Source: Halococcus qingdaonensis (GTDB lineage Archaea > Halobacteriota > Halobacteria > Halobacteriales > Halococcaceae). From it: a stretch of DNA of 64,000 nucleotides. The stretch spans positions 1,647,112 to 1,711,111 of the forward strand of contig NZ_CP101943.1 in the NCBI RefSeq assembly GCF_024508235.1. The letters run 5' to 3'. Positions 1 through 64,000 of the stretch are shown here, one piece after another (position 1 is the stretch's first letter; each line of letters begins with the position of its first letter). Both the position numbers and the translations under genes were made by a program. Below the pieces are notes generated by a model. It was given only the letters and a program-made list of their open reading frames with translations. It made no database searches and was not told where the DNA came from.

Positions 1-30
1 ACAGTGGATGGATATCATCGCTGCATCGGT

Positions 31-63
31 GAACCCGCCGCCACCTTCCGGGGCGGCGGGTTC
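31..63. terminator. Strong GC-rich hairpin left of the CRISPR array
   Basis: Positions 31-42 (gaacccgccgcc) are the perfect reverse complement of 52-63 (ggcggcgggttc), giving a 12-bp stem with a 9-base loop. It lies beyond the old end of the CRISPR array, so it is downstream of array transcription, which runs leftward. It could end the pre-crRNA transcript or belong to whatever gene lies left of the window. The structure is seen directly; the role is inference. Confidence 0.4.
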
Positions 64-111
64 GTCCCAATCATCGGCAACCCTTTTGACGGCGAAGACA
101 ACACGTTCGGT

Positions 112-155
112 GAAGCGGAAGATTTGCGTTGACATACTTCGCCGTCTTCCGCTTC
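112..155. repeat. 11-bp inverted repeat next to the array end
   Basis: gaagcggaaga at 112-122 is matched by its reverse complement tcttccgcttc at 145-155, with 22 bases between. The right arm runs into gcttcaac at 150-157, which equals the first eight bases of the CRISPR repeat as written on the plus strand. It may mark a decayed terminal repeat or a transcription-stop structure. Bases 1-208 otherwise show no convincing gene. Confidence 0.4.
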
Positions 156-208
156 AACTCCGTCACTCTGGCGACCTGATCCGACGTTGTCTAGCGATTA
201 AACACGGC

Positions 209-1229
209 CCTTCAACCCCACAAGGGTTCGTCTGAAACCTCGCGATACCACGGCACGCCCGTCGTGGAGGAGCCGCTTCAACCCCACAAGGGTTCGTCTG
301 AAACCTCGGTCTTGATAAACTTGAAACTCCGTTCAAAGAGGCTTCAACCCCACAAGGAGTCGTCTGAAACACGGGCCACCTCAAGGCTTCGTACACCACG
401 GAGCCGCGCTTCAACCCCACAAGGGTTCGTCTGAAACTCGCCGGCGACGTCGGTCTCGCCGGCCGCGAACGTGCTTCAACCCCACAAGGGTTCGTCTGAA
501 ACCGTGGTCGCCGGTGAGCGGCGCGACAGTCAGACCGTTCGCTTCAACCCCACAAGGGTTCGTCTGAAACTTTGCCCTTCCGGTTGACAACGATCTGCCC
601 CTGGTCGCTTCAACCCCACAAGGGTTCGTCTGAAACGCGACCGTCGAGAGCATCGACCCGGTGGAGTTTGCCTGCTTCAACCCCACAAGGGTTCGTCTGA
701 AACGATACGCATCGTATGGCCGCGAACCGCTCACATCGCTTCAACCCCACAAGGGTTCGTCTGAAACGACACAGCTCATCCGCGAGGCCAGCGGCGAGCA
801 GATGGCTTCAACCCCACAAGGGTTCGTCTGAAACCGGCCACGAGGAGCGCAAGCACACGCTCATCGACACGCTTCAACCCCACAAGGGTTCGTCTGAAAC
901 CAGGCCATGATCGGCACGCGCAAACATCTCGACGATCTGCTTCAACCCCACAAGGGTTCGTCTGAAACCGGTGCCGTCCGACACGAACGTCGCGCGACGG
1001 TCGCTTCAACCCCACAAGGGTTCGTCTGAAACTCAGGACGATGTGAAGTTTGACAGCGGGCTGCGGGGGCTTCAACCCCACAAGGGTTCGTCTGAAACAC
1101 CGACGACCACACTTCGGCGGGCTGGCTGACGCCGCTTCAACCCCACAAGGGTTCGTCTGAAACGCGAAAATCGCATCCCAGCGTCGTCGTGGAGTTTTTG
1201 CTTCAACCCCACAAGGGTTCGTCTGAAAC
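209..1229 (-). CRISPR. Type I-B CRISPR array, 16 repeats and 15 spacers
   Basis: Thirty-base repeats start at 209, 275, 341, 408, 473, 541, 607, 674, 738, 805, 871, 939, 1003, 1069, 1134 and 1200, separated by spacers of 34-38 bases. On the minus strand the repeat begins GTTTCAGACGAACCC and ends GGGGTTGAAGC, the known haloarchaeal I-B class, so the crRNA 5' handle would be GTTGAAGC. The repeat at 209 has lost its first base identity and the one at 341 carries two internal substitutions, while all repeats nearer cas2 are identical. Decay at the left end and the repeat orientation both place the leader on the right, beside cas2. The array is therefore read right to left, in the same direction as the cas genes. 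Spacer targets cannot be named from this window. Confidence 0.97.
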
Positions 1230-1330
1230 ATGTGCCGAAATACGGGACACAGAGCCGCTATTGACCGCTGTTGACTTAGTGTTTCCGTCGACTATCGATT
1301 TCGGTAAACGATCGGGGGGTCGATGGATAA
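1230..1330 (-). promoter_or_regulatory. CRISPR leader between cas2 and the array
   Basis: This 101-base stretch separates the cas2 stop codon from the newest repeat. By repeat polarity it is the leader, where new spacers are added and where array transcription should start. It is less GC-rich than the flanks. I see no clean TATA box, so part of the leader may lie within the 3' end of cas2, or the array may be co-transcribed with the cas genes. Confidence 0.6.
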
Positions 1331-1591
1331 TCAGGTAAATCGGCTGCCCGGCTCGTCGCTATCACCCAGAACCGTACACTCGACGGCGGCTGAGACATCA
1401 GCTTCAAAGATGTACACGGAGTCCTCGGGAATGAGAACGGCATCGATCTCCTGTTTGATCCCGACGAGTTGTCCTTCGGTGATGTCACCGTGAAACACTG
1501 ACTGCTGGAGATGTTCGAGTCGTTTTCGGAGGAGCTTTCGATAGACGTGCGTCCGTTCTGCTGGCACGTCGTAGGTCACGAGGACGAACAC
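1331..1591 (-). CDS. cas2: CRISPR-associated endonuclease Cas2
   Basis: The 86-residue product opens MFVLVTYDVPAERTHVYRKL, the typical ferredoxin-like first strand of Cas2 with the conserved Asp after the tyrosine. The length matches the family (about 85-95). With Cas1 it forms the spacer-integration complex. It is the last gene of the cas operon: one base separates its start from the cas1 stop, and the array lies 101 bases downstream. The gene looks intact. Its transcription may suffer from the IS insertions upstream in the operon unless an internal promoter exists. Confidence 0.96.
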   Translation of the reverse strand: MFVLVTYDVPAERTHVYRKLLRKRLEHLQQSVFHGDITEGQLVGIKQEIDAVLIPEDSVYIFEADVSAAVECTVLGDSDEPGSRFT

Positions 1592-1592
1592 G

Positions 1593-2588
1593 CTACCACC
1601 ACCGCTCGGTCGGACGATACGGCTCGCCCGTCAGGATGTGCTTTTTCAGGCTGTACACGTCGGTCTGGACGAGCGTCTTGTAGCTGACCTTCCGCTTGAG
1701 TCGAGGGTGCTCGACCGTGCGATCAAGCGTGTCCTCGTATTCCCCAAGCACGGTCAATCGTCCGTCCTCGGTGAGGAGACAGCCGTCGAGATCGGTCTCG
1801 AAGTCGTCCAGCCCCAGTTGCTGGCGGTTCACCAGCCGGAACAACACCCGATCGGCGAGGATAGGCTTGTAGATATCCGCGATATCGAGCGAGAGGGTGA
1901 ACCGGCGCTCGCCGGGTTCGTGCATGAACCCGACGGTGGGATCGAGTGCGGTCTTCCTGATCGCGGAAACCGAGGTGGTATAGACCATCGAGTTGAGAAA
2001 GGAGATGAGCGCGTTCGTCTCGTTGGTCGGCGGGTTGTACTCTCGTCGCCCGAGCGTGAACGGTTCGCGCAGTATCTCGTCGAAACAGCTGTAGTACGTC
2101 TTTCGAGCCGTCGCCTCGACGCCACGCAGCGTGTCGACATCCTCGCATTCGGTGGCCTCGGTCTTCAGGTCGGCGAGCCGGTCGAGTGCATCCTCGAACG
2201 AGCGTCCACGCGAATCGTAGTAGACGAGGTTCGCGCGCATGTTGTGGATACTGGCGGCGATCAGCGATCGTGCGATGCCGAGACGTCGCTCAGCGTCGTC
2301 GTACGCTCGAACCTGCTCGACGACGGTGTTGCCCGAGAGATGGTCGCGCTTTGGAAGGTACGATCCGCGATAGTGGTCCTTCCAACCGAAGACGTGAACC
2401 GGCACGCCGTGCTCGTTGAGCAGGCCGAGCGCCCGCGTGTTGAACGTGATCTGTCCGTGGAGGTACAGCGTCCCGACGCTTTCGACGGGAAGATGCTTTG
2501 TTTCACCATCGAGGGTGTCGATTCTGAGCGTTCCCTCGCTGCGCGAGAGATCGCCATCGGCGAAGACGTGATGATTGTCCTTGGGCAT
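1593..2588 (-). CDS. cas1: CRISPR-associated integrase Cas1 (type I-B)
   Basis: The 331-residue protein has the Cas1 layout: an N-terminal beta domain and an all-helical catalytic domain. The metal-binding signature is visible as VGFMHEPGERRFTLSLDIAD, containing the active-site His and Asp, preceded by the NALISFLNSM helix that carries the third ligand region. Cas1 cuts and joins new spacers at the leader end of the array together with Cas2. It sits between cas4 (2 bases) and cas2 (1 base), as in other haloarchaeal I-B loci. No frameshift or key-residue loss is seen. Confidence 0.96.
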   Translation of the reverse strand: MPKDNHHVFADGDLSRSEGTLRIDTLDGETKHLPVESVGTLYLHGQITFNTRALGLLNEHGVPVHVFGWKDHYRGSYLPKRDHLSGNTVVEQVRAYDDAERRLGIARSLIAASIHNMRANLVYYDSRGRSFEDALDRLADLKTEATECEDVDTLRGVEATARKTYYSCFDEILREPFTLGRREYNPPTNETNALISFLNSMVYTTSVSAIRKTALDPTVGFMHEPGERRFTLSLDIADIYKPILADRVLFRLVNRQQLGLDDFETDLDGCLLTEDGRLTVLGEYEDTLDRTVEHPRLKRKVSYKTLVQTDVYSLKKHILTGEPYRPTERWW

Positions 2589-2590
2589 GA

Positions 2591-3169
2591 TTACAACCAG
2601 CAGATGTCCTGATACAGGCAGGCATCGCAGTACGATTTCTTCTCCAATTCCGGCGGCGCGTCGGCCTCCACGACCTCAACGATACCACCGATGGTCTCCT
2701 CGACTGCCGCAGCGTTCTCCTCGGTCAGTGTCACGTCCTCGCGTTTCCGTTCGGCTGGATACGCCAGCACGCCGTCGCGCTCGATATCGAGAATCCGGTC
2801 GAGATACCAGAGGTAGTACAACAGCTGCATCCGGGCCGGCGTTTCGAGCGTCGAGGACGCCTTCACCTCCATCACCTCGCCGGAGTCGAGCACGTCGAGT
2901 GCGATTCGCCCGTTGATCTGGAACGATTTGCGCTTGTCGCGGTAGCTCGTCTCGTCGATATGCGTCCCTCGCCGGATGTTCGCCGCATCGCGGTCGATGT
3001 CGATACCACGTGATGAAAACCAGAGTTCGCGCTTGCAGACGTGGTAGTACTGGACCATGAGGCCGGTAACGCGGACGAGCGGGTCACGGTGGGGCGATTG
3101 CTCGCGCTCGATGAACTCCTGAATGAGGTCGCTCTCGTCCTCGCCAGTCTCAATCGAGTTATCGCTCAT
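2591..3169 (-). CDS. cas4: Cas4 RecB-like nuclease
   Basis: Cas4 trims and orients prespacers for Cas1-Cas2. The protein shows an early cysteine in YYHVCKRELWF, the RecB-type nuclease residues in GTHIDE, DVLDSGEVMEVKAS, and three C-terminal cysteines in YCDACLYQDICWL. These four cysteines should hold an iron-sulfur cluster. I start it at the ATG at 3169 (MSDNSIETG), giving 192 residues. A longer frame to 3262 exists, but its extra 31 residues are Arg-rich and unlike haloarchaeal coding sequence. The chosen start leaves a 114-base gap after cas3, unusual in this tight operon and possibly holding an internal promoter for cas4-cas1-cas2. Confidence 0.92.
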   Translation of the reverse strand: MSDNSIETGEDESDLIQEFIEREQSPHRDPLVRVTGLMVQYYHVCKRELWFSSRGIDIDRDAANIRRGTHIDETSYRDKRKSFQINGRIALDVLDSGEVMEVKASSTLETPARMQLLYYLWYLDRILDIERDGVLAYPAERKREDVTLTEENAAAVEETIGGIVEVVEADAPPELEKKSYCDACLYQDICWL

Positions 3170-3283
3170 ATTCGAGTACCGAAACGTCGCTTGATCCGAT
3201 CCCCGTTCTCGGCTCTGAACCCACCCACATCGAGACCTCCTCTCTACCCCCGTCTCCGACAATACGGCAAGCCATCGAAACCA

Positions 3284-6112
3284 TCATATCACCGTGAATC
3301 GCCCAGCGAGGGCGTCATCGGTTCCCCGGAGACCACCGGATTCGAGTCCGTATTCGATTCCACTCTCGCCCGTGTATCGAAACACCTGAGCACCGTCCTC
3401 GTCCCGTTCTCGGTGATCGATCCGCGGGATAGCAGGTGCCTCATCCATCGTCCGTACCGGAAGAGAAACTCGCAACTGTGACGCATCGTCAAGCTTCGAG
3501 TATCCCCACCGCTCGTTGATCGTGAACGCTTCGGTGATGTCGTCGAGTCGCTCAATGTCGGCGTCAGTCACCGCGACGAGTACGTCCACGGTTTCGTAGC
3601 CGCCGATCAGTGATCGGCGCGAGAGCCAGCGCGCCTTCGCGGTGTCGATGTGGTCACGGATTTCCGTGCTCGCCACGGATTTCTCCGCAAGCGCCTCGAA
3701 GTACGCATCGACAGCGTGCCGGGAGATTTCCACATCGGCAATATCCTGCGTCGCACTGACATCAGCAAGGACGTCCGAGATGAGCCGGAGATGTCCTGGG
3801 ATTCCGGCGTCTTGTGACCTCCGTTCGTAGACGTACTCTGCGGGTGGTGTCTCGGTTGGCGTCGCGGGCGTCTCCTCCTCTGGGTCCGCGAGCGTCCAGA
3901 CGACGACACGACCGCCATTACGTCCCCACTCGTACGATCGATTACAGCGTCCAGCGGCCTGAACGATGCTGTCGAGTGGCGCGATGTCACGGAACACCGT
4001 TTCGAAACTCACGTCGACGCCTGCCTCGATCGCCTGCGTCGAGACGCAAGCGAAACGAACCGGTGCTGTCGAGAGATGTTCCACCAGGCGGATGAGAACC
4101 CGGCGGTCGAACGGTCGATACCTAGAATTGAACGTCAGGACGAACAGCGGTGCGTCTCCTGATGTCGTCCACGAATCATTTTCGTCTTCAGGTGGTGTGA
4201 GCCCCGCGGAAGCGAGGACGCTCCGGGCGAGTGCTTTCGAGGAGATTGTCGGCTCCGACGCATCGACATTCTCCGCTTCGAGACGGTCTCGAACGACGGG
4301 GCCGAGATGGACGCAGTCGGGAGTTTCGGCGATAGTCTCGGTGAGCTGTGCCGAACTCCCGATCGTGTTGCAGACTGCAAGCGCCGATCCCTCGTCACCG
4401 ATCCGGTCAAGGATGCGCGTCGTGGCGTCCTCGTAGCCCATGAACGTGGTCTCGGCATCGAGTCGATGAGCGAGCGCCGTCTCGTCAAGCGTGTATCGAA
4501 CCCGTTCGGCACGATCGAAATAATCGGTCTCCGTTGCCGGTGGAAGTTTCGTGTCGTAGTCCACCCGTTGACGACACATCTCGCAGTCGTCCGGCTCGTG
4601 ATCCCGGCCAGTTCTGAGGAGTGACACGGTATCTAACTCGCGGAGCACCGATGGTTGCGTCGCCGTCATCGAGATGACCCGCGCGTCGAACTCGCTGGTC
4701 AGCGTGTCGAGCAGTCGCGGGATCGCATCCCACCAGTCCTTCGGGATGGCCTGTGGCTCGTCGAGGATGACGAGCGCGGAATCGAGCGCCGGAAGTTTCA
4801 ATCCCTGACGATTCGATGGGCCGGTCAGACTCTCGAACAACTGGACGAACGTCGTCAGGATCGTTCCGTCCCGCCACGCCTCGCCCAGTAGTCCCGCTTG
4901 CTCGTCGCCGTCCGTGTCGTCGACGTCCGATTCCGCGTGCTCACCGTGAACGACTACCGTCTCGCTGAGGTAATGGTGGACGGTGAGCGCCGATCGCGTC
5001 GGGTCGGCACCCCAGAGGTCCGGGTCCTCGAAGAGTTCGCGCATCTGCTCGATGATGCTCGTGTACGGAAGCGCGTAGATCAGGGGTCGTGGATGCCCTC
5101 TATCGTCCCGCGAATCGAGGATATCGCGCGCCTCGAATCCACCGGACAGACCGGTGAATGTCTTTCCCAACCCCGTCGGCAGGGTCAGCGTTGCGATGGA
5201 GGAAGCGTCACCGTCAAGCCACTCGTGAACTCCCCGAGTCGCTTGACGGCGTGCCCGCTCGCGTTCGTCGTTCAGCGCCGCCACACGTTCGTCGTTCGAC
5301 GGTGTGGCTCGCAACTCGGCGATGTGGTCTTCGAGGGTTTCCTTGTCGAGCGTCTCGAACCCGAACAGTTCCTCGTCCGGGATGATCATGGCGTGGCTCT
5401 TGTCCGCGAGCGTGAGCGACGCCCAGTAGTGAAGCGTTCGATCGTACAGTTCCGAGGGCAGATGCGCCGACGACGAGCGTCGGCCAGTCAACTCTTCCTC
5501 GGTCGCTAGGGCGTACAGGTCGTCGAGAACCACACCGTTGCACGCCCACTCGTAGAATCCATTCCACGACAACGACGTGCCCGGCGAGAGGTCTGTGTTA
5601 GAAGTTGCCATTCCGAAGAACTCGTCCGCGCCGTCGGGCCACGTCTCGTCGATAGCATCAAGTTGCGCACGGATCACGTCGCCATCGAACGCTTCCGCGA
5701 GTGTTTCCGCCGTGTACTCGGCAGCATTCGGCAACGCCTGATGGTGTCGTGCGACTGCGAGGGTTGCGGCGAGACGGTCACGTTCGGATGCACCGATGCG
5801 ATCTAGAACGAACCACGTTGCGAGTGCTCCGAGGCGTGCGTGATTCTTCTCGGCATCGGGGCCGGTGTGCGTCTCCTCTGGCCGGATATACGCCTGAAAC
5901 TGCGGCGTCGCCTTTCCAAAGTCGTGCATCGTCGCTGCCGCCCAGAGGTTTCGTTCCCGTTCGGAGGAATCGTCGAACAGTGTCGTTGCTCGCTCGGGAA
6001 CGACGGTGCTGTGAGCAGTGAGCAACAAATGTCTTTCTTCGGTTGTCTGCTCCGATGGGTGATGACGCTCCTCTTCGTCGGACGCGGGGTGGGAAATAAG
6101 TGGTAGTTCCAT
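3284..6112 (-). CDS. cas3: CRISPR-associated helicase-nuclease Cas3
   Basis: This 942-residue protein is recruited by Cascade to unwind and degrade the target strand. The N-terminal HD nuclease domain shows MHDFGK near residue 62, NHARLGALAT and RHHQALPN. The helicase part shows Walker A (LPTGLGKT), a DExx box written DEPQ in VILDEPQAIP, motif III SMTATQ and motif VI QAAGRCNRS. HD and helicase are fused in one chain, as is common in I-B. It lies 14 bases after cas5. The gene is full length, but it has no functional effector complex to act with unless cas7 and cas8b are repaired. Confidence 0.96.
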   Translation of the reverse strand: MELPLISHPASDEEERHHPSEQTTEERHLLLTAHSTVVPERATTLFDDSSERERNLWAAATMHDFGKATPQFQAYIRPEETHTGPDAEKNHARLGALATWFVLDRIGASERDRLAATLAVARHHQALPNAAEYTAETLAEAFDGDVIRAQLDAIDETWPDGADEFFGMATSNTDLSPGTSLSWNGFYEWACNGVVLDDLYALATEEELTGRRSSSAHLPSELYDRTLHYWASLTLADKSHAMIIPDEELFGFETLDKETLEDHIAELRATPSNDERVAALNDERERARRQATRGVHEWLDGDASSIATLTLPTGLGKTFTGLSGGFEARDILDSRDDRGHPRPLIYALPYTSIIEQMRELFEDPDLWGADPTRSALTVHHYLSETVVVHGEHAESDVDDTDGDEQAGLLGEAWRDGTILTTFVQLFESLTGPSNRQGLKLPALDSALVILDEPQAIPKDWWDAIPRLLDTLTSEFDARVISMTATQPSVLRELDTVSLLRTGRDHEPDDCEMCRQRVDYDTKLPPATETDYFDRAERVRYTLDETALAHRLDAETTFMGYEDATTRILDRIGDEGSALAVCNTIGSSAQLTETIAETPDCVHLGPVVRDRLEAENVDASEPTISSKALARSVLASAGLTPPEDENDSWTTSGDAPLFVLTFNSRYRPFDRRVLIRLVEHLSTAPVRFACVSTQAIEAGVDVSFETVFRDIAPLDSIVQAAGRCNRSYEWGRNGGRVVVWTLADPEEETPATPTETPPAEYVYERRSQDAGIPGHLRLISDVLADVSATQDIADVEISRHAVDAYFEALAEKSVASTEIRDHIDTAKARWLSRRSLIGGYETVDVLVAVTDADIERLDDITEAFTINERWGYSKLDDASQLRVSLPVRTMDEAPAIPRIDHRERDEDGAQVFRYTGESGIEYGLESGGLRGTDDALAGRFTVI

Positions 6113-6126
6113 AGTGCTGAGAAGTG

Positions 6127-6924
6127 TTATCGAAAGACGACCGTTCGACCGTCGACGTTGACCGGCGTTACCTCCGCGGAGGACGCTACCCGAACGTTCG
6201 CGTCCGCCGCCTGGGTGTGGACGTAGTCATCGAAGCGGGTAGTCCGCCGCCCACCGGGCGTCGCCTCCATCACGGCAGGAGAGCGCTCGATACGGTACGT
6301 GACCCTACTCTGAGGGATTGCTTCCGAGAGCGATATCGGCACGATGGAGTCGATATCGTACTGATCACGCTGCTCGACGGACGATGGTACGACATCTACT
6401 TCGACGTCCTCAATCGAACAGAGGTACTCCGATTTTCCGAGGCTCGGTGGATAATGCGATGTGCCACTAACGAGATGGTCTTGAAGCGTCTCGTAGTAGT
6501 CCTCGTCTTCGAGCGCTACGTCGATCCGGTACGCCGGATCGGCGAGCACCTCGTATGCGTGCAGTTGGCGGTCGCCGCCGGTATCCTGATATGTGAGCGC
6601 GTAACTTCGACGGCTTCCAGCTGTTCTCGTGACTGACTGATCCGGGTCGGTCCCCAGTCCTGTCGTCGGAATGTTTACGGTTCGCAGGTCCGTGAGCGCG
6701 GTAATGGCGATTGCGGACGTGTCGGCGGCGAACACGTCGTAGTAGGAGTCGCGGTCGCTGCCGACGATAGCCGCGAGCAGTCCCGCGACGGTGGTCCGCG
6801 GTGGTATCCGGTAGGTTTGCTTCGTGACGCTACGACCGACACGCTTGAAGTGACCCCACGCCGACCGCACCGTCAACGAGAGACACTTGTCGGGAACACC
6901 GTTGGCGTCGATGGTTGGTGACAT
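6127..6924 (-). CDS. cas5: Cascade subunit Cas5 (type I-B)
   Basis: The 265-residue RAMP protein caps the 5' handle of the crRNA in Cascade. Its N-terminal half carries [13 protein letters not shown] followed by [15 protein letters not shown], the conserved Cas5 segment after the first ferredoxin-like strand. The length fits haloarchaeal Cas5. It follows cas7 by 27 bases and precedes cas3 by 14. The reading frame is intact, in contrast to its partners cas7 and cas8b immediately upstream. Confidence 0.93.
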
Positions 6925-7238
6925 TAGTGGGAGCTGATAGAACGTTGCCGGTCACTCCGCGAGGTCACGCTCGCCGAGAACATCGATTGGCTCGACACTG
7001 TGTCCCTCGGAATCGAGTACATCACCGAAATCGCTCGCCTTGCACGTCGTTTCATCGCATTCGAGCGTGAGATACTCGTCCCCAACAACATGGATCGTCT
7101 CGATACGGTCTCGTGCGTTCTTCAGTGCGTCCACGAGGTCGGTCACGTCGAGGACGACATCCCGTATCGAGCGGAGCGGCTCCTCGCTCTCCGCTGATAG
7201 CGAGACGAGGTTCTGCAATCCACCAACGTGGTAGTTCT

Positions 7239-8170
7239 TGCTCTATTGAAAACGACACACGGCGTCGGGATTGTTCGGTATTGGTTTGAGGAGATGAAGC
7301 CGAAGAGTCGGATATGGCAATCGTTCTCCTCGACTTCGTTGAGAAGGCACTACGCGTAGCGAAACAAGCGTTGGGGAAGCACGCGGGGAAGCCCGAATCA
7401 GGCGGGCTTCCCCGCGAGGCGCACATCGTCGCTCACTGTATTCGGAAGGAAGAAGGCCACACCTTCACCGAACTTGTTGATCGGATCGGTCTCATGCCTG
7501 AGGTGTGCGATCTCCTCGGACTCCATACAGACGCGCTGCCTGATCCGACCACGTTCTACCATTCGATTGATCGGTACGCGATGTACGTCTGGCGGGCGTT
7601 GCTGCGCACTTCGGCGCAGCAACTCCGCCAATCTGGTCATGTGGCACTGGACAGTACGTTCTTCGAACGCAAGCAGGCCTCTCAGTACTATCTCCAGCGA
7701 AGCGGCCGCACCGTCAAGACGATCAAGGCGACGACGCTGACCGATACAGAGTCGCTTGCAGTGCTGGACGTCCATTGCTGTATTGAGCGTGAACACGACA
7801 CGAAGGCTGGCCCGCGGGTCGTCCGCAGGAACGCGGACGACCTGCGGTCAGTCGCTGCTGACAACGGGTTCCAAGACTGGCACACCGAATACGAAATCGC
7901 TGCGTTAGACGTTGAGTACCTTGTTCACCATCAAGGATCGAGACCGATGGCCGTTGCGAATAACGCGCTCATCCGAGCGAAGGGCTACACCCAGCGATGG
8001 ATGTCCGAGACGTCTTATTCGACGGTCAAGCGAACGCAGGACTCCGCCCTGCGTTCGCGATTCTGGTATCGCCAGTTTCGTGAGATCGTTCTTCTGTTCG
8101 CGCTCAACAATATCAAGAAACTCGCCAAGACGCTATGATCGTACTCCCGTACCGCATTTTCAATAGAGCA
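7239..8170 (+). mobile_element. IS5-like insertion element (932 bp) in cas7
   Basis: The ends are perfect 14-bp inverted repeats: tgctctattgaaaa at 7239-7252 and its complement at 8157-8170. An 8-bp target duplication, gtagttct, flanks it at 7231-7238 and 8171-8178. One transposase gene fills the element and is opposed to cas transcription. The perfect duplication and open transposase frame point to a recent insertion. The 8-bp duplication and DDE enzyme fit the ISH1-like branch of the IS5 family, named from family knowledge only. Confidence 0.95.
7314..8138 (+). CDS. IS5-family DDE transposase (cas7 insertion)
   Basis: This 274-residue transposase lies alone in the IS inserted in cas7. Likely catalytic residues are Asp113 (ALDSTFFERK), Asp183 (AADNGF) and Glu232 (WMSETSYSTVKR), with the usual Tyr/Lys-containing segment after the Glu. 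The C-terminus FREIVLLFALNNIKKLAKTL is typical of short haloarchaeal IS5 enzymes. The ATG at 7314 is the only good start. It is a distant relative of the transposase at 11029-11859, with the same layout and clearly different sequence, so the two elements are not copies of one another. Confidence 0.93.
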   Translation: MAIVLLDFVEKALRVAKQALGKHAGKPESGGLPREAHIVAHCIRKEEGHTFTELVDRIGLMPEVCDLLGLHTDALPDPTTFYHSIDRYAMYVWRALLRTSAQQLRQSGHVALDSTFFERKQASQYYLQRSGRTVKTIKATTLTDTESLAVLDVHCCIEREHDTKAGPRVVRRNADDLRSVAADNGFQDWHTEYEIAALDVEYLVHHQGSRPMAVANNALIRAKGYTQRWMSETSYSTVKRTQDSALRSRFWYRQFREIVLLFALNNIKKLAKTL

Positions 8171-10951
8171 GTAGTTCTCTGCCTCGTATTCCGGACGCAC
8201 GTACAGGCGCGGCGCTTGCCCGAGTTTCGAGCGGGAGGTCGTCTGGTTTTTCAGTGCGCGCCAGCACAGCGAATCGAGCCGCTTGACGTCCTCTTCGGTG
8301 AGGTTCGTCGCCTCTGCACCATTGTTGTCCACGAGTCCCCAGAATGGGTAGATGCCGTACTTGATGCGCTTGTCGTCGAGGTCGAAACCACCCTGTCGTG
8401 CCTCCTCACCGGTGGAAATGACGCTGGTGAGCGAGTCGTACTCCTCGTTGTCCTCGACCTCGTTCAGCGACTTCGCCGGAAGGAATTGCACCGGCCCCTG
8501 GTACTGACTTGGTAGTGCGCTACTGAGTGCTTGGCGGAGTCGTTCGTCTTCCTCCTCGTCGCTAGACTCGAAACTGAGCGTCGCGCCGAAGTACCGGACG
8601 TCAGTCGCTGTATCGAGGAATCGTTCGCCGATGTCCTCGATATCCTCAATATCGTCGGCGTCGTCGACCTCTTCGAGGACGTCCAGCGCGAGCGTCGTTC
8701 GAGGTCGGGCATCGCCGTCGAGTTTCTTCACGTAGATGTCGAAGCCGTCGTCAAGCAACTGATCCCGGAGGTAGCGCTTGAGACGGACGTCGGTGATGAT
8801 TCCCTTCCCCGTGTCCGGGTCACGCCGCGGTCGATTGTCGCCGATGGGGTTGCCATTTGGATTGCAGTCCTGTGCGTCGTAGACGAACAGCATCTCGGAT
8901 CGGTTGAGCGTCATGGGTGGATGTCGTGTGTTGGATTAGTTCGCGGGCGCTTCGGCGGTCGTATCGGATGAACCGTCATTGGTCTCCTGGAGGTCGAACG
9001 CGTTCGGCATCGACCGACGACCGTGTGCGTGACCGAGGACATAGGCGAACTGGAGGTCGCGCTTGTCGATGTCCCAGTCGGTTGGCATCTGCTTGGTCGT
9101 ATCGAGCAACCGGTCTACTGTCTCCGGGAACAGGATGTCGGAGTCGTACTCCGAATCGAACGCGTACACCTTCGCTTGTTCCAGTGCCGACTTCACTGCG
9201 TGTTCGAGACCGTTTTTCGTGAGTTGGTCGCCGCGCGTTTTCGAGTCGAGCGGACGACCGATATCGCGCGTGTGCTCCTGGTGCCAACTCACCTGGCCGA
9301 CGAGCACGCCCGCGAGTGCGGTGGCTCTTCGCTCGTCGTTTTCGATGAACAGCGGTCGGTCGAGGAACGATTCGAGTCGGTACTCGCGGATGGCCGCGAG
9401 GTCCGAGAGGTCGGTGTCCGTGTCGTCGATGGTATGTGTCATAGTGTGTGTATCAGCAGGTTCGACTGGCGCGTCGAGGCCGTCGAGCAGGCCTGCACGC
9501 GACAGTGATTCGAGGTGGATGAGTTGCTGTACGACCACCTGGTGTGGAACCGGATCGTCGCCGTCGAACTCGTCGCCGAAGCGCTGCATGTACTCCTCGA
9601 ACAGCATCGACGCATCGAGCGGCGTCCCGGCAATGAGTCGGTGGTCGACGACGCGGCGGAAGTCGTCGCCAGCCTCGTCGCGGTAGGCGAATGCAGCGTC
9701 GGTGAACTCGTGGCCGACGATCCGACCGAACGCGACGTTCCGTGCGGTGTCCGTCTCGTCGGGCAAATCGAGCAGATCCCAGTTGTCGTACTCGGCGAAC
9801 CCTCCTGCCTCGGGATCAAGTGTCGGGCCGTGAACCGTGTCCACGAGCGCCGCCGCGAGCTCGGAAACCCAGTAGACGGTCGCGGCTGGCTCCTCGGCGA
9901 TGACGTTCTTGTCGTCGCTGATCGGGAGCGATACCGTGTAGAAACGGAGCTCACGTTCGCCGAGATCCCGAATTTCTTCGTCTTCGTTCTCCTGGATTTG
10001 ATACGTGACCCGAGCCATCGGAGCGTTCGACGCGTCCGTGTGATCGCTGTCGGGATCGAGCGATTGGACGGCTCGGTATAGTGTCTCGGCTTTCAGTGGC
10101 GTGAACTCTCCCGCAAAGTACGGTATCGCGTACGTCTCCGTCCCGCCGCGACGGAAGACACATCGATCGATGAGATCCTGGCCCTTGCTGAACAACATCG
10201 CGACATCGTCGCTGACCGGATAGTTCCGCCACGATTGATCGCGTCGGAGACCTGGCTGTGCGTCCGGATGCTTGACCGAGAAGATTCCCAGCGGGCTCTC
10301 GGGTGTACCGACGACCCGTTCCATCTCACCGGTCACGACGCCGACCGCTTCGCCTTCGGAGGCGGGACCGGAGTCGATGTTCTTGTCCGTCGCGTTGGCC
10401 GTCGCGTATCGACGCATCGCCGTGTCGAGTACGTCGAGGTCGGCAGGCCAGAACCGTCGCACGTCATCGGCATCCGAGATTTCGAGGTTCGATCCGTCGA
10501 TTCGACAGCGAACGGTCATCACTGTCGGAACGGAATCATCGACGGATAGCAACGACTCGATGTCGTTGCTGATCCGTTCTAACGGCTCGCCGTCCTTGTC
10601 GAAAATCTCTGCAAGCCGTTCAATGATCCAACCATCTGGGTGGCTACCTTCCCCGGTTAGTGTCTGTATGCTATCCTGGGTTGGCCAACCAGCCAGCTTT
10701 CCAAGAGGACCATACTGGGTATCGGTTACACCACTTGCATCATTTCCCGTCTTTGAGCCTATCTGGGTGATGCTATACTTTGACCCCTGTCCCGAGGACT
10801 TGTGTGAATAGGCAAGCCGCGGAACATCGTCCGCGCGCAGCGCATCGACGTTAAGGTCAACGTACGCGGGTTCCACACCAGTTAGATCCACGTCGATAAC
10901 GATGAGCCGTCCATCGTCGACGAATGGATCGAGTTTGCTTGGTGTTCCATA

Positions 10952-11891
10952 GGCTCTGTTGAATCACTAGACGGCGTCGGGATCGGTCGCTAGATCAAAG
11001 GCATTGAAGCGAGAGACTTGCGTTGTCCATGACCCAAATCTCTCGCTTCACCGAGCGATGCGTCTTGGTCGCACAAAGAGTTACTGGCGATGGAAGCGAA
11101 TCCGCCGCCCCGAACGGTGGCGGCGGATTCGCCGATTACGCCCTCGTTTCCCTGCATTGTCTCCGGATTTACCTCGATACGTCCTACCGCATGACCATCG
11201 ATCTGCTGAAGGAGATGCCACAAATAACCCGGGAGATCGGCCTTGACGCGGCCGATCTCCCTGCACCGTCGACGTTGTGTAAAGCACTCGACCGAATCGA
11301 GATGAGCCTCTGTCGAGTGCTACTGCGCCAGTCGGCGCAGTTGCACGATCCGTCCAAACACGCTGCTCTCGACGCCACGTTCTACGACCGAGACCGCGCA
11401 AGCCGCCACTACTGCCAGCGCACGAACTACCGCGTGCAGACGCTTAAAGTCACGAAACTCGTCGATACAGAATCCCAAGCCGTCCTCGACGTTCACTGTT
11501 CGACCACACTCAAAGGAAGTGACGCCGACCTCTGCGAGCAGATCGCCCGCCGGAATGCGGGCGATCTGCGGACTCTCACTGCGGACAAAGGCTACGACAA
11601 GACCGCTCTCCGCGAACGGCTGCGTGAACTCGAGATCCGCCCGCTCATCAAGCACTGCATCCGCGCACCGTACGACCACGCCCATAACGCCCGAATCGAC
11701 GCGGATCTCTACGCACAGCGGTCGATGACCGAAACCGTGAATTCGGCCGTCAAGCGCTCGCTCGGCTACGCCGTGCGAGCGCGTACCTGGTTCCGTGAGT
11801 TTCGAGAGATTGCCCTGATGTGTATCGTCTACAACATCAAACGAGCAGTGAAACAGTGAATTCCATCGCCTTATGGCGATTCAACAGAGCC
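10952..11891 (+). mobile_element. IS5-like insertion element (940 bp) in cas8b
   Basis: Perfect 14-bp ends, ggctctgttgaatc at 10952-10965 and its complement at 11878-11891, bound the element. The 8-bp duplication gttccata lies at 10944-10951 and 11892-11899. Its transposase opposes the cas genes. The ends resemble those of the cas7 insertion (both share gctct-ttgaa), and both left ends contain acggcgtcgggat about 20 bases in (10971-10983 here, 7259-7271 there). They are therefore two members of one IS subgroup that landed independently. Confidence 0.95.
11029..11859 (+). CDS. IS5-family DDE transposase (cas8b insertion)
   Basis: This 276-residue protein starts at the ATG at 11029 (MTQISRFTERC); a TTG two codons earlier is less likely. 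The probable DDE triad is Asp115 (ALDATFYDRD), Asp186 (TADKGYDK) and Glu235 (SMTETVNSAVKR). The C-terminus WFREFREIALMCIVYNIKRA parallels the other transposase. It is the only gene of the 940-bp element and appears intact, so the element may still be mobile. Confidence 0.93.
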   Translation: MTQISRFTERCVLVAQRVTGDGSESAAPNGGGGFADYALVSLHCLRIYLDTSYRMTIDLLKEMPQITREIGLDAADLPAPSTLCKALDRIEMSLCRVLLRQSAQLHDPSKHAALDATFYDRDRASRHYCQRTNYRVQTLKVTKLVDTESQAVLDVHCSTTLKGSDADLCEQIARRNAGDLRTLTADKGYDKTALRERLRELEIRPLIKHCIRAPYDHAHNARIDADLYAQRSMTETVNSAVKRSLGYAVRARTWFREFREIALMCIVYNIKRAVKQ

Positions 11892-12027
11892 GTTCCATAC
11901 AGAGACCCACCGCTTTCGGCCACAGCCAGCACGCCGTACAGCGCCATGACGTCCTCCAGGCTGGCCGGTGGTCGGTCGTGCCAGTAGTCCGCGATGGCGT
12001 CGGCGAAGTCCTCGCGCGTGGGGCCAC

Positions 12028-12864
12028 TCATGTCGATTCCATCCGAGGTGGTGTTTTCTCGGTGATGTTCACGAATCCGAAGCCTAGCGAGTTGCGCTCG
12101 CCGATGCCACAATCCAGTGCGAGATTCAGATGCCGACGATGATGGTCGTCGCGCACCCGATAGCCGAGTCGCCACTTGCTCACGACGTAGGTCATCTCCT
12201 CGCCCTCGGTTACCGTCACCGGGAGCGCGAACGTCTTGATCAGTTCGTAGCTCTCGAACAGTTCGCCGTCGCGATCGCTCGGGCCGGGTAGATGGTCGGG
12301 CGCGAACCGACCGTGTTTCTTGTCGAGGTTCGCCACGATCTGGTTGCGGAACGGTTCCATCGTCATCTCCGGCCGCCAGAACGTCGCGTTGTCGCCGTAA
12401 TCGCCCTCGATCCCGTACTCCTCGCGTCGCCACGGCGGAATCCGCACCACTACTCCCGTGCCGGTCTCGATCACGCCCGAAGAGCCCGGCTCCCCCACGT
12501 CGGGTGCGAGCGCCGAGAGATCCTCGACCCGGTAGGGCATCTCGCCGATATTGAGCTCCGGCTCCGTCCGGAGATCGCGCGCGACGTGGGTCAACAGTTC
12601 CTCGTGGGGCGAGGCGACCAACAGCGTGCGCTCGTCACCCTCCTCCATATCGCCCGGCGGGAATGGGTTCGAGTAGGTGAACCCCGGCGGGTCGTTCCCG
12701 TCGTGGCGCTCCTCGAACTCGGTGCCCTCCAGCGCACGCCAGAGCCGTCCCCGGAGTTTGTGATGGTAGGCGTTGTCGTAGGCAGCGTCCGCGCGCACGC
12801 GCAATCTGGCTAACACCCGCACCCGTATCCCCCCGATCGATATCGCCGAATCATGATCCGCCAC
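12028..12864 (-). CDS. cas6: crRNA-processing endonuclease Cas6
   Basis: Cas6 cuts pre-crRNA within each repeat, leaving the 8-base 5' handle. The 278-residue protein has two RAMP folds. YHHKLRGRLW near residue 33 carries candidate catalytic histidines, and the C-terminal glycine-rich loop GIGERNSLGFGFVN is the family hallmark. It is the first gene of the cas operon; its TGA overlaps the cas8b ATG by 4 bases. It is intact, so crRNA maturation could continue even though Cascade assembly should not. The exact start within the first 15 codons is uncertain. Confidence 0.93.
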   Translation of the reverse strand: MADHDSAISIGGIRVRVLARLRVRADAAYDNAYHHKLRGRLWRALEGTEFEERHDGNDPPGFTYSNPFPPGDMEEGDERTLLVASPHEELLTHVARDLRTEPELNIGEMPYRVEDLSALAPDVGEPGSSGVIETGTGVVVRIPPWRREEYGIEGDYGDNATFWRPEMTMEPFRNQIVANLDKKHGRFAPDHLPGPSDRDGELFESYELIKTFALPVTVTEGEEMTYVVSKWRLGYRVRDDHHRRHLNLALDCGIGERNSLGFGFVNITEKTPPRMEST

Positions 12865-12897
12865 CAGTCGGCATGGACCAGCATTGAATGGTCCCTG

Positions 12898-12904
12898 TAA
12901 TAAA
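12898..12904 (-). promoter_or_regulatory. TATA box for the cas operon
   Basis: On the minus strand TTTATTA lies about 35-40 bases before the cas6 start, inside an AT-rich patch of an otherwise GC-rich 136-base gap. It would place the transcript start within about 10 bases of the start codon, as is common in haloarchaea. This appears to be the only strong promoter for the whole cas operon. Confidence 0.5.
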
Positions 12905-13000
12905 GATATTCAGACCGTGGTGAAAGTGGTCCGCCGCTCACTAGAGCCCAGTCGTGGCGAAGGATGCGTGGTGAAAAACGACGATCGTGCCGCGAGGTGG

Positions 13001-14386
13001 CTACTCGTCGGCCCGGCTGGCGTTCAGCTTGGCCTGCTCGCGCGCGCTCGGGTTCACGGACTCCTGGAACGGCACCTCGGAGACGGTCGCGTAGACCGGC
13101 TCACCGGGTTCCTCGGCGTACTCGTCGGGGAGATGCACCTCGAACTCGATATCGGCGTCGGCATCGTAGATGCTGTCGTCGAGCGGTGCGTCGAGCTCGC
13201 GCAGTTTTTCCGCCGGGACGTGCGCGAGCGCGATGTTGGTTTCCAGTTCTGGGCTGTACCACGGCGAGGTGACGTAGCCACACTCCTCGCCCGTCTCGGG
13301 ATCCGAGACGAGCCAGAAGTCGGGTGCGTAGTCACGGATCGGCTCGCCGGCCATCTTCAGCCCGATCAGCTTGTGCGTGAAGGGATACTCGCCGTTCTCG
13401 ACCTGTTCTTGCTGGCGTTCGAGTTCTTCTTTGCCGATGTAGTCGACGTCGGTCTCGTCGGGCACCTGATAGCCGAGATTGACCTGGAACGGCGAAGTCT
13501 CGTGATCCATGTCCTGGCCCCACGAGAGGATACCCGCCGCGATCCGCCGGTGGTGGCCCGGCGCGATCTGCATTCCGCCGTGGTCCTTCACCGTTTCGAG
13601 AACCGGATCCCAGACGGCCTCGGCGTTTGCCATCGCGTCCTTCACGTAGATCTCGAAGCCCTTCTCGCCGGAGAAGCCCGTCTGGCTCACGAGCACGTCA
13701 CAGCCGTTGACCTCGGCTTCCATCAGCCCGTAGTAGGGGATTTCCGAAACCTCCTCGCCGACGACCTCGACCATCACGTCCTCGGAGAGCGGCCCCTGGA
13801 TCTGCATCGGTGCGACGTCGATCTCGTCGATCGCGACGTCGTAGTTCTCGCCGACGTTCACACCCTGGAGCCACTGCATCAGAGTCGAATCGGAGATCGA
13901 GAACCAGAACTCGTCGTCGCCGGGCCGTAGCAACACCGGGTCGTTCAGGATGCCGCCGTCCTCGTTGCAGAGGATGACGTACTTGCCGTGCATTGTCTCG
14001 ATCTCGGTCGCGTCTCGGGTGATGACGCGGTTGACGAACGCCTCGGCGTCGGGCCCCGCGACGCGGATCTGGCGCTCGACGGCGACGTCCCACAGCGTGA
14101 CCCGGTTGACGAGGGCGTCGTACTCGGCCATCGCACCGCCATCTTCGGGTTCGACCAGCCCGCGGGGATGGTAGAGGCGGTTGTAGACCGTCGCGCGCCA
14201 CGCACCCTCCTCGTCGAAGGACTTGTGGAAGAAGGGCGACTTGCGAACGCGCGTCGAGACCAGCATCTCGATGCCGGGGTCGCCCGACTGGCGCAGGTTT
14301 CGTGGCACCGTTCGATCCGACTGATCGACGTTCGGGTGGTTCGGATGCTCCGCTCCGTCCGTTTTCGGTGGCTCGTTCTCGGACAT
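13001..14386 (-). CDS. DmdA/GcvT-like folate-dependent demethylase
   Basis: The 461-residue protein belongs to the GcvT fold, which moves a one-carbon unit from a substrate to tetrahydrofolate. The segment NEDGGILNDPVLLRPGDDEF followed by FSISDS is closer to DMSP demethylase DmdA than to glycine-cleavage GcvT, and the Asp in ILNDP is the conserved catalytic position. The C-terminal barrel domain is present (GLKMAGEPIRD ... CGYVTSPWYSPEL). It is divergent from fhs across 186 bases. With fhs, a MetF-like gene and two dimethylglycine/sarcosine dehydrogenase-like genes nearby, it probably makes methyl-tetrahydrofolate from a methylated osmolyte. Glycine betaine is my guess; DMSP or another methyl donor is possible. 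Confidence 0.82.
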   Translation of the reverse strand: MSENEPPKTDGAEHPNHPNVDQSDRTVPRNLRQSGDPGIEMLVSTRVRKSPFFHKSFDEEGAWRATVYNRLYHPRGLVEPEDGGAMAEYDALVNRVTLWDVAVERQIRVAGPDAEAFVNRVITRDATEIETMHGKYVILCNEDGGILNDPVLLRPGDDEFWFSISDSTLMQWLQGVNVGENYDVAIDEIDVAPMQIQGPLSEDVMVEVVGEEVSEIPYYGLMEAEVNGCDVLVSQTGFSGEKGFEIYVKDAMANAEAVWDPVLETVKDHGGMQIAPGHHRRIAAGILSWGQDMDHETSPFQVNLGYQVPDETDVDYIGKEELERQQEQVENGEYPFTHKLIGLKMAGEPIRDYAPDFWLVSDPETGEECGYVTSPWYSPELETNIALAHVPAEKLRELDAPLDDSIYDADADIEFEVHLPDEYAEEPGEPVYATVSEVPFQESVNPSAREQAKLNASRADE

Positions 14387-14411
14387 CCCCTTTCCCTACG
14401 ATCGATGGGTG

Positions 14412-14418
14412 CCTAAAT
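14412..14418 (-). promoter_or_regulatory. TATA box for the DmdA-like gene
   Basis: Minus-strand ATTTAGG is centred about 29 bases before the ATG at 14386, the spacing expected for a leaderless haloarchaeal transcript. Confidence 0.45.
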
Positions 14419-14510
14419 CGACCAGTTAAACGAGACACCCATTTATGTTCGTGAACGATTCGCACCGCCTCGCCGGCCGGGATTTCGGGCTCGCACGCGC
14501 CATCGGGACG

Positions 14511-14518
14511 TAAAAAGA
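14511..14518 (+). promoter_or_regulatory. Possible TATA box for fhs
   Basis: taaaaaga is the only AT-rich stretch before fhs. It lies about 58 bases ahead of the ATG at 14573, which would give a short untranslated leader of roughly 30 bases. Confidence 0.4.
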
Positions 14519-14572
14519 TAGCACGCACCGAACACGAACCTTGAAGCGACGGTCGGACGAACTCGAATCGAC

Positions 14573-16285
14573 ATGTCACCATCCGAAGACGGCCTGCCGA
14601 CGGACTACGAGATCGCCCAGGACGTCGACACCGACCACATCACCGAGATCGTCGAACCGCTCGGCCTCGCCGCCGACGACCTCGAGCTCCACGGCGACGA
14701 CACGGCGAAGCTCACCTACGACGCCATCGAGCGACTCCGGGAATCCGACCGTGAGGATGGTGACGTAATCCTCGTCACGGGGATGACGCCGACGCCGATG
14801 GGCGAGGGCAAGACCGTCACCACCGTAGGACTGAGTCAGGCGTTCAACCAGCTCGGCGAGAACGCACTGGCGGCCATCCGCGAGCCCTCGCTCGGCCCGG
14901 TCTTCGGCGTCAAGGGCGGCGCGGCCGGCGGTGGCTACTCCCAGGTACTGCCGATGGAGGAGATCAACCTCCACTTCACCGGCGATCTCCACGCGCTCAC
15001 GTCGGCGCACAACCTCGTCTCGACGATGCTCGACAACCATATCAAACAGGGAAACGAGCTGGGGATCGCCGTCAATCAGGTCCAATGGCCCCGTGCGATG
15101 GACATGAACGACCGCGTGCTCCGCGAGACCGTCGTGGGTCTCGGCGGCGAGGTCACGGGCGTCCCTCGCGAGGACGGGTTCATCCTCACGGCGGCCTCCG
15201 AGATGATGGCCGTGCTCTGTCTCGCCGACGACCTCGCCGATCTCAAGGAACGCGTCGGCCGAATCATCGTCGCCTACGACGAGGACGGCGACCCGGTCAC
15301 CGCCGACGACATCGAAGCTACCGGTGCGGTCACCATCCTGCTGAAGGACGCGCTCAAACCCAACATCGTTCAAACTGTCGAGGGAACGCCGGCGTTCGTT
15401 CACGGCGGTCCGTTCGCCAACATCGCCCACGGGACGAACTCGCTGATCGCCGACGACGCCGCCCGGAAACTCTCGGACTATCTCGTCACCGAGGCGGGCT
15501 TCGGCTCGGATCTGGGTGCCGAGAAATTCATGGACGTCGTCTGCCGTCTGGGCGACATGGAACCGGCGGCGGTCACGGTGGTAGCCTCTGTCCGTGCGCT
15601 CAAATACCATGGCAAGGACATGTGGCCCGCCGATCTCGACGCGCTCGACGAACCCGACCCCGAAGCGGTCGAGGCCGGGATCGAAAATCTCGATGCCCAC
15701 GTCGAAAACCTCCAGCAGTTCGGCGTCCCAGTCGTCGTGGCGCTCAACCGCTTCCCCGGCGACACCGACGAGGAAGTCGACGTCGTACTGGATCACTGCC
15801 GGGAGGACCTCGGGATCGAGGCCGCCGAATCGACGGTATTCGAGGAGGGCGGCGCGGGCGGGACCGACCTCGCCGAGAAGCTCATGACCGCCATCGAAAC
15901 GAACGACGAGACGTTCGACTATCTCTACGAGGCCGACGCCCCAATACCGGAGAAGATCGAGACGATCGCCACCGAGATCTACGGTGCGGAATCCGTCTCA
16001 TTCCAGAGCGGTGCACGCGACGACATCGATCGAATGAATGACCTCGGCTTCGAGGATGTCCCGATCGTGATTTCGAAGACCTTCCACTCGCTCAGCGACA
16101 ATGCCGAGAAGAAGGGCGTCCCCACCGGCTGGGAACTCGAGATTCAAGAGATCTACCCCTCCGCCGGCGCGGGCTTTCTCGTCGCCCTCACCAGCGACGT
16201 GCTGACGCTACCGGGGCTGCCGTCCGACCCTGCCGCTGCCGACATGGATATCGACGCCGAGGGAACGGTCTCCGGACTGTTCTGA
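14573..16285 (+). CDS. fhs: Formate-tetrahydrofolate ligase
   Basis: The enzyme joins formate and tetrahydrofolate at the cost of ATP, or runs backwards to make ATP and formate from 10-formyl-THF. The 570-residue protein carries the P-loop TPTPMGEGKTVTTVGLSQAF near residue 75 and the EPSLGPVFGVKGGAAGGGYS block, both diagnostic; the length matches the family (about 555-570). Divergent from the DmdA-like gene and convergent with the MetF-like gene, it is well placed to discharge one-carbon units released by the neighbouring demethylases and dehydrogenases. Haloarchaea use folate rather than tetrahydromethanopterin, so the assignment is consistent. Confidence 0.97.
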   Translation: MSPSEDGLPTDYEIAQDVDTDHITEIVEPLGLAADDLELHGDDTAKLTYDAIERLRESDREDGDVILVTGMTPTPMGEGKTVTTVGLSQAFNQLGENALAAIREPSLGPVFGVKGGAAGGGYSQVLPMEEINLHFTGDLHALTSAHNLVSTMLDNHIKQGNELGIAVNQVQWPRAMDMNDRVLRETVVGLGGEVTGVPREDGFILTAASEMMAVLCLADDLADLKERVGRIIVAYDEDGDPVTADDIEATGAVTILLKDALKPNIVQTVEGTPAFVHGGPFANIAHGTNSLIADDAARKLSDYLVTEAGFGSDLGAEKFMDVVCRLGDMEPAAVTVVASVRALKYHGKDMWPADLDALDEPDPEAVEAGIENLDAHVENLQQFGVPVVVALNRFPGDTDEEVDVVLDHCREDLGIEAAESTVFEEGGAGGTDLAEKLMTAIETNDETFDYLYEADAPIPEKIETIATEIYGAESVSFQSGARDDIDRMNDLGFEDVPIVISKTFHSLSDNAEKKGVPTGWELEIQEIYPSAGAGFLVALTSDVLTLPGLPSDPAAADMDIDAEGTVSGLF

Positions 16286-16303
16286 AGTGGTCGGCCGATC
16301 GCG

Positions 16304-17161
16304 TCACTCGTCGAGAACGCCGTAGCGCCACGACTCGGTGTCCTCGGTCCGGTTGAAAGTGTAGACGTGCAATCCCTGAATATCGTAGTCGGGATCGTCG
16401 GCGTACGGCGCGAGCCCCTCGACGAGATCGTCGGGGGTGTATCTGCCACGCGAACCGACGAGTTCGCGGATGAACCCCGTGATTCCGGTCGTTTTCTTGA
16501 GGAAATTCACCGAGTCGCCGACACCGACCTTCCGCGAGATGCTCAGCAGTTTGTCGTACTTCATCACACCAGGAATGCCGACCTCGATGGGGAGCTCGAC
16601 GCCCCTATCCCTCACACCCTCGACCCACTCGACGACGGCCTCGGGATCGTAACAGAGCTGTGTCACGATGTAGGTCGCGTAGGGTGCTTTCTTCGCCATC
16701 GCGTCGGCGAGCGTGTCGTCGTCGAGGAACTCGTGGCCCTCCGGGTAGCCCGTGATGCCGATCTCCTCGAACTCGTGATCGAGTCCGTCGAGCGCGTCGA
16801 GAAGGGCGTACGCCGAATCGAACTCGCCGATCGGCTCCTCGCGGTCGCCGCCGGGAACGAAGATATCGGTGACGCCGGCGTCGGTGAGCCGCCGAGTGAT
16901 TTCGTCCAGATGGTCGACGTCGCGGACGTAGCGCGCGGCGATGTGTGGGCTGACGTCGAACCCGCGAGCGGCGGCCGTCTCGGCCCACTCGACGGTCGCA
17001 TCGAGCCCCAGCTGCGGCGAGGTCGTGATGGCGATCGTCGCGCCCGTGGGAAGCTCATCCATCTCGTCCGCGAAGCTGTCGAACGGCATCAGCTCGAATC
17101 GCGGATCGTCAAGGAGTTGCGCGACGCCATCGGTCTCTCCCGACTGGCGCGTCACCGACAT
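16304..17161 (-). CDS. MetF-like methylenetetrahydrofolate reductase
   Basis: The 285-residue TIM-barrel protein matches the MTHFR family: ATIAITTSPQLGLD at the first strand, VTDIFVPGGDREEP, GITGYPEGH, TYIVTQLCYD and GIPGVMKYDKLL, all in MTHFR order. The family interconverts 5,10-methylene-THF and 5-methyl-THF; beside a methyl-THF-producing demethylase it may work in the oxidative direction. I start it at the ATG at 17161 (MSVTRQSGETDG); the frame is open to 17278, but that extension is basic and unlikely. It converges with fhs (18-base gap) and diverges from the first FAD-GcvT fusion gene. Confidence 0.85.
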   Translation of the reverse strand: MSVTRQSGETDGVAQLLDDPRFELMPFDSFADEMDELPTGATIAITTSPQLGLDATVEWAETAAARGFDVSPHIAARYVRDVDHLDEITRRLTDAGVTDIFVPGGDREEPIGEFDSAYALLDALDGLDHEFEEIGITGYPEGHEFLDDDTLADAMAKKAPYATYIVTQLCYDPEAVVEWVEGVRDRGVELPIEVGIPGVMKYDKLLSISRKVGVGDSVNFLKKTTGITGFIRELVGSRGRYTPDDLVEGLAPYADDPDYDIQGLHVYTFNRTEDTESWRYGVLDE

Positions 17162-17426
17162 GGATCGTCCGTACCTCCCGAAACCACGGAGTGCGTTTCG
17201 GACGCGTCTCGCCCCGCCTCGAACGCAAACATTGTGAGAGAATAGCAGTATCGCACGTTTAGCTCTTGGCCGGCACAACCGAAACGGTATAAGTCGGGGT
17301 CGGCAGTCGAATCACGCGATTCGTACCGAACATAGGAATCAGTCGTCGGTCGGACGATCCCGGATAAACAGGAGTAGCAGTGAGGGCGAAGAATGAATAT
17401 CCCCGGCCGAGATCGAAACGGCAGCC

Positions 17427-20003
17427 ATGAGTCATGCCAACGGGCTGCCCGACGCAGCCGGAACCGTCGTCATCGGCGCGGGCATCGTCGGCTGTAGCAC
17501 GGCCTATCACCTCGCCGAACTGGGTCGGGAAGATGTTCTGGTACTCGACCGGGGCCCGCTGCCGACCACCGGCGGCTCCTCGACACACGCGCCGGGGATC
17601 ATGTTCCAGACCGACGAGCCGAAGGTGCTCTCGAAATTCGCCACCTACAGCCGGAAGTTGTACTCCGGTCTGGAGCGCGACGACGGGAAAGCGATCTACA
17701 ACGAAACCGGCGGGATCGAGGTCGCGCGCAGCGACGAGCGGATGGACTACCTCCAACGGCGGGTCGAGTGGGCGAAAGCGTGGGGCGTGCCCGATCCGCA
17801 GCTCCTGAGCCCCGAGGAAGTCGCGGAAAAGCTCCCGCTCGTGGATCCCGACGCCATCCAGGGCGGCTACTACTCGCCGACGGACGGACAGGCATCGGGT
17901 GTTCGTGCGTGTGCGGCGCTCGCCGAGCAAGCGGAGGCGATGGGCGCGGAGTTCGTCGGCCACACGAAAGTCGAGGACATCGAGGCCGACGGTGAGGGAG
18001 TACAGGGGATCGTCACCGAGAACGGTCGCGTCGAGTGCAATGAGGTCGTGGTAGCGACCAACATCTGGGCGCGCCAGCTGAGCGAGAAACTCGACGTCCA
18101 TCTCCCGGTCGCACCGGTCGAACACCAGTACACGATGACCGAACCGCTCGCCGAACTCGACGGGCGAGAACAGGACGTCACCGACGATCCGGTCTACGAG
18201 AACTACAAGTCGGTCTCCGGCGACAAGAGCGAGGTGCTCCTCCAGGACCCCGACCGACCGATACTGCGGGACCAGGACAACGCGATGTACTTCCGAACGC
18301 ACGGGGACCGCTACGGGATCGGCTCGTACAACCACGAGCCGGTCGTGCCCGATCCGGAGGAATTGGGTGGGAACGACGAGGACGGCGGCAATCAGGCGTC
18401 GATCCACGAGTTCACCGAGGAGTTCTTCGAGAACGCTACCCACCCCGATCGCCAGGAGAAGGCTCCCCGAACCGCGAGCGACGAGCTCCTGCCGGCGACG
18501 GCGGGGAAGGATCTGGACTACAAGTACAACGGGATGTACTCCGCGTCGCCGAACGGAATGCCGACGATGGGGCCTGTCCAGGAGTGTCCGGGGCTCTGGA
18601 CGGGGCTCACCACGTGGATCACTCACGCCGGCGGCGCGGGCAAGGCGCTCGCCGAGTGGATGGAGACCGGCGTCCCGCGGCTGCCCGACGGCCCGATCGA
18701 CCTCCGGAACTGCGACGTCAACCGGTTCGCACCCCACACGGGGAGCTGGGACTTCACGCGTGACCTCGCTGACGAGGAGTATCGCAACCTCTACAGCATC
18801 GTCCATCCGAAGTGGGTCCGAACCGAGTACCAGCGCGACATCCGGCGCACGCCGATCTATCACAGTCATCAGGATTTGGACGCCGAGCTGTGGGCCGAGG
18901 CCGGCTGGGAGTCCCCACAGTGGTTCGAATCCAACGAGGATCTCTTGGAGAGCTACGGCGAGCAGATCCCCGATCGCGAGGGTTGGGAGGGCAAGTTCTG
19001 GTCGCCGCTCGAAGGCGCGGAGTCGCTCCACGTCCGAGAGGCCGTCGGGCTCCACGACATGACCCCGTTCAACAAGATGGAGCTCGTCGGCACAGGTGTA
19101 GACGAGTTCCTCCAAAACCTCTGTACGAACGACATGGACCTCGACGTGGGACAGATCCGCTACACACTCATGTGTAACGAAGCCGGCGGCGTCCGCGCCG
19201 ATATCACCGTGACCCGCGTCGACGAGCACCGATACCTGCTGCTCACGACCGGTCGCGAGGTCGGGCAGAACCACCTCGCGTGGGTCCGCGAGCAGGCCCC
19301 CGAGAGCGTAGTTGTCAACGACGTCACCTCCAGCCTGGCGGCGATGGTCTGTACGGGCCCGGACGCCCGCAAGACCCTCTCGAAGGTGATCGACGCCGAC
19401 CTCTCGGATGAAAACTTTCCGTTCTACACGAGCCAGCAGACGTTCGTGGAGAACGTCCCCGTGACGGCGCTCAGACTCTCCTACGCCGGCGAGCTCGGCT
19501 GGGAGCTCTACACGCCGTCCGAGTACGGCGAGACGCTTTGGGAGCACGTCATGGAGGCAGGCGCGGAGTACGACATCCGCCCCTACGGCAACGGCGCGCT
19601 CGACTCGCTCCGCATCGAGAAGGGATTCAGACTCTGGGGCGAGGACCTCCACACCGAGCACGACCCCTACGAAGCGGGCCTCGGCTGGGCCGTCGATCTC
19701 GACACGGAGTTCGTCGGCAAGGAAGCGATCGCGGCGGCCGCCGAGGGCGACGTCGATCGGAGAGTGGCCTGTCTCACGCTCGACGACCCCGAGCAGGTCG
19801 TGCTCGCCGACCGGCCCGTTCTCACGTCCAACGGTGACGAAGTGCTCGGCTACGTCCACGCCGCCGAATACGGCTACACCGTCGGGGCCTGCGTCGTCTA
19901 CACCTACCTCCCGCCCGAATTCGCCGAACCGGGAACCGAGGTCGACGTGCTCTACGAGGGCGAGCGCTACGGGGCGACGGTGCGCGACGAACCGCTGTTG
20001 TAG
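17427..20003 (+). CDS. FAD oxidoreductase-GcvT fusion, dimethylglycine/sarcosine dehydrogenase type (copy 1)
   Basis: The 858-residue protein has an N-terminal DAO-type FAD domain (GTVVIGAGIVGCSTAYHLAE, residues 11-30), an FAO-type linker, and a GcvT domain plus C-terminal barrel from about residue 465. STHAPGIMFQT near residue 53 aligns with the WHAAGL region whose His binds FAD covalently in mammalian dimethylglycine dehydrogenase. The GcvT part keeps the catalytic Asp in AGGVRADITV. Such enzymes oxidise an N-methyl group and pass it to tetrahydrofolate as 5,10-methylene-THF. Compared with copy 2 it carries about 24 extra residues in the FAD half, so the two probably differ in substrate. 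Confidence 0.88.
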   Translation: MSHANGLPDAAGTVVIGAGIVGCSTAYHLAELGREDVLVLDRGPLPTTGGSSTHAPGIMFQTDEPKVLSKFATYSRKLYSGLERDDGKAIYNETGGIEVARSDERMDYLQRRVEWAKAWGVPDPQLLSPEEVAEKLPLVDPDAIQGGYYSPTDGQASGVRACAALAEQAEAMGAEFVGHTKVEDIEADGEGVQGIVTENGRVECNEVVVATNIWARQLSEKLDVHLPVAPVEHQYTMTEPLAELDGREQDVTDDPVYENYKSVSGDKSEVLLQDPDRPILRDQDNAMYFRTHGDRYGIGSYNHEPVVPDPEELGGNDEDGGNQASIHEFTEEFFENATHPDRQEKAPRTASDELLPATAGKDLDYKYNGMYSASPNGMPTMGPVQECPGLWTGLTTWITHAGGAGKALAEWMETGVPRLPDGPIDLRNCDVNRFAPHTGSWDFTRDLADEEYRNLYSIVHPKWVRTEYQRDIRRTPIYHSHQDLDAELWAEAGWESPQWFESNEDLLESYGEQIPDREGWEGKFWSPLEGAESLHVREAVGLHDMTPFNKMELVGTGVDEFLQNLCTNDMDLDVGQIRYTLMCNEAGGVRADITVTRVDEHRYLLLTTGREVGQNHLAWVREQAPESVVVNDVTSSLAAMVCTGPDARKTLSKVIDADLSDENFPFYTSQQTFVENVPVTALRLSYAGELGWELYTPSEYGETLWEHVMEAGAEYDIRPYGNGALDSLRIEKGFRLWGEDLHTEHDPYEAGLGWAVDLDTEFVGKEAIAAAAEGDVDRRVACLTLDDPEQVVLADRPVLTSNGDEVLGYVHAAEYGYTVGACVVYTYLPPEFAEPGTEVDVLYEGERYGATVRDEPLL

Positions 20004-20080
20004 CCATGTTTGTCGATTTCTCGACGATTCGTCGCCGCGCACCGACGGACTACTAAACGGCTGTGGTAGTCCACCCCGTC

Positions 20081-20088
20081 TTTTAAAC
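20081..20088 (+). promoter_or_regulatory. TATA box for the second FAD-GcvT gene
   Basis: ttttaaac lies about 28 bases before the ATG at 20113 in a 109-base gap. It implies that the second fusion gene and the dehydratase behind it can be transcribed without copy 1, as a leaderless message. Confidence 0.55.
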
Positions 20089-20112
20089 CCACGACGGCGG
20101 AAGCCACACGGC

Positions 20113-22617
20113 ATGAGCACAGGGACCACACTGCCGGAGAGCGCCGGGACCATCGTCGTGGGGGCCGGCTGCGTCGGCTGTTCGGCGGCCTACCACCTCG
20201 CCGAGCAGGGCCGCGAGGACGTCGTCGTCGTGGATCGCGGACCGCTGTTCGAGACTGGCGGCTCGACCTCGCACGCGCCCGGACTCGTCTATCAGACCAA
20301 CGGCGGCAAACTGATGACGGAGTTGGCCGCGTACACGCGCGAACTCTATTCCGATCTCGACAGCTACCGGATGTCGGGCGGCATCGAGGTCGCCTATACC
20401 GAGGACCGATGGAAGTTCCTCAAACGAAAGCGCGAGTGGGGCCAATCCTACGGGCTTGACGGTGGCGAACTGCTCTCGCCCGCGGAGGTCGAAGAGCGCG
20501 TCCCGCAGATCGATTCGACCGTGATCCACGGTGGCTACTACCTCCCGACCGACGGCAAGGCCCACGCGGTCGACGCCTCGCGGAAGATGGCCGAGCGCGC
20601 CCAGGAGGTCGGCCACGAATTCTACGGCAACACGCTCGTCACGGACGTCGAGACGAGTGACGGGGCGGTCCAGGCGGTCGTCACCGAGAACGGCCGCATC
20701 GCATGCGACGAGCTGCTGGTGGCGACGAACATCTGGGGCCCGCTCTTTGGGGATATGATCGACACCGACATCCCGCTGGTTCCGTGTTCACATCAGTATC
20801 TCGTGAGCGAACCGCTCGACGAACTGGTGGGAGCCGAGCGCGAGATCGAACAGCCGCTCCTCCGTCATCAGGATTATTCGGAGTATTTCCGCCAGCACGG
20901 CGACTCCTATGGAGTGGGATCGTACAACCACGAACCGCTGCTCGTCGATCCCGAGGACATCTACGGACCCGAGAAACTCGACGACCTCGGGCTCGAATAC
21001 CCCTCGCTCCGGGAGTTCGCCGCCGAGCACTTCTACGAGAACACGCATCCCGATCACGACGAGAGCGCGTACGACGCCGCACGCGAACTCGTACCGGCGC
21101 TCGACGGCGTCGAGTGGGAGACCGAGATGAACGGGATGTTCTGCTTCACTCCCGACGGAATGCCGATTCTCGGCCCGGACGAGGACACCGAGGGACTGTG
21201 GTGGTCGCTCGCCATCTGGGTCACCCAGTCTGGCGGCGTCGGCAGCGTCGTCGCCGAGTGGATGGAAAATGGAGTTCCGCGGCTCGACGGCGAGCGCGTC
21301 AACGCCGAGCCCGCCCACATCAGTCGGTTTCAGCCCCACGCCGGCAGTCGGGAGTTCACCTACGGGCGGGGTGCCCAGCAGTATCAGGAGGTCTACCAGC
21401 TGATCCATCCGCGTGAACAGCCCGAAGACCAGCGTGCGCTCCGCCGGAGCCCGTTCTACGACCGACAGGACGACCTCGGCGCGGAGTTCTACGACACCAA
21501 CGGCTGGGAAGTTCCCCAGTGGTACGAGACGAACGAGTCCCTCCTGAGCGAGTACGAGGTCCCCGACAGACCCGACTGGCTCGCGCGCAACTGGTCGAAG
21601 GCGCAGGGCGTCGAACACCAGGCCGTCCGTGATCGAGTGGCGATGTTCGACATGACGACGTTCACCGGGATCGAGATCGCCGGCGAGGGCACGATGGAGT
21701 TCCTCCAAGAGCTCTTGACCAACGACATGGACTGCCCAGTCGGACGGATGCGGTACGCGGCGATGCTGAACGAAGACGGCGGCATCCTCGCGGATCTGAC
21801 CGTCGCACGGCTCGACGAAGATCGGTATCTGCTGACGACGGGCGGCGGCAACTCCGCGACGCTCCACTCGCGCTGGATCCGCGAGCACGCGCCCGAATCG
21901 CTCTCGATCACGGTTCACGATTCGAGCCGTTCCGGAGTGGGCGTCTGGGGGCCGGAAGCACGGGAACTGCTCGGACCGCTCGTCGAGGCGGACCTCTCGA
22001 ACGACGCCTTCCCGTTCTACGGGGTGCAAGAAACCTATCTGGAGAGCCTGCCAGTGACGATGCTTCGGCTCTCCTACGCCGGCGAACTCGGCTGGGAGAT
22101 CTACACACCCACCGAGTACGGCGCGCGGCTCTGGGACACCCTCTGGGAAGCGGGCCAGGAGCATGGGATCGTCCCGATGGGCTGGGAGGCGCTCGCCTCG
22201 GCGAGTCTGGAGAAGGGCTATCGGCTCTGGGGCACGGACGTCACGCCCGAATACACGCCCGACGAGGCGGGTATCGGCTTCGCGGTCGACACCGATACCG
22301 AGTTCATCGGGAAGGACGCGCTGCTCGCGGCGCGCGAGGCGGGCGTCGACCGAAAGCTTACTCCGCTCACGCTCGATGGATCGGGAATGATCGTTGATTC
22401 GGGTCATCCGATCCTCGACGGTGAGGACGTGATCGGCTACGGCTGTCGCGCCGGCTACGGCTACAGCATCGACGCGGGCATCGTCTACTCGTACCTGCCG
22501 ACCGAGTACGCCGACGCGGGGACGTCGCTCGACGTGCGCTACGAGGGCGAGCGCTACGCCGCGACGGTGCGCGACGAGCCGCTGTTCGACCCCGAGATGG
22601 AACGGATGCGCGGGTAG
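20113..22617 (+). CDS. FAD oxidoreductase-GcvT fusion, dimethylglycine/sarcosine dehydrogenase type (copy 2)
   Basis: This 834-residue paralogue of the preceding gene shows the same order: FAD-binding GTIVVGAGCVGCSAAYHLAE (residues 11-30), a candidate covalent-FAD His in TSHAPGLVYQT, then GcvT with GGILADLTVARLDEDRYLL carrying the catalytic Asp, then the barrel ending RYEGERYAATVRDEPLFD. The ATG at 20113 is chosen because homology to copy 1 begins there and a TATA box sits 28 bases ahead; the frame itself is open further upstream. Stepwise oxidation of dimethylglycine to sarcosine and sarcosine to glycine by the two copies is a reasonable inference, but which does which cannot be told here. 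Confidence 0.88.
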   Translation: MSTGTTLPESAGTIVVGAGCVGCSAAYHLAEQGREDVVVVDRGPLFETGGSTSHAPGLVYQTNGGKLMTELAAYTRELYSDLDSYRMSGGIEVAYTEDRWKFLKRKREWGQSYGLDGGELLSPAEVEERVPQIDSTVIHGGYYLPTDGKAHAVDASRKMAERAQEVGHEFYGNTLVTDVETSDGAVQAVVTENGRIACDELLVATNIWGPLFGDMIDTDIPLVPCSHQYLVSEPLDELVGAEREIEQPLLRHQDYSEYFRQHGDSYGVGSYNHEPLLVDPEDIYGPEKLDDLGLEYPSLREFAAEHFYENTHPDHDESAYDAARELVPALDGVEWETEMNGMFCFTPDGMPILGPDEDTEGLWWSLAIWVTQSGGVGSVVAEWMENGVPRLDGERVNAEPAHISRFQPHAGSREFTYGRGAQQYQEVYQLIHPREQPEDQRALRRSPFYDRQDDLGAEFYDTNGWEVPQWYETNESLLSEYEVPDRPDWLARNWSKAQGVEHQAVRDRVAMFDMTTFTGIEIAGEGTMEFLQELLTNDMDCPVGRMRYAAMLNEDGGILADLTVARLDEDRYLLTTGGGNSATLHSRWIREHAPESLSITVHDSSRSGVGVWGPEARELLGPLVEADLSNDAFPFYGVQETYLESLPVTMLRLSYAGELGWEIYTPTEYGARLWDTLWEAGQEHGIVPMGWEALASASLEKGYRLWGTDVTPEYTPDEAGIGFAVDTDTEFIGKDALLAAREAGVDRKLTPLTLDGSGMIVDSGHPILDGEDVIGYGCRAGYGYSIDAGIVYSYLPTEYADAGTSLDVRYEGERYAATVRDEPLFDPEMERMRG

Positions 22618-22621
22618 TTCG

Positions 22622-23845
22622 ATGAGCGAGTCAGTCACCTTCGCCGACATCGAGGCGGCCCGCGAGCGCCTCGACGACGAGTCGGTCGTCAAACGAACCC
22701 CCGTCGAGCGGAGCACCTCGCTCGGCGAACTGACCGACAGCGAGGTCCACCTGAAGATGGAACACCTCCAGTGGACCGGCTCGTTCAAGACGCGCGGTGC
22801 GTACAACAAGATCGCACAGCTCGTCGAGGACGGGGGGACCGATCGCGTGGTCGCCGCGAGCGCCGGCAACCACGCCCAGGGGGTCGCGCTTGCGGCGACG
22901 ACACTCGGCATCGACGCCACGATCGTGATGCCGAAGGCCGCCCCGCAGGCGAAAGTCGACGCGACGCGTGGCTACGGCGCGCGGGTCGAACTCGTCGGTC
23001 AGGACTTCCAGGCGGCGATGGATCACGCTCAGGGGCTCGTCGACGACGAGGCGACCGCGTTCGTCCACGCCTACGACGACCCCGCGATCGTCGCTGGACA
23101 GGGAACGTTGGGGATCGAGATGTACGAGGACTGCAACGTCGACACCGTCATCGTCCCGATCGGCGGTGGCGGGCTGATCTCGGGCATCGCGACCGCGATG
23201 AACAAGCTCTCGCCGGGAACGCGCGTCGTCGGCGTGCAGGCCGAAGGGGCTGCCACAGTACCGGACAGCCTCGACAAGGGGATTCCAGTCACGCTCGATT
23301 CGGTCAACACCATCGCCGACGGGATCGCCACCGGTGGGATCTCGGAGCTCACCCTCTCGCTCATCGAGGAACACGTCGACGAGATCGTCACCGTGACCGA
23401 CGGCGAGATCGCCCGTGCCGTGCTCCTGCTCATGGAGCGTGCCAAACAGGTCGTCGAGGGGGCCGGCGCGGCGTCGGTCGCCGCCCTGCTGAGTGAGGAT
23501 CTCGACGTCGAGGGCGAGACGGTGTTCGCGCTGCTGTGCGGGGGGAACCTCGACATGACGATGCTGCGCACGGTGTTGATCCACGCGCTCACCGACCGCG
23601 AGCAGATCCTCCGCCTGCGCGTGCGCATCACCGACCGCCCCGGCGAGATGAACACGATATCGAGCATCATCGGCGGCCACGGTGCTAACATCCGCAGCGT
23701 GCGCCACGACCGCTCGGTGCCCGAACTCGACGTCGGCGAGGCCTACCTCGTCTTCGAGATCGAAACCAGCGGCACCGGCCACGCACGCACCGTCATCCGG
23801 TCGATCCGCGATCGCGGCTACGAGGTCAGCCACGAGAACGCCTGA
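22622..23845 (+). CDS. ilvA: Threonine/serine dehydratase with ACT domain
   Basis: The 407-residue PLP enzyme deaminates threonine to 2-oxobutyrate or serine to pyruvate. GSFKTRGAYNKI near residue 55 holds the PLP lysine, SAGNHAQGVA and the phosphate loop GGGGLISGIA follow, and the C-terminus is an ACT regulatory domain (RVRITDRPGEMNTISSIIGG). It begins 4 bases after the second FAD-GcvT gene and is almost surely co-transcribed with it. That pairing suggests a catabolic job: glycine from demethylation could become serine and then pyruvate. Biosynthetic threonine deaminase for isoleucine is the alternative. Confidence 0.92.
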   Translation: MSESVTFADIEAARERLDDESVVKRTPVERSTSLGELTDSEVHLKMEHLQWTGSFKTRGAYNKIAQLVEDGGTDRVVAASAGNHAQGVALAATTLGIDATIVMPKAAPQAKVDATRGYGARVELVGQDFQAAMDHAQGLVDDEATAFVHAYDDPAIVAGQGTLGIEMYEDCNVDTVIVPIGGGGLISGIATAMNKLSPGTRVVGVQAEGAATVPDSLDKGIPVTLDSVNTIADGIATGGISELTLSLIEEHVDEIVTVTDGEIARAVLLLMERAKQVVEGAGAASVAALLSEDLDVEGETVFALLCGGNLDMTMLRTVLIHALTDREQILRLRVRITDRPGEMNTISSIIGGHGANIRSVRHDRSVPELDVGEAYLVFEIETSGTGHARTVIRSIRDRGYEVSHENA

Positions 23846-23910
23846 TCGCAGCGATCGTTGATGGTGCTGCCACGACAGATCGACGATCGACGAAAACGGA
23901 GTCGACGGAA

Positions 23911-23918
23911 TCATATAT
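23911..23918 (+). promoter_or_regulatory. TATA box for HMG-CoA synthase
   Basis: tcatatat is centred about 27 bases before the ATG at 23941, the only such element in the 95-base gap. It predicts a leaderless transcript separate from the dehydratase operon. Confidence 0.6.
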
Positions 23919-23940
23919 CTCGTGGCCGCTTACTGAACGC

Positions 23941-25275
23941 ATGAACGTCGGCATCGACGCGGTCGCCATCCACGCCGGAAAGCTCAGGCTCGACCTCGCG
24001 GAGACGCTCGCCCCCGCGCTGGACGAGGAGCCCGAGAAGTTCACGAAGGGGCTCGGCCTCCACGCGAGTTCGTTCCCCGATGTCGAGGAGGACATCGTGA
24101 CGATGGGCGCGAACGCCGCGCACAAACTGATGGAGCGCAAGGGGCTCACCCCTGACGACATCGGCCGGATCGACGTCGCCACCGAGAGCGCCTTCGACAA
24201 CGCCAAACCCGTCTCGACGTACGTCGCGGGCTGTCTCGAACAGGTCTACGACGAGGACTTCCACCACGCGAACAAGGGCGAGCGCAAGTTCGCGTGCATC
24301 GCGGGCACACAGAGCCTCGACGACGCCTACAACTGGATCCGCGCCGGGCGCAATCGCGGCCGCGCGGCGCTCGTGATCGCCACCGACACCGCCCTCTACG
24401 CGCGCGGCGACGCCGGCGAGGCGACGCAGGGCGCGGGCGCGGTGGCGATGCTCATCGCCGAGAACCCTGACCTCGTCGAAATGAGCGTCGAACAGGGGTT
24501 CGGCAGCGCCGACGAGACCGACTTCCTCAAGCCGAACCAGCAGTTCCCGAGCGTCGACGGCCAGCGCTCGGTCCAGGTCTATCTCGCGCGGATGCGCGAA
24601 GCCCTGGAGGACTACGAGAGCGTCGCCGAGGAGACCCATCCCGACCAGTTCGAGTATATCCCGTTCCACACGCCGTTCCCCGGCATGGTCAGGAAGGCCG
24701 CGCTGCTCGGCTACCGCCACATGATCCGTAACACCGAGATCGAGGCCGACCTCACCGCAGCGATCGGCGAACAGCCCCGACCCGACGGCTTCGACGACGA
24801 AGCACAGTACCGCGACGCCGTCCGCGACTACATGGACGCGCTGAAGGAAACCGACGCGTACGCGGCGTGGTACGACGACACGATCGAGCCGACGCTCGAC
24901 ATCGCCCGTCACGTCGGCAACTGGTACACCGGCTCGGTCCACGTCGCCCGCGCGAGCGCGCTCCGCAGCGCCCGCGAGGCGGGGATCGACATGACCGGCA
25001 AATCGCTGCTGCTTGGCTCCTATGGCAGCGGCGCACAGGCCGAGATCCACGTCGAAACGGTTCAAGAGGAGTGGACCGAGGAGATCGACGCGCTCGACAT
25101 CGACGAGCAGCTGGCCGAGCGCCGCGACATCTCCTTCGCGGAGTACGAAGAGATCCACGACGTCCACAACCACGACAAGGAGATCGACATCGACGCGTTC
25201 ACCACCCCGAGCGAGGAGTTCGTCCGCGACGGCTCCGGCCCGATGGACGAACGGACCTACCGCTACGTCGAGTAG
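23941..25275 (+). CDS. mvaS: Hydroxymethylglutaryl-CoA synthase
   Basis: The enzyme condenses acetyl-CoA with acetoacetyl-CoA to HMG-CoA, the entry to the mevalonate route for archaeal lipids and carotenoids. The 444-residue thiolase-fold protein carries the nucleophilic Cys in KFACIAGTQSL near residue 120, the His in EYIPFHTPFPGMVRKA, and the C-terminal GLY-rich LLLGSYGSGAQAE. The length and order match haloarchaeal MvaS. It converges with a broken membrane-protein gene, with a hairpin between them. Confidence 0.95.
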   Translation: MNVGIDAVAIHAGKLRLDLAETLAPALDEEPEKFTKGLGLHASSFPDVEEDIVTMGANAAHKLMERKGLTPDDIGRIDVATESAFDNAKPVSTYVAGCLEQVYDEDFHHANKGERKFACIAGTQSLDDAYNWIRAGRNRGRAALVIATDTALYARGDAGEATQGAGAVAMLIAENPDLVEMSVEQGFGSADETDFLKPNQQFPSVDGQRSVQVYLARMREALEDYESVAEETHPDQFEYIPFHTPFPGMVRKAALLGYRHMIRNTEIEADLTAAIGEQPRPDGFDDEAQYRDAVRDYMDALKETDAYAAWYDDTIEPTLDIARHVGNWYTGSVHVARASALRSAREAGIDMTGKSLLLGSYGSGAQAEIHVETVQEEWTEEIDALDIDEQLAERRDISFAEYEEIHDVHNHDKEIDIDAFTTPSEEFVRDGSGPMDERTYRYVE

Positions 25276-25354
25276 TAGTTCCGGTTCACAGAATAGGCTC
25301 CGTGCCTCAGTGGATTCTCAGGTCGTTTTCACTACTGATTTGTGGATTCAGGAA

Positions 25355-25377
25355 CACAAATAGTAGTTCTATTTGTG
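25355..25377. terminator. Hairpin between convergent genes
   Basis: cacaaatag (25355-25363) and ctatttgtg (25369-25377) are perfect reverse complements around a 5-base loop. It lies in the 122-base gap between mvaS and the convergent membrane gene, with T-runs on both sides, and could stop transcription from either direction. The flanks also repeat ttgtggat. Confidence 0.45.
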
Positions 25378-25918
25378 GATGATATGGATGTTTGTCGTTA
25401 CTCGGGGTTTTGTCTGCTGTTGTGGATTTGGGCGAAGCCAATCCCGACACCGATTGATAGGATTATCGGGATACCGAGTGTGGCTATGATACTGTAAAGT
25501 CCTGTGATTAGTGACATTGCAGCCCAGACTCCGACCAAATTGGGCAGTTCAGAGACGGGTGGAATCCCCGTCGCCAACAAGCCGTTTTCATCACCGAGCA
25601 CGAACGCCGTGCCGACGACAATCCCGAGCGTGAGGTGCGAAACAAATCAACCACCAAACCTGCTCCGCCGAGACGTTTCCGAGTGATCAAGGCGGGTTCG
25701 CTCACTAAATAAGTCCAAACGAATGCCGTTACGAAAAATGCGTTGAGAACAACAATCCCACCTAATATGGCTGGACCGATTCCAATAACGATCTCCGCGG
25801 TAGTGGGCCAAAGGAATAGATACAGTGAAGAGAACGCGAATGCAAGAGTGGCGACGACGACACCCGCAACAAGGGGGTTTCTCACTCTACTGGAAAGCCA
25901 CTGCCATCCGTCCATACT

Positions 25919-27318
25919 CAGTACCTCACAAAGTCGGTTAGTGGAAACGTCCGCTTGCTGGAGATGTGCCTGACTCGCAGCAAGCAGACGACGAAATACA
26001 CGAAGACCAGCTCCTTAATTTCCTCGTCAATACACTCACCGGCGCGTTTAGTCTAAATCTCGGTGAGAATGCCGATATCGATGCCGAGGACATCTTCGAG
26101 GTCCTCGTCGGCGCGTGCGCCGACGGGACCTCTGTCTCCGAGCTTTGTGACGTCAGCAAGGATGCACCTCCTGCGACGAATATTCTCTACCACCTCCGCT
26201 CGAAGTTCGACTTCGACACCGTCGCTTCCGTCGGTAATCTCCTCCTTCAGCGAGATGTGATCGAACATCTCCCAGAGCAGGTGGAGGTCGTCGTGGACCT
26301 CCACCTGCGGCCCTACTACGGCGATGAAGACGAAACAAGCGGCCTCTACCACTCCGAGGCCAAAGCCGGAACCACCGCCTTCCATGCCTATGCCACCCTC
26401 TACGCGCGGGTGCGCAACAAGCGCTACACCCTGGCGGTGCGCCGTCTCGAAGACGGCGACACCGCCAGTTCCGTCCTCGCGGAGTTCCTCGGTGTTCTCG
26501 AAGGCCTTGACCCCGAGGTCAAGGCCGTCTACCTCGACCGCGGGTTCTACGACGGCAAGTGCCTCACGCTGCTTCAGGCGCACAACTACGCCTACGTCAC
26601 ACCGGTCGTGAAGTGGGGCGAGGCGATCCAAGAGGAACTTGACCAGGGATGGAGCCGCACCATCGAACACGACCTCACCACAGAATTCGACGGTCACGAG
26701 TGGACCGTCGAATTCCCGGTCTACATCGACTGCACCTACCAGAACGGCCGATACGACGAACATGGCGTGGCGCGTCACGGCTACGCCGTCGACGCGTCGT
26801 TTATCGACACACCGCGTCAGGCTCGTCAGCACTACAGCAAGCGCTTCGGCATCGAATCAAGCTACCGTCTCTCGGAGAAGACGACGATTTCCACCACGAC
26901 ACGTGATGCAACACAGCGGCTGCTGTTCGTCGTGATCAGCCTCTTGTTCCAGAACGTGTGGCGGTATCTCCACTGGGAGTATGTGGCGACGCCGCGCCGT
27001 GGCGGGCGTCGCCTCTGGAAGTGGTCGTTCGAGGAGTTCATCGACATGGTAACCCGGGCAGCGTGGACGGCTCTCGCGGTGCGTCGGGCCGTCCCCGCGA
27101 ACAGACCGCCCGACGATCGCTTCGAACGGTAATCCACCGACCGGGAACGCCCGGCCGATGAGTGGCAACATCGTCGCGTCGGCGGCGTTCCGCCGCCGAC
27201 TGCGACAGGTTTGACGCTCTCAGTGCCGAACCGCCTTCCTCAGCAGTTTCTCGGCACTAGTTTCTCCACCAGATTCATGTCTCAGAAGCAGTCAACTGGC
27301 GAGCTTTGTGAGGTACTG
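25919..27318 (+). mobile_element. ISH3-family insertion element (1400 bp)
   Basis: Perfect 15-bp inverted ends, cagtacctcacaaag at 25919-25933 and its complement at 27304-27318, are flanked by a 5-bp duplication, atact, at 25914-25918 and 27319-27323. The single transposase and the 5-bp duplication are characteristic of ISH3 (ISH27/ISH51) elements. It sits after the fifth codon of a small membrane-protein gene. Confidence 0.95.
25966..27132 (+). CDS. ISH3-family transposase
   Basis: The 388-residue DDE transposase has the ISH3 signature. Likely catalytic acids are the Asp in VVVDLHLRPYYG, the Asp in YLDRGFYDGKC and the Glu in RFGIESSYRL. The start is a GTG at 25966. The frame is complete and the length normal for the family (about 385-390), so the element may be active. 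Its GC content and acidity match the host, which suggests long residence in haloarchaea. Confidence 0.94.
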   Translation: MPDSQQADDEIHEDQLLNFLVNTLTGAFSLNLGENADIDAEDIFEVLVGACADGTSVSELCDVSKDAPPATNILYHLRSKFDFDTVASVGNLLLQRDVIEHLPEQVEVVVDLHLRPYYGDEDETSGLYHSEAKAGTTAFHAYATLYARVRNKRYTLAVRRLEDGDTASSVLAEFLGVLEGLDPEVKAVYLDRGFYDGKCLTLLQAHNYAYVTPVVKWGEAIQEELDQGWSRTIEHDLTTEFDGHEWTVEFPVYIDCTYQNGRYDEHGVARHGYAVDASFIDTPRQARQHYSKRFGIESSYRLSEKTTISTTTRDATQRLLFVVISLLFQNVWRYLHWEYVATPRRGGRRLWKWSFEEFIDMVTRAAWTALAVRRAVPANRPPDDRFER

Positions 27319-27413
27319 ATACTTGTTTCACTCATCCAGTAGATGAAAAACTACCGCTGGCAACCGAACTAGCTCGCGCGATATGTGATGTATTGGTGGT
27401 TGTTCACAGCCAA

Positions 27414-28121
27414 CTACGGCAGATCACCCATCGTTTCGAGTATCGCCTCCAGTTCGCCGTCGGCGACCGCGAGCGAGAAGCCGTCGGCACGGGCGAGCGT
27501 CGGCGCGTGCTCCCAGAGATCGTCGCGATCGAGCCCGTGGAGGACGACCGCGCTCGGCGTCGGCGTGACCACCCGCAGCGCGACCAGCGCGCCCTCGCCG
27601 TGGGTGACACCCGTAAAGACGAGCGCGCGATTCGTGCTCTGACCGTAGAGGCGATAGAACTCCTCGGAGGAGAGCCGCGTGATCGCCTCGATGGAGTTGA
27701 TGACGGTGTGGCCGGCGACGCTTTGCTGGGTGCCCGCGACGACCTCGGTCGCGCCGATGGCGTCGTAGAACGCCCCGGTGTCGATCGCCGTAGGGTACTC
27801 CCGGAGGTCGCGGACGATGTCACCCTCGAACCCTGCCGAGAGAACGCGGGCGTACTGACGCAGGTGTTCGCCGCCGCGTGCCTCGTCGATGTCGAGCAGC
27901 GCCTCGATGACGCGACGGACGATCGCGATGCCGGGACTCTCGCGTCGCCCGCTCTCGTAATCCGACACGACGGACGCCGAGACGTCGAGTTCGTCGGCGA
28001 GCCTCGTCTGGGCGACGTCGAAATCCGTTCGCCACTTGCGGATCGTCGCGCCGGGGTCGTCGCTCAGGACGACATCGCCGGCGATCTTCCCGGCGAGATC
28101 CCGCCGCGTGCGCTCGGTCAT
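27414..28121 (-). CDS. HTH transcriptional regulator
   Basis: The 235-residue protein starts at the ATG at 28121 (MTERTRRDLAGK). An XRE-type helix-turn-helix spans about residues 38-75 (TRLADELDVSASVVSDYESG). The C-terminal 140 residues form an alpha/beta domain (INSIEAITRLSSEEFYRLYG ... NRALVFTGVTHGEGALVALR) that I take for a ligand-sensing or dimerisation domain. It diverges from the YdjM-like gene 80 bases away, which it may control. The ligand is unknown. Confidence 0.8.
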   Translation of the reverse strand: MTERTRRDLAGKIAGDVVLSDDPGATIRKWRTDFDVAQTRLADELDVSASVVSDYESGRRESPGIAIVRRVIEALLDIDEARGGEHLRQYARVLSAGFEGDIVRDLREYPTAIDTGAFYDAIGATEVVAGTQQSVAGHTVINSIEAITRLSSEEFYRLYGQSTNRALVFTGVTHGEGALVALRVVTPTPSAVVLHGLDRDDLWEHAPTLARADGFSLAVADGELEAILETMGDLP

Positions 28122-28201
28122 GGCCGTGTCTCGCCCGTTTCGCGCAAAAGCCTGCTGGCATCGCCGCAAGGGCTATTCCCCGGTGCGCCGAACCCGAACC
28201 C

Positions 28202-28834
28202 GTGCCATCGACGGTCGTCCACTGCGCGCTCGCTGGGTTGCTCGCGGCGGGGCTGCTCGGCGATCGGTTCGACGCACGGGCGGTGGCGATCGTGCTCGCG
28301 GCCACGATCGTGCCCGATCTCGACGTCGTCGCCGGCTTCCTGATTCCGGGCGGTCACCGTTCGGTGCTCCACACGCTCCTCCTGCCGCTGACCGGCGCGG
28401 CGCTGCTCGCCTACGACACACGGATACGGAAGCGCTCGTTCGTCCGCCGGCGCTGGCACGCCCGCGGAGTGCGGATCGCCTGGGTCTCGATCGCCGCCGT
28501 CGCGTTCGCGTCGATCGGGCTCGATCTCGTCGCCGGCGGCGTGAATCTCTTCTACCCGCTCCACGACCAGTTCTACGAGCTGTCGGGCGAGTTCGTGTTC
28601 TCGAACAACCGTGGGCTCGTCCAGACGTTCGTCGATCTCGGCGGGAATAGCGGGGGCGAGGCCGCACGCGGCTCGACGGAGCAGGTCCACATCAACAGCG
28701 GCGTCGATCCCACGAGAGGGGCGGAGTCGAACACCGTCGAGCGGATCTTTCCCGTCGCACAGTCGGGCTGGCAGCTACTGTTGCTCCTGACGAGCGGTTT
28801 CGTTCTCACGGTGCGGCTGTGGGAGACGCGCTGA
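28202..28834 (+). CDS. YdjM-like membrane-bound metal-dependent hydrolase
   Basis: The 210-residue protein starts with GTG and shows the pattern of the YdjM/DUF457 family: an early His (STVVHCALAG), ATIVPDLDVVAG, and HRSVLHTLLLP, the presumed metal ligands, between membrane spans. About four hydrophobic segments are visible, the last being LLLLLTSGFVLTVRLW. A hydrophilic loop (about residues 150-185) lies on one face. Its substrate is unknown. It is divergent from the HTH regulator. Confidence 0.8.
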   Translation: MPSTVVHCALAGLLAAGLLGDRFDARAVAIVLAATIVPDLDVVAGFLIPGGHRSVLHTLLLPLTGAALLAYDTRIRKRSFVRRRWHARGVRIAWVSIAAVAFASIGLDLVAGGVNLFYPLHDQFYELSGEFVFSNNRGLVQTFVDLGGNSGGEAARGSTEQVHINSGVDPTRGAESNTVERIFPVAQSGWQLLLLLTSGFVLTVRLWETR

Positions 28835-28965
28835 TCTATCGTTTGATCGGGCGTGGCCGCCACGGTGAATAATGGAGAGTTGAATGGATCGATCGGTGCA
28901 ACAAGAGAATATTAAGCAAGTAGTGTTCAAAAAGCATATGTGCGGTCATCTCAGCAATTGCAAGC

Positions 28966-30294
28966 GTGCACCGACCATCATTCAGGCGAATCCTGCTCAT
29001 AACATTGATCGGAGTTTCAGTTATATCTTCTGTCGCCATTGGACAGGAGAGCGTCGAGATCGCTGGACAAGTCGAGATTTCCGATGATGAAGAAGGACCG
29101 CAGAATCTGGCGTGGGATGGTGATTCGATATGGTATTCGAACATCAATACAAAAACGATATATCAAGTTGATCCGACTTCTGGGAAAATAACACAGTCAA
29201 TAGAAACAAGATTGGATTCTCCAAGTGGTATTGAAGCGACAAACGATAGTCTGTGGGTCGTTACTGATTCGTACGATGAGAAAAATTACATACACAAACT
29301 GGACCCAGAGACAGGAGAGGAGATATCGAAAATTCCGGCACCGGGAAGTTCCAGTAGGGGACTGGCTTACGATGGACAAAATCTCTGGACAATTGCAGAG
29401 AGTGAATCGGGGACAGGAATTTACAAGATCAAGCCACAATCCGGTGAAGTGGTCAAGTCACTTGAAGCAGGGAGAATCGGTTCAACAAGTGGCTTAGCTT
29501 GGGGCAAAGGGTTCCTTTGGGTTTCTGATAGCGAGCACATAGCGCAGATCGATCCATCGACTCCGTCCGGCGAACTCGTTCAGAAGTTCGAATCCCCGTA
29601 TGTCGTGCCGACCGGAGTAGCATGGGATGGAGGATACCTATGGGAAACTGAAACGGTGAACAACACAATCACTCGGGTCAATATCGGACGGGTCAGTCAG
29701 ACGAACTCGCCACCGAACGCATCGTTCGAACATTCACCGAACCAGCCCACAGCAGGAAATCGAATCAGTTTCGACGGATCGTCATCGACGGACTCTGACG
29801 GTGTCGTCGAAGAATATCAGTGGGATTTCGACGGTGACGGGATTTCTGACGCACAAGGAGAACAGGCTACGTACACGTACGAGTCGCCCGGTAACTATGC
29901 CGTAAATCTGACCGTTGTGGATGACAAAGAAGTGACTGGCTCTACCACGAAGCAGATCAGCGTAGGTGAAGCAAATGCTGACCAACCGAACGCTGGTTCT
30001 GCTGGAGCGGATTCAGCCGACACGAGGAGACAGTCGACCCCAACTGCAACACATACGGCGCAACCGGTAGAGGAATCGACCAGCCAGTCGTCGGATTCGA
30101 GGCAAGAGGACAGTGGCACGAAAGAACGAACGGCAGTGGGGAACGGTGAGAGCAGAGCTCAACAGGAGCGGGGCTTTCTCACCAACAGTGATTCAGGTTT
30201 ACTCAATTTCCTCGGTGATCCGCTCTTCCTAACTGTCGGTGGCTTCATTGCTTCGGCAATAGGGATCCTGCTTCAACTGTTCGGGGGACAGTAG
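28966..30294 (+). CDS. Exported beta-propeller/PKD protein with C-terminal anchor
   Basis: The 442-residue protein has a Sec-type signal (RRILLITLIGVSVISSVAIG). Residues 40-245 contain repeated propeller blades with the motifs AWDGDSIWYSN, ATNDSLWVVTD, AYDGQNLWTIA and AWGKGFLWVSD. A PKD domain follows at about 250-335 (SSSTDSDGVVEEYQWDFDGD), then a Ser/Thr/Gln-rich linker and a final hydrophobic span (LTVGGFIASAIGILLQLFG). It is probably a cell-surface binding protein held by its C-terminus. The start is a GTG with no in-frame ATG before it. Base composition is clearly more AT-rich than the surroundings, and the PH-domain gene follows after 2 bases. Confidence 0.82.
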   Translation: MHRPSFRRILLITLIGVSVISSVAIGQESVEIAGQVEISDDEEGPQNLAWDGDSIWYSNINTKTIYQVDPTSGKITQSIETRLDSPSGIEATNDSLWVVTDSYDEKNYIHKLDPETGEEISKIPAPGSSSRGLAYDGQNLWTIAESESGTGIYKIKPQSGEVVKSLEAGRIGSTSGLAWGKGFLWVSDSEHIAQIDPSTPSGELVQKFESPYVVPTGVAWDGGYLWETETVNNTITRVNIGRVSQTNSPPNASFEHSPNQPTAGNRISFDGSSSTDSDGVVEEYQWDFDGDGISDAQGEQATYTYESPGNYAVNLTVVDDKEVTGSTTKQISVGEANADQPNAGSAGADSADTRRQSTPTATHTAQPVEESTSQSSDSRQEDSGTKERTAVGNGESRAQQERGFLTNSDSGLLNFLGDPLFLTVGGFIASAIGILLQLFGGQ

Positions 30295-30296
30295 CG

Positions 30297-30932
30297 ATGG
30301 CAAGAGGAAAGTACACGAAGTGGAGTTTCTTGCTGGGAGTCCCGTTCCTACTGGTCGGTATGTACCTATACCTGTTCGGCGGTTCGTTTCCTGAAGAGTT
30401 GTCGTATCCGTTCATACTGTTTGGAGTCTTCATCTCATTGATCGGGCTTTACGTGTATCTCCGCGCTGCACCAGAAGCACCCAATCTCAGAGAAGGTGAA
30501 GAGATCGTCGCAACTCAGCATCCCGTGCAGCGGGTAGCTATCGTCGAGGTTCTCTTCGGGGGTCTCGTGCTCGGTGTTGGGATCTACTGGCTTCTCTTCA
30601 CATTCCGCCCATATGTATATCCAACAGTGGCATTCGTTCTAGGACTGTACCTGTTTTCAAGCGGCCTTTACACGTATTGGGCGAACTCTCTCACGACGTA
30701 CTACGTCACCAACCAGCGAGTGATTAGTGAATACCGATTCTTATCGTTAGCCAAGCGTGAGATCTCCCTGAACAAGGTTCGAGGAGTCGAAGAACGGAGA
30801 TCAGTCGTCGAAACGCTCGTCGGGTTGGGGAACGTTCACATCGCCAGTGGCGGTGGCAAGTCACTAGAGATCGAGATGAAAAACATGAAGAATTCGAGCG
30901 ATTTCGTAGACGATCTGCGACGGATGATCTAA
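30297..30932 (+). CDS. PH-domain membrane protein
   Basis: The 211-residue protein has four membrane spans in two pairs (about residues 11-27, 37-55, 83-101, 107-127). A C-terminal bacterial-PH-type domain follows: TTYYVTNQRVISEYRFLSLA, the usual entry strands, then EISLNKVRGVEERRSVVETL. Such proteins are membrane-bound with a cytoplasmic PH fold of unknown ligand. It starts 2 bases after the exported PKD protein and shares its AT-rich composition, so the two probably form one transcript and moved together. Confidence 0.82.
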   Translation: MARGKYTKWSFLLGVPFLLVGMYLYLFGGSFPEELSYPFILFGVFISLIGLYVYLRAAPEAPNLREGEEIVATQHPVQRVAIVEVLFGGLVLGVGIYWLLFTFRPYVYPTVAFVLGLYLFSSGLYTYWANSLTTYYVTNQRVISEYRFLSLAKREISLNKVRGVEERRSVVETLVGLGNVHIASGGGKSLEIEMKNMKNSSDFVDDLRRMI

Positions 30933-31087
30933 GTCGGTTCGAACATCGCACGTCACCACCGGGTGAATCAATCGTCGAAACGAACCTGGACATGTGCTTG
31001 ACCCCGAAAAATCCGTATCCCGAATAGAGAATACGCCCTGCGAAACTTTGACGGAACACGTAACACCTCGGTGGGCGAAGCGCGCTC

Positions 31088-31573
31088 ATGGAGACGCGAC
31101 CGTACGATCCGGAGACGGATGCCGCAGGGCTGTGGGAGCTCAAAGAACGGTTCGAGCACGAACTGGGGGCGCTCGGCGGCGATGAGAAGGCCGATAGTTA
31201 CGAAGGAAAACTCACCGACGACTACCGCGAGCGCTATCTCGACTGGGTCGGGCGGTGTGTCGAGCGCGATCCGGACAGCGTCACGGTCGCGGCTGATGGG
31301 AACGATCTCGCGGGCTACGTCTTCGTCCTCCCCGAGGAGCTGGCGATGATCTGGGACGCGGCAGTGTTGAACGAACTCTACGTGCGCGAATCCTCCCGCG
31401 GGACCGATCTCGCCGACGAGCTCATGACGGCAGCCTACGACTGTGCCCGCAATCAGGAGCTGCCGCTCGATCGCATCATGCTCGACGTCGATCACGAGAA
31501 CGGTCCCGCCGGCGGGCTCTACGCCCGTCACGGGTTCGAGTCGTGGGGCGAGCTACGCGCCCGCGATCTTTGA
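31088..31573 (+). CDS. GNAT-family N-acetyltransferase
   Basis: The 161-residue protein has the GNAT fold order: VTVAADGNDLAGYVFVLP (strand 4 region), AAVLNELYVRESSRGTDLAD (motif A, with RGTDLA as the acetyl-CoA loop), and LDVDHENGPAGGLYARHGFE (motif B). The acceptor is unknown. Its last 46 bases overlap the 3' end of the opposing membrane-protein gene. Confidence 0.85.
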   Translation: METRPYDPETDAAGLWELKERFEHELGALGGDEKADSYEGKLTDDYRERYLDWVGRCVERDPDSVTVAADGNDLAGYVFVLPEELAMIWDAAVLNELYVRESSRGTDLADELMTAAYDCARNQELPLDRIMLDVDHENGPAGGLYARHGFESWGELRARDL

Positions 31574-32145
31574 ACGGCGACGAGTACAGCACCACCGAGC
31601 GGGCCGAAGACGAGCGGATAGACGACTCCCGCCACGAGCGCGGGCGTGAGATTCGGACCGACGGCCGCGATGAGCACCGTGACCTGCGTGAGGAAGACGC
31701 CGACGAACGCGAGCGCGAAGTAGCCCGGCAGGATCGTCCCGCCCGCGGCCGCAGCGATCGAAACACGCCTCGCACCGGCGCGGTGGGCGGCGAGCGCGCC
31801 AGCGACGAGTAGGAGTAGCGGCGGAAGGGCGAAGAGCAGCGTGCGCCAGCCGCCGGCGCTCACCTCGACGACGTCCGTCGAGAGATCCATCGCGCTGCTC
31901 GTCACCGAGACGTCGACGAAATGTGCGCCGTAGAAGAACCAGCCCGTGACCTTCCAAGGTGCGACGCCACTCCCCCCGAGCAGCGAGAGCGTCGCGTCGA
32001 CGTTCATTCGCGAGAGCTCGGAACGAACGCGCGAAATCGTCAGCAGATAGGTGAGGAGATAGCCGAGCAGGTAGGCTGCAGCGCCGACGAGCGCGCCCGC
32101 CCTGAACGGGAGCCGGGCGATCAGTCGACCGCTCGCGCCGGTCAT
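31528..32145 (-). CDS. Haloarchaeal membrane protein of unknown function
   Basis: Starting at the ATG at 32145 (MTGASGRLIARLP) the product is 205 residues with about five hydrophobic segments: GALVGAAAYLLGYLLTYLLT, LLFALPPLLLLVAGALAAH, GGTILPGYFALAFVGVFLTQ, VTVLIAAVGPNLTPALVAGV and YPLVFGPLGGAVLVAV. The longer open frame to 32544 is a shadow of the neighbouring acetyltransferase. No function can be assigned. Confidence 0.75.
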   Translation of the reverse strand: MTGASGRLIARLPFRAGALVGAAAYLLGYLLTYLLTISRVRSELSRMNVDATLSLLGGSGVAPWKVTGWFFYGAHFVDVSVTSSAMDLSTDVVEVSAGGWRTLLFALPPLLLLVAGALAAHRAGARRVSIAAAAGGTILPGYFALAFVGVFLTQVTVLIAAVGPNLTPALVAGVVYPLVFGPLGGAVLVAVQRSRARSSPHDSNP

Positions 32146-32200
32146 CGTCTGCTTCTCGAAGCCCCGCTGAAAGTAGCTTCCGGCGGGTCGAACGGGCGCT

Positions 32201-32815
32201 TTATCCCGTCGCGTCCAGGTATTCGTCCTGCGTGATGGTGTAGCGATACTCGTCGGCGATCTCCTCGTCGTATGGAAGCCAATTTCTGAGTAGTCCCTCA
32301 CGGCGACCGCCGTGGACCTCGACGTAGTTCTCGACCGCGTGCCGTGATTTCTCGTTGTCCGCGTGGTGGGTGACGGCGACGACTTCCAGGTCCAGTCGGT
32401 CGAAGGCGAGTTCGATGAGCGCCGCGGCGCGCTCGCCGGAGTAGCCACGGCCCCAGAAGCGCTTGCGGAGCCACGTACCGAGCGTTCCCGTGCGCCGATC
32501 CCAGTCGATCGTGAGCCCGCCAGCGCCGGCGAACGCGCCGGCACCGTCCTCGTCCTCGCGCGGGCGGATCACGTAGGTCGCGGCCTCGCCCTCGTCCCAC
32601 TGTTTCTCGCAACGGTCGATGAACTCCCTCGATTCGTTGACCGTCTCGTGGGGGTCCCACGGCATGTATTCGGTGACTTCGGCCATCGCCTCCTCGCCGT
32701 CGGCGTCGGAACAGATCTCGTAGAACTCGAATAGATCGAGGCTCTCGTGCGAGAGTCGTTCGAGAACCAATCTGTCGGTCTCGATGCGTTCGGGGAACAC
32801 GTGCTGAGATCCCAC
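32201..32815 (-). CDS. RimJ/RimL-type N-acetyltransferase
   Basis: The 204-residue GNAT protein opens ERIETDRLVLERLSHESLDL, typical of the RimJ/RimL group. It shows the acetyl-CoA loop in RFWGRGYSGERAAAL, followed by VTHHADNEKSRHAVENY. It may acetylate a protein N-terminus or a small amine. It diverges from rfcL, 66 bases from its start codon. Confidence 0.87.
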   Translation of the reverse strand: MGSQHVFPERIETDRLVLERLSHESLDLFEFYEICSDADGEEAMAEVTEYMPWDPHETVNESREFIDRCEKQWDEGEAATYVIRPREDEDGAGAFAGAGGLTIDWDRRTGTLGTWLRKRFWGRGYSGERAAALIELAFDRLDLEVVAVTHHADNEKSRHAVENYVEVHGGRREGLLRNWLPYDEEIADEYRYTITQDEYLDATG

Positions 32816-32881
32816 GGTGGTGTCAAAAACGTTCGGCCGTGCTCCGGAATCACTAAACGCGACTCGCCCGTAGCGCCGTCA

Positions 32882-34354
32882 ATGGATTGGACCGAGAAGT
32901 ATCGTCCGTCGACGCTCTCCGAGGTCCGGGGTAACAACAAGGCTCGTGACGCGCTCGCCGAGTGGGCCGAGACGTGGGACGAGCATCGAGAGGCGGTCGT
33001 CCTCCACGGCGCACCCGGTGTCGGCAAGACCTCGGCGGCACACGCGCTCGCGGCCGATATGGACTGGCCGACGATCGAACTCAATGCCTCGAACCAGCGC
33101 ACGAAATCCGTCGTCGAGCGCGTGGCGGGCGAGGCGGCGAAATCGGGGACGCTGACGGGCGGGAGCGCCGGCCGACGGCTCGTGATCATGGACGAGGCCG
33201 ACAACCTCCACGGAAACGTCGATCGCGGCGGCTCGCGAGCCATCACGGGGCTGGTGAAGGAGGCCAGCCAGCCGATGGTTCTGATCGCCAACGAGTTCTA
33301 CGACATGTCGAAGAGCCTCCGGAACGCCTGCGAGACGATCGAGTTCCGCGACGTCTCCGCGCGCTCGATCCTCCCCGTGCTCCGTGACATCTGCCGGCGT
33401 GAGGAAGTGGAATACGACGACGAGGCGCTCGACGCCATCGCCGAGCGCAACAGCGGCGATCTCCGCGGTGCGGTCAACGACCTTCAGGCGCTCGCCGAGA
33501 GCACCGAGAGACTCACCGCCGACGACGTGGTGACGAGCGATCGCGACAAAACCACCGGCATCTTCGATTTCCTGGACGCGCTCATCAAGGAGGAGGACGC
33601 CGAGGGTGCGCTCCGATCGTCCTACGATGTCGACGAGACGCCCGACGACCTCATCAACTGGATCGAGGACAACGTCCCGAAGGACTACGCGGGGGCGGAG
33701 CTCGCCGACGCCTTCGACAATCTGGCGAACGCCGATCGCTGGCTCGGGCGCGTGCGAGCCACGCAGAACTACTCGTACTGGCGGTACGCGGGCGACGCGA
33801 TGACCGCCGGTGTCGCCGCCTCGCGCCGGGAGTCGAAGGGTGGCTGGACGCGCTACGGCCCGCCGAGCTACTGGTCGAAACTCGGGCGCTCGCGGGCCAC
33901 TCGCGACAAACGCGACTACATCGCCAGGCAGATCGCCACGACGAGCGGCACGAGCATGGCGAGCGCTCGTCGGGAGATAATGCCGTTCCTATCGACGATG
34001 ACCCACCACTGCACGAACCGCGAACTCACGGTAGCGATGGCCACCCGCTACGACATGGACGCCGAACACGTCGCCTTCGTCACCGGCAGCGGCGAGGACA
34101 CCAACAAGGTCCAGTCGATCGTCGAGGACGCCACGAAACGCGGCGAGGAGGCCGCCGTCGCGGGCTCGGAAGGTGCGTTCGAGGGTGCGACGCGAACCAC
34201 GAGTGACGGGTCGGATGACCCCAACGAATCAGGCGAAAATGACGTGACGGACGAAGAGAACACGGCTAGCGACGAAGCCACGGCCGACGATGAGAGTGCG
34301 GACGACACCGAGGAGTCCGACGACTCCCAGTCCGGTCTCGGCGATTTCTCCTGA
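32882..34354 (+). CDS. rfcL: Replication factor C large subunit
   Basis: RfcL with RfcS loads the PCNA clamp at primer ends. The 490-residue protein starts MDWTEKYRPSTLSEVRGNN, has Walker A HGAPGVGKTSAAHAL (about residues 44-58), and a Walker B-type VIMDEADNLH. A helical collar domain follows, then an Asp/Glu/Thr-rich acidic tail from about 430. The extreme C-terminus QSGLGDFS resembles a PCNA-interacting motif (Q-x-x-L-x-x-F). The ATG at 32882 is preferred over the open upstream frame because the conserved N-terminus begins there. Confidence 0.96.
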   Translation: MDWTEKYRPSTLSEVRGNNKARDALAEWAETWDEHREAVVLHGAPGVGKTSAAHALAADMDWPTIELNASNQRTKSVVERVAGEAAKSGTLTGGSAGRRLVIMDEADNLHGNVDRGGSRAITGLVKEASQPMVLIANEFYDMSKSLRNACETIEFRDVSARSILPVLRDICRREEVEYDDEALDAIAERNSGDLRGAVNDLQALAESTERLTADDVVTSDRDKTTGIFDFLDALIKEEDAEGALRSSYDVDETPDDLINWIEDNVPKDYAGAELADAFDNLANADRWLGRVRATQNYSYWRYAGDAMTAGVAASRRESKGGWTRYGPPSYWSKLGRSRATRDKRDYIARQIATTSGTSMASARREIMPFLSTMTHHCTNRELTVAMATRYDMDAEHVAFVTGSGEDTNKVQSIVEDATKRGEEAAVAGSEGAFEGATRTTSDGSDDPNESGENDVTDEENTASDEATADDESADDTEESDDSQSGLGDFS

Positions 34355-34474
34355 GTTCGGAACGAGAAGGGTTTCGCGAAGAACGACTGTCCGCAGTCAG
34401 TGCACGGGTATTTCGATCCCGGTGGGAACAGCTGACGACACGGCAACTGGACTGACAGTACGAAACGAACGTCG

Positions 34475-34954
34475 TCAGTCGGCGGTCGTCGCGGCGGTGG
34501 TATCGCTGCTCGTCGGGGCCTCGTCGGGCGATTCGTAGGCCCAGACGGTGGTCGCCACGAGCGCGGCGAAGATGACGAGCGCGGCGGCGTGGTGGGTCAC
34601 CTGGACGAGCGCCGTGTAGGTCGTGACGGTCGCCCCGCCGAGCAGGATCTGGACGGGGAGGACGACCAGCGCGACCGTGCTGGCGAGGCGGGTTCTGCGG
34701 CTCTTGTGACCGCGCCAGGCGGCGTAGGTCGTCCCGAGGATCATGAAGCCGGTGACCATCGCGACGAGTCGGTGGAACCACTCGATGAAGCTCGGCCAGT
34801 TCGCCGGGAACAGCCCGAAGACGCCGCCGTTACAGAGCGGCCAGTTGGCCCCGCAGGACAGACCCGCGCCCGCGGCGGCGGTGTACACGCCGAGGAGGAT
34901 GAGCGCGAACGTCATCCCCGTCGTGACGGCAGCGAGGTGGCGGAATCGAACCAT
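34475..34954 (-). CDS. ctaA: Short CtaA/Cox15-type heme A synthase
   Basis: The 159-residue protein has four membrane spans and the Cox15/CtaA hallmarks: CGANWPLCNGG, a His in IEWFHRLVAM, the QILLGGATV turn, and VQVTHHAAAL. It is about half the size of bacterial CtaA, matching the compact archaeal form that probably works as a dimer. It converts heme O to heme A for terminal oxidases. It converges with rfcL. Confidence 0.88.
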   Translation of the reverse strand: MVRFRHLAAVTTGMTFALILLGVYTAAAGAGLSCGANWPLCNGGVFGLFPANWPSFIEWFHRLVAMVTGFMILGTTYAAWRGHKSRRTRLASTVALVVLPVQILLGGATVTTYTALVQVTHHAAALVIFAALVATTVWAYESPDEAPTSSDTTAATTAD

Positions 34955-35040
34955 CGCCGAGGGTTAGGGGCGGTGGTACTTACGTCTGTTCGACTCGCCG
35001 CGGCCGCGACCGTTTTGGGTCGCTCACCCGATTGACGACC

Positions 35041-36114
35041 GTGCACACTGACCCGGAAAAGATCGCCCGTCTCGACGAGTATCTCGCCGGAACCGACTGC
35101 GAGGCGATCTGGTTCGCCCGCCCGTCGAACTTCGCGTGGCTCACCGGCGCGAGCAACGTCGTCGACCGCGAGGCACGTGTGGGCGTCGCGGCGGCCGGCT
35201 ACGACGGCACTCTCCACGTTCTCACCAGCAACAACGAAGCACCACGGTTCAGAAACGAGGTGCTCGATGACGTCCCCGTCGGGACGTTTCCGTGGTACGA
35301 ACGATCACTGGGCGAAGCCATCGCCGAGCGGTCGTCAACTCCGTTCGAGGCCGACTTCGAGGTGCCCGGTGCGGAGCGCGTGGCCGCCACTCGACTCCGC
35401 ACGCCGCTCACGGACCCCGATATCGAGCGCTATCGTGAACTCGGGGCGGAGACCGCGACCGTTCTCGAAGACGTCTGTCGAACCGTCGGGCGATCCGATT
35501 CCGAGCGGGAGGTCGCCGCACGGCTCGAAGAGGGACTGTTCGCCCGCGGGATCGACACGCCGGTCCTTCTCGTCGGTGGCGAGGAGCGCGCACCGAACTA
35601 CCGCCATTTCCCACCGACCGAGGCCGAAATCGGGGGCTACGCACTGGTGTCGATCACCGCACAGCGCGATGGGCTCCACGCGAGCGCGACGCGAACGATC
35701 GCCCTCGATCCGCCCAACTGGCTCGCTGCACGCCACGAGGCAGCCATGCAGGTCGAGGCAACAGCGATCGCGGCGACGAAACGATTCACCGAGGAGGACG
35801 GAACCGCCAGCGACGTCTTTCGGGCGATCCAGGACGCCTACGCGGCCGTCGACCATCCCGAGGAGTGGGCACGCCACCATCAAGGCGGTGCCACCGGTTT
35901 TGCGGGTCGGGAGTGGAAGGCGAGGCCCGACGAGGAGGCGGCGATCGAGGCACCGATGGCGTACGCGTGGAATCCGACGGTGCAGGGCGCGAAAAGCGAG
36001 GACACCGTCCTGATCGACGAAGGGCTGGAGACGCTGACGGCGACCGGCGACTGGCCGACCTGCGAGATCGAGGTTGATGGCGAAACGATCGTCCGTCACG
36101 ACCTCGGCCCGTAA
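35041..36114 (+). CDS. M24 (creatinase-fold) peptidase-like protein lacking metal ligands
   Basis: The protein of about 357 residues has an N-terminal creatinase domain ([20 protein letters not shown]) and a pita-bread C-terminal domain. In the second, the M24 metal ligands are mostly replaced. The two Asp positions appear as Ser and Ala in [16 protein letters not shown], the GHG histidine becomes GGA in HHQGGATGF, and the first Glu becomes Asn in AWNPTVQ. Only the last Glu (SEDTVLI) remains. It may therefore be a non-metallo hydrolase, as creatinase is, or a binding protein. I prefer the GTG at 35041; a TTG lies three codons earlier. Confidence 0.8.
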
Positions 36115-36185
36115 CGACTGAGTTCGTCAGTCGTCGAATATCGGTTTCGGTTGGTTTTTTAGTGGTGTCGGCCGTGACGGTAGAC

Positions 36186-38450
36186 ATGGGACTGGACGAG
36201 GACGCACTCGACTACCACCGCGAGGACCCACCCGGCAAGATCGAGATCTCGACGACCAAACCCACGAGCACCCAGCGCGACCTCTCGCTGGCCTACTCGC
36301 CTGGCGTCGCCACTCCGTGTAACCACATTCACGACGACCCCGACGATGCCTACACCTACACCGCCAAAGGCAACATGGTCGGCGTCGTCTCCAACGGCTC
36401 CGCCGTTCTCGGATTGGGCGACATCGGCGCGCAGGCCTCGAAACCAGTCATGGAGGGGAAGGGCGTCCTGTTCAAACGGTTCGCCGACATCGACGTCTTC
36501 GACATCGAACTTGACGAGGACGATCCCCAGGAGATCATCCGGACTGTCGAGGCGATGGAGCCCACCTTCGGCGGCATCAATCTCGAAGATATCAAAGCCC
36601 CCGAATGCTTCGAGATCGAAGAAAGCCTCCGCGAGTCGATGTCGATTCCCGTCTTCCACGACGATCAGCACGGGACCGCCATCATCAGCGGTGCTGCCCT
36701 GCTCAATGCCAGCGACATCGCTGAGAAAGAGCTTGAAGACCTGGAGATCGTTTTCTCAGGGGCTGGTGCGAGCGCGATCGCCACCGCACGGTTCTATCTC
36801 TCGCTCGGCGCACAGAAAGAGAACATCACCATGTGCGACTCCTCGGGCATCATCACCGAGGAACGTGCTTCTCACGGCGACGTCAACGAGTTCAAAACCG
36901 AGTTCGCTCGTGACGTCCCTGAGGGGAGTTTGGAGGATGCGATCGAGGACGCCGATGTCTTCGTCGGGCTCTCGGTCGGTGGCATCGTCTCCCAGGAGAT
37001 GGTCCGCTCGATGGCCGACGACCCGATCATCTTCGCGATGGCTAACCCCGATCCCGAGATCAACTACGAGGACGCCAAGGCCGCTCGCGACGACACCGTG
37101 ATCATGGCCACCGGGCGCTCCGACTACCCAAACATGGTCAACAACGTTCTCGGATTCCCCTTCATCTTCCGTGGCGCGCTCGACGTCCGCGCCAGCGAGA
37201 TCAACGAACAGATGAAAGTCGCCGCCGCCCGCGCGCTCGCCGAACTCGCCCGCAAGGATGTTCCCGATGCCGTCGTGAAAGCCTATGGTGACCAACCACT
37301 GCAGTACGGTCCCGAATACATCATCCCCAAACCCGTCGACCCCAGGGTGCTCTTCGAGATCACGCCTGCCGTCGCGCAGGCCGCCATCGACAGTGGTGCT
37401 GCCCGCGCCGACGTCGATATCGACGACTACACCGAAGAGCTCGAAGCCCGTCTCGGCAAGTCCCGCGAGATGATGCGCGTCGTTCTCAACAAAGCGAAAT
37501 CCGATCCCAAACGACTCGTCCTCGCCGAGGGTGACGACGAGAAGATGATCCGCGCCGCCCACCAGATCGACGATCAGGGTATCGCTCACCCCGTTCTTAT
37601 CGGCGATCGCGAACGGATCTGGGAGACGATGGATTCGCTCGGGCTCGATTTCGACCCGGAGATCGTCGATCCTGACGAGGCAAACCTCGAACCCTACGCC
37701 GATCGGATCCACGAGCTCCGCCAGCGCAAGGGCATCACCAGAACCGAGGCTGCGGACTTCGCCCGCGAGAAGAACTACCTCGGCAGCGTGATGGTCGAGA
37801 TGGGCGACGCCGACGCCATGCTCACCGGGCTGATGCACGACTACCCCTCCGCGCTCCGCCCGCCGCTCCAGATCGTCGGTACCGCCGACGACGCGAACTA
37901 CGCCGCCGGTGTCTACATGCTCGCGTTCAAAAATCGAGTGATCTTCTGCGCCGACGCGACCGTCAACCAGGACCCCGACACCGACGTCCTCGCCGAGACC
38001 GCACAACACACCGCGGAGCTGGCCCGGCGGTTCAACGTCGAACCGCGAGCGGCCCTGCTGTCCTATTCGGACTTCGGCAGCGTCGACAACGAGGGCACCC
38101 GCAAACCCCGTGAGGCCGCACAGAGGCTCCGTAAGGACCCCAGCGTCGAGTTCCCCGTCGACGGTGAGATGCAGGCCGACACCGCCGTCGTCGAAGAGAT
38201 GTTGGAGGGGACCTACGAGTTCTCCGAACTCGATGAACCCGCGAACGTCCTCGTCTTCCCGAACTTGGAGGCTGGCAACATCGGCTACAAACTGCTCCAG
38301 CGACTGGGTGGTGCCGAGGCCATCGGCCCCATGCTCGTCGGCATGGACAAACCCGTCCACGTTCTCCAGCGCGGTGACGAGGTCAAGGACATCGTCAATC
38401 TGGCGAGCGTCGCCGTCGTCGACGCCCAAGAGAACGGCATCGAGAACTGA
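36186..38450 (+). CDS. maeB: NADP-dependent malic enzyme with phosphotransacetylase-like domain
   Basis: The enzyme decarboxylates malate to pyruvate. From the ATG at 36186 the protein is 754 residues. The malic-enzyme half contains [32 protein letters not shown] and the nucleotide site [16 protein letters not shown]. The C-terminal half from about residue 430 is a phosphotransacetylase-like domain ([20 protein letters not shown] ... [15 protein letters not shown]) that usually binds acetyl-CoA as a regulator. A GTG eight codons upstream is a less likely start. It stands alone between M24-like and pccA, converging with the latter. Confidence 0.95.
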
Positions 38451-38501
38451 CCCGCCGGTAGCGGATTTTTTCGCCGTCGAAAGGGATTTTGCGATGTGGA
38501 T

Positions 38502-40343
38502 TCAGTCGAGAACGACCAGTACGTCGCCCATATCGACCGATTCGCCCTCGGTCGCGGCGACCTCGACGACCTCGCCGCCATGGGATGCCACGACGTCGTT
38601 CTCCATCTTCATCGCTTCGAGCACGCAGAGCACGTCACCGGCGGCGACCTCGTCGCCCGCAGCGACGTTCACGTCCAAAATCGTCCCCTGCATCTCCGCG
38701 GTGACCTGCTCGCCCTCGGCGGTGCTCGCGCTACTGCTCCCGCCGTCGTCGCTCCCGCCGCTCGGACCGGCGGAGCTGAGCTGTTGGGTGTTGCCGCCGC
38801 TCCCGCCGGAACTCGCCTGCACCGGCGGTGCGCCGTGCTCTTCGAGATTGACCTCGAAGCGCTTGTCGTTGACCTCGACGACGAAGTCACGCTTGGTGAC
38901 CTCCTCGTCCTCGTCGTCGCCGTCGGTCTCGTCCGCACCCCACTTCTCCTGGGCCTCGTCGATGCGTTCGGGATCGAGCTCCTCGTCGAGGTAGTTCGTC
39001 GTGTGCTCGCCGGCGGCGAACGCCTCGTCGTCGAGCATCAGCCGGTGGAACGGGATGATGGTGGTGATCCCCTCGATGTCGAACTCCGCGAGCGCGCGCC
39101 GACTCCGAATGAGACACTCCTCGCGATCCTGGCCCCAGACGATCAGCTTGGCGATCATCGAGTCGTAATCGCCGCCGATGTCGTCGCCCTGTCGGAGCGC
39201 GTCGTCGAGGCGAACGCCGATGCCGCCGGGCGGATCGTACGTGTCGAGCGTGCCCGTCGCGGGCGCGAACTCCTCGGCCGCGTTCTCGGCGTTGATGCGG
39301 AACTCGATCGCGTGGCCGTCGAGTTCGACGTCGTCCTGGGCGAACGGTAGCTCCGCGCCGGCCGCGACCCGAAGCTGCTGTTTCACGATATCGATACCGG
39401 TCAGTTCCTCGGAGACGGTGTGTTCGACCTGGATCCGCGTGTTGACTTCGAGGAAATAGAAGCTACTGCCCTCGTCGAGCAGTCCGTCCTCGTTGCGGTC
39501 GGCGTCCTCGACGAGGAACTCGAAGGTGCCGGCGTTGTAGTAGTCGGCGGCGTCGGCCCCGCGCCGGGCGGCCTCCTGGATTTCGGCGCGCAGGTCGTCC
39601 GTAAGCGCGGGACTCGGCCCCTCCTCGATGACCTTCTGCTGGCGGCGCTGGAGTGAACAGTCCCGTTCACCGATATGGCGGACGTTGCCGTGGTGGTCGG
39701 CGATGATCTGGACTTCGATGTGGCGCGGTGATTCGAGGAACTTCTCGACGTAGACCGAGGAGTTGTCGAAATACGCCTCGCCCTCGCGCTGAGCGCTCTC
39801 GAACTGGTCCTCGATCTCGTCTTCGTTCTCGACGACCTTCAGCCCGCGCCCGCCACCGCCGCCCTCGGCCTTGATCGCGACCGGATAGCCCGCCTCGTCG
39901 GCGAATTCACGGATCTCGTCGGCCGACTCGACCGGATCCTCGGTGCCCGGTACTGTTGGAACGTCGGCGGCGGCCATCTCCTTTCGCGCGCTCGTCTTCT
40001 CGCCGAGCTGCTCCATCGATCCGCTCGACGGGCCGACCCACGTCATCTCGCTGTCCTCGACGCGGGCGGCGAAGTCGGCGTTCTCGGCGAGGAAGCCATA
40101 TCCTGGGTGGACGGCGTCCGCACCGGCCTTCTCGCCCGCCTCGACGATCGCCGCCCCGTCGAGATACGAGTCGGCGGCCCGCGCGGGGCCGACGTTGTAC
40201 GCTTCGTCGGCGTATCTGGCGTGGCCGGCGTTCTTGTCGGCCTCGGAGTAGACGGCGACGGTGCCGATGCCGAGTTCCTCACAGGCGCGCATCACGCGCA
40301 CGGCGATCTCCCCGCGGTTGGCGACGAGGACCTTCTCGAACAT
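38502..40343 (-). CDS. pccA: Propionyl/acetyl-CoA carboxylase biotin subunit
   Basis: This 613-residue protein joins biotin carboxylase to the biotin carrier. [20 protein letters not shown] opens the carboxylase, [16 protein letters not shown] is the ATP-grasp glycine loop, and [18 protein letters not shown] holds the active-site region. A linker rich in Ser/Gly leads to the carrier domain, with biotinylation Lys in [11 protein letters not shown] near the C-terminus. It works with PccB and the small PccX encoded just upstream; in haloarchaea the complex carboxylates propionyl-CoA to methylmalonyl-CoA. Confidence 0.96.
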
Positions 40344-40408
40344 TCTATCGACAATACCGGGACTTCCGTGATAAATCTATCCGCATGAACTCACAGCGGT
40401 CGGCGAGC

Positions 40409-40684
40409 TTACAGTCTGTCGGCCCGACCGGCCGCGCTCCAGGGATCGGTCGGCGTATCGAGCGTCACTCGGACGGAACGCCCGCCGAGCGCACGGAGCC
40501 GACCGGCGAACCGCCAGCGCTCGCCCGTCCACGACGGCGTCTCGTCCTCGTCGGCGAGCGCCGCACGCTCGCGGTCGGCGAGATGGGCGCTCATCGCGGC
40601 GGCGATGGCAGCGGCCTCGTCGGCAGCGGCGTCGTCGGGAAGCGCTGCCGCGATCTCGTCGGCTCTGGACGGGTTCGACGCCAT
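40409..40684 (-). CDS. pccX: Small carboxylase subunit PccX
   Basis: The 91-residue acidic, Ala-rich protein [20 protein letters not shown]... overlaps the pccB stop codon (ATGA) and precedes pccA by 65 bases. Its place, size and end [20 protein letters not shown] match the third epsilon-like subunit described for haloarchaeal propionyl-CoA carboxylase. The Trp-containing C-terminal half resembles the small acyl-CoA carboxylase epsilon chain. It is easily missed because a longer open frame in the same phase covers it. Confidence 0.82.
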
Positions 40685-42243
40685 CACAGCGGGATGTTGC
40701 CGTGTTTGCGCTCCGGCGTCTGTTTGCGCTTGCTCGACAGCATTTCGAGGTCCTCGATCAGCGTCGGGCGCGTTTCCTGTGGTTCGATCACGTCGTCGAC
40801 GAAGCCGCGCTCGGCGGCCGTGTAGGGGTTGGCGAAGGTGTCGCGATACTCGTCGATCAGCTCGTCGCGGCGAGCGTCGGTGTCGTCGGCCGCGGCGAGC
40901 TCGTCGTCGTAGAGGACGTTGACCGCGCCTTTCGGCCCCATGACGGCGATCTCGGCGGTCGGCCACGCGTAGTTCACGTCCGCCTCGATGTGTTTCGAAG
41001 CCATCACGTCGTACGCGCCGCCGTAGGCCTTCCGCGTGATCGTCGTCAGCAGCGGCACCGTCGCCTCGGAGAAGGCGTAGAGGAGTTTCGCACCGTGTTT
41101 GATGATCCCGCCCGATTCCTGTTCCTTGCCGGGCATGAATCCGGGTACGTCGACGAAGGTGAGGATCGGGATGTTGAACGCGTCACAGAAACGGACGAAC
41201 CGCGAGCCCTTGAGCGAGGCGTCGATATCGAGCGTGCCGGCGTTGAATCGGGGCTGGTTGGCGACCACACCGACCGATCGGCCGTCGAGGCGCGCAAAGG
41301 CAGTCACGAGATTGCGGGCGTAGGACTCGGCGACCGAGAAGAACGAGCCCTCGTCGACGATGCGCTCGATGACGTCGGTCATGTCGTAGGGTTTGCGCGG
41401 CGAGTCCGGAACGAGATCAAGCAGCTCCTCGTCCTCACGTTCGGGATCGTCCCACGGCTCGACGCGTGGCGGGTCCTCGACGTTGTTCTGCGGGAGATAG
41501 GAGAGCAGCCGCCTGATGTCGTCGAGTGCCTCCTTCTCGTCGCTCTCGGCGAAGTGGGCGACGCCGCTGTCGGAGGTGTGGGCCGCCGCCCCGCCGAGCT
41601 CCTCGAAGGAGACCTCCTCGCCGGTGACGGTCTCGATGACCGACGGCCCGGTGATCATCATGTGGCTGGTCTCCTCGACCATGAAGATGAAATCGGTGAT
41701 CGCCGGCGAGTAGACCGCGCCACCCGCGCAGGGACCCATGATCGCCGATATCTGCGGGACGACGCCCGAGGCCTGCTGATTCCGGTGGAAGACCTCGGCG
41801 TAACCCGCCAACGAGTCGATGCCTTCCTGAATACGCGCACCAGCGGAGTCGTTGAGTCCGATGATGGGTGCGCCCACCTCCATCGCCTCGTCCATCACCT
41901 TACAGACCTTCTGGGCGAACACCTCGCCCAGCGAGCCGCCGAACACGGTGAAGTCGTGAGCGAAGACGAACACCGTCCGGCCGTCGACCTCGCCGTAGCC
42001 CGTGACGACGCCGTCGCCCGGCACTTCCCGCTCGTCCATGTCGAAATTCGTGCTCCGGTGGGTGCGGAGCTGGTCGAACTCGTGGAACGTGTCCTCGTCG
42101 AGGAAGTAGTCGATGCGCTCGCGGGCGGTCAGCTTCCCCTTCTCGTGTTGGGATTCGATGCGCTCCTCGCCGCCGCCGAGCTCGGCCGCGCGCTTGCGCT
42201 CGCGGAGGTCGGCGATGGGGTCGGCGTCGGTATCGTCAGTCAT
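40684..42243 (-). CDS. pccB: Propionyl-CoA carboxylase carboxyltransferase subunit
   Basis: The 519-residue carboxyltransferase carries the two crotonase-like halves of the family: [20 protein letters not shown] with [15 protein letters not shown] (first oxyanion region), and [20 protein letters not shown] with the second. [19 protein letters not shown] is the conserved acyl-CoA loop. It transfers CO2 from carboxybiotin on PccA to propionyl-CoA. It is the first gene of pccB-pccX-pccA. Confidence 0.96.
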
Positions 42244-42315
42244 GGGTCGTCCCCCCGAGGCCGTGCATACCAGGCGTGGTCGGGCAGCGAAAAAGGGTCT
42301 TCCGATGAACGATGA

Positions 42316-43674
42316 TTACCGTAAGGGACCCGGAACGATGTAGTAGCCCGTGTCGGGCGTGGCGAGCAGGTCCCAGAGATTGATCGCGACGACGATGACG
42401 ACCACTGCGAGGATCACCGTCCGAATGCCCCACAGCCAGATCGGCGCGAGCGAGCCGATGCCCGATCCGTCGGTGAGTTCGTCGATCGCGTCCTGGCCGA
42501 GAACCCAGCCGACGAACAGCACGACGAACAGCACGGCGGTCGGCAGCAGGAGGGTGACGCCGATGCCGTCGAACCAGTCGAGCCACGCGGTCTCCCACGC
42601 CGAAGGAATCCCGAGGAGGAAGATCGCCGCGCCGATCCCCGCCGCCGTCGGCAGTCGCGAGAAGCCGTAGTTGTCGACGAGATAGGCGACGACGGCTTCG
42701 AGCAGGCTGATCGCCGACGACAGCGCCGCGATCAGGATGACGCCGAAGAAGACGATGCCGACCGCCTGTCCGACGATGTCGCCGCCGGGCAGCTCCGCGA
42801 GCGCCGTCGGGATGGCGACGAACACCGCGCCGGGACCGCTCGTGTCGGGCGAAACACCCTGAGCGAACAGCAGCGGGAGGACGACCAGTCCGGCGAGAAC
42901 ACCGATGACGGTGTTCGAGATGCCGATGGTGACACCGTCGACCGGCAGGCTGTCGTCCTCACCGAGATAGGAGGCGTAGGTTATCATCACGCTGAAACCG
43001 ACCGACAGCGAGAAAAAGGCCTGGCCGAACGCCGCGGGCAGGACGGAGCCGGCGTTGGCGATGATGGTGTCGAGGTTCGGGTTGAGGAAGAAGGCGTACC
43101 CCTCGCTCGCGCCGGGCAGCGTCGCCGCGAAGGCCGCGAGGCCGACGAGCATGACGACGACGGCCGGCACCATCACCTTCGTCGCGAGCTCGATGCCGTC
43201 CTCGATGCCGAGCGCGACGATCCCGATGGTGATCAGCATGAAGATAGCGTGCGTTCCCACCGAGGGGAGCCCGACCGAGATCGCGCCGAAGTACGACTCC
43301 GGCGCGGCGAGCGCACCGCCCGTGATGCTCCCGCCGATATACCGGAGCACCCAGCCGCCGATCACGCTGTAGTACGAGAGCGTCCAAAAGGCCGCGACGA
43401 CGCCGATGGCACCGACGAACCACCAGCCAGGATGGCTGAGTTTCCGGAACGCACCGATGGCGCTGGTGTTGGCCCGCCGGCCGATGACGAACTCCGCGAG
43501 GAGTACGGGGATCCCGATGAGCAACACGGCCAACAGATAGACCACCAGAAACGCCGCGCCGCCGTTCGACGCGGTCTGGAACGGGAAGCGCCAGATGTTG
43601 CCCAGTCCGACAGCACTACCGATGGCCGCGAGGATGAATCCCACCCTCGTGGCCCATGTTTCACGTTCTGCCAT
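42316..43674 (-). CDS. NSS-family sodium-dependent transporter
   Basis: The 452-residue protein starts at the ATG at 43674 (MAERETWATRVGFILAA). It contains AIGSAVGLGNIWRFPFQTAS, the sodium-site signature of the neurotransmitter:sodium symporter (LeuT) family, then about 11 further membrane spans. It should import an amino acid or related solute with Na+, which is abundant outside halophiles. The substrate is unknown. It stands between pccB and an SDR gene on the same strand. Confidence 0.93.
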   Translation of the reverse strand: MAERETWATRVGFILAAIGSAVGLGNIWRFPFQTASNGGAAFLVVYLLAVLLIGIPVLLAEFVIGRRANTSAIGAFRKLSHPGWWFVGAIGVVAAFWTLSYYSVIGGWVLRYIGGSITGGALAAPESYFGAISVGLPSVGTHAIFMLITIGIVALGIEDGIELATKVMVPAVVVMLVGLAAFAATLPGASEGYAFFLNPNLDTIIANAGSVLPAAFGQAFFSLSVGFSVMITYASYLGEDDSLPVDGVTIGISNTVIGVLAGLVVLPLLFAQGVSPDTSGPGAVFVAIPTALAELPGGDIVGQAVGIVFFGVILIAALSSAISLLEAVVAYLVDNYGFSRLPTAAGIGAAIFLLGIPSAWETAWLDWFDGIGVTLLLPTAVLFVVLFVGWVLGQDAIDELTDGSGIGSLAPIWLWGIRTVILAVVVIVVAINLWDLLATPDTGYYIVPGPLR

Positions 43675-43739
43675 AGCTGAGGGGGTTTCGCCCCGGTTAA
43701 AAACCTTCGTGAAACGCTCGCGTGTGACCGGCTCTCTAA

Positions 43740-44441
43740 TCAAGCCTCGCCATAGACGGGCACGGCCGCGCCGCTCGTGACGCCTGTGGCGTCGCTACAG
43801 AGTGCGCAGACGACCGGGGCGATCTCCTCAGGTGTTGGCCAGTCGTCGGGATCGCCCGAGAGCATCTCGCGGTTGGCGGGCGTATCGATCGTCTTCGGCA
43901 TGATCGCGTTCGCGCGTAGCTCGCCACGGTTCTCTTCGGCGATCGTCTCCGTCAGCAGGCGCACGCCGGCCTTCGCCGCACGATACGGGCCGTCGCCCTC
44001 GCCACCCTCCAGCGACGACTTCGCCGATACGGAGACGATCGCGCCGTCGGTCTCGCGGAGCTGTGGGATGGCGTGTTTCGACGCGAGGAACATGGTCTTG
44101 AGGTTGACGTCGAACAGCGTCTCGAACTCGTCAGTATCGGTCTCGTCGATCGGTTGGCCACCCTGCCAGGTGCCGGCGATGTTACAGAGCGCGTCGAGCC
44201 GTCCCTCCGCGTCGACGACGTCGTTCACGACGCGTTCGACGTCGCCTTCGTCGGTGAGATCGGCCTCGTGGAACTCGCAGTCGGCGTCGAGCAGCGAGTC
44301 GTCATCGTCGGGCGTGACGAGATCGGTCGCGTGGACGGTCGCGCCCGCGCCCTCGAACGCCGCGCAGATCCCGCTGCCGAGCGCGCCGCTCGCGCCGGTG
44401 ACGAGCACTACCTCTCCGTCGAAATCGAATTCGGTCGACAT
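43740..44441 (-). CDS. SDR-family oxidoreductase
   Basis: The 233-residue Rossmann protein shows VTGASGALGSGICAAFEGAG (TGxxxGxG), an Asp for the adenine ribose (HATDL), CNIAG, and the catalytic Ser-Tyr-Lys in SVSAKSSLEGG and YRAAK. The Asp suggests NAD preference. Substrate unknown. Its end lies 65 bases before the start of the NSS transporter gene on the same strand. Confidence 0.92.
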   Translation of the reverse strand: MSTEFDFDGEVVLVTGASGALGSGICAAFEGAGATVHATDLVTPDDDDSLLDADCEFHEADLTDEGDVERVVNDVVDAEGRLDALCNIAGTWQGGQPIDETDTDEFETLFDVNLKTMFLASKHAIPQLRETDGAIVSVSAKSSLEGGEGDGPYRAAKAGVRLLTETIAEENRGELRANAIMPKTIDTPANREMLSGDPDDWPTPEEIAPVVCALCSDATGVTSGAAVPVYGEA

Positions 44442-44552
44442 GCCTCGACGAATGGTCGCCGAACGGAATAAAGCTAGCCACTAATACCCAAACGAGCACG
44501 GCACACGATCGAAGACGGCGTCGTTTTACGGCTCAGTGTCCGAACGGCGACA

Positions 44553-44747
44553 ATGTTGTCTCCACCTGAGATGCTCGTGTATCTCATCCTCGGCGCAGCA
44601 GTGTTGCTGACGGGAAAACTCGCCATCGCCGGTGTCTATCCGCTCGCGGCCGGGATCGCGCTCGCGTTGCTCGCCTACGGCTATCTCGCTCGCTGGGGCG
44701 GTCGGCCGATCGAGGAGCGGCTGTTCGCGCCGCCGCGCCGTCCCTGA
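44553..44747 (+). CDS. Small two-span membrane protein
   Basis: The 64-residue product opens MLSPPEMLVYLILGAAVLL and has two hydrophobic segments (about 8-25 and 29-46) ending in a basic tail. It lies between divergent SDR and CFI-box-like genes, and its codon use fits the host. The function is unknown; the call rests on the clean membrane pattern and good start position. Confidence 0.6.
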   Translation: MLSPPEMLVYLILGAAVLLTGKLAIAGVYPLAAGIALALLAYGYLARWGGRPIEERLFAPPRRP

Positions 44748-44845
44748 CTGCGATTGCTACCGGCACCGACATAGTGGATCGCCGACTGAACGATCGGGAG
44801 CCGGTGTGCCCGAAACGATTTGCGGATCGACGATGAACCCGACAC

Positions 44846-45496
44846 ATGAGCGACGGTGACGCGGAGCAAGCCGCCGACAGTTCGGCTGACGACACGTCGC
44901 CCAGCGACGAATCCACAACCGCCGATGGTTCGACTGCCGAAACAGGACCGACCGCGGTGGGCGACGGTCGGAAGAAACACGTCAGCGTCCGCACCCGAAG
45001 CGACGAGTACCACGATCACGGCGACGTCTATCTCAAACAGTCCGCGGCGGCGTTTCTCGTCTCGCCGGAATCGTCGTTTCCCGACGGGACGACGACGCGC
45101 TACGCCAAGGACGATCTCAGTCGCGTCGCAGTGACCCAGCACCACTCGATGTGTTTCATCACGACGGCGACCGCCGGCGAGGGGCCGGCGCTCGACGCGC
45201 TGCGCGGGTTCCGCGACGACGCGCTCGCGCGATCAATCCCCGGGCGGGCGCTCGTCGCGACCTACGATGTGATGAGCCCGCCGATCGCGGCCACGCTCGC
45301 GCGCCATCCCGACGCACGGACGACGCGACTGGTGGCCTGGCTGGTCCGGAAGTGTGGCGCGCTCGCCCGCCGACGGACGCGTGCTTCCCCCGTCAGGCGG
45401 GCTACCCTCACCGGAGCGCTGGTCGCGCTGTACGTCGTCGGGGTCGCCGTCGCCGCGATTGGCCACTTCGCCATCCGACTGCGCGAGCGCCGTTAG
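44846..45496 (+). CDS. CFI-box protein with C-terminal membrane span
   Basis: The 216-residue protein has an acidic Ser/Thr-rich disordered N-terminus (about 1-55) and a middle segment (KKHVSVRTRSDEYHDHGDVY). It then has a CFI-box: CFITTATAGEGPALDALRGF followed by FRDDALARSIPGRALVATYD and MSPPIAATLARHPDART, with a membrane span [20 protein letters not shown] and an Arg tail. The CFI box is known as a C-terminal module of many exported or membrane proteins, possibly a sorting or processing signal. The sequence match is my recognition; the role is not established. Confidence 0.65.
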   Translation: MSDGDAEQAADSSADDTSPSDESTTADGSTAETGPTAVGDGRKKHVSVRTRSDEYHDHGDVYLKQSAAAFLVSPESSFPDGTTTRYAKDDLSRVAVTQHHSMCFITTATAGEGPALDALRGFRDDALARSIPGRALVATYDVMSPPIAATLARHPDARTTRLVAWLVRKCGALARRRTRASPVRRATLTGALVALYVVGVAVAAIGHFAIRLRERR

Positions 45497-46005
45497 GGAA
45501 GGAATCGTCTGACGTTCTCGATCGGGGAGAAACCCACCCCGGAAACGGTCTCGACGCGAAAGCCGTGGCGGTCGGCGCACCTTTCGATCTCGGTGGCGAG
45601 TGCTTCGGAGTCCTCGTCGTGGATACGGTAGGCGTACGAATCCTCGTCGGTCGAGACAGTGAGTTTCGGGCGGCCGAGTCGGCCGCCGTCGTGGAGACGG
45701 ACGCGTTCGATGGCGTCGTATGCGAGCCACGTGACCGAATCAGCCTGGAGGAGCACCTCGTCGAGACCGTGATGGTCGTAGATCGCCTGCATGCCCCGCG
45801 ACTCGCGGCGGTGCTTTCTCGTCCCGAGCCCGAACAGCGGCGTGATGTAGGCGTACTCGGCGATGTGTAGCCCGTCGTCGGCGAAGAAGAGATCGGCGAG
45901 GCGCAGCGGGAACGAGCCGGCCATCCCGTAGTGGACGTGCGTGTGGACCGCGATGTCGGTGCTCGGGAGTTCCTCGAAGGCCGCCGGATCGAGTTCGTCG
46001 CTCAC
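45493..46005 (-). CDS. Uncharacterised haloarchaeal protein
   Basis: The 170-residue protein has no clear family. It is soluble, acidic and rich in beta-strand patterns (FFADDGLHIAEYAYITP ... KLTVSTDEDSYAYRIHDEDS), which may be a PH-like fold. It opens with several His (VHTHVHYGM). Its start overlaps the stop of the upstream membrane-protein gene by 4 bases, so the two are translationally linked; its 3' end overlaps the opposing CFI-box gene by 4 bases. Confidence 0.75.
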   Translation of the reverse strand: MSDELDPAAFEELPSTDIAVHTHVHYGMAGSFPLRLADLFFADDGLHIAEYAYITPLFGLGTRKHRRESRGMQAIYDHHGLDEVLLQADSVTWLAYDAIERVRLHDGGRLGRPKLTVSTDEDSYAYRIHDEDSEALATEIERCADRHGFRVETVSGVGFSPIENVRRFLP

Positions 46006-46415
46006 GCCTCCTCCCCGAGCCCGCCGCGGTAGCCGAGATAGCCGAAGCAGTACGCCCCGGCGATGAACAGCAGCCCCGCGACCGTGTTCACTTCCAGAGC
46101 GACGTAGACGCCGATCGCGATGCCAGCGACGGCGAGCGCGAGCGCGAGGCGCATCCGTAGCGAGTACGTCTCGCCGGCGGCCGTGGCCTGCGCACCCTCG
46201 AAGCCGATGCGGCGCTCGCCGACGTAGGTGAGGATCATCACCGCGAGCGTCACGACGACGAGGACGACCCGCACGGTCCCGGCGAGTTCGATGCCGAACG
46301 CTCCGAACAGCAGCGGCGAGCCGATGACGAGCAAGCCACCGAAGTAGATCAGCAGTCGGTAGGCGACGAGCACGCCGAACAGGGCGTCGAGTTCGCTCGT
46401 TTCGGTGTCGGCCAT
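46002..46415 (-). CDS. Uncharacterised four-span membrane protein
   Basis: From the ATG at 46415 (MADTETSELDALFG) the product is 137 residues with four hydrophobic segments: AYRLLIYFGGLLVIGSPLLF, RVVLVVVTLAVMILTY, MRLALALAVAGIAIGVYVAL and VAGLLFIAGAYCFGYLGY. It lies 39 bases after the Nramp-like gene and overlaps the next gene by 4 bases. No function can be assigned. Confidence 0.75.
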   Translation of the reverse strand: MADTETSELDALFGVLVAYRLLIYFGGLLVIGSPLLFGAFGIELAGTVRVVLVVVTLAVMILTYVGERRIGFEGAQATAAGETYSLRMRLALALAVAGIAIGVYVALEVNTVAGLLFIAGAYCFGYLGYRGGLGEEA

Positions 46416-46454
46416 GCGTGCTCTACGCGACCAGCGGGAAAAACGTCGGGGCAC

Positions 46455-48200
46455 TCAGGCGAGAAAGCCCGACGCCTCGTCGGCGTCCTCGACGGTGCCG
46501 CTGGCGTCGATCTTCGCGCGTGCGGAGCGATACATCGTGTAGATCTGGACGGCGAGCGCGAACAGCCAGAGCACGTAGCCACCGGGGGCGCTCCCCATGA
46601 CGGTGACGGTCGTGCCGAAGGCGTCGAGGCCGAAGCGCGTGACGAGTGTCTCGCCGATGAGCAGGATGCTGAAGAAGCCGAAGAAGGCCGTCGCCCACCA
46701 CATGGCGAGGATCCTGGCCCAGCCGGGTTGGGTGTGTTCGGGCATTCGTGTCGTGTTGAGGATGATCGTGAGCGCGTTGTACGGCCACATCATCACGCCG
46801 GCGGCGGCCGCGCCGATGACGAGGATGATCCAGGGCTGGGCGACCTGGAAGCCGATGATCGCCATTCCCCAGAGCGTGAACACCGTGAGCAGTCCGAGGA
46901 AGATGTAGCTCATGTTCCAGCCACGGCTGCGACCGATCTTCTGGTAGACGATGTCGGCGCTGTTGCGGACGAACACCTCGATCTGGGCGTACTGCGTGCT
47001 GAACAGCGCGATGAACAGCAGTGCGTAGAGCAGCCACGCGCTGATGCCGCCGCCGAGCCCGGGGATGATGGTGTCGAGCCACATCGCCACGCCGCTGCCG
47101 CCGAACTCGCCGCCGCCGGCGTACTGGGCGGCGATCGACATGACGATCGTCGCGACGACGATCACGCCGACGACGAAGGTGAGGAAGTGTTCGCGCTGGG
47201 TGACCTTCCACCACGCCCGCCAGCGCTTCATGTTGGTGTCGGTCGGCTCGAAGGTGTAGCTGCCGTCCTGGCTCTCCGTCTCGCCGGAGCCACGGAGCGG
47301 GTTCTTGATCCGCCCCTGATAGGCACCCATCCCGTAGCCTTTCTCGCGTGCCCACACGCCCTGTGAGAGATTTGTATAGCCACCAGCGCCGGCGTAGGCG
47401 AGCCCGCCGAGGAAGGTGGCGATGTCGAAGTCCGCGTCCGACGGCAGCGCGCCGAAGTTGACCGCGCCGGCCGGGAGGTTGGCGAACTCGCCGAACGTGT
47501 TGAGCGTGAACATGAGGACGATGCCGATGAACACCGCGAGAAGCATCAGCGCGATCTGTGCGCGCTCGATGACGTTGTAGACCAGCGGGCCGGCCTGATA
47601 GGAGAGCCAGATGACCACCATCGAGACGACGCCGATGAGATACCAGTCCGCCCGCGGGACGATCCCGGTCCAGGCCGCGAACACCTCGGAGCCGGTCGCG
47701 GCCCAGCCCGGCCAGCCGATCTGGAAGAAGCCGAAGACGAGGAAAAAGAGCGGCCAGATGCGGTTCAACCGGTTGAACCCCTGAAAGATACTCTCGCCGG
47801 TGGCGATCGCCCATCGCTGGAGTTCGGTGTTGATGAAGAACTGGGTGATGACGCCGACCCAGAACGCCCAGTAGAGCCCCCAGCTCCCCTCGGCGACGAT
47901 CGTCGGCCAGAACATCGTCTCGCCCGAACCGAGCGACGCGCCGAGCATGATGGCGCTCGGTCCGACGATGTGCGAGACCTTCGGTACCTTCGGGAGGTCG
48001 GCGATGCGGAACCCGCCACCGCCGTCCGACTTCGGATACTCGCTGGTCGCCGGAGCCTCCTCCAACGAATCGTCGTCAACGGGCGTATAGACCGAATCAC
48101 GATACTCCCTGCCCTCCGCTTCCGAGGCGTAGACGTCCGAGCCGGAAACGCCGCCGTCGGTTTCGGGTTCCCCCACAGGTTCGCCCTCGTCGTCAGTCAT
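46455..48200 (-). CDS. Divergent Nramp-like transporter
   Basis: The 581-residue protein has a disordered acidic N-terminus of about 70 residues and then 11-12 membrane spans in the LeuT/APC order. GPSAIMLGASLGSGETMFWP occupies the place of the first Nramp span, where metal transporters carry DPGN. The sixth span AYAGAGGYTNLSQGVWAREK lacks the MPH motif. A long loop of about 45 residues follows. It belongs to a distant Nramp branch common in archaea and soil bacteria, annotated as divalent-metal transporters, but its ligand is doubtful. The ATG at 48200 is preferred to a GTG four codons earlier. Confidence 0.8.
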   Translation of the reverse strand: MTDDEGEPVGEPETDGGVSGSDVYASEAEGREYRDSVYTPVDDDSLEEAPATSEYPKSDGGGGFRIADLPKVPKVSHIVGPSAIMLGASLGSGETMFWPTIVAEGSWGLYWAFWVGVITQFFINTELQRWAIATGESIFQGFNRLNRIWPLFFLVFGFFQIGWPGWAATGSEVFAAWTGIVPRADWYLIGVVSMVVIWLSYQAGPLVYNVIERAQIALMLLAVFIGIVLMFTLNTFGEFANLPAGAVNFGALPSDADFDIATFLGGLAYAGAGGYTNLSQGVWAREKGYGMGAYQGRIKNPLRGSGETESQDGSYTFEPTDTNMKRWRAWWKVTQREHFLTFVVGVIVVATIVMSIAAQYAGGGEFGGSGVAMWLDTIIPGLGGGISAWLLYALLFIALFSTQYAQIEVFVRNSADIVYQKIGRSRGWNMSYIFLGLLTVFTLWGMAIIGFQVAQPWIILVIGAAAAGVMMWPYNALTIILNTTRMPEHTQPGWARILAMWWATAFFGFFSILLIGETLVTRFGLDAFGTTVTVMGSAPGGYVLWLFALAVQIYTMYRSARAKIDASGTVEDADEASGFLA

Positions 48201-48352
48201 TCGTTCCTCCACCGATGGACGGTCGCTTCGCGCACCGGGGTGGCAGTATTTGCCGCATGGTACTAGTCAACATGGATCCTGTCACATCAAAAACGTTCCG
48301 GAAAATGTAGATTTTGATATGCGTACTATACCGTTCGCGATCGACGGCGCGC

Positions 48353-51300
48353 TCAGTCCGCGATCGCGTCGGCGACCAGCTCGACCGGATGTGGCGGCTC
48401 CCTCCCCTCGTGTTCACCGAGCTGGCTCCGACAGGACGCGCCGGGTGCGACGACCCGATCGCCGTCGCTCTCGTCGACCTGCTCGTAGAGCACGTCGGCG
48501 ATGGCACGGCTCATCGAGAGATGCTCCGATTCGTAGCCAAACGAGCCGGCCATGCCACAGCAGCCCGAATCGAGCGCGTCGACCGCGTAGCCCGCGCGCC
48601 GGAGAACGCCCACGGCGTGGTGGTCCTTCTTCGTGGCTTTCTGATGGCAGTGGCCGTGGTAGGTGAGCGATTCGTCCCGCTCGCCGAACCCGATCGCCTC
48701 GTCAAGTCGGAACCGATCGAGATACTCACAGACGCCGTAGGTGTTGTCGGCGACGGTTTCGACATCGCTTTCGCCCCCATCGGCGGCCGGTTGCTTCCCA
48801 CCCTCGCCGGCGGCGACGGTGCCCGTCGGCACGCTCCGATCGGCGGCGGGGATCAGATCCGGATAGTCGTACTGGAACATGACGGCGTCGGAGGGTTCGA
48901 CCACGACGACGTCCCAGCCCCGGCGAACGAGCGGCGAGAGGGCGGCGACGTTCTGTTCGGCGGCATCCCGGGCCTGCCCGACGAACCCCTTCGAGTAGGC
49001 TGGCCGACCGCTATCGGTGACGCCGAGGGGAAGTTCGACGTGGACATCGGCGGCTTCGAGCACTTGCACCGCGGCCTTGCCAGCCTCCGGATGGTTGTAG
49101 TTCGTGTACGTATCGGGAAAGAGCAGGACCTTCCTGTCGGCGTCGGCGGCCGACACCTGCGCGCCGCCGCGCGCCTCGAACCACTCTTCGAAACTTTCGG
49201 CGTGAAAGGTCGGCAGCGTTCGGTCCGTGGCGATACCGACCGCCTTCTCCAGCACGGTGCGCGCGCCCGGCAGTTCGGTTCCCCAGTTCGACAGCGGTGC
49301 GAATTGGCTGGCGAACGCCGAGAGCGAGTCGATATTCGCGAACAGGTGGTCGCGCAGGCTCGCGCCGTGGCGCTCGTGGTACTCGTTGGTGACTTCGGCC
49401 TTCATCTTCGCCATGTCGACCTCGCTCGGGCAGTCGTTCGCACAGCCCTTGCAGCCGATACAGAGATCCATCACCTCGTTCATGAACTCGACGTCGACTG
49501 CGTCATCCCCAGCATCAAGGTCGCCGCTCATCGCGTCGCGCAGCAGGTTCGCCCGCCCGCGTGTCGAGAGGATCTCCTCCTCGGCGGCGCGGTAGGTCGG
49601 ACACATCGTTCCGCCGGTGGTGGACTGATGGCCGCGACAGCCGCCACAGCCGTGACAGAGCTCGGTCATCCCCCGGAAGCCGTTCTCGTTCTCCCAGCGG
49701 AGTTCGGTCTCGAAGCCCGCGTCGAATTCGTACTCCGAATCGAAGCGGAGATCCGCGGTCGGGCTGGGTGCATCGCTGTCGCCGGCATCGTCGGGCAGCC
49801 CACAGACCTGCCCCGGGTTGAGGAGCCAGTCGGGATCGAACGTCGACTTGAGATCACGAAAGGCCGCCCAGAGATCCTCGCCGTAGAGCTTCCGGTTCCA
49901 TTTCGTGCGCGCGTGGCCGTCGCCGTGTTCGCCCGAGACCGAGCCCCCGTATTCGACCACCAGATCGGTCACGGCCTCGGCGATGGCGTCCATCCGCTCG
50001 CGTCCCTCGACGGTCTTCGTGTCGATCAGCGGCCGAACGTGGAGCACGCCGGGACCGGCGTGTGCGTAGAAGCTCGCGAACGTGCCCTGTTCGTCGAGGA
50101 TTTCCTGGAAATCGGCGACGTACTCAGGGAGATGTTCCGCTGGAACGGCACAGTCCTCGATGAACGAGATGTGCTTCGCGTCTGTGGTGCGCGAGAGCAG
50201 GATCGGTAGCCCGGATTTTCGCATCTTCCAGAACTGTGCGCGCGTGTCGGCGTCGTGGGCCTCCATCGCCGCGTTCGCGTACCGTCGTTTCTCCGTCAGT
50301 TCGTGCGCGCCATCGCTCGGCTCGGCGTCCGATTCGCTTCCCACACGGTCGGCGACGAGATCCGCGACCTGCTGTTTTCCATCCCTATCGGACTCGGCAT
50401 AGAACTCCACCAGTAGTACGGAATCGGTTCCCTCCGGAAGCATACCTACGACGTCGGCGAACTCGCTGGTATCGCGTGCGAGATCCAGGAGGACAGAGTC
50501 CATCACCTCGACGGCCGCGGGTTCGTGTTCGAGGATCGGTTCGACGTCCTCCATCGCGTCGCCGAGCGAGTCGTAGGTCAGCAGGCCGATGGCCTTCGTC
50601 TCGGGGACGGGTTCGAGCGCGACGGTCGCCTCCGTGACGATCGCGAGGGTTCCCTCGCTGCCGGCGAGCAGGCGTGCGAGGTTCACCGTGCCGTCCGCCG
50701 CATCCGAGACCAGCATGTCGAGATCGTAGCCCGAGACGTTGCGCTTCAGGCCGGGGTAAGCTTCCTCGATCCTGTCGCTCTCTTCGTCGACGATGCGGGC
50801 GACTTCGGCGTGGATGCGCGCTTCGAGATCGCCCTCGGGGTCGGCGCGCTCGCGGAGTTCTTCGATCGTGAGTTCGCCGAACTCCGTCATGGTGCCGTCG
50901 GCGAGCACGACCTCACAGGACTCGATGTAGGCGTCGGTCTTGCCGTATTTCAGCGAGTGCGCACCGGTGCTGTTGTTGCCGATCGCTCCCCCGAGCGCGC
51001 TCTTGTCGCCCCAGGCCGGGTCGGGCGCGAACTTGAGATCGTGAGGTGCGAGCGCTTCGTCGATATCGGCGAGATAGATCCCCGGTTGAGCGGTGGCCGT
51101 TCTGGATTCGAGATCCATATCGAGCAGCTCGTCCATGTTGCGGGTGAAATCGAGCACAACCGCCTCGTTGACGGCCTGTCCGGCGAGGCTCGTTCCGCCG
51201 CCGCGTGGGAGCACCGGGATTCCCTGGTCGGCACAGTAGGCGACGACGGCGGCGACGTCGGCGGTCGATTCCGGGAAGACGACGCCGATGGGTGGTATCT

Positions 51301-51481
51301 CGTAGGCGCTCGCGTCGGTCGCGTAGAGGTTGCGTGAATACTCGTCGAAGCGAACGTCACCCTCGACGCGCGCTTCGAGCTCGTCGACGAGCGCCGGACG
51401 GTCGACCGCGCCGCCGCGATAGTCGTAGTTCGCGTCGTCCGCTGGGTCGTCGGCCGATCGCTGCGCGAAGTCGGTCGTCAC
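48353..51481 (-). CDS. D-lactate dehydrogenase-type FAD/iron-sulfur fusion
   Basis: The 1042-residue protein begins with a VAO-type FAD domain (PVLPRGGGTSLAGQAVN, GGAIGNNSTGAHSLKYGKTD). It continues with the FAD-linked oxidase C-terminal domain (GSVSGEHGDGHA), then two 4Fe-4S motifs (CHGCGGCRG..., CIGCKGCANDCPSEVD), and ends in a GlpC/HdrD-like CCG module (CHQKATKK ... GCCGMAGSFGYESEH). It should oxidise D-lactate or a similar 2-hydroxy acid and pass electrons to the membrane pool. The start is a GTG at 51481; the longer open frame upstream is a shadow of lutC and lutB. It is divergent from lutC. Confidence 0.9.
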   Translation of the reverse strand: MTTDFAQRSADDPADDANYDYRGGAVDRPALVDELEARVEGDVRFDEYSRNLYATDASAYEIPPIGVVFPESTADVAAVVAYCADQGIPVLPRGGGTSLAGQAVNEAVVLDFTRNMDELLDMDLESRTATAQPGIYLADIDEALAPHDLKFAPDPAWGDKSALGGAIGNNSTGAHSLKYGKTDAYIESCEVVLADGTMTEFGELTIEELRERADPEGDLEARIHAEVARIVDEESDRIEEAYPGLKRNVSGYDLDMLVSDAADGTVNLARLLAGSEGTLAIVTEATVALEPVPETKAIGLLTYDSLGDAMEDVEPILEHEPAAVEVMDSVLLDLARDTSEFADVVGMLPEGTDSVLLVEFYAESDRDGKQQVADLVADRVGSESDAEPSDGAHELTEKRRYANAAMEAHDADTRAQFWKMRKSGLPILLSRTTDAKHISFIEDCAVPAEHLPEYVADFQEILDEQGTFASFYAHAGPGVLHVRPLIDTKTVEGRERMDAIAEAVTDLVVEYGGSVSGEHGDGHARTKWNRKLYGEDLWAAFRDLKSTFDPDWLLNPGQVCGLPDDAGDSDAPSPTADLRFDSEYEFDAGFETELRWENENGFRGMTELCHGCGGCRGHQSTTGGTMCPTYRAAEEEILSTRGRANLLRDAMSGDLDAGDDAVDVEFMNEVMDLCIGCKGCANDCPSEVDMAKMKAEVTNEYHERHGASLRDHLFANIDSLSAFASQFAPLSNWGTELPGARTVLEKAVGIATDRTLPTFHAESFEEWFEARGGAQVSAADADRKVLLFPDTYTNYNHPEAGKAAVQVLEAADVHVELPLGVTDSGRPAYSKGFVGQARDAAEQNVAALSPLVRRGWDVVVVEPSDAVMFQYDYPDLIPAADRSVPTGTVAAGEGGKQPAADGGESDVETVADNTYGVCEYLDRFRLDEAIGFGERDESLTYHGHCHQKATKKDHHAVGVLRRAGYAVDALDSGCCGMAGSFGYESEHLSMSRAIADVLYEQVDESDGDRVVAPGASCRSQLGEHEGREPPHPVELVADAIAD

Positions 51482-51621
51482 GATGGCGCATGGTTCGTCC
51501 CCGGACGGTAAACAGGCATCGGAGAATGCACCATCGATCGATTCGTCTCGGTGGCAGTCGGTCGGGACACGGGCGTACGCTGTCTGGATCGGACCGCATG
51601 ACGACAGTTCCGCGAAAGGCC

Positions 51622-51628
51622 GATATAG
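51622..51628 (+). promoter_or_regulatory. TATA box for lutC-lutB
   Basis: gatatag is centred about 25 bases before the lutC ATG, predicting a leaderless transcript. It lies in the 168-base divergent gap with the D-lactate-dehydrogenase-type gene, so both could share an operator. Confidence 0.5.
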
Positions 51629-51649
51629 CTCAGTTCCGAACGATGGACG

Positions 51650-52153
51650 ATGAGTGACGTTCTCACGACGTTCGAATCGTCGCTCGACGGATTGGACGTC
51701 GCCACGACACGAACCGACGCCGACGGGTTCGCCGAGGCGCTCGACGACGCGATCCGCGAACCGGCCGTCGGCGTTCCGCTGGGTCTCGACGACGTTTCGC
51801 TCGCCGACACCGCGGTGACGGTCGATCCCACGGCCACAGAGTTCGAAACGGCACGGACGGGCGTCACCCCCGTCGGAGCGGGCATCGCCACCTACGGCTC
51901 GCTCGCGGTCGCAGCCGACGCGGCGGGCAGTGAGCCGGTGAGTCTCTACCCGGAGCGCCACGTCGCCGTCCTGCGCGAGGAGGAACTCCACGCCGACATG
52001 GACGAGGCGTTCGCGTGGCTCGGCGAGGAGTTCGCCGCCGGGCGGGACAGTTACGTCTTCGCCACCGGCGCGAGCGCGACCGCCGACATGGGCGAGATGG
52101 TCGAGGGCGTCCACGGCCCCGCCGAAGTGCACGTCGTCGTACTCGAACGATGA
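51650..52153 (+). CDS. lutC: LUD-domain protein LutC
   Basis: The 167-residue LUD-domain protein opens MSDVLTTFESSLDGLDVATT and ends GPAEVHVVVLER. FATGASATADMGEMVEGVHG is the conserved C-terminal LUD motif. LutC works with LutA and LutB in oxidation of L-lactate. Its stop overlaps the start of the lutB-like gene (ATGA), so the two are co-translated. Confidence 0.9.
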   Translation: MSDVLTTFESSLDGLDVATTRTDADGFAEALDDAIREPAVGVPLGLDDVSLADTAVTVDPTATEFETARTGVTPVGAGIATYGSLAVAADAAGSEPVSLYPERHVAVLREEELHADMDEAFAWLGEEFAAGRDSYVFATGASATADMGEMVEGVHGPAEVHVVVLER

Positions 52154-54357
52154 GCGCCGACACCCGCCGCGAGAAGGCTGCACACATCCGTCACCTGCTC
52201 GACACCGAGGGCGAGAACGTCCGCGAGAACGCGAGCCACTTCAACGAGAACCGGTACGACGCCATCGACGAGTTCGACGAGTACGAGGAGCTCCGGACCA
52301 CAGTCCGAGAGATCAAGGAGGACGCCATCGAGCGACTGCCCGAACTGATCGAGACGGTCACCGAAAGCGTCGAGGCCAACGGCGGACACGTCTATCTCGC
52401 CGAGGACGCCGCCGACGCGAACCAGTATATCGAGAACGTGGTGGGCGACGCCGAGACGCTCGTGAAATCGAAGTCGATGACGACCGAGGAGATCGACGTC
52501 AACGAGCAGCTCGAAACCGCTGGCGTGGACGTCTACGAAACCGACCTCGGCGAGTTCGTCCTCCAGGTTGCAGATGAAAATCCGTCGCACATCGTCGGGC
52601 CGTCGATCCACAAGTCGCGCGCGGGGATCGCCGAGCTGTTCAACGAGCAGTTCGATCCCGAGGAGACCCTGGAGACGCCCGAGGAGCTCACCGAGTTCGC
52701 CCGGGACTACCTCGGCGAGCGAATTCGCGATGCGGACGTGGGGATGACCGGCGCGAACTTCGTCGTCGCCGACAGCGGGACGATCACGCTCGTCACCAAC
52801 GAGGGCAACGCCCGGAAGTCGGCCGTGACGCCGGACACGCACGTGGCTGTCGCCGGGGTGGAAAAGTTGATCCCCACGCTCTCTGACCTCCAGCCGTTCG
52901 TCGAACTCATCGCGCGCTCGGCGACCGGCCAGCCGATCACCCAGTACGTCACGATGCTTTCTCCGCCTGTGGAGACGCCGACGCTGGACTTCGACGAGCC
53001 CGACACTCCCCTTTCGGAGTCGGATGGCGACCGCGAGTTCCATCTCGTGCTGCTCGACAACGGTCGGACGGCGATGCGCGAAGACGATCAGTTGCGCGAG
53101 ACGCTCTACTGCATCCGGTGTGGCGCGTGTGCGAACTCGTGTGCGAACTTCCAGCACGTCGGTGGCCACGCCTTCGGCGGCGAGACCTATTCCGGCGGGA
53201 TCGCCACGGGCTGGGAAGCCGGCGTTCACGGGCAGGACAGCGCCGCCGAGTTCAACGACCTCTGTACGGGTTGCTCGCGCTGCGTCAACAACTGCCCGGT
53301 GAAGATCGACATCCCCTGGATAAACGAAGTGGTTCGAGATCGCATCAACCACAACGAGTCCACGGAGTTCGACTTCCTCGTCGAAGGACTCACTCCCGAC
53401 GAAGAGCCGGGCGGTGTGGACCTCCAGAAGCGCTTCTTCGGCAACTACGCCGACCTGGCGAAAGTCGGGAGCGCAACCGCACCGCTGTCGAACTGGATCG
53501 CGGGGACCGCCCCCGCGCGAGCGCTCATGGAGCGCGTTCTGGGTATCGATCGCCGGCGCTCCCTTCCGGAGTTCGAGCGCGAGACGCTCCGGAAATGGTT
53601 CGATGCCCGCGGCGGGTCGCGTGTCTCGCCGGCCGACGCCGATCGCGAGGCAATGCTCTACCCCGATGCCTACACGAACTACATCGAGGTCGAGCGCGGG
53701 AAGGCCGCCGTCAGGGTGCTCGAAGCGCTCGGCGTCGCAGTCGAGGTTCCCGACGTCGCATCGAGCGGGCGCGCACCGCTCTCGCAGGGGATGCTCGCGA
53801 CGGCCGAGCGCCACGCCCACGACGCCTACGCCGATCTCGCCGAACACATCGACGCCGGGCGGGATATCGTCATCATCGAACCCTCCGATCTCGCGATGTT
53901 CGCCGGCGAGTACGAGAAGTTCCTCCCCGATCGGTCGGCCGAGCGCCTCGACGACAACAGCTACGAGATCATGGAATACGTCTACGGCCTGCTCGAAAAC
54001 GGGGGCAGTAGTGGAAAACTGCCGGCCGGCGACGGCGAGCGCGTGGCCTACCACAGCCACTGCCAGCAGCGGACCCTCGGACTCGAAGCCCACACCGTGG
54101 CCGTTCTCGAAGACCGTGGCTACGACGTGCTCACCTCCGAAACGGAGTGCTGCGGGATGGCTGGCTCGTTCGGCTACAAGCGCGAATACTACGAATTGAG
54201 CATGGACGTCGGGAGCGAGCTCGAAGCGCAGTTCCAGGACGAAGAGGCGCGCGATCGAACCGTGGTCGCGAGCGGCACCTCCTGTCTCGAACAGCTCGAT
54301 TCGCTCTTGGAGCGGCCGAGCCGGCATCCGGTGCAGCTGATCGATCCCGATCGATAG
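52150..54357 (+). CDS. lutB: LutB-like LUD/iron-sulfur protein fused to a LutA-like CCG module
   Basis: The 735-residue protein begins with the LutB LUD domain (HIVGPSIHKSRAGIAELFNE, GMTGANFVVADSGTITLVTN). It then has two 4Fe-4S motifs, CIRCGACANSCANFQ and CTGCSRCVNNCPVKIDIPW, and a C-terminal module with HSHCQQRTLGLE and ECCGMAGSFGYKREYY. In bacteria that last part is the separate protein LutA, so A and B are fused here. The ATG at 52150 overlaps the lutC stop. The C-terminal 340 residues are homologous to the end of the divergent D-lactate-dehydrogenase-type protein. Confidence 0.9.
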   Translation: MSADTRREKAAHIRHLLDTEGENVRENASHFNENRYDAIDEFDEYEELRTTVREIKEDAIERLPELIETVTESVEANGGHVYLAEDAADANQYIENVVGDAETLVKSKSMTTEEIDVNEQLETAGVDVYETDLGEFVLQVADENPSHIVGPSIHKSRAGIAELFNEQFDPEETLETPEELTEFARDYLGERIRDADVGMTGANFVVADSGTITLVTNEGNARKSAVTPDTHVAVAGVEKLIPTLSDLQPFVELIARSATGQPITQYVTMLSPPVETPTLDFDEPDTPLSESDGDREFHLVLLDNGRTAMREDDQLRETLYCIRCGACANSCANFQHVGGHAFGGETYSGGIATGWEAGVHGQDSAAEFNDLCTGCSRCVNNCPVKIDIPWINEVVRDRINHNESTEFDFLVEGLTPDEEPGGVDLQKRFFGNYADLAKVGSATAPLSNWIAGTAPARALMERVLGIDRRRSLPEFERETLRKWFDARGGSRVSPADADREAMLYPDAYTNYIEVERGKAAVRVLEALGVAVEVPDVASSGRAPLSQGMLATAERHAHDAYADLAEHIDAGRDIVIIEPSDLAMFAGEYEKFLPDRSAERLDDNSYEIMEYVYGLLENGGSSGKLPAGDGERVAYHSHCQQRTLGLEAHTVAVLEDRGYDVLTSETECCGMAGSFGYKREYYELSMDVGSELEAQFQDEEARDRTVVASGTSCLEQLDSLLERPSRHPVQLIDPDR

Positions 54358-54462
54358 CTCTCGGCCCACTTGCTGAGACGGTAGCTTCCTCGCTCCCGAA
54401 GACGATACTGTATTGATGCGAACGAAACCATTATCACAACCCGACGTGTTTTTCCGTTGAGA

Positions 54463-55329
54463 ATGGATCGACGGAAGTATTTAGCGGTGGTCGGTGCTGC
54501 AACGAGCCTTGGTCTCGCCGGCTGTAGCGGTGGCGGAAGCGGCAACAACAGCAGTAGTGGAAACGGAAGCAGTGAAACGGCAAACGATAGCAGCGGTGCT
54601 AATACCGGCAATACTAGTGAAAGCACAGATACTGCAGCAACGGGAGGTGGGTCTGAAGCGACGTCGAAAGAGGCTGCAGATACGACGGAGCCAACTACCG
54701 CTGGAGGAACCGAAATGAGTGAAGCCGACACTCTCACACCCTCTGGTAACGGTGGATCGGGAAGCACCAACGTTACTGATACTGAACTCGTCGTTGAAGA
54801 AGGTCAATATGGGACCGATATTTATATGAGTGGTCTGGTTGAAAATACAGGTAGCGATGTCCTCCGACTCCCCGAAGCGAGAGTGTCATTCTACGATAGC
54901 GAAGACTCAATTCTCACCAGCACGACGACGAGTATTGCGTTCCTCAAACCCGGAACACAGTGGGAGGTCCACGCACCGTATCTCGATGAAAAAGAGCCAG
55001 CACGTGGCGAGATTGAGATCACGAGTGAGGACACGTTCCAAACTGAACTCGGGATTCCGGATTCGCTCAAGGTTGCTGAGGAGAACCTGAATAGCGGTGA
55101 GGAGCCAACACTCTCACTTCGTATCGAAAACACATCGGACAGTGCAGTCTCGCCATCGGTATTCTGTGTGTTTTACGATGGTGATGGTGTCGCATTGGGC
55201 GATGGACTCGACAGCCTTGAGCAACTTCCGGCAGGCGAATCATGGCAAACCTCGCTCGAATACATAGCATACAGTACACAGGATGCAACTCGTATCTCGG
55301 ATTACGACCTCTATGCGACCACGTTGTAG
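54463..55329 (+). CDS. Tat-exported lipoprotein
   Basis: The 288-residue protein opens MDRRKYLAVVGAATSLGLAG followed by Cys, a twin-arginine signal with a lipobox, typical of haloarchaeal lipoproteins. A Ser/Gly/Thr/Asn-rich spacer (about 23-105) leads to a beta-rich domain with LVVEEGQYGTDIYMSGLVEN and later SLRIENTSDSAVSPSVFCVF, two repeats that resemble FxLYD-type immunoglobulin-like folds. It is more AT-rich than its neighbours. The ATG at 54463 fits the signal; a TTG two codons earlier is open but unlikely. An AT-rich box near 54429-54437 is a possible promoter. Confidence 0.82.
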   Translation: MDRRKYLAVVGAATSLGLAGCSGGGSGNNSSSGNGSSETANDSSGANTGNTSESTDTAATGGGSEATSKEAADTTEPTTAGGTEMSEADTLTPSGNGGSGSTNVTDTELVVEEGQYGTDIYMSGLVENTGSDVLRLPEARVSFYDSEDSILTSTTTSIAFLKPGTQWEVHAPYLDEKEPARGEIEITSEDTFQTELGIPDSLKVAEENLNSGEEPTLSLRIENTSDSAVSPSVFCVFYDGDGVALGDGLDSLEQLPAGESWQTSLEYIAYSTQDATRISDYDLYATTL

Positions 55330-55477
55330 GGAATGAGGTGAACAGATATTGGACAGTACAACTAATGAGGCGTGAGATCAGCCGCGGTTAGCAGTTTTTT
55401 GTCTTCGTGTTTTGAGTTCGTTGGCAACTATCTCGTGGTTAACCGTGTCACTGTGGGCATGAAAAACGAAAGGTGAG

Positions 55478-55600
55478 TGCCCGGGGTGGGCTCCGAACCC
55501 ACGATCTCCGCATATCCCAGGTCCGAGGCGACAGCCTCGGGGGAAAACCGCTCTCGAAACCCTATGAGTGCGGCGCTATGTCCAGCTAAGCCACCCGGGC
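55478..55600 (-). tRNA. Elongator tRNA-Met (CAT) with a 49-base intron
   Basis: On the minus strand the 5' exon (55600-55563) gives acceptor GCCCGGG, the D arm and the anticodon stem CCGCA with loop CTCATA. The intron spans 55562-55514. The 3' exon (55513-55478) gives TGCGG, the T arm GTGGG-TTCGGAG-CCCAC, the acceptor CCCGGGC and discriminator A. The intron begins one base after the anticodon (position 37/38), the standard archaeal site, and both junctions can form bulges recognised by the splicing endonuclease. Haloarchaeal elongator tRNA-Met is known to carry an intron. CCA is not encoded. A CAT anticodon could also mark tRNA-Ile2, but the body matches Met better. Confidence 0.9.
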
Positions 55601-55684
55601 TACCGATCGGTACTGGACTCGCGTTCATTAACCTTCCCATCTCGGCTTCGGCAGTCTTTTGACGATCGATAGCACAGTCGCACC

Positions 55685-56884
55685 ATGGACGTTCCCGGTA
55701 TCGTCCGCGAGCGCCTCGCCGACGAGCGACGGATGACCAGCGTGAACGTCGGCGGCGACGACCGGGTCTACGTCACGCCACCGAAGACGCTCGTCTACCG
55801 CGCCGCGGGTCTGTTCAGTAGCGAATCGATCGAGGAGTTCCCTCACGACGTCAGTCGCTTCGACGTCTCGGCCGACCGCCGCGAGGCGACGTTCGCCTTC
55901 GAATACGAACACGGTGTCGAGGCGTTCTCGGCCCCGCGCGAACGCATCGAGACGATCCTCCCGCCGGTGCTCGCGGGCGTGCTCCGGACCACCGACCGCA
56001 TCGATCCTGACGAAGAGATCGAGGAGAGCTACCGTTTCGGCGATCGCACGCTTATCGTCACCGACCGACGGCTGCTCACCGCCGTCGGCGAGGCCGTCTG
56101 GGACCGCGAACACGATAGCTACGACTACGATCGGATCACCGATCTCCGCTTCGAGGACGACCTCCGTATCGATGTCGACGGCCGCCCCAGATATATCGAA
56201 CTCACGGGCGACGGCCGACGCGAAGCCTACGAAACCCTCGAAGACGCGCTCTGTGCATACCACGGCGTCGCCAGCATCGACCAGCTCGCGGACCGCACGA
56301 CCGAATCGACGGCCACTGAGCGCACGACGGAACCGACGACCACCGACCGGACGGCCACCGACCAGACAGCCGACCGGGCGGCCGGGGACCCGACACCGGC
56401 CGAATCGGCCGACCGAACGCCTGCTCGTGACCCCGACGGCGCGAGGGACGAACCCGCCAGTCGCAACGGCGACGAAACCGACGGGCAGCCGACAGAGCAG
56501 CCAGCACGGTCCCGTTTCGAGCCCGACGAATCGACGGAGCCGCCGATCCCCGAAGCGTCCGAATCGAGCCACGAGCCGACCGAGCCGAACCGTGATCCGG
56601 CCGAATCGAACCAGCCGAGCGAGCCGGACCGGCGGTCTGTCGAGCCGCGTCGGGAACCGTCCGAGCCGCGCCGTGGATCGAGTGGGACGGACGACGAGCC
56701 GGATAACAGGCCCGCCAGTACGGAAAACGGAGAGGGCGGGAACAGAACTGCCGACGTGGACCAACTGACAGACGAGGTCGACGCACTGCGCGATCACGTC
56801 GAGCGACAGACGGAGCTGCTCGAACGACAGCAGGAAACGCTCGAACGGCTGGCCGAGATCGCCGACCTCAACGACGACCGATAA
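55685..56884 (+). CDS. Haloarchaeal PH-like protein with long disordered linker and coiled coil
   Basis: The 399-residue protein has two N-terminal beta-rich domains (residues 1-95 and 96-195; SYRFGDRTLIVTDRRLLTAV is typical of PH-like folds). A Pro/Glu/Thr/Arg-rich low-complexity linker follows (about 200-350), then a C-terminal coiled coil (DQLTDEVDALRDHVERQTEL...). The architecture suggests a scaffolding or membrane-proximal protein, but no function is known to me. It ends inside the 3' end of the opposing zinc-domain gene (17-base overlap). Confidence 0.78.
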   Translation: MDVPGIVRERLADERRMTSVNVGGDDRVYVTPPKTLVYRAAGLFSSESIEEFPHDVSRFDVSADRREATFAFEYEHGVEAFSAPRERIETILPPVLAGVLRTTDRIDPDEEIEESYRFGDRTLIVTDRRLLTAVGEAVWDREHDSYDYDRITDLRFEDDLRIDVDGRPRYIELTGDGRREAYETLEDALCAYHGVASIDQLADRTTESTATERTTEPTTTDRTATDQTADRAAGDPTPAESADRTPARDPDGARDEPASRNGDETDGQPTEQPARSRFEPDESTEPPIPEASESSHEPTEPNRDPAESNQPSEPDRRSVEPRREPSEPRRGSSGTDDEPDNRPASTENGEGGNRTADVDQLTDEVDALRDHVERQTELLERQQETLERLAEIADLNDDR

Positions 56885-57221
56885 CCTTCCTGATACACGA
56901 CGAGCCGAAGGGGCCGTGCTCGCCGGCGTCGAGCTGGATGACGTAGCCCGTCATGATCGACGCGCCACAGCGCCGGCAGGTGAACTCGCCCTCTCTGGTG
57001 ACGACGTCGCGCTCGAACCGGACGAACCCACCCGAGCGAACGCGGATGCGTCCGTCCGCGCGCTCGATGATGCCGCGCTTTTCGGCCGTATCGAGGATCG
57101 TGCGGGTCGTGTGTGGATCGCTCGTGACGGTTTCGAGCCGGTCGATCGCCGCGGCGAGCGCGAGTTCGTCGTCGTCCAGGTTCGCGAGGAGGCTCACGCC
57201 GAGTTCGACGGCATCGCTCAC
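56868..57221 (-). CDS. HTH/zinc-domain protein (DUF5830-like)
   Basis: Starting at the GTG at 57221 the product (MSDAVELGVSLLANLDDDEL) is 117 residues. A winged-helix-like N-terminus (AAAIDRLETVTSDPHTTRTI) leads to a small C-terminal domain with CRRCGASIMTGYVI and GSSCIRK, three cysteines that could help bind zinc. I place it in the haloarchaeal DUF5830 family from memory. It may be a small DNA-binding protein. The open frame to 57308 would overlap the divergent gene and is not used. Confidence 0.75.
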   Translation of the reverse strand: MSDAVELGVSLLANLDDDELALAAAIDRLETVTSDPHTTRTILDTAEKRGIIERADGRIRVRSGGFVRFERDVVTREGEFTCRRCGASIMTGYVIQLDAGEHGPFGSSCIRKVIGRR

Positions 57222-57301
57222 GGCGGCGATCGGTCGCCGACGCCTAAACGTCGTGCGAAACGGATCGAAACGGGCTTCTCGCCCAGGAGACAGATTCGGG
57301 T

Positions 57302-57970
57302 GTGTCACGCGCTCGTCGGCGTCTTGCGGGGGTCGCGGTCATCGTGGGTGTGGTGGCGCTCGCCGCGCTCACGATCTCGCCGAGCGCGCTGTTCGATCGG
57401 ATCGCCGGGCTCCGCTCGCGCCCGTTCGTCTTCGCGCTGGTCGTCGTCGGGCTCTATCTCGGTCGCCCGCTCGTCGCGTGGCCGATGAGCCTCTGTTCGG
57501 CGGTGGTCGGCTACGGCTACGGACTCGTGGGAATCCCGTTCGCCCTCGCCGGCGTGCTCCTCACCTGTCTACCGCCGTACGTGCTCGGCCGATACGCGGG
57601 CGACGCGAGCGCGCTCGGCCGGATCGGCCACGCCGGCGAGCGGTTCTTCGCACGCACCGGCGGCGCTCGTGGCGTGGCCGCTGCCCGGCTCGCACCGCTG
57701 CCGGCCGATCCCGTCTCCGTCGGCGCGGGGCTGTCGGGCGTGGAACTCCGGCAATATCTCCTCGGTACGCTCGCCGGCGAGGTGCCGTGGACGGTCGCGG
57801 CGGTGTTCGCGGGCAGTTCGCTCTCGACGCTCGCCGTCGCTGGTCTGGAGAGCGCGAGCGTAGAACTCGGGCTCGCGGCGGGTGCCATCGCCGTTCTCGC
57901 GCTCGCCGGCCCGGCCTACGAGTATCTCCGGGATCGTCGCACTCACCAGAACGTATCGGAGCAGTCGTAG
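57302..57970 (+). CDS. VTT/TVP38-type membrane protein
   Basis: The 222-residue protein has five to six membrane spans and the VTT-family pattern: RPLVAWPMSLCSAVVGYGYG, then PPYVLGRYAG, RLAPLPADPVSVGAGLSG and LLGTLAGEVPWTVAAVFAG. The family (DedA-related) includes lipid scramblases and flippases. The role here is unknown. The last 28 bases overlap the 3' end of the opposing small zinc-ribbon gene. Confidence 0.85.
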   Translation: MSRARRRLAGVAVIVGVVALAALTISPSALFDRIAGLRSRPFVFALVVVGLYLGRPLVAWPMSLCSAVVGYGYGLVGIPFALAGVLLTCLPPYVLGRYAGDASALGRIGHAGERFFARTGGARGVAAARLAPLPADPVSVGAGLSGVELRQYLLGTLAGEVPWTVAAVFAGSSLSTLAVAGLESASVELGLAAGAIAVLALAGPAYEYLRDRRTHQNVSEQS

Positions 57971-58065
57971 ACGATGCCGTGGCGTGGGCAAACGTACTTG
58001 CAGTGGCGGCGCTGCATGCCGGTGCCACACGCCGGACAGGGGCGGCCGTGGTCGCGATCGGTCAT
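57943..58065 (-). CDS. 40-residue zinc-ribbon protein
   Basis: MTDRDHGRPCPACGTGMQRR continues to HCKYVCPRHGIVYDCSDTFW, with CPAC and C-x4-CPRHG ligand pairs forming a compact zinc ribbon. Many haloarchaeal microproteins of this CPxCG type exist and some affect motility, biofilm or stress growth. The ATG at 58065 is the natural start; upstream sequence in the same frame is non-coding in character. It overlaps the 3' end of the VTT gene on the other strand. Confidence 0.8.
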   Translation of the reverse strand: MTDRDHGRPCPACGTGMQRRHCKYVCPRHGIVYDCSDTFW

Positions 58066-58164
58066 GCCCGAAGTTCGTCGGCACGCAGGTGAACCTTTGG
58101 CCGTCGGGCGAAATTGGGTCGGAGTTCGGTCAAGATTCATCCGCTTGTCGTCCCTCCTGATGGC

Positions 58165-59760
58165 ATGAGCCACGTCTCCACGAACGGATCGTTCGCCCCG
58201 GCGATCGTGACGGCGGTGTTCGCGGGCATCGCCGGCATCGTCGGATCGTACGCGCTCGCGGGCTACACGCCCTCGTTCGTCGTCGCACCGATCACCGCCG
58301 TTCTTGCACAGAACGTCCCGGCCGCGCTGCTGACGTTCGCCAAGGGGCCGCTCACCCAGTTCGGACAGGCGTTCGGGATCGAACATCTCGGCCAGCAGGT
58401 GAATCTCCTACTCGCGCTCGCCATCGGGAGCGGGCTGTTCGCCTGCCTCGCGCTCGCGGCGCTCGCCACCGGTCGCCGGTTCGGCACGGCCACCCTCTCG
58501 ATCGGACTGACGGGCGTCCTCGTCACGCTCGCGACGGTGATTGTGGCCGGTGCGATCGTGCCCGCGCTCGGGGCCGGCGTCGCCAGCGCGCTCGTGGTCG
58601 CTATCGCGATCGCCACGACGACCGGGACGGAACGTCGGGAAGGAGTGTCGACGGGACGGCGCTCGATGCTCGGCAGCCTCGCCGGCACGCTCGGGATCGG
58701 CGTACTCGGCTACACGCTCGGCAGCAGCGGGGAGGCGAGCGACCCCGCGGCGGCGAGCACGGGCGCTGCCGGCGGTGCGAACGCAGGTGGGAACGTGAGC
58801 GGTGGAGCCAACGCCAGCAGTGGTGGCGAGGATAGCGGGAGTGACGGGGGACCGTCCGCCGGCCAACTCCTCTCGAAGGCGGAGTCGGCCTCGTTCGGCA
58901 TCTCGGGGCTCGAAGGGCTGGTCAGCGGCGAGGATTTCTACGAGGTCGATACGGCGAACGTCAACCCCGACGTGAGCGCGAACGACTGGTCGCTGTCGCT
59001 GACCGGCGCGGTCGGAAACGAGCGGACCGTCGACTACGATCAGCTCACGTCGATGGGAAGCGAGCTCCGATTCATGACGCTGCGCTGCGTCAGCGACCCG
59101 CTCAACGGCGACAAGATGGACAACGCGCTCTGGGAGGGCGTGCCGGTGTCGAAACTGCTCGATACGGCGAACCTCCAGGGCAAGTACGTCATGGCCCGCT
59201 CGGTCGATGGCTACGCCGAGGAGTTCCCGATCGAGGCGCTGACGACCGGCATGCTCGCCTACGGCAAGGACGGCAACCCCCTCCCGCGCAAGCACGGCCA
59301 TCCGGTCCGGCTGCTGGTGCCGGGCCACTGGGGCGAGATCAACGTCAAGTGGATCGACGAACTCGAGATCCTGGAGCGCCCGGCAAAGGGGTTCTGGGAG
59401 AAACGCGGCTGGCACGGCACCGGCCCCGCCAACACGGTCGCCAAACTCCACGCGACGAACAAGGGGGACGACGAGATCACGGTCGCCGGCCACGCGAACG
59501 CCGGCACTCGAGGCATTCGAAAAGTGGAGGTCTCGACCGACGGCGGCTCCTCCTGGAACGAGGCGCGACTCTCCAACGTCCTCGAACCGAACCTCGGGGG
59601 CGACGTCTGGCGGCAGTGGGCGTACAGCTACGAGCCGCCGGGGGGCAAACACGAGGTCGTCGTCCGGGCGATCGACGGATCCGGAACGATGCAACCGAAG
59701 AAAAACAGCGGACCCTACCCGCGCGGCGCGAGCGGCTGGGTCTCGAAAACGGTCGAATAA
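58165..59760 (+). CDS. Membrane-anchored sulfite-oxidase-family molybdopterin oxidoreductase
   Basis: The 531-residue protein starts at the ATG at 58165. About five membrane spans fill residues 8-170, followed by a further hydrophobic segment after an RR pair (GRRSMLGSLAGTLGIGVLGY). A Gly/Ser/Asn-rich linker leads to the catalytic domain from about 245. FMTLRCVSDPLNGDKMDN holds the molybdenum-ligating Cys, GKDGNPLPRKHGHPVRLLVP is the cofactor-binding loop, and the C-terminus is the Ig-like dimer domain (RKVEVSTDGGSSWNEA). The natural substrate of this YedY/sulfite-oxidase branch is uncertain; sulfite or oxidised methionine are possible. Confidence 0.88.
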   Translation: MSHVSTNGSFAPAIVTAVFAGIAGIVGSYALAGYTPSFVVAPITAVLAQNVPAALLTFAKGPLTQFGQAFGIEHLGQQVNLLLALAIGSGLFACLALAALATGRRFGTATLSIGLTGVLVTLATVIVAGAIVPALGAGVASALVVAIAIATTTGTERREGVSTGRRSMLGSLAGTLGIGVLGYTLGSSGEASDPAAASTGAAGGANAGGNVSGGANASSGGEDSGSDGGPSAGQLLSKAESASFGISGLEGLVSGEDFYEVDTANVNPDVSANDWSLSLTGAVGNERTVDYDQLTSMGSELRFMTLRCVSDPLNGDKMDNALWEGVPVSKLLDTANLQGKYVMARSVDGYAEEFPIEALTTGMLAYGKDGNPLPRKHGHPVRLLVPGHWGEINVKWIDELEILERPAKGFWEKRGWHGTGPANTVAKLHATNKGDDEITVAGHANAGTRGIRKVEVSTDGGSSWNEARLSNVLEPNLGGDVWRQWAYSYEPPGGKHEVVVRAIDGSGTMQPKKNSGPYPRGASGWVSKTVE

Positions 59761-59787
59761 CGGTTCTTTCGGTTGGCGGCGTTCAGT

Positions 59788-62700
59788 TCAGCACTCCGAC
59801 CAGCCACAGGACTCGCAGGTCTTGCAGCCTTCGGAGTAGTACAGCGTGAACGCCCCACAGGAGGGACATTCTGGGCTCTCGCCGTTGTCGATCAGCTTCT
59901 GGACGTCGTCGGTTGCGTCCGATTCGGCCGCGACGCCGCCGTCGGCCTCCGGTTCAGCGCCTTCGTCGTCGGCGATCTCGGCGAGGTTGCGCTGCTGGGG
60001 ATAGGTCTTCTCGATCTCGTCGTCGAGATACCGGCGCATCGCGGTGCCGATCGCGTCCGGGATCGACTGGATCTGTTCGCCCTTGTCCCAGGCGACCTTC
60101 GGACTCCGGGTGCCATCGAGCTCGTCGACGATCTCCTTGGGCGCGACGCCCGAGCGCAGCGCGGTCGAGATCACCTTGGCCAAGGCCTCGGTGAAGGAGT
60201 TGGTGAACCCGCCGGAGTGACCGATGTTGGCGAACAGTTCGAACGGCCGGCCCTGCTCGTCCTCGTTGATGTTGACGTAGAGCTTGCCGTAGCCCGTATC
60301 GATGCGCTGGGTCATCCCGTGGAGCACGTCCGGCCGGGGCTGTTTCGCCGCGTAAACCGGTTCGTCGAACGCCTCCTCGGTCGCGAGCGTCTCGCGCACG
60401 TCCTCGTGGTCGAGGAACGCGTCGAGCCCGCCGAAGACCTCCTCGATCTGCTCGGCGATGACCGCCGCGGCCTCCTCGTCGTCGGCGAACTCGGCGTTGT
60501 CCGCCCGCGTGGTGAGGACCTGCTTCGAGCGCGTGCCGTCGCGGTAGACCGTCACGCCCTTGCCGCCGTTGTCGTAGATGTAGCGGTAGACTTCGTCCAT
60601 GTCCTCCTTCGTGGCGCTGTTCGGGAAGTTACAGGTCTTCGAGATGGCCGAGTCAACTCCGGCCTGACAGGCCACCTGAACGCCCGCGTGCTCGATGCCC
60701 GAAAGGTCCGAGGTGACGACGAACAGCTCGCCGATGGCCGCGGGCACCGTGTCGAGCCCCTCGACGCCGTCGAACTCGTTCGCCGCCATCTGGTCCTGGG
60801 CCTCGCGCTTCACCGCGTCGACGTCGATGTCGTTGGCCTCCAGCACCCTGAGGAAGTAGTCGTCGAACTCGACGAGCATCTCGTCGCCCTGCACGTCGTC
60901 GGAGACGTTCTTGTAGTAGGCGACGTTGTAGATCGGTTCACAGCCACCCGTCGTGTTGCCGACCATCGAGGTCGTCCCCGTCGGGGCGATCGTCGTCGTG
61001 TTGTGGTTGCGAATGGGGTAGCCATCGACCCAGTCGTCAGCCGACTCACCGGTTTGGGCCTCGAACCACTCACGGTAGGCGGTGGGGTCGGCGTACTTCG
61101 ACTCCGCCCAGTCCTCGAAACTTCCTCGAACTTCGGCGAGTTCGTGGGAGGTGGACTTCGAGCCGTGGTTGATATGCTCCATCAGCTGGCGGGCGATCTC
61201 GTTGCCTTCTTCGGAGCCGTAGCGCACGCCGAGCTGGATGTAGAGCTGGGCGAGCCCCATGATGCCGAGCCCGATCTTCCGCATTTCTCGCACTTTCTGC
61301 TCGATCTTCTCGACCGGGAAGTCGCTCATCGTGACGACGTTCTCGAGGAACCGAGTCCCTAATTCGATGCGATGATCGAACGCGTCGAAGTCGATGGCCT
61401 CGTCGAGGTAGGCGCTCATCGCTTCCTCCTGACTGCCGTACTCGTCGGCGTGCTCGTCGGACCAGACCCGCCAGTCGGGTGCATCGGTCGCGGCGAGCGT
61501 CGAGAGGTTGATGTGGCCGAGGTTACAGGCTTCGTACTCCTCCAACGGCTGTTCGCCGCAGGGATTTGTGGCCAGGATCTCGTGGTCGGGATGTTCCTCG
61601 ACGTCGAAGGAGTGCTCCTTGTTCACTCGTTCGAGATAGATGACGCCAGGCTCACCGTTTTGATAGGCCCCGTCGACGATGTGCTCCCAGAGCGCGGCGG
61701 CCGGGATCGACAGTTCCTCGCCGACCTCGACGTGCTCGCCGAGATCGTAGCAGTCGTAGAGCTCCTTCGTCTCGGCGGTGGCGACGTGCGGTTCCTCGGT
61801 TCGGGGATTGGTGAAGGTGAACTCCTCGCCGTTTTCGAGCGCCTCCATGAAGGCGTCGGTGACGCCCACGGAGATGTTGAAGTTCGAGAGATGGCCCTCG
61901 ACGGCGTTGCGCAGGTGTTCGGGCACCTTCCCCTCGTCGTCGATGAGCTCGCGGGCCTCTTCGAGGGCATCGACGAACTGCGTGTGCGTGAAGTCGTCGG
62001 GATCGTTGAGTCGCAGCGAGTGCGCCAGCGAGACGTCCTTGTTCTTCGCGTGGATGAACTGGATCACGTCGGGATGCGAGACGCGCATGACGCCCATCTG
62101 TGCGCCACGGCGCGCGCCGCCCTGCGCGATCGTCTCGCACATCTGGTCGTACGTGCGCATGAACGTGATCGGCCCCGAGGCGATCCCGCCCGTGGAACCC
62201 ACGGCGTCGCCGTACGGCCGGAGCTTCCAGAACGCGTAGCCCATCCCGCCGCCGGACTGGAAGACCTGTGCGGCCTCCTTGGCGGTCTCGTGGATGTCGT
62301 CGATGTCGTCGGCCGGGGAATCGACGAAACACGCCGAGAGCTGCTGGAGCTCGTCGCCGGCGTTCATCAGCGTCGGCGAGTTCGGGATGAACGACAGCTC
62401 CTCCATCGACTCCTGGAACGACTGCGCGGTCGCCTCGACGTGGTCCCGGATCTCCGCCGGCAGCTCGGGCACCACGGTCTCGTAGGCGAACTTGTTGACG
62501 TTGTACGCCGACAGCGCCGTTGCGGCCTCGTCGTCGGCCGTCGTCCCCTTGCCGAACACCTCGCTCGCGAGGTCGTCGCGGCGCGGGTGGTCGGGTTTCA
62601 GCTGGTCGGGCGTGACAGTGATCTCGGTGTCGGTGCGCTCGGCCTCGAAGACCGCCTCGGCCAGCGCGACGTTCTTCGCGACGCGCTCGAAGAGATCCTC

Positions 62701-62859
62701 CTGGGTCTCGACGAGCTCGCCGTCCGAATCCTTCCGGAGATAGCGCGCCGGCAGGATGTTCTCGTAGGCGTTCGCGGTCAGGCGCTCGTCGAGCGTGTCG
62801 CCGTCGGTGCGCTTCACGGGCAAAACGACCTCGTCGGCCGACCGGTCCGCGCGGCTCAT
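59788..62859 (-). CDS. nrdJ: Adenosylcobalamin-dependent ribonucleotide reductase
   Basis: The 1023-residue class II enzyme makes deoxyribonucleotides using vitamin B12. Visible landmarks are IPNSPTLMNAGDELQQLSAC with the first active-site Cys, the specificity region ARRGAQMGVMRVSHPDVIQF, and NPCGEQPLEEYEACNLGHIN with the radical Cys. PTGTTSMVGNTTGGCEPIYN and a C-terminal zinc-ribbon CPSCG ... CKTCESCGW follow. The N-terminus (about 1-100) is an extension ahead of the barrel. No intein is present, although haloarchaeal NrdJ genes often carry them. It is monocistronic and faces the Moco enzyme convergently. Confidence 0.96.
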   Translation of the reverse strand: MSRADRSADEVVLPVKRTDGDTLDERLTANAYENILPARYLRKDSDGELVETQEDLFERVAKNVALAEAVFEAERTDTEITVTPDQLKPDHPRRDDLASEVFGKGTTADDEAATALSAYNVNKFAYETVVPELPAEIRDHVEATAQSFQESMEELSFIPNSPTLMNAGDELQQLSACFVDSPADDIDDIHETAKEAAQVFQSGGGMGYAFWKLRPYGDAVGSTGGIASGPITFMRTYDQMCETIAQGGARRGAQMGVMRVSHPDVIQFIHAKNKDVSLAHSLRLNDPDDFTHTQFVDALEEARELIDDEGKVPEHLRNAVEGHLSNFNISVGVTDAFMEALENGEEFTFTNPRTEEPHVATAETKELYDCYDLGEHVEVGEELSIPAAALWEHIVDGAYQNGEPGVIYLERVNKEHSFDVEEHPDHEILATNPCGEQPLEEYEACNLGHINLSTLAATDAPDWRVWSDEHADEYGSQEEAMSAYLDEAIDFDAFDHRIELGTRFLENVVTMSDFPVEKIEQKVREMRKIGLGIMGLAQLYIQLGVRYGSEEGNEIARQLMEHINHGSKSTSHELAEVRGSFEDWAESKYADPTAYREWFEAQTGESADDWVDGYPIRNHNTTTIAPTGTTSMVGNTTGGCEPIYNVAYYKNVSDDVQGDEMLVEFDDYFLRVLEANDIDVDAVKREAQDQMAANEFDGVEGLDTVPAAIGELFVVTSDLSGIEHAGVQVACQAGVDSAISKTCNFPNSATKEDMDEVYRYIYDNGGKGVTVYRDGTRSKQVLTTRADNAEFADDEEAAAVIAEQIEEVFGGLDAFLDHEDVRETLATEEAFDEPVYAAKQPRPDVLHGMTQRIDTGYGKLYVNINEDEQGRPFELFANIGHSGGFTNSFTEALAKVISTALRSGVAPKEIVDELDGTRSPKVAWDKGEQIQSIPDAIGTAMRRYLDDEIEKTYPQQRNLAEIADDEGAEPEADGGVAAESDATDDVQKLIDNGESPECPSCGAFTLYYSEGCKTCESCGWSEC

Positions 62860-63183
62860 CGACCGTCCCCTCCGGCAGCGTGCGGGCGCTGACGGGCGAA
62901 ACTCCCCTTTCGGTGTGGTGTAAAATCGGTCATTCGGTGACGAACTCCTTGTTCAATGGCCATCCAAATAAATTGTCCGCCTTCAGTTTATCTTTTGCAA
63001 ATTCAGTTGAACATACTGTTGGTACTACTCGGGTATCACCGGTTGTGGGTTGCAGCCATAGTTACTTTCCGGAGGGTCATAAACGTATCTAGAGCGGAGC
63101 GGAAGTGGTCGTATCACGAAAAACCAGCCGATGGTAGGTGGGTTCCAGACGAAGCGTGAAGGGGTGCGTTCGAGATCGGGGTG
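62860..63183. other. AT-rich non-coding gap
   Basis: This 324-base stretch between the nrdJ start and the ASST-like stop is visibly richer in A/T than the flanks. The short open frames in it have poor composition and no recognisable motifs. A minus-strand TTTATTT near 62965-62972 could drive nrdJ with a leader of about 80 bases, long enough for a regulatory element. I see no tRNA, repeat or clear terminator. Confidence 0.5.
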
Positions 63184-64000
63184 TTACCGTCGCCGACCGC
63201 TCCAGACCAGCACGCCGCCGACGAGCGCGAATATCACGCCGAGGGCGAGCGCGCCGATGTGCCACGGCTGGAACCAGACCGGCAGCGACACCACGTAGGA
63301 GAGGCCGGCGTGGGCCTGTCCGAGCAGCGGGAGCGACTCCCCGCTCGTCGTCGGTGTGTCGCCGGTGCCGTTCATCCGCGGGAGCCGGTCGTCGTTGAGC
63401 AGTTCGTTGTAGGGGAGTCGTTCGGCCTCGTAGGGCCAGATGCCGGTGTCGGTGTGCCAGACGGTCTCGCCCTCGGGTGTGACCTCGACGACGCGGTTGT
63501 TGCGGCTATCGGTGATGAGCGTGTTGCCGTTGGGCAGGCGGTCGGCGTCGCGCGGCCAGTCGAAGCGGACGCCGTTGGCCGAATCGACACCCCACGCGAC
63601 CTCCCAGCTCCCGTTGCGCTCGTGGAGTTCGACCACGCGGTCGTTCTCGCTGTCGGCGACGAGAATCGCTCCCGACCCGAGATACTGGGGGTTGTGCTGG
63701 TGGTTCATGATCTCCGGATCGCCACAGCGCACGTCGCCACCGCTGTCGTTGCTGTAGTCGGCGAGCCCGTTGTTCGCCTTGCAGTTCTGGTCGTTGCCGC
63801 GCTCGGTGTCCTCGTTGATCACGTCGACGACGCCCTCACCGCGCTCGATGACGAGCAGCTGGTTCGCGTTCCGGACCGAGACCATGTATCTGTCCCCGCC
63901 GATCGGATCGACGTCGTTGATGTGGAGCCAGTCGGTCTGGGTGGCGTCCGGCGGCGCGTCGTAGAAGTTGCTGGCGTTCCACTGCCAGGTGGTCGTGCCG
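63184..64000 (-). CDS. Arylsulfotransferase-like protein, partial at the window edge
   Basis: The frame is open to the window edge, so the N-terminus is missing. The visible part includes WLHINDVDPIGGDRYMVSVR, ILVADSENDRVVELHERNGS, WPRDADRLPNGNTLITDSRN and NRVVEVTPEGETVWHTD. These are blades of the six-bladed propeller of the arylsulfate sulfotransferase (ASST) family, also used by many uncharacterised archaeal proteins. A C-terminal membrane span (WHIGALALGVIFALVGGVLV) with WSGRRR after it anchors the protein, so the propeller probably faces outward. True sulfotransferase activity is not shown. Confidence 0.82.
   Translation of the reverse strand, partial: GTTTWQWNASNFYDAPPDATQTDWLHINDVDPIGGDRYMVSVRNANQLLVIERGEGVVDVINEDTERGNDQNCKANNGLADYSNDSGGDVRCGDPEIMNHQHNPQYLGSGAILVADSENDRVVELHERNGSWEVAWGVDSANGVRFDWPRDADRLPNGNTLITDSRNNRVVEVTPEGETVWHTDTGIWPYEAERLPYNELLNDDRLPRMNGTGDTPTTSGESLPLLGQAHAGLSYVVSLPVWFQPWHIGALALGVIFALVGGVLVWSGRRR

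Follow-up and report, generated by a model that had tools for sequence, protein, structure and literature searches.

The 64,000-nucleotide stretch of DNA analysed here (the window) lies within a 2.70 Mb haloarchaeal genome (one contig, 95% complete) and contains a cluster of six genes which the preliminary description had assigned to a folate-linked pathway from betaine to pyruvate. Domain and NCBIfam profile matches recovered every one of these genes, each with a named family (Table 1). The gene of the DmdA/GcvT-like protein (hereafter P0001) diverges from the FHS gene, and a second divergent pair is formed by the MetF-like gene (minus strand) and FAD-GcvT 1 (plus strand, from 17427), the latter opening a plus-strand run of FAD-GcvT 1, FAD-GcvT 2 and the ammonia-lyase, in which the last two genes are separated by 4 bases. 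The start of the MetF-like protein was placed by its homologues at the ATG at 17161 (listed ORF, 16304-17278), while the true start of FAD-GcvT 2 was read as the ATG at 20113 (the mechanical ORF begins at 19834).

Table 1. Features of the P0001 gene cluster (positions in the window; cut-offs are those of the respective models).
Feature	Position	Strand	Evidence
P0001, DmdA/GcvT-like, proposed glycine betaine:THF methyltransferase	13001-14386	-	461 aa; GCV_T + GCV_T_C
Intergenic region between P0001 and fhs (divergent), probably a control region	14387-14572	.	186 bases; position only
Formate--tetrahydrofolate ligase (FHS)	14573-16285	+	NF010030, 805 bits (cut-off 652)
MetF-like protein, S6MTHFR type	16304-17161	-	Pfam MTHFR, 43.6 bits (cut-off 24)
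FAD-GcvT fusion 1, dimethylglycine oxidase/dehydrogenase type	17427-20003	+	858 aa; DAO, FAO_M, GCV_T, GCV_T_C
FAD-GcvT fusion 2, dimethylglycine oxidase/dehydrogenase type	20113-22617	+	834 aa; DAO, FAO_M, GCV_T, GCV_T_C
Threonine/serine ammonia-lyase (PALP + ACT)	22622-23845	+	TIGR01127, 452.7 bits (cut-off 378.75)

An HMG-CoA synthase gene (23941-25275) was also considered as a member of the pathway and rejected, since its product passes the haloarchaeal HMG-CoA synthase model and the gene was linked to P0001 in one of the 46 loci described below; an ISH3-family transposase gene (25966-27132) is located immediately downstream of it. Elsewhere in the window there is a type I CRISPR-Cas set (cas1, cas3, cas5, cas7, TM1802-type cas8, and cas6; 1593-12864, minus strand) and, about 28 kb from P0001, a gene of the sodium:neurotransmitter symporter family (42316-43743, minus strand), a possible osmolyte carrier.

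Both FAD-GcvT proteins match the dimethylglycine oxidase of Arthrobacter (1pj5) over nearly their whole length (573 bits for FAD-GcvT 1 and 608 bits for FAD-GcvT 2) and retain the GGSTxHAPG histidine, taken here as the flavin attachment site. The whole architecture is common to these two proteins, the Arthrobacter enzyme and mammalian DMGDH. The acceptor of the two proteins may be oxygen or an electron carrier, and, judging from sequence, either of them could be the one that takes dimethylglycine or the one that takes sarcosine.

The MetF-like protein gave a profile match to 7xg9, the S6MTHFR of Sphingobium SYK-6, with an E-value of 1.3e-55 (next best, 3e-18), and Foldseek likewise placed the SYK-6 MTHFR (7xg9/7xlf) first, with canonical MTHFRs far behind. 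S6MTHFR is reported to oxidise 5-methyl-THF as a partner of the GcvT-type O-demethylase LigM (PMC12585457), and ligM, metF, and ligH constitute an operon in SYK-6 (PMC6888825). By analogy with S6MTHFR, the direction from methyl- to methylene-THF, which had been ascribed to the MetF-like protein beforehand, gains support. The LigM-MetF-LigH system, as described in PMC6888825 and PMC12585457, resembles the cluster in bringing together a GcvT-type THF-dependent demethylase, a dedicated MTHFR and a formate-THF ligase. However, LigM acts on aromatic methoxy substrates and resembles P0001 only remotely in the fold search, whereas the partners found here are enzymes of the dimethylglycine/sarcosine type.

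The conservation of the cluster was assessed in 46 haloarchaeal loci, each of at least 20 kb, in which genes located up to 10 kb from P0001 were counted, and in 20 arbitrary 20-kb control windows from six P0001-bearing genomes. The conserved linkage anticipated for haloarchaeal genomes was found: P0001 was accompanied by MetF-like (40 loci), FAD-GcvT (24), PALP (21), BCCT (20), FolD (17), FHS (13), GlyA (10), and FDH (7) genes, whereas the control windows contained a single BCCT gene and none of the others. P0001 itself was present in 39 of the 194 sampled haloarchaeal genomes (14 genera), and the MetF-like protein occurred in the same 39 and in one further genome, i.e., in 39/39 genomes with P0001 versus 1/155 without it (Fisher p 3e-40, a value inflated by the relatedness of the genomes). 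As the linkage is repeated in many haloarchaea but not in random windows, and P0001 and the MetF-like protein co-occur, the clustering is not a matter of chance. The presence of FolD, GlyA, and BCCT genes near P0001 in the relatives means that the steps missing from the present cluster, as well as the transporter, are linked there. The nearby BCCT transporter that had been looked for was thus located in relatives and also in the genome itself. Of the three BCCT genes present there, two are located 0.9-7.4 kb ahead of the window start, and the CRISPR-Cas set lies between this pair and P0001. Four of the 46 loci, including two of Haloquadratum, had no pathway neighbour at all.

Several other genes recur in these neighbourhoods. 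An HTH_10 regulator was encoded near P0001 in 28/46 loci (e.g., L041:7957-8622) versus 2/20 control windows, and in the genome under study such a gene (L169:5473-6117) adjoins a BCCT gene. In 22/46 loci, P0001 was also accompanied by the gene of a conserved haloarchaeal protein (about 390 aa; L045:15310-16485 and homologues) that lacks a Pfam match. AstE/AspA-like and creatininase-like genes were recurrent as well (10/46 loci each; L057:13971-15768 and related), a hint that creatinine or creatine may enter the route at sarcosine. In some loci, pabAB and FolC/FolP genes were found near P0001.

Among named organisms, Halococcus morrhuae and H. thailandensis have the proteins closest to P0001 (97-98% identity), followed by those of many haloarchaea (76-98%) and, at about 59-68% identity, of Roseovarius and other Alphaproteobacteria, Gemmatimonadota, Gammaproteobacteria, Vicinamibacteria, and Kocuria. 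The P0001-family gene was frequent in one, probably marine, family of Alphaproteobacteria, whose genomes are small (0.7-1.4 Mb) and rich in AT (fetched loci, 31-35% GC); 46 of 52 genomes of this family carry it (about 59-64% identity). All 16 loci fetched from this group (11-20 kb) displayed the same order, soxB-soxD-soxA-soxG-DMGDH-MetF-P0001. Kocuria has the order MetF-P0001-FHS, and P0001 adjoins a FAD-GcvT gene in Gemmatimonadota and Gammaproteobacteria. A comparable arrangement was published for SAR11, in which the gene of a DmdA-related aminomethyltransferase (SAR11_1265), its substrate left open, is adjacent to metF (SAR11_1264) (PMC3160333). SAR11_1265 was considered as a possible counterpart of P0001, but the published gene order of HTCC1062 is unlike that of the 16 loci. 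Upstream of soxB in the alphaproteobacterial operon there is also a gene of a conserved 276-aa protein (L257:223-1053; homologues in at least 13 of the 16 loci, L253-L268), which has no Pfam match, carries an HxD...H pattern and is possibly an Fe(II)-dependent oxygenase.

To our knowledge, the first demethylation of betaine has been described for a Rieske monooxygenase, for BHMT and for corrinoid methyltransferases. Profile searches of the genome under study (95% complete) with PF00848 (Ring_hydroxyl_A), PF06253 (MTTB), and PF02574 (S-methyl_trans) returned no match, while the same searches gave matches in control genomes. The absence of Rieske and corrinoid systems, previously stated for the locus, therefore holds genome-wide at the family level, and a dedicated betaine demethylase elsewhere in the genome, the possibility raised against the initial reading, was not found among the GbcA-type Rieske, MttB/MtgB, and BHMT families.

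Other haloarchaea do carry a GbcA-like Rieske oxygenase, and its distribution was compared with that of P0001. Close FAD-GcvT genes were present in 45 haloarchaeal genomes, 30 with P0001 and 15 without it. The Rieske gene was found in 14 of the 15 genomes lacking P0001, as opposed to 8 of the 30 having it (p 2.3e-5, likewise inflated by genome relatedness), so that 44/45 of the FAD-GcvT genomes had one gene or the other. In three loci of such genomes without P0001 (L178, L181, and L185) the Rieske gene was placed inside the same cluster. The best NCBIfam match of these proteins is GbcA, although far below the cut-off, and betaine is their presumed substrate. The GbcA/GbcB glycine betaine monooxygenase carries out the same step as that proposed for P0001, i.e., betaine to dimethylglycine, but it is an unrelated protein and depends on oxygen. 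Such alternation would be expected of one step performed by two chemistries; the eight genomes with both genes could reflect different oxygen conditions or different substrates.

Taken together, the cluster probably encodes a folate-linked catabolism of betaine to pyruvate begun by P0001 as a glycine betaine:THF methyltransferase. Glycine betaine would enter the cell through the BCCT transporters whose genes lie shortly before the window, and P0001 would pass one methyl group of this compound to THF, which would yield dimethylglycine and 5-methyl-THF. Judging from its closest solved relative, the S6MTHFR-type MetF may convert the latter to 5,10-methylene-THF, and the FAD-GcvT pair, on the strength of its homology, would oxidatively demethylate dimethylglycine and sarcosine, loading further methylene-THF. 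FolD and a reverse FHS reaction could release formate with formation of ATP, and glycine would be converted via GlyA to serine and by the dehydratase to pyruvate, FolD and GlyA being absent from this cluster but linked in the relatives. The direct betaine:THF methyltransferase postulated at the outset is supported by the linkage, by the BCCT genes and by the absence of the known families, betaine itself being suggested by the genomic context. This reading is also favoured by the way in which P0001 and the Rieske gene alternate, by the oxidising direction of the MetF relative and by the dimethylglycine/sarcosine operon of bacteria. It is weakened by the four loci with no pathway neighbour, by the eight genomes with both candidates, by the low GbcA scores of the Rieske proteins and by 9 of the 39 P0001 genomes that had no FAD-GcvT relatives at E 1e-180 (a threshold which leaves distant ones possible), as well as by the report that growth of H. 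walsbyi was not enhanced by betaine (PMC3102087).

The same nine genomes would also fit a P0001 transferring the methyl group of another onium compound (proline betaine, carnitine, choline, or TMAO) to THF, with the FAD-GcvT genes co-located through the common folate one-carbon outlet. The substrate is not readable from the sequence, and BCCT carriers also transport carnitine and choline. Nevertheless, the linkage of P0001 to dimethylglycine/sarcosine enzymes in haloarchaea and bacteria alike, its linkage to GlyA and the dehydratase, which provide an outlet for glycine, and the alternation with the GbcA-like Rieske gene all point to a product becoming dimethylglycine and make such a substrate rather unlikely.

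Still less probable, in our opinion, is DMSP as the substrate of P0001, or a compound formed from it, e.g., MMPA, which has been suggested as substrate for a related SAR11 gene (PMC3160333). DmdA is the nearest solved relative of P0001 by sequence, and the predicted structure (mean pLDDT 84.8) gave DmdA (3tfh) as its best match in the fold search, followed by GcvT. P0001 and DmdA are alike in the GcvT fold, in the residues of the folate site (DmdA E204 and Y206 are retained in the alignment as E245 and Y247) and, as proposed for P0001, in passing an onium methyl group to THF. The best NCBIfam match of P0001 is also DmdA (NF009133), but its 237.9 bits stay below the cut-off of 410; the GcvT model (TIGR00528) gave 138.6 bits (cut-off 235.85), and the genome has a separate, stronger GCV_T gene at C1:1761865. 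In the phylogenetic tree, P0001 and DmdA fall into separate clades, each with 100/100 support, and Roseovarius genomes contain a true DmdA (680-692 bits) alongside a P0001-family gene (247-268 bits). Moreover, DmdA R194, W/Y197, K199, E238, and Y247 correspond to Q235, F238, G240, R280, and W289 of P0001, and are replaced throughout the family. The residue at position 197, part of the DMSP site (W171 in the alignment numbering of PMC7487153), was treated there as key for DMSP, and true DmdA of roseobacters has Y, not W, at this position. On the grounds of the model cut-off, the separate clade, the replaced residues and the coexistence with true DmdA, the assignment of P0001 as DmdA was rejected, and its linkage to glycine-forming, not DMSP, genes argues in the same direction.

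It is equally improbable that the main role of P0001 and MetF is to provide biosynthesis with one-carbon units, the role of LigM and S6MTHFR in SYK-6: the kinship of the MetF-like protein with S6MTHFR, which belongs to a module for one-carbon supply, and the pabAB and FolC/FolP neighbours agree with it, but the separate GcvT gene suggests another one-carbon source, the linkage to BCCT, FHS, FDH, and dehydratase genes fits catabolism, and a methyl donor would still be required.

Returning to the betaine reading, we consider it reasonably likely, if with a little more reserve than for the pathway as such, that P0001 is the first representative of a family of glycine betaine:THF methyltransferases that are independent of O2 and cobalamin, come paired with a MetF dedicated to methyl-THF oxidation and extend over haloarchaea, Roseovarius, Kocuria, Gemmatimonadota, and most of the sampled members of the small-genome alphaproteobacterial family. 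No report of a betaine:THF methyltransferase was found in the open-access literature (subscription journals being mostly outside the coverage), and the literature searched, mainly open-access, yielded no earlier report of the family proposed for the first step, of an S6MTHFR-type MetF paired with it or of its alternation with the Rieske gene. The downstream half is anticipated by a study of 2011, which noted dimethylglycine oxidase-like genes near BCCT genes in haloarchaea, without an enzyme for the first step (PMC3102087).

If the proposal is true, a direct THF methyltransferase conserves the methyl group as 5-methyl-THF and needs neither O2 nor B12, which would suit oxygen-poor brines. In saline waters, glycine betaine ranks with the most abundant osmolytes, and the gene pair beside the DMGDH/sarcosine oxidase operon of small-genome Alphaproteobacteria would, on the same condition, extend the pathway beyond brines. 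Some haloarchaea (G081, G101, G132, G136, G141, and G163) possess a second P0001 paralogue (68-72% identity), perhaps with another substrate, and in one locus this copy (L030:11831-13159) directly adjoins the first.
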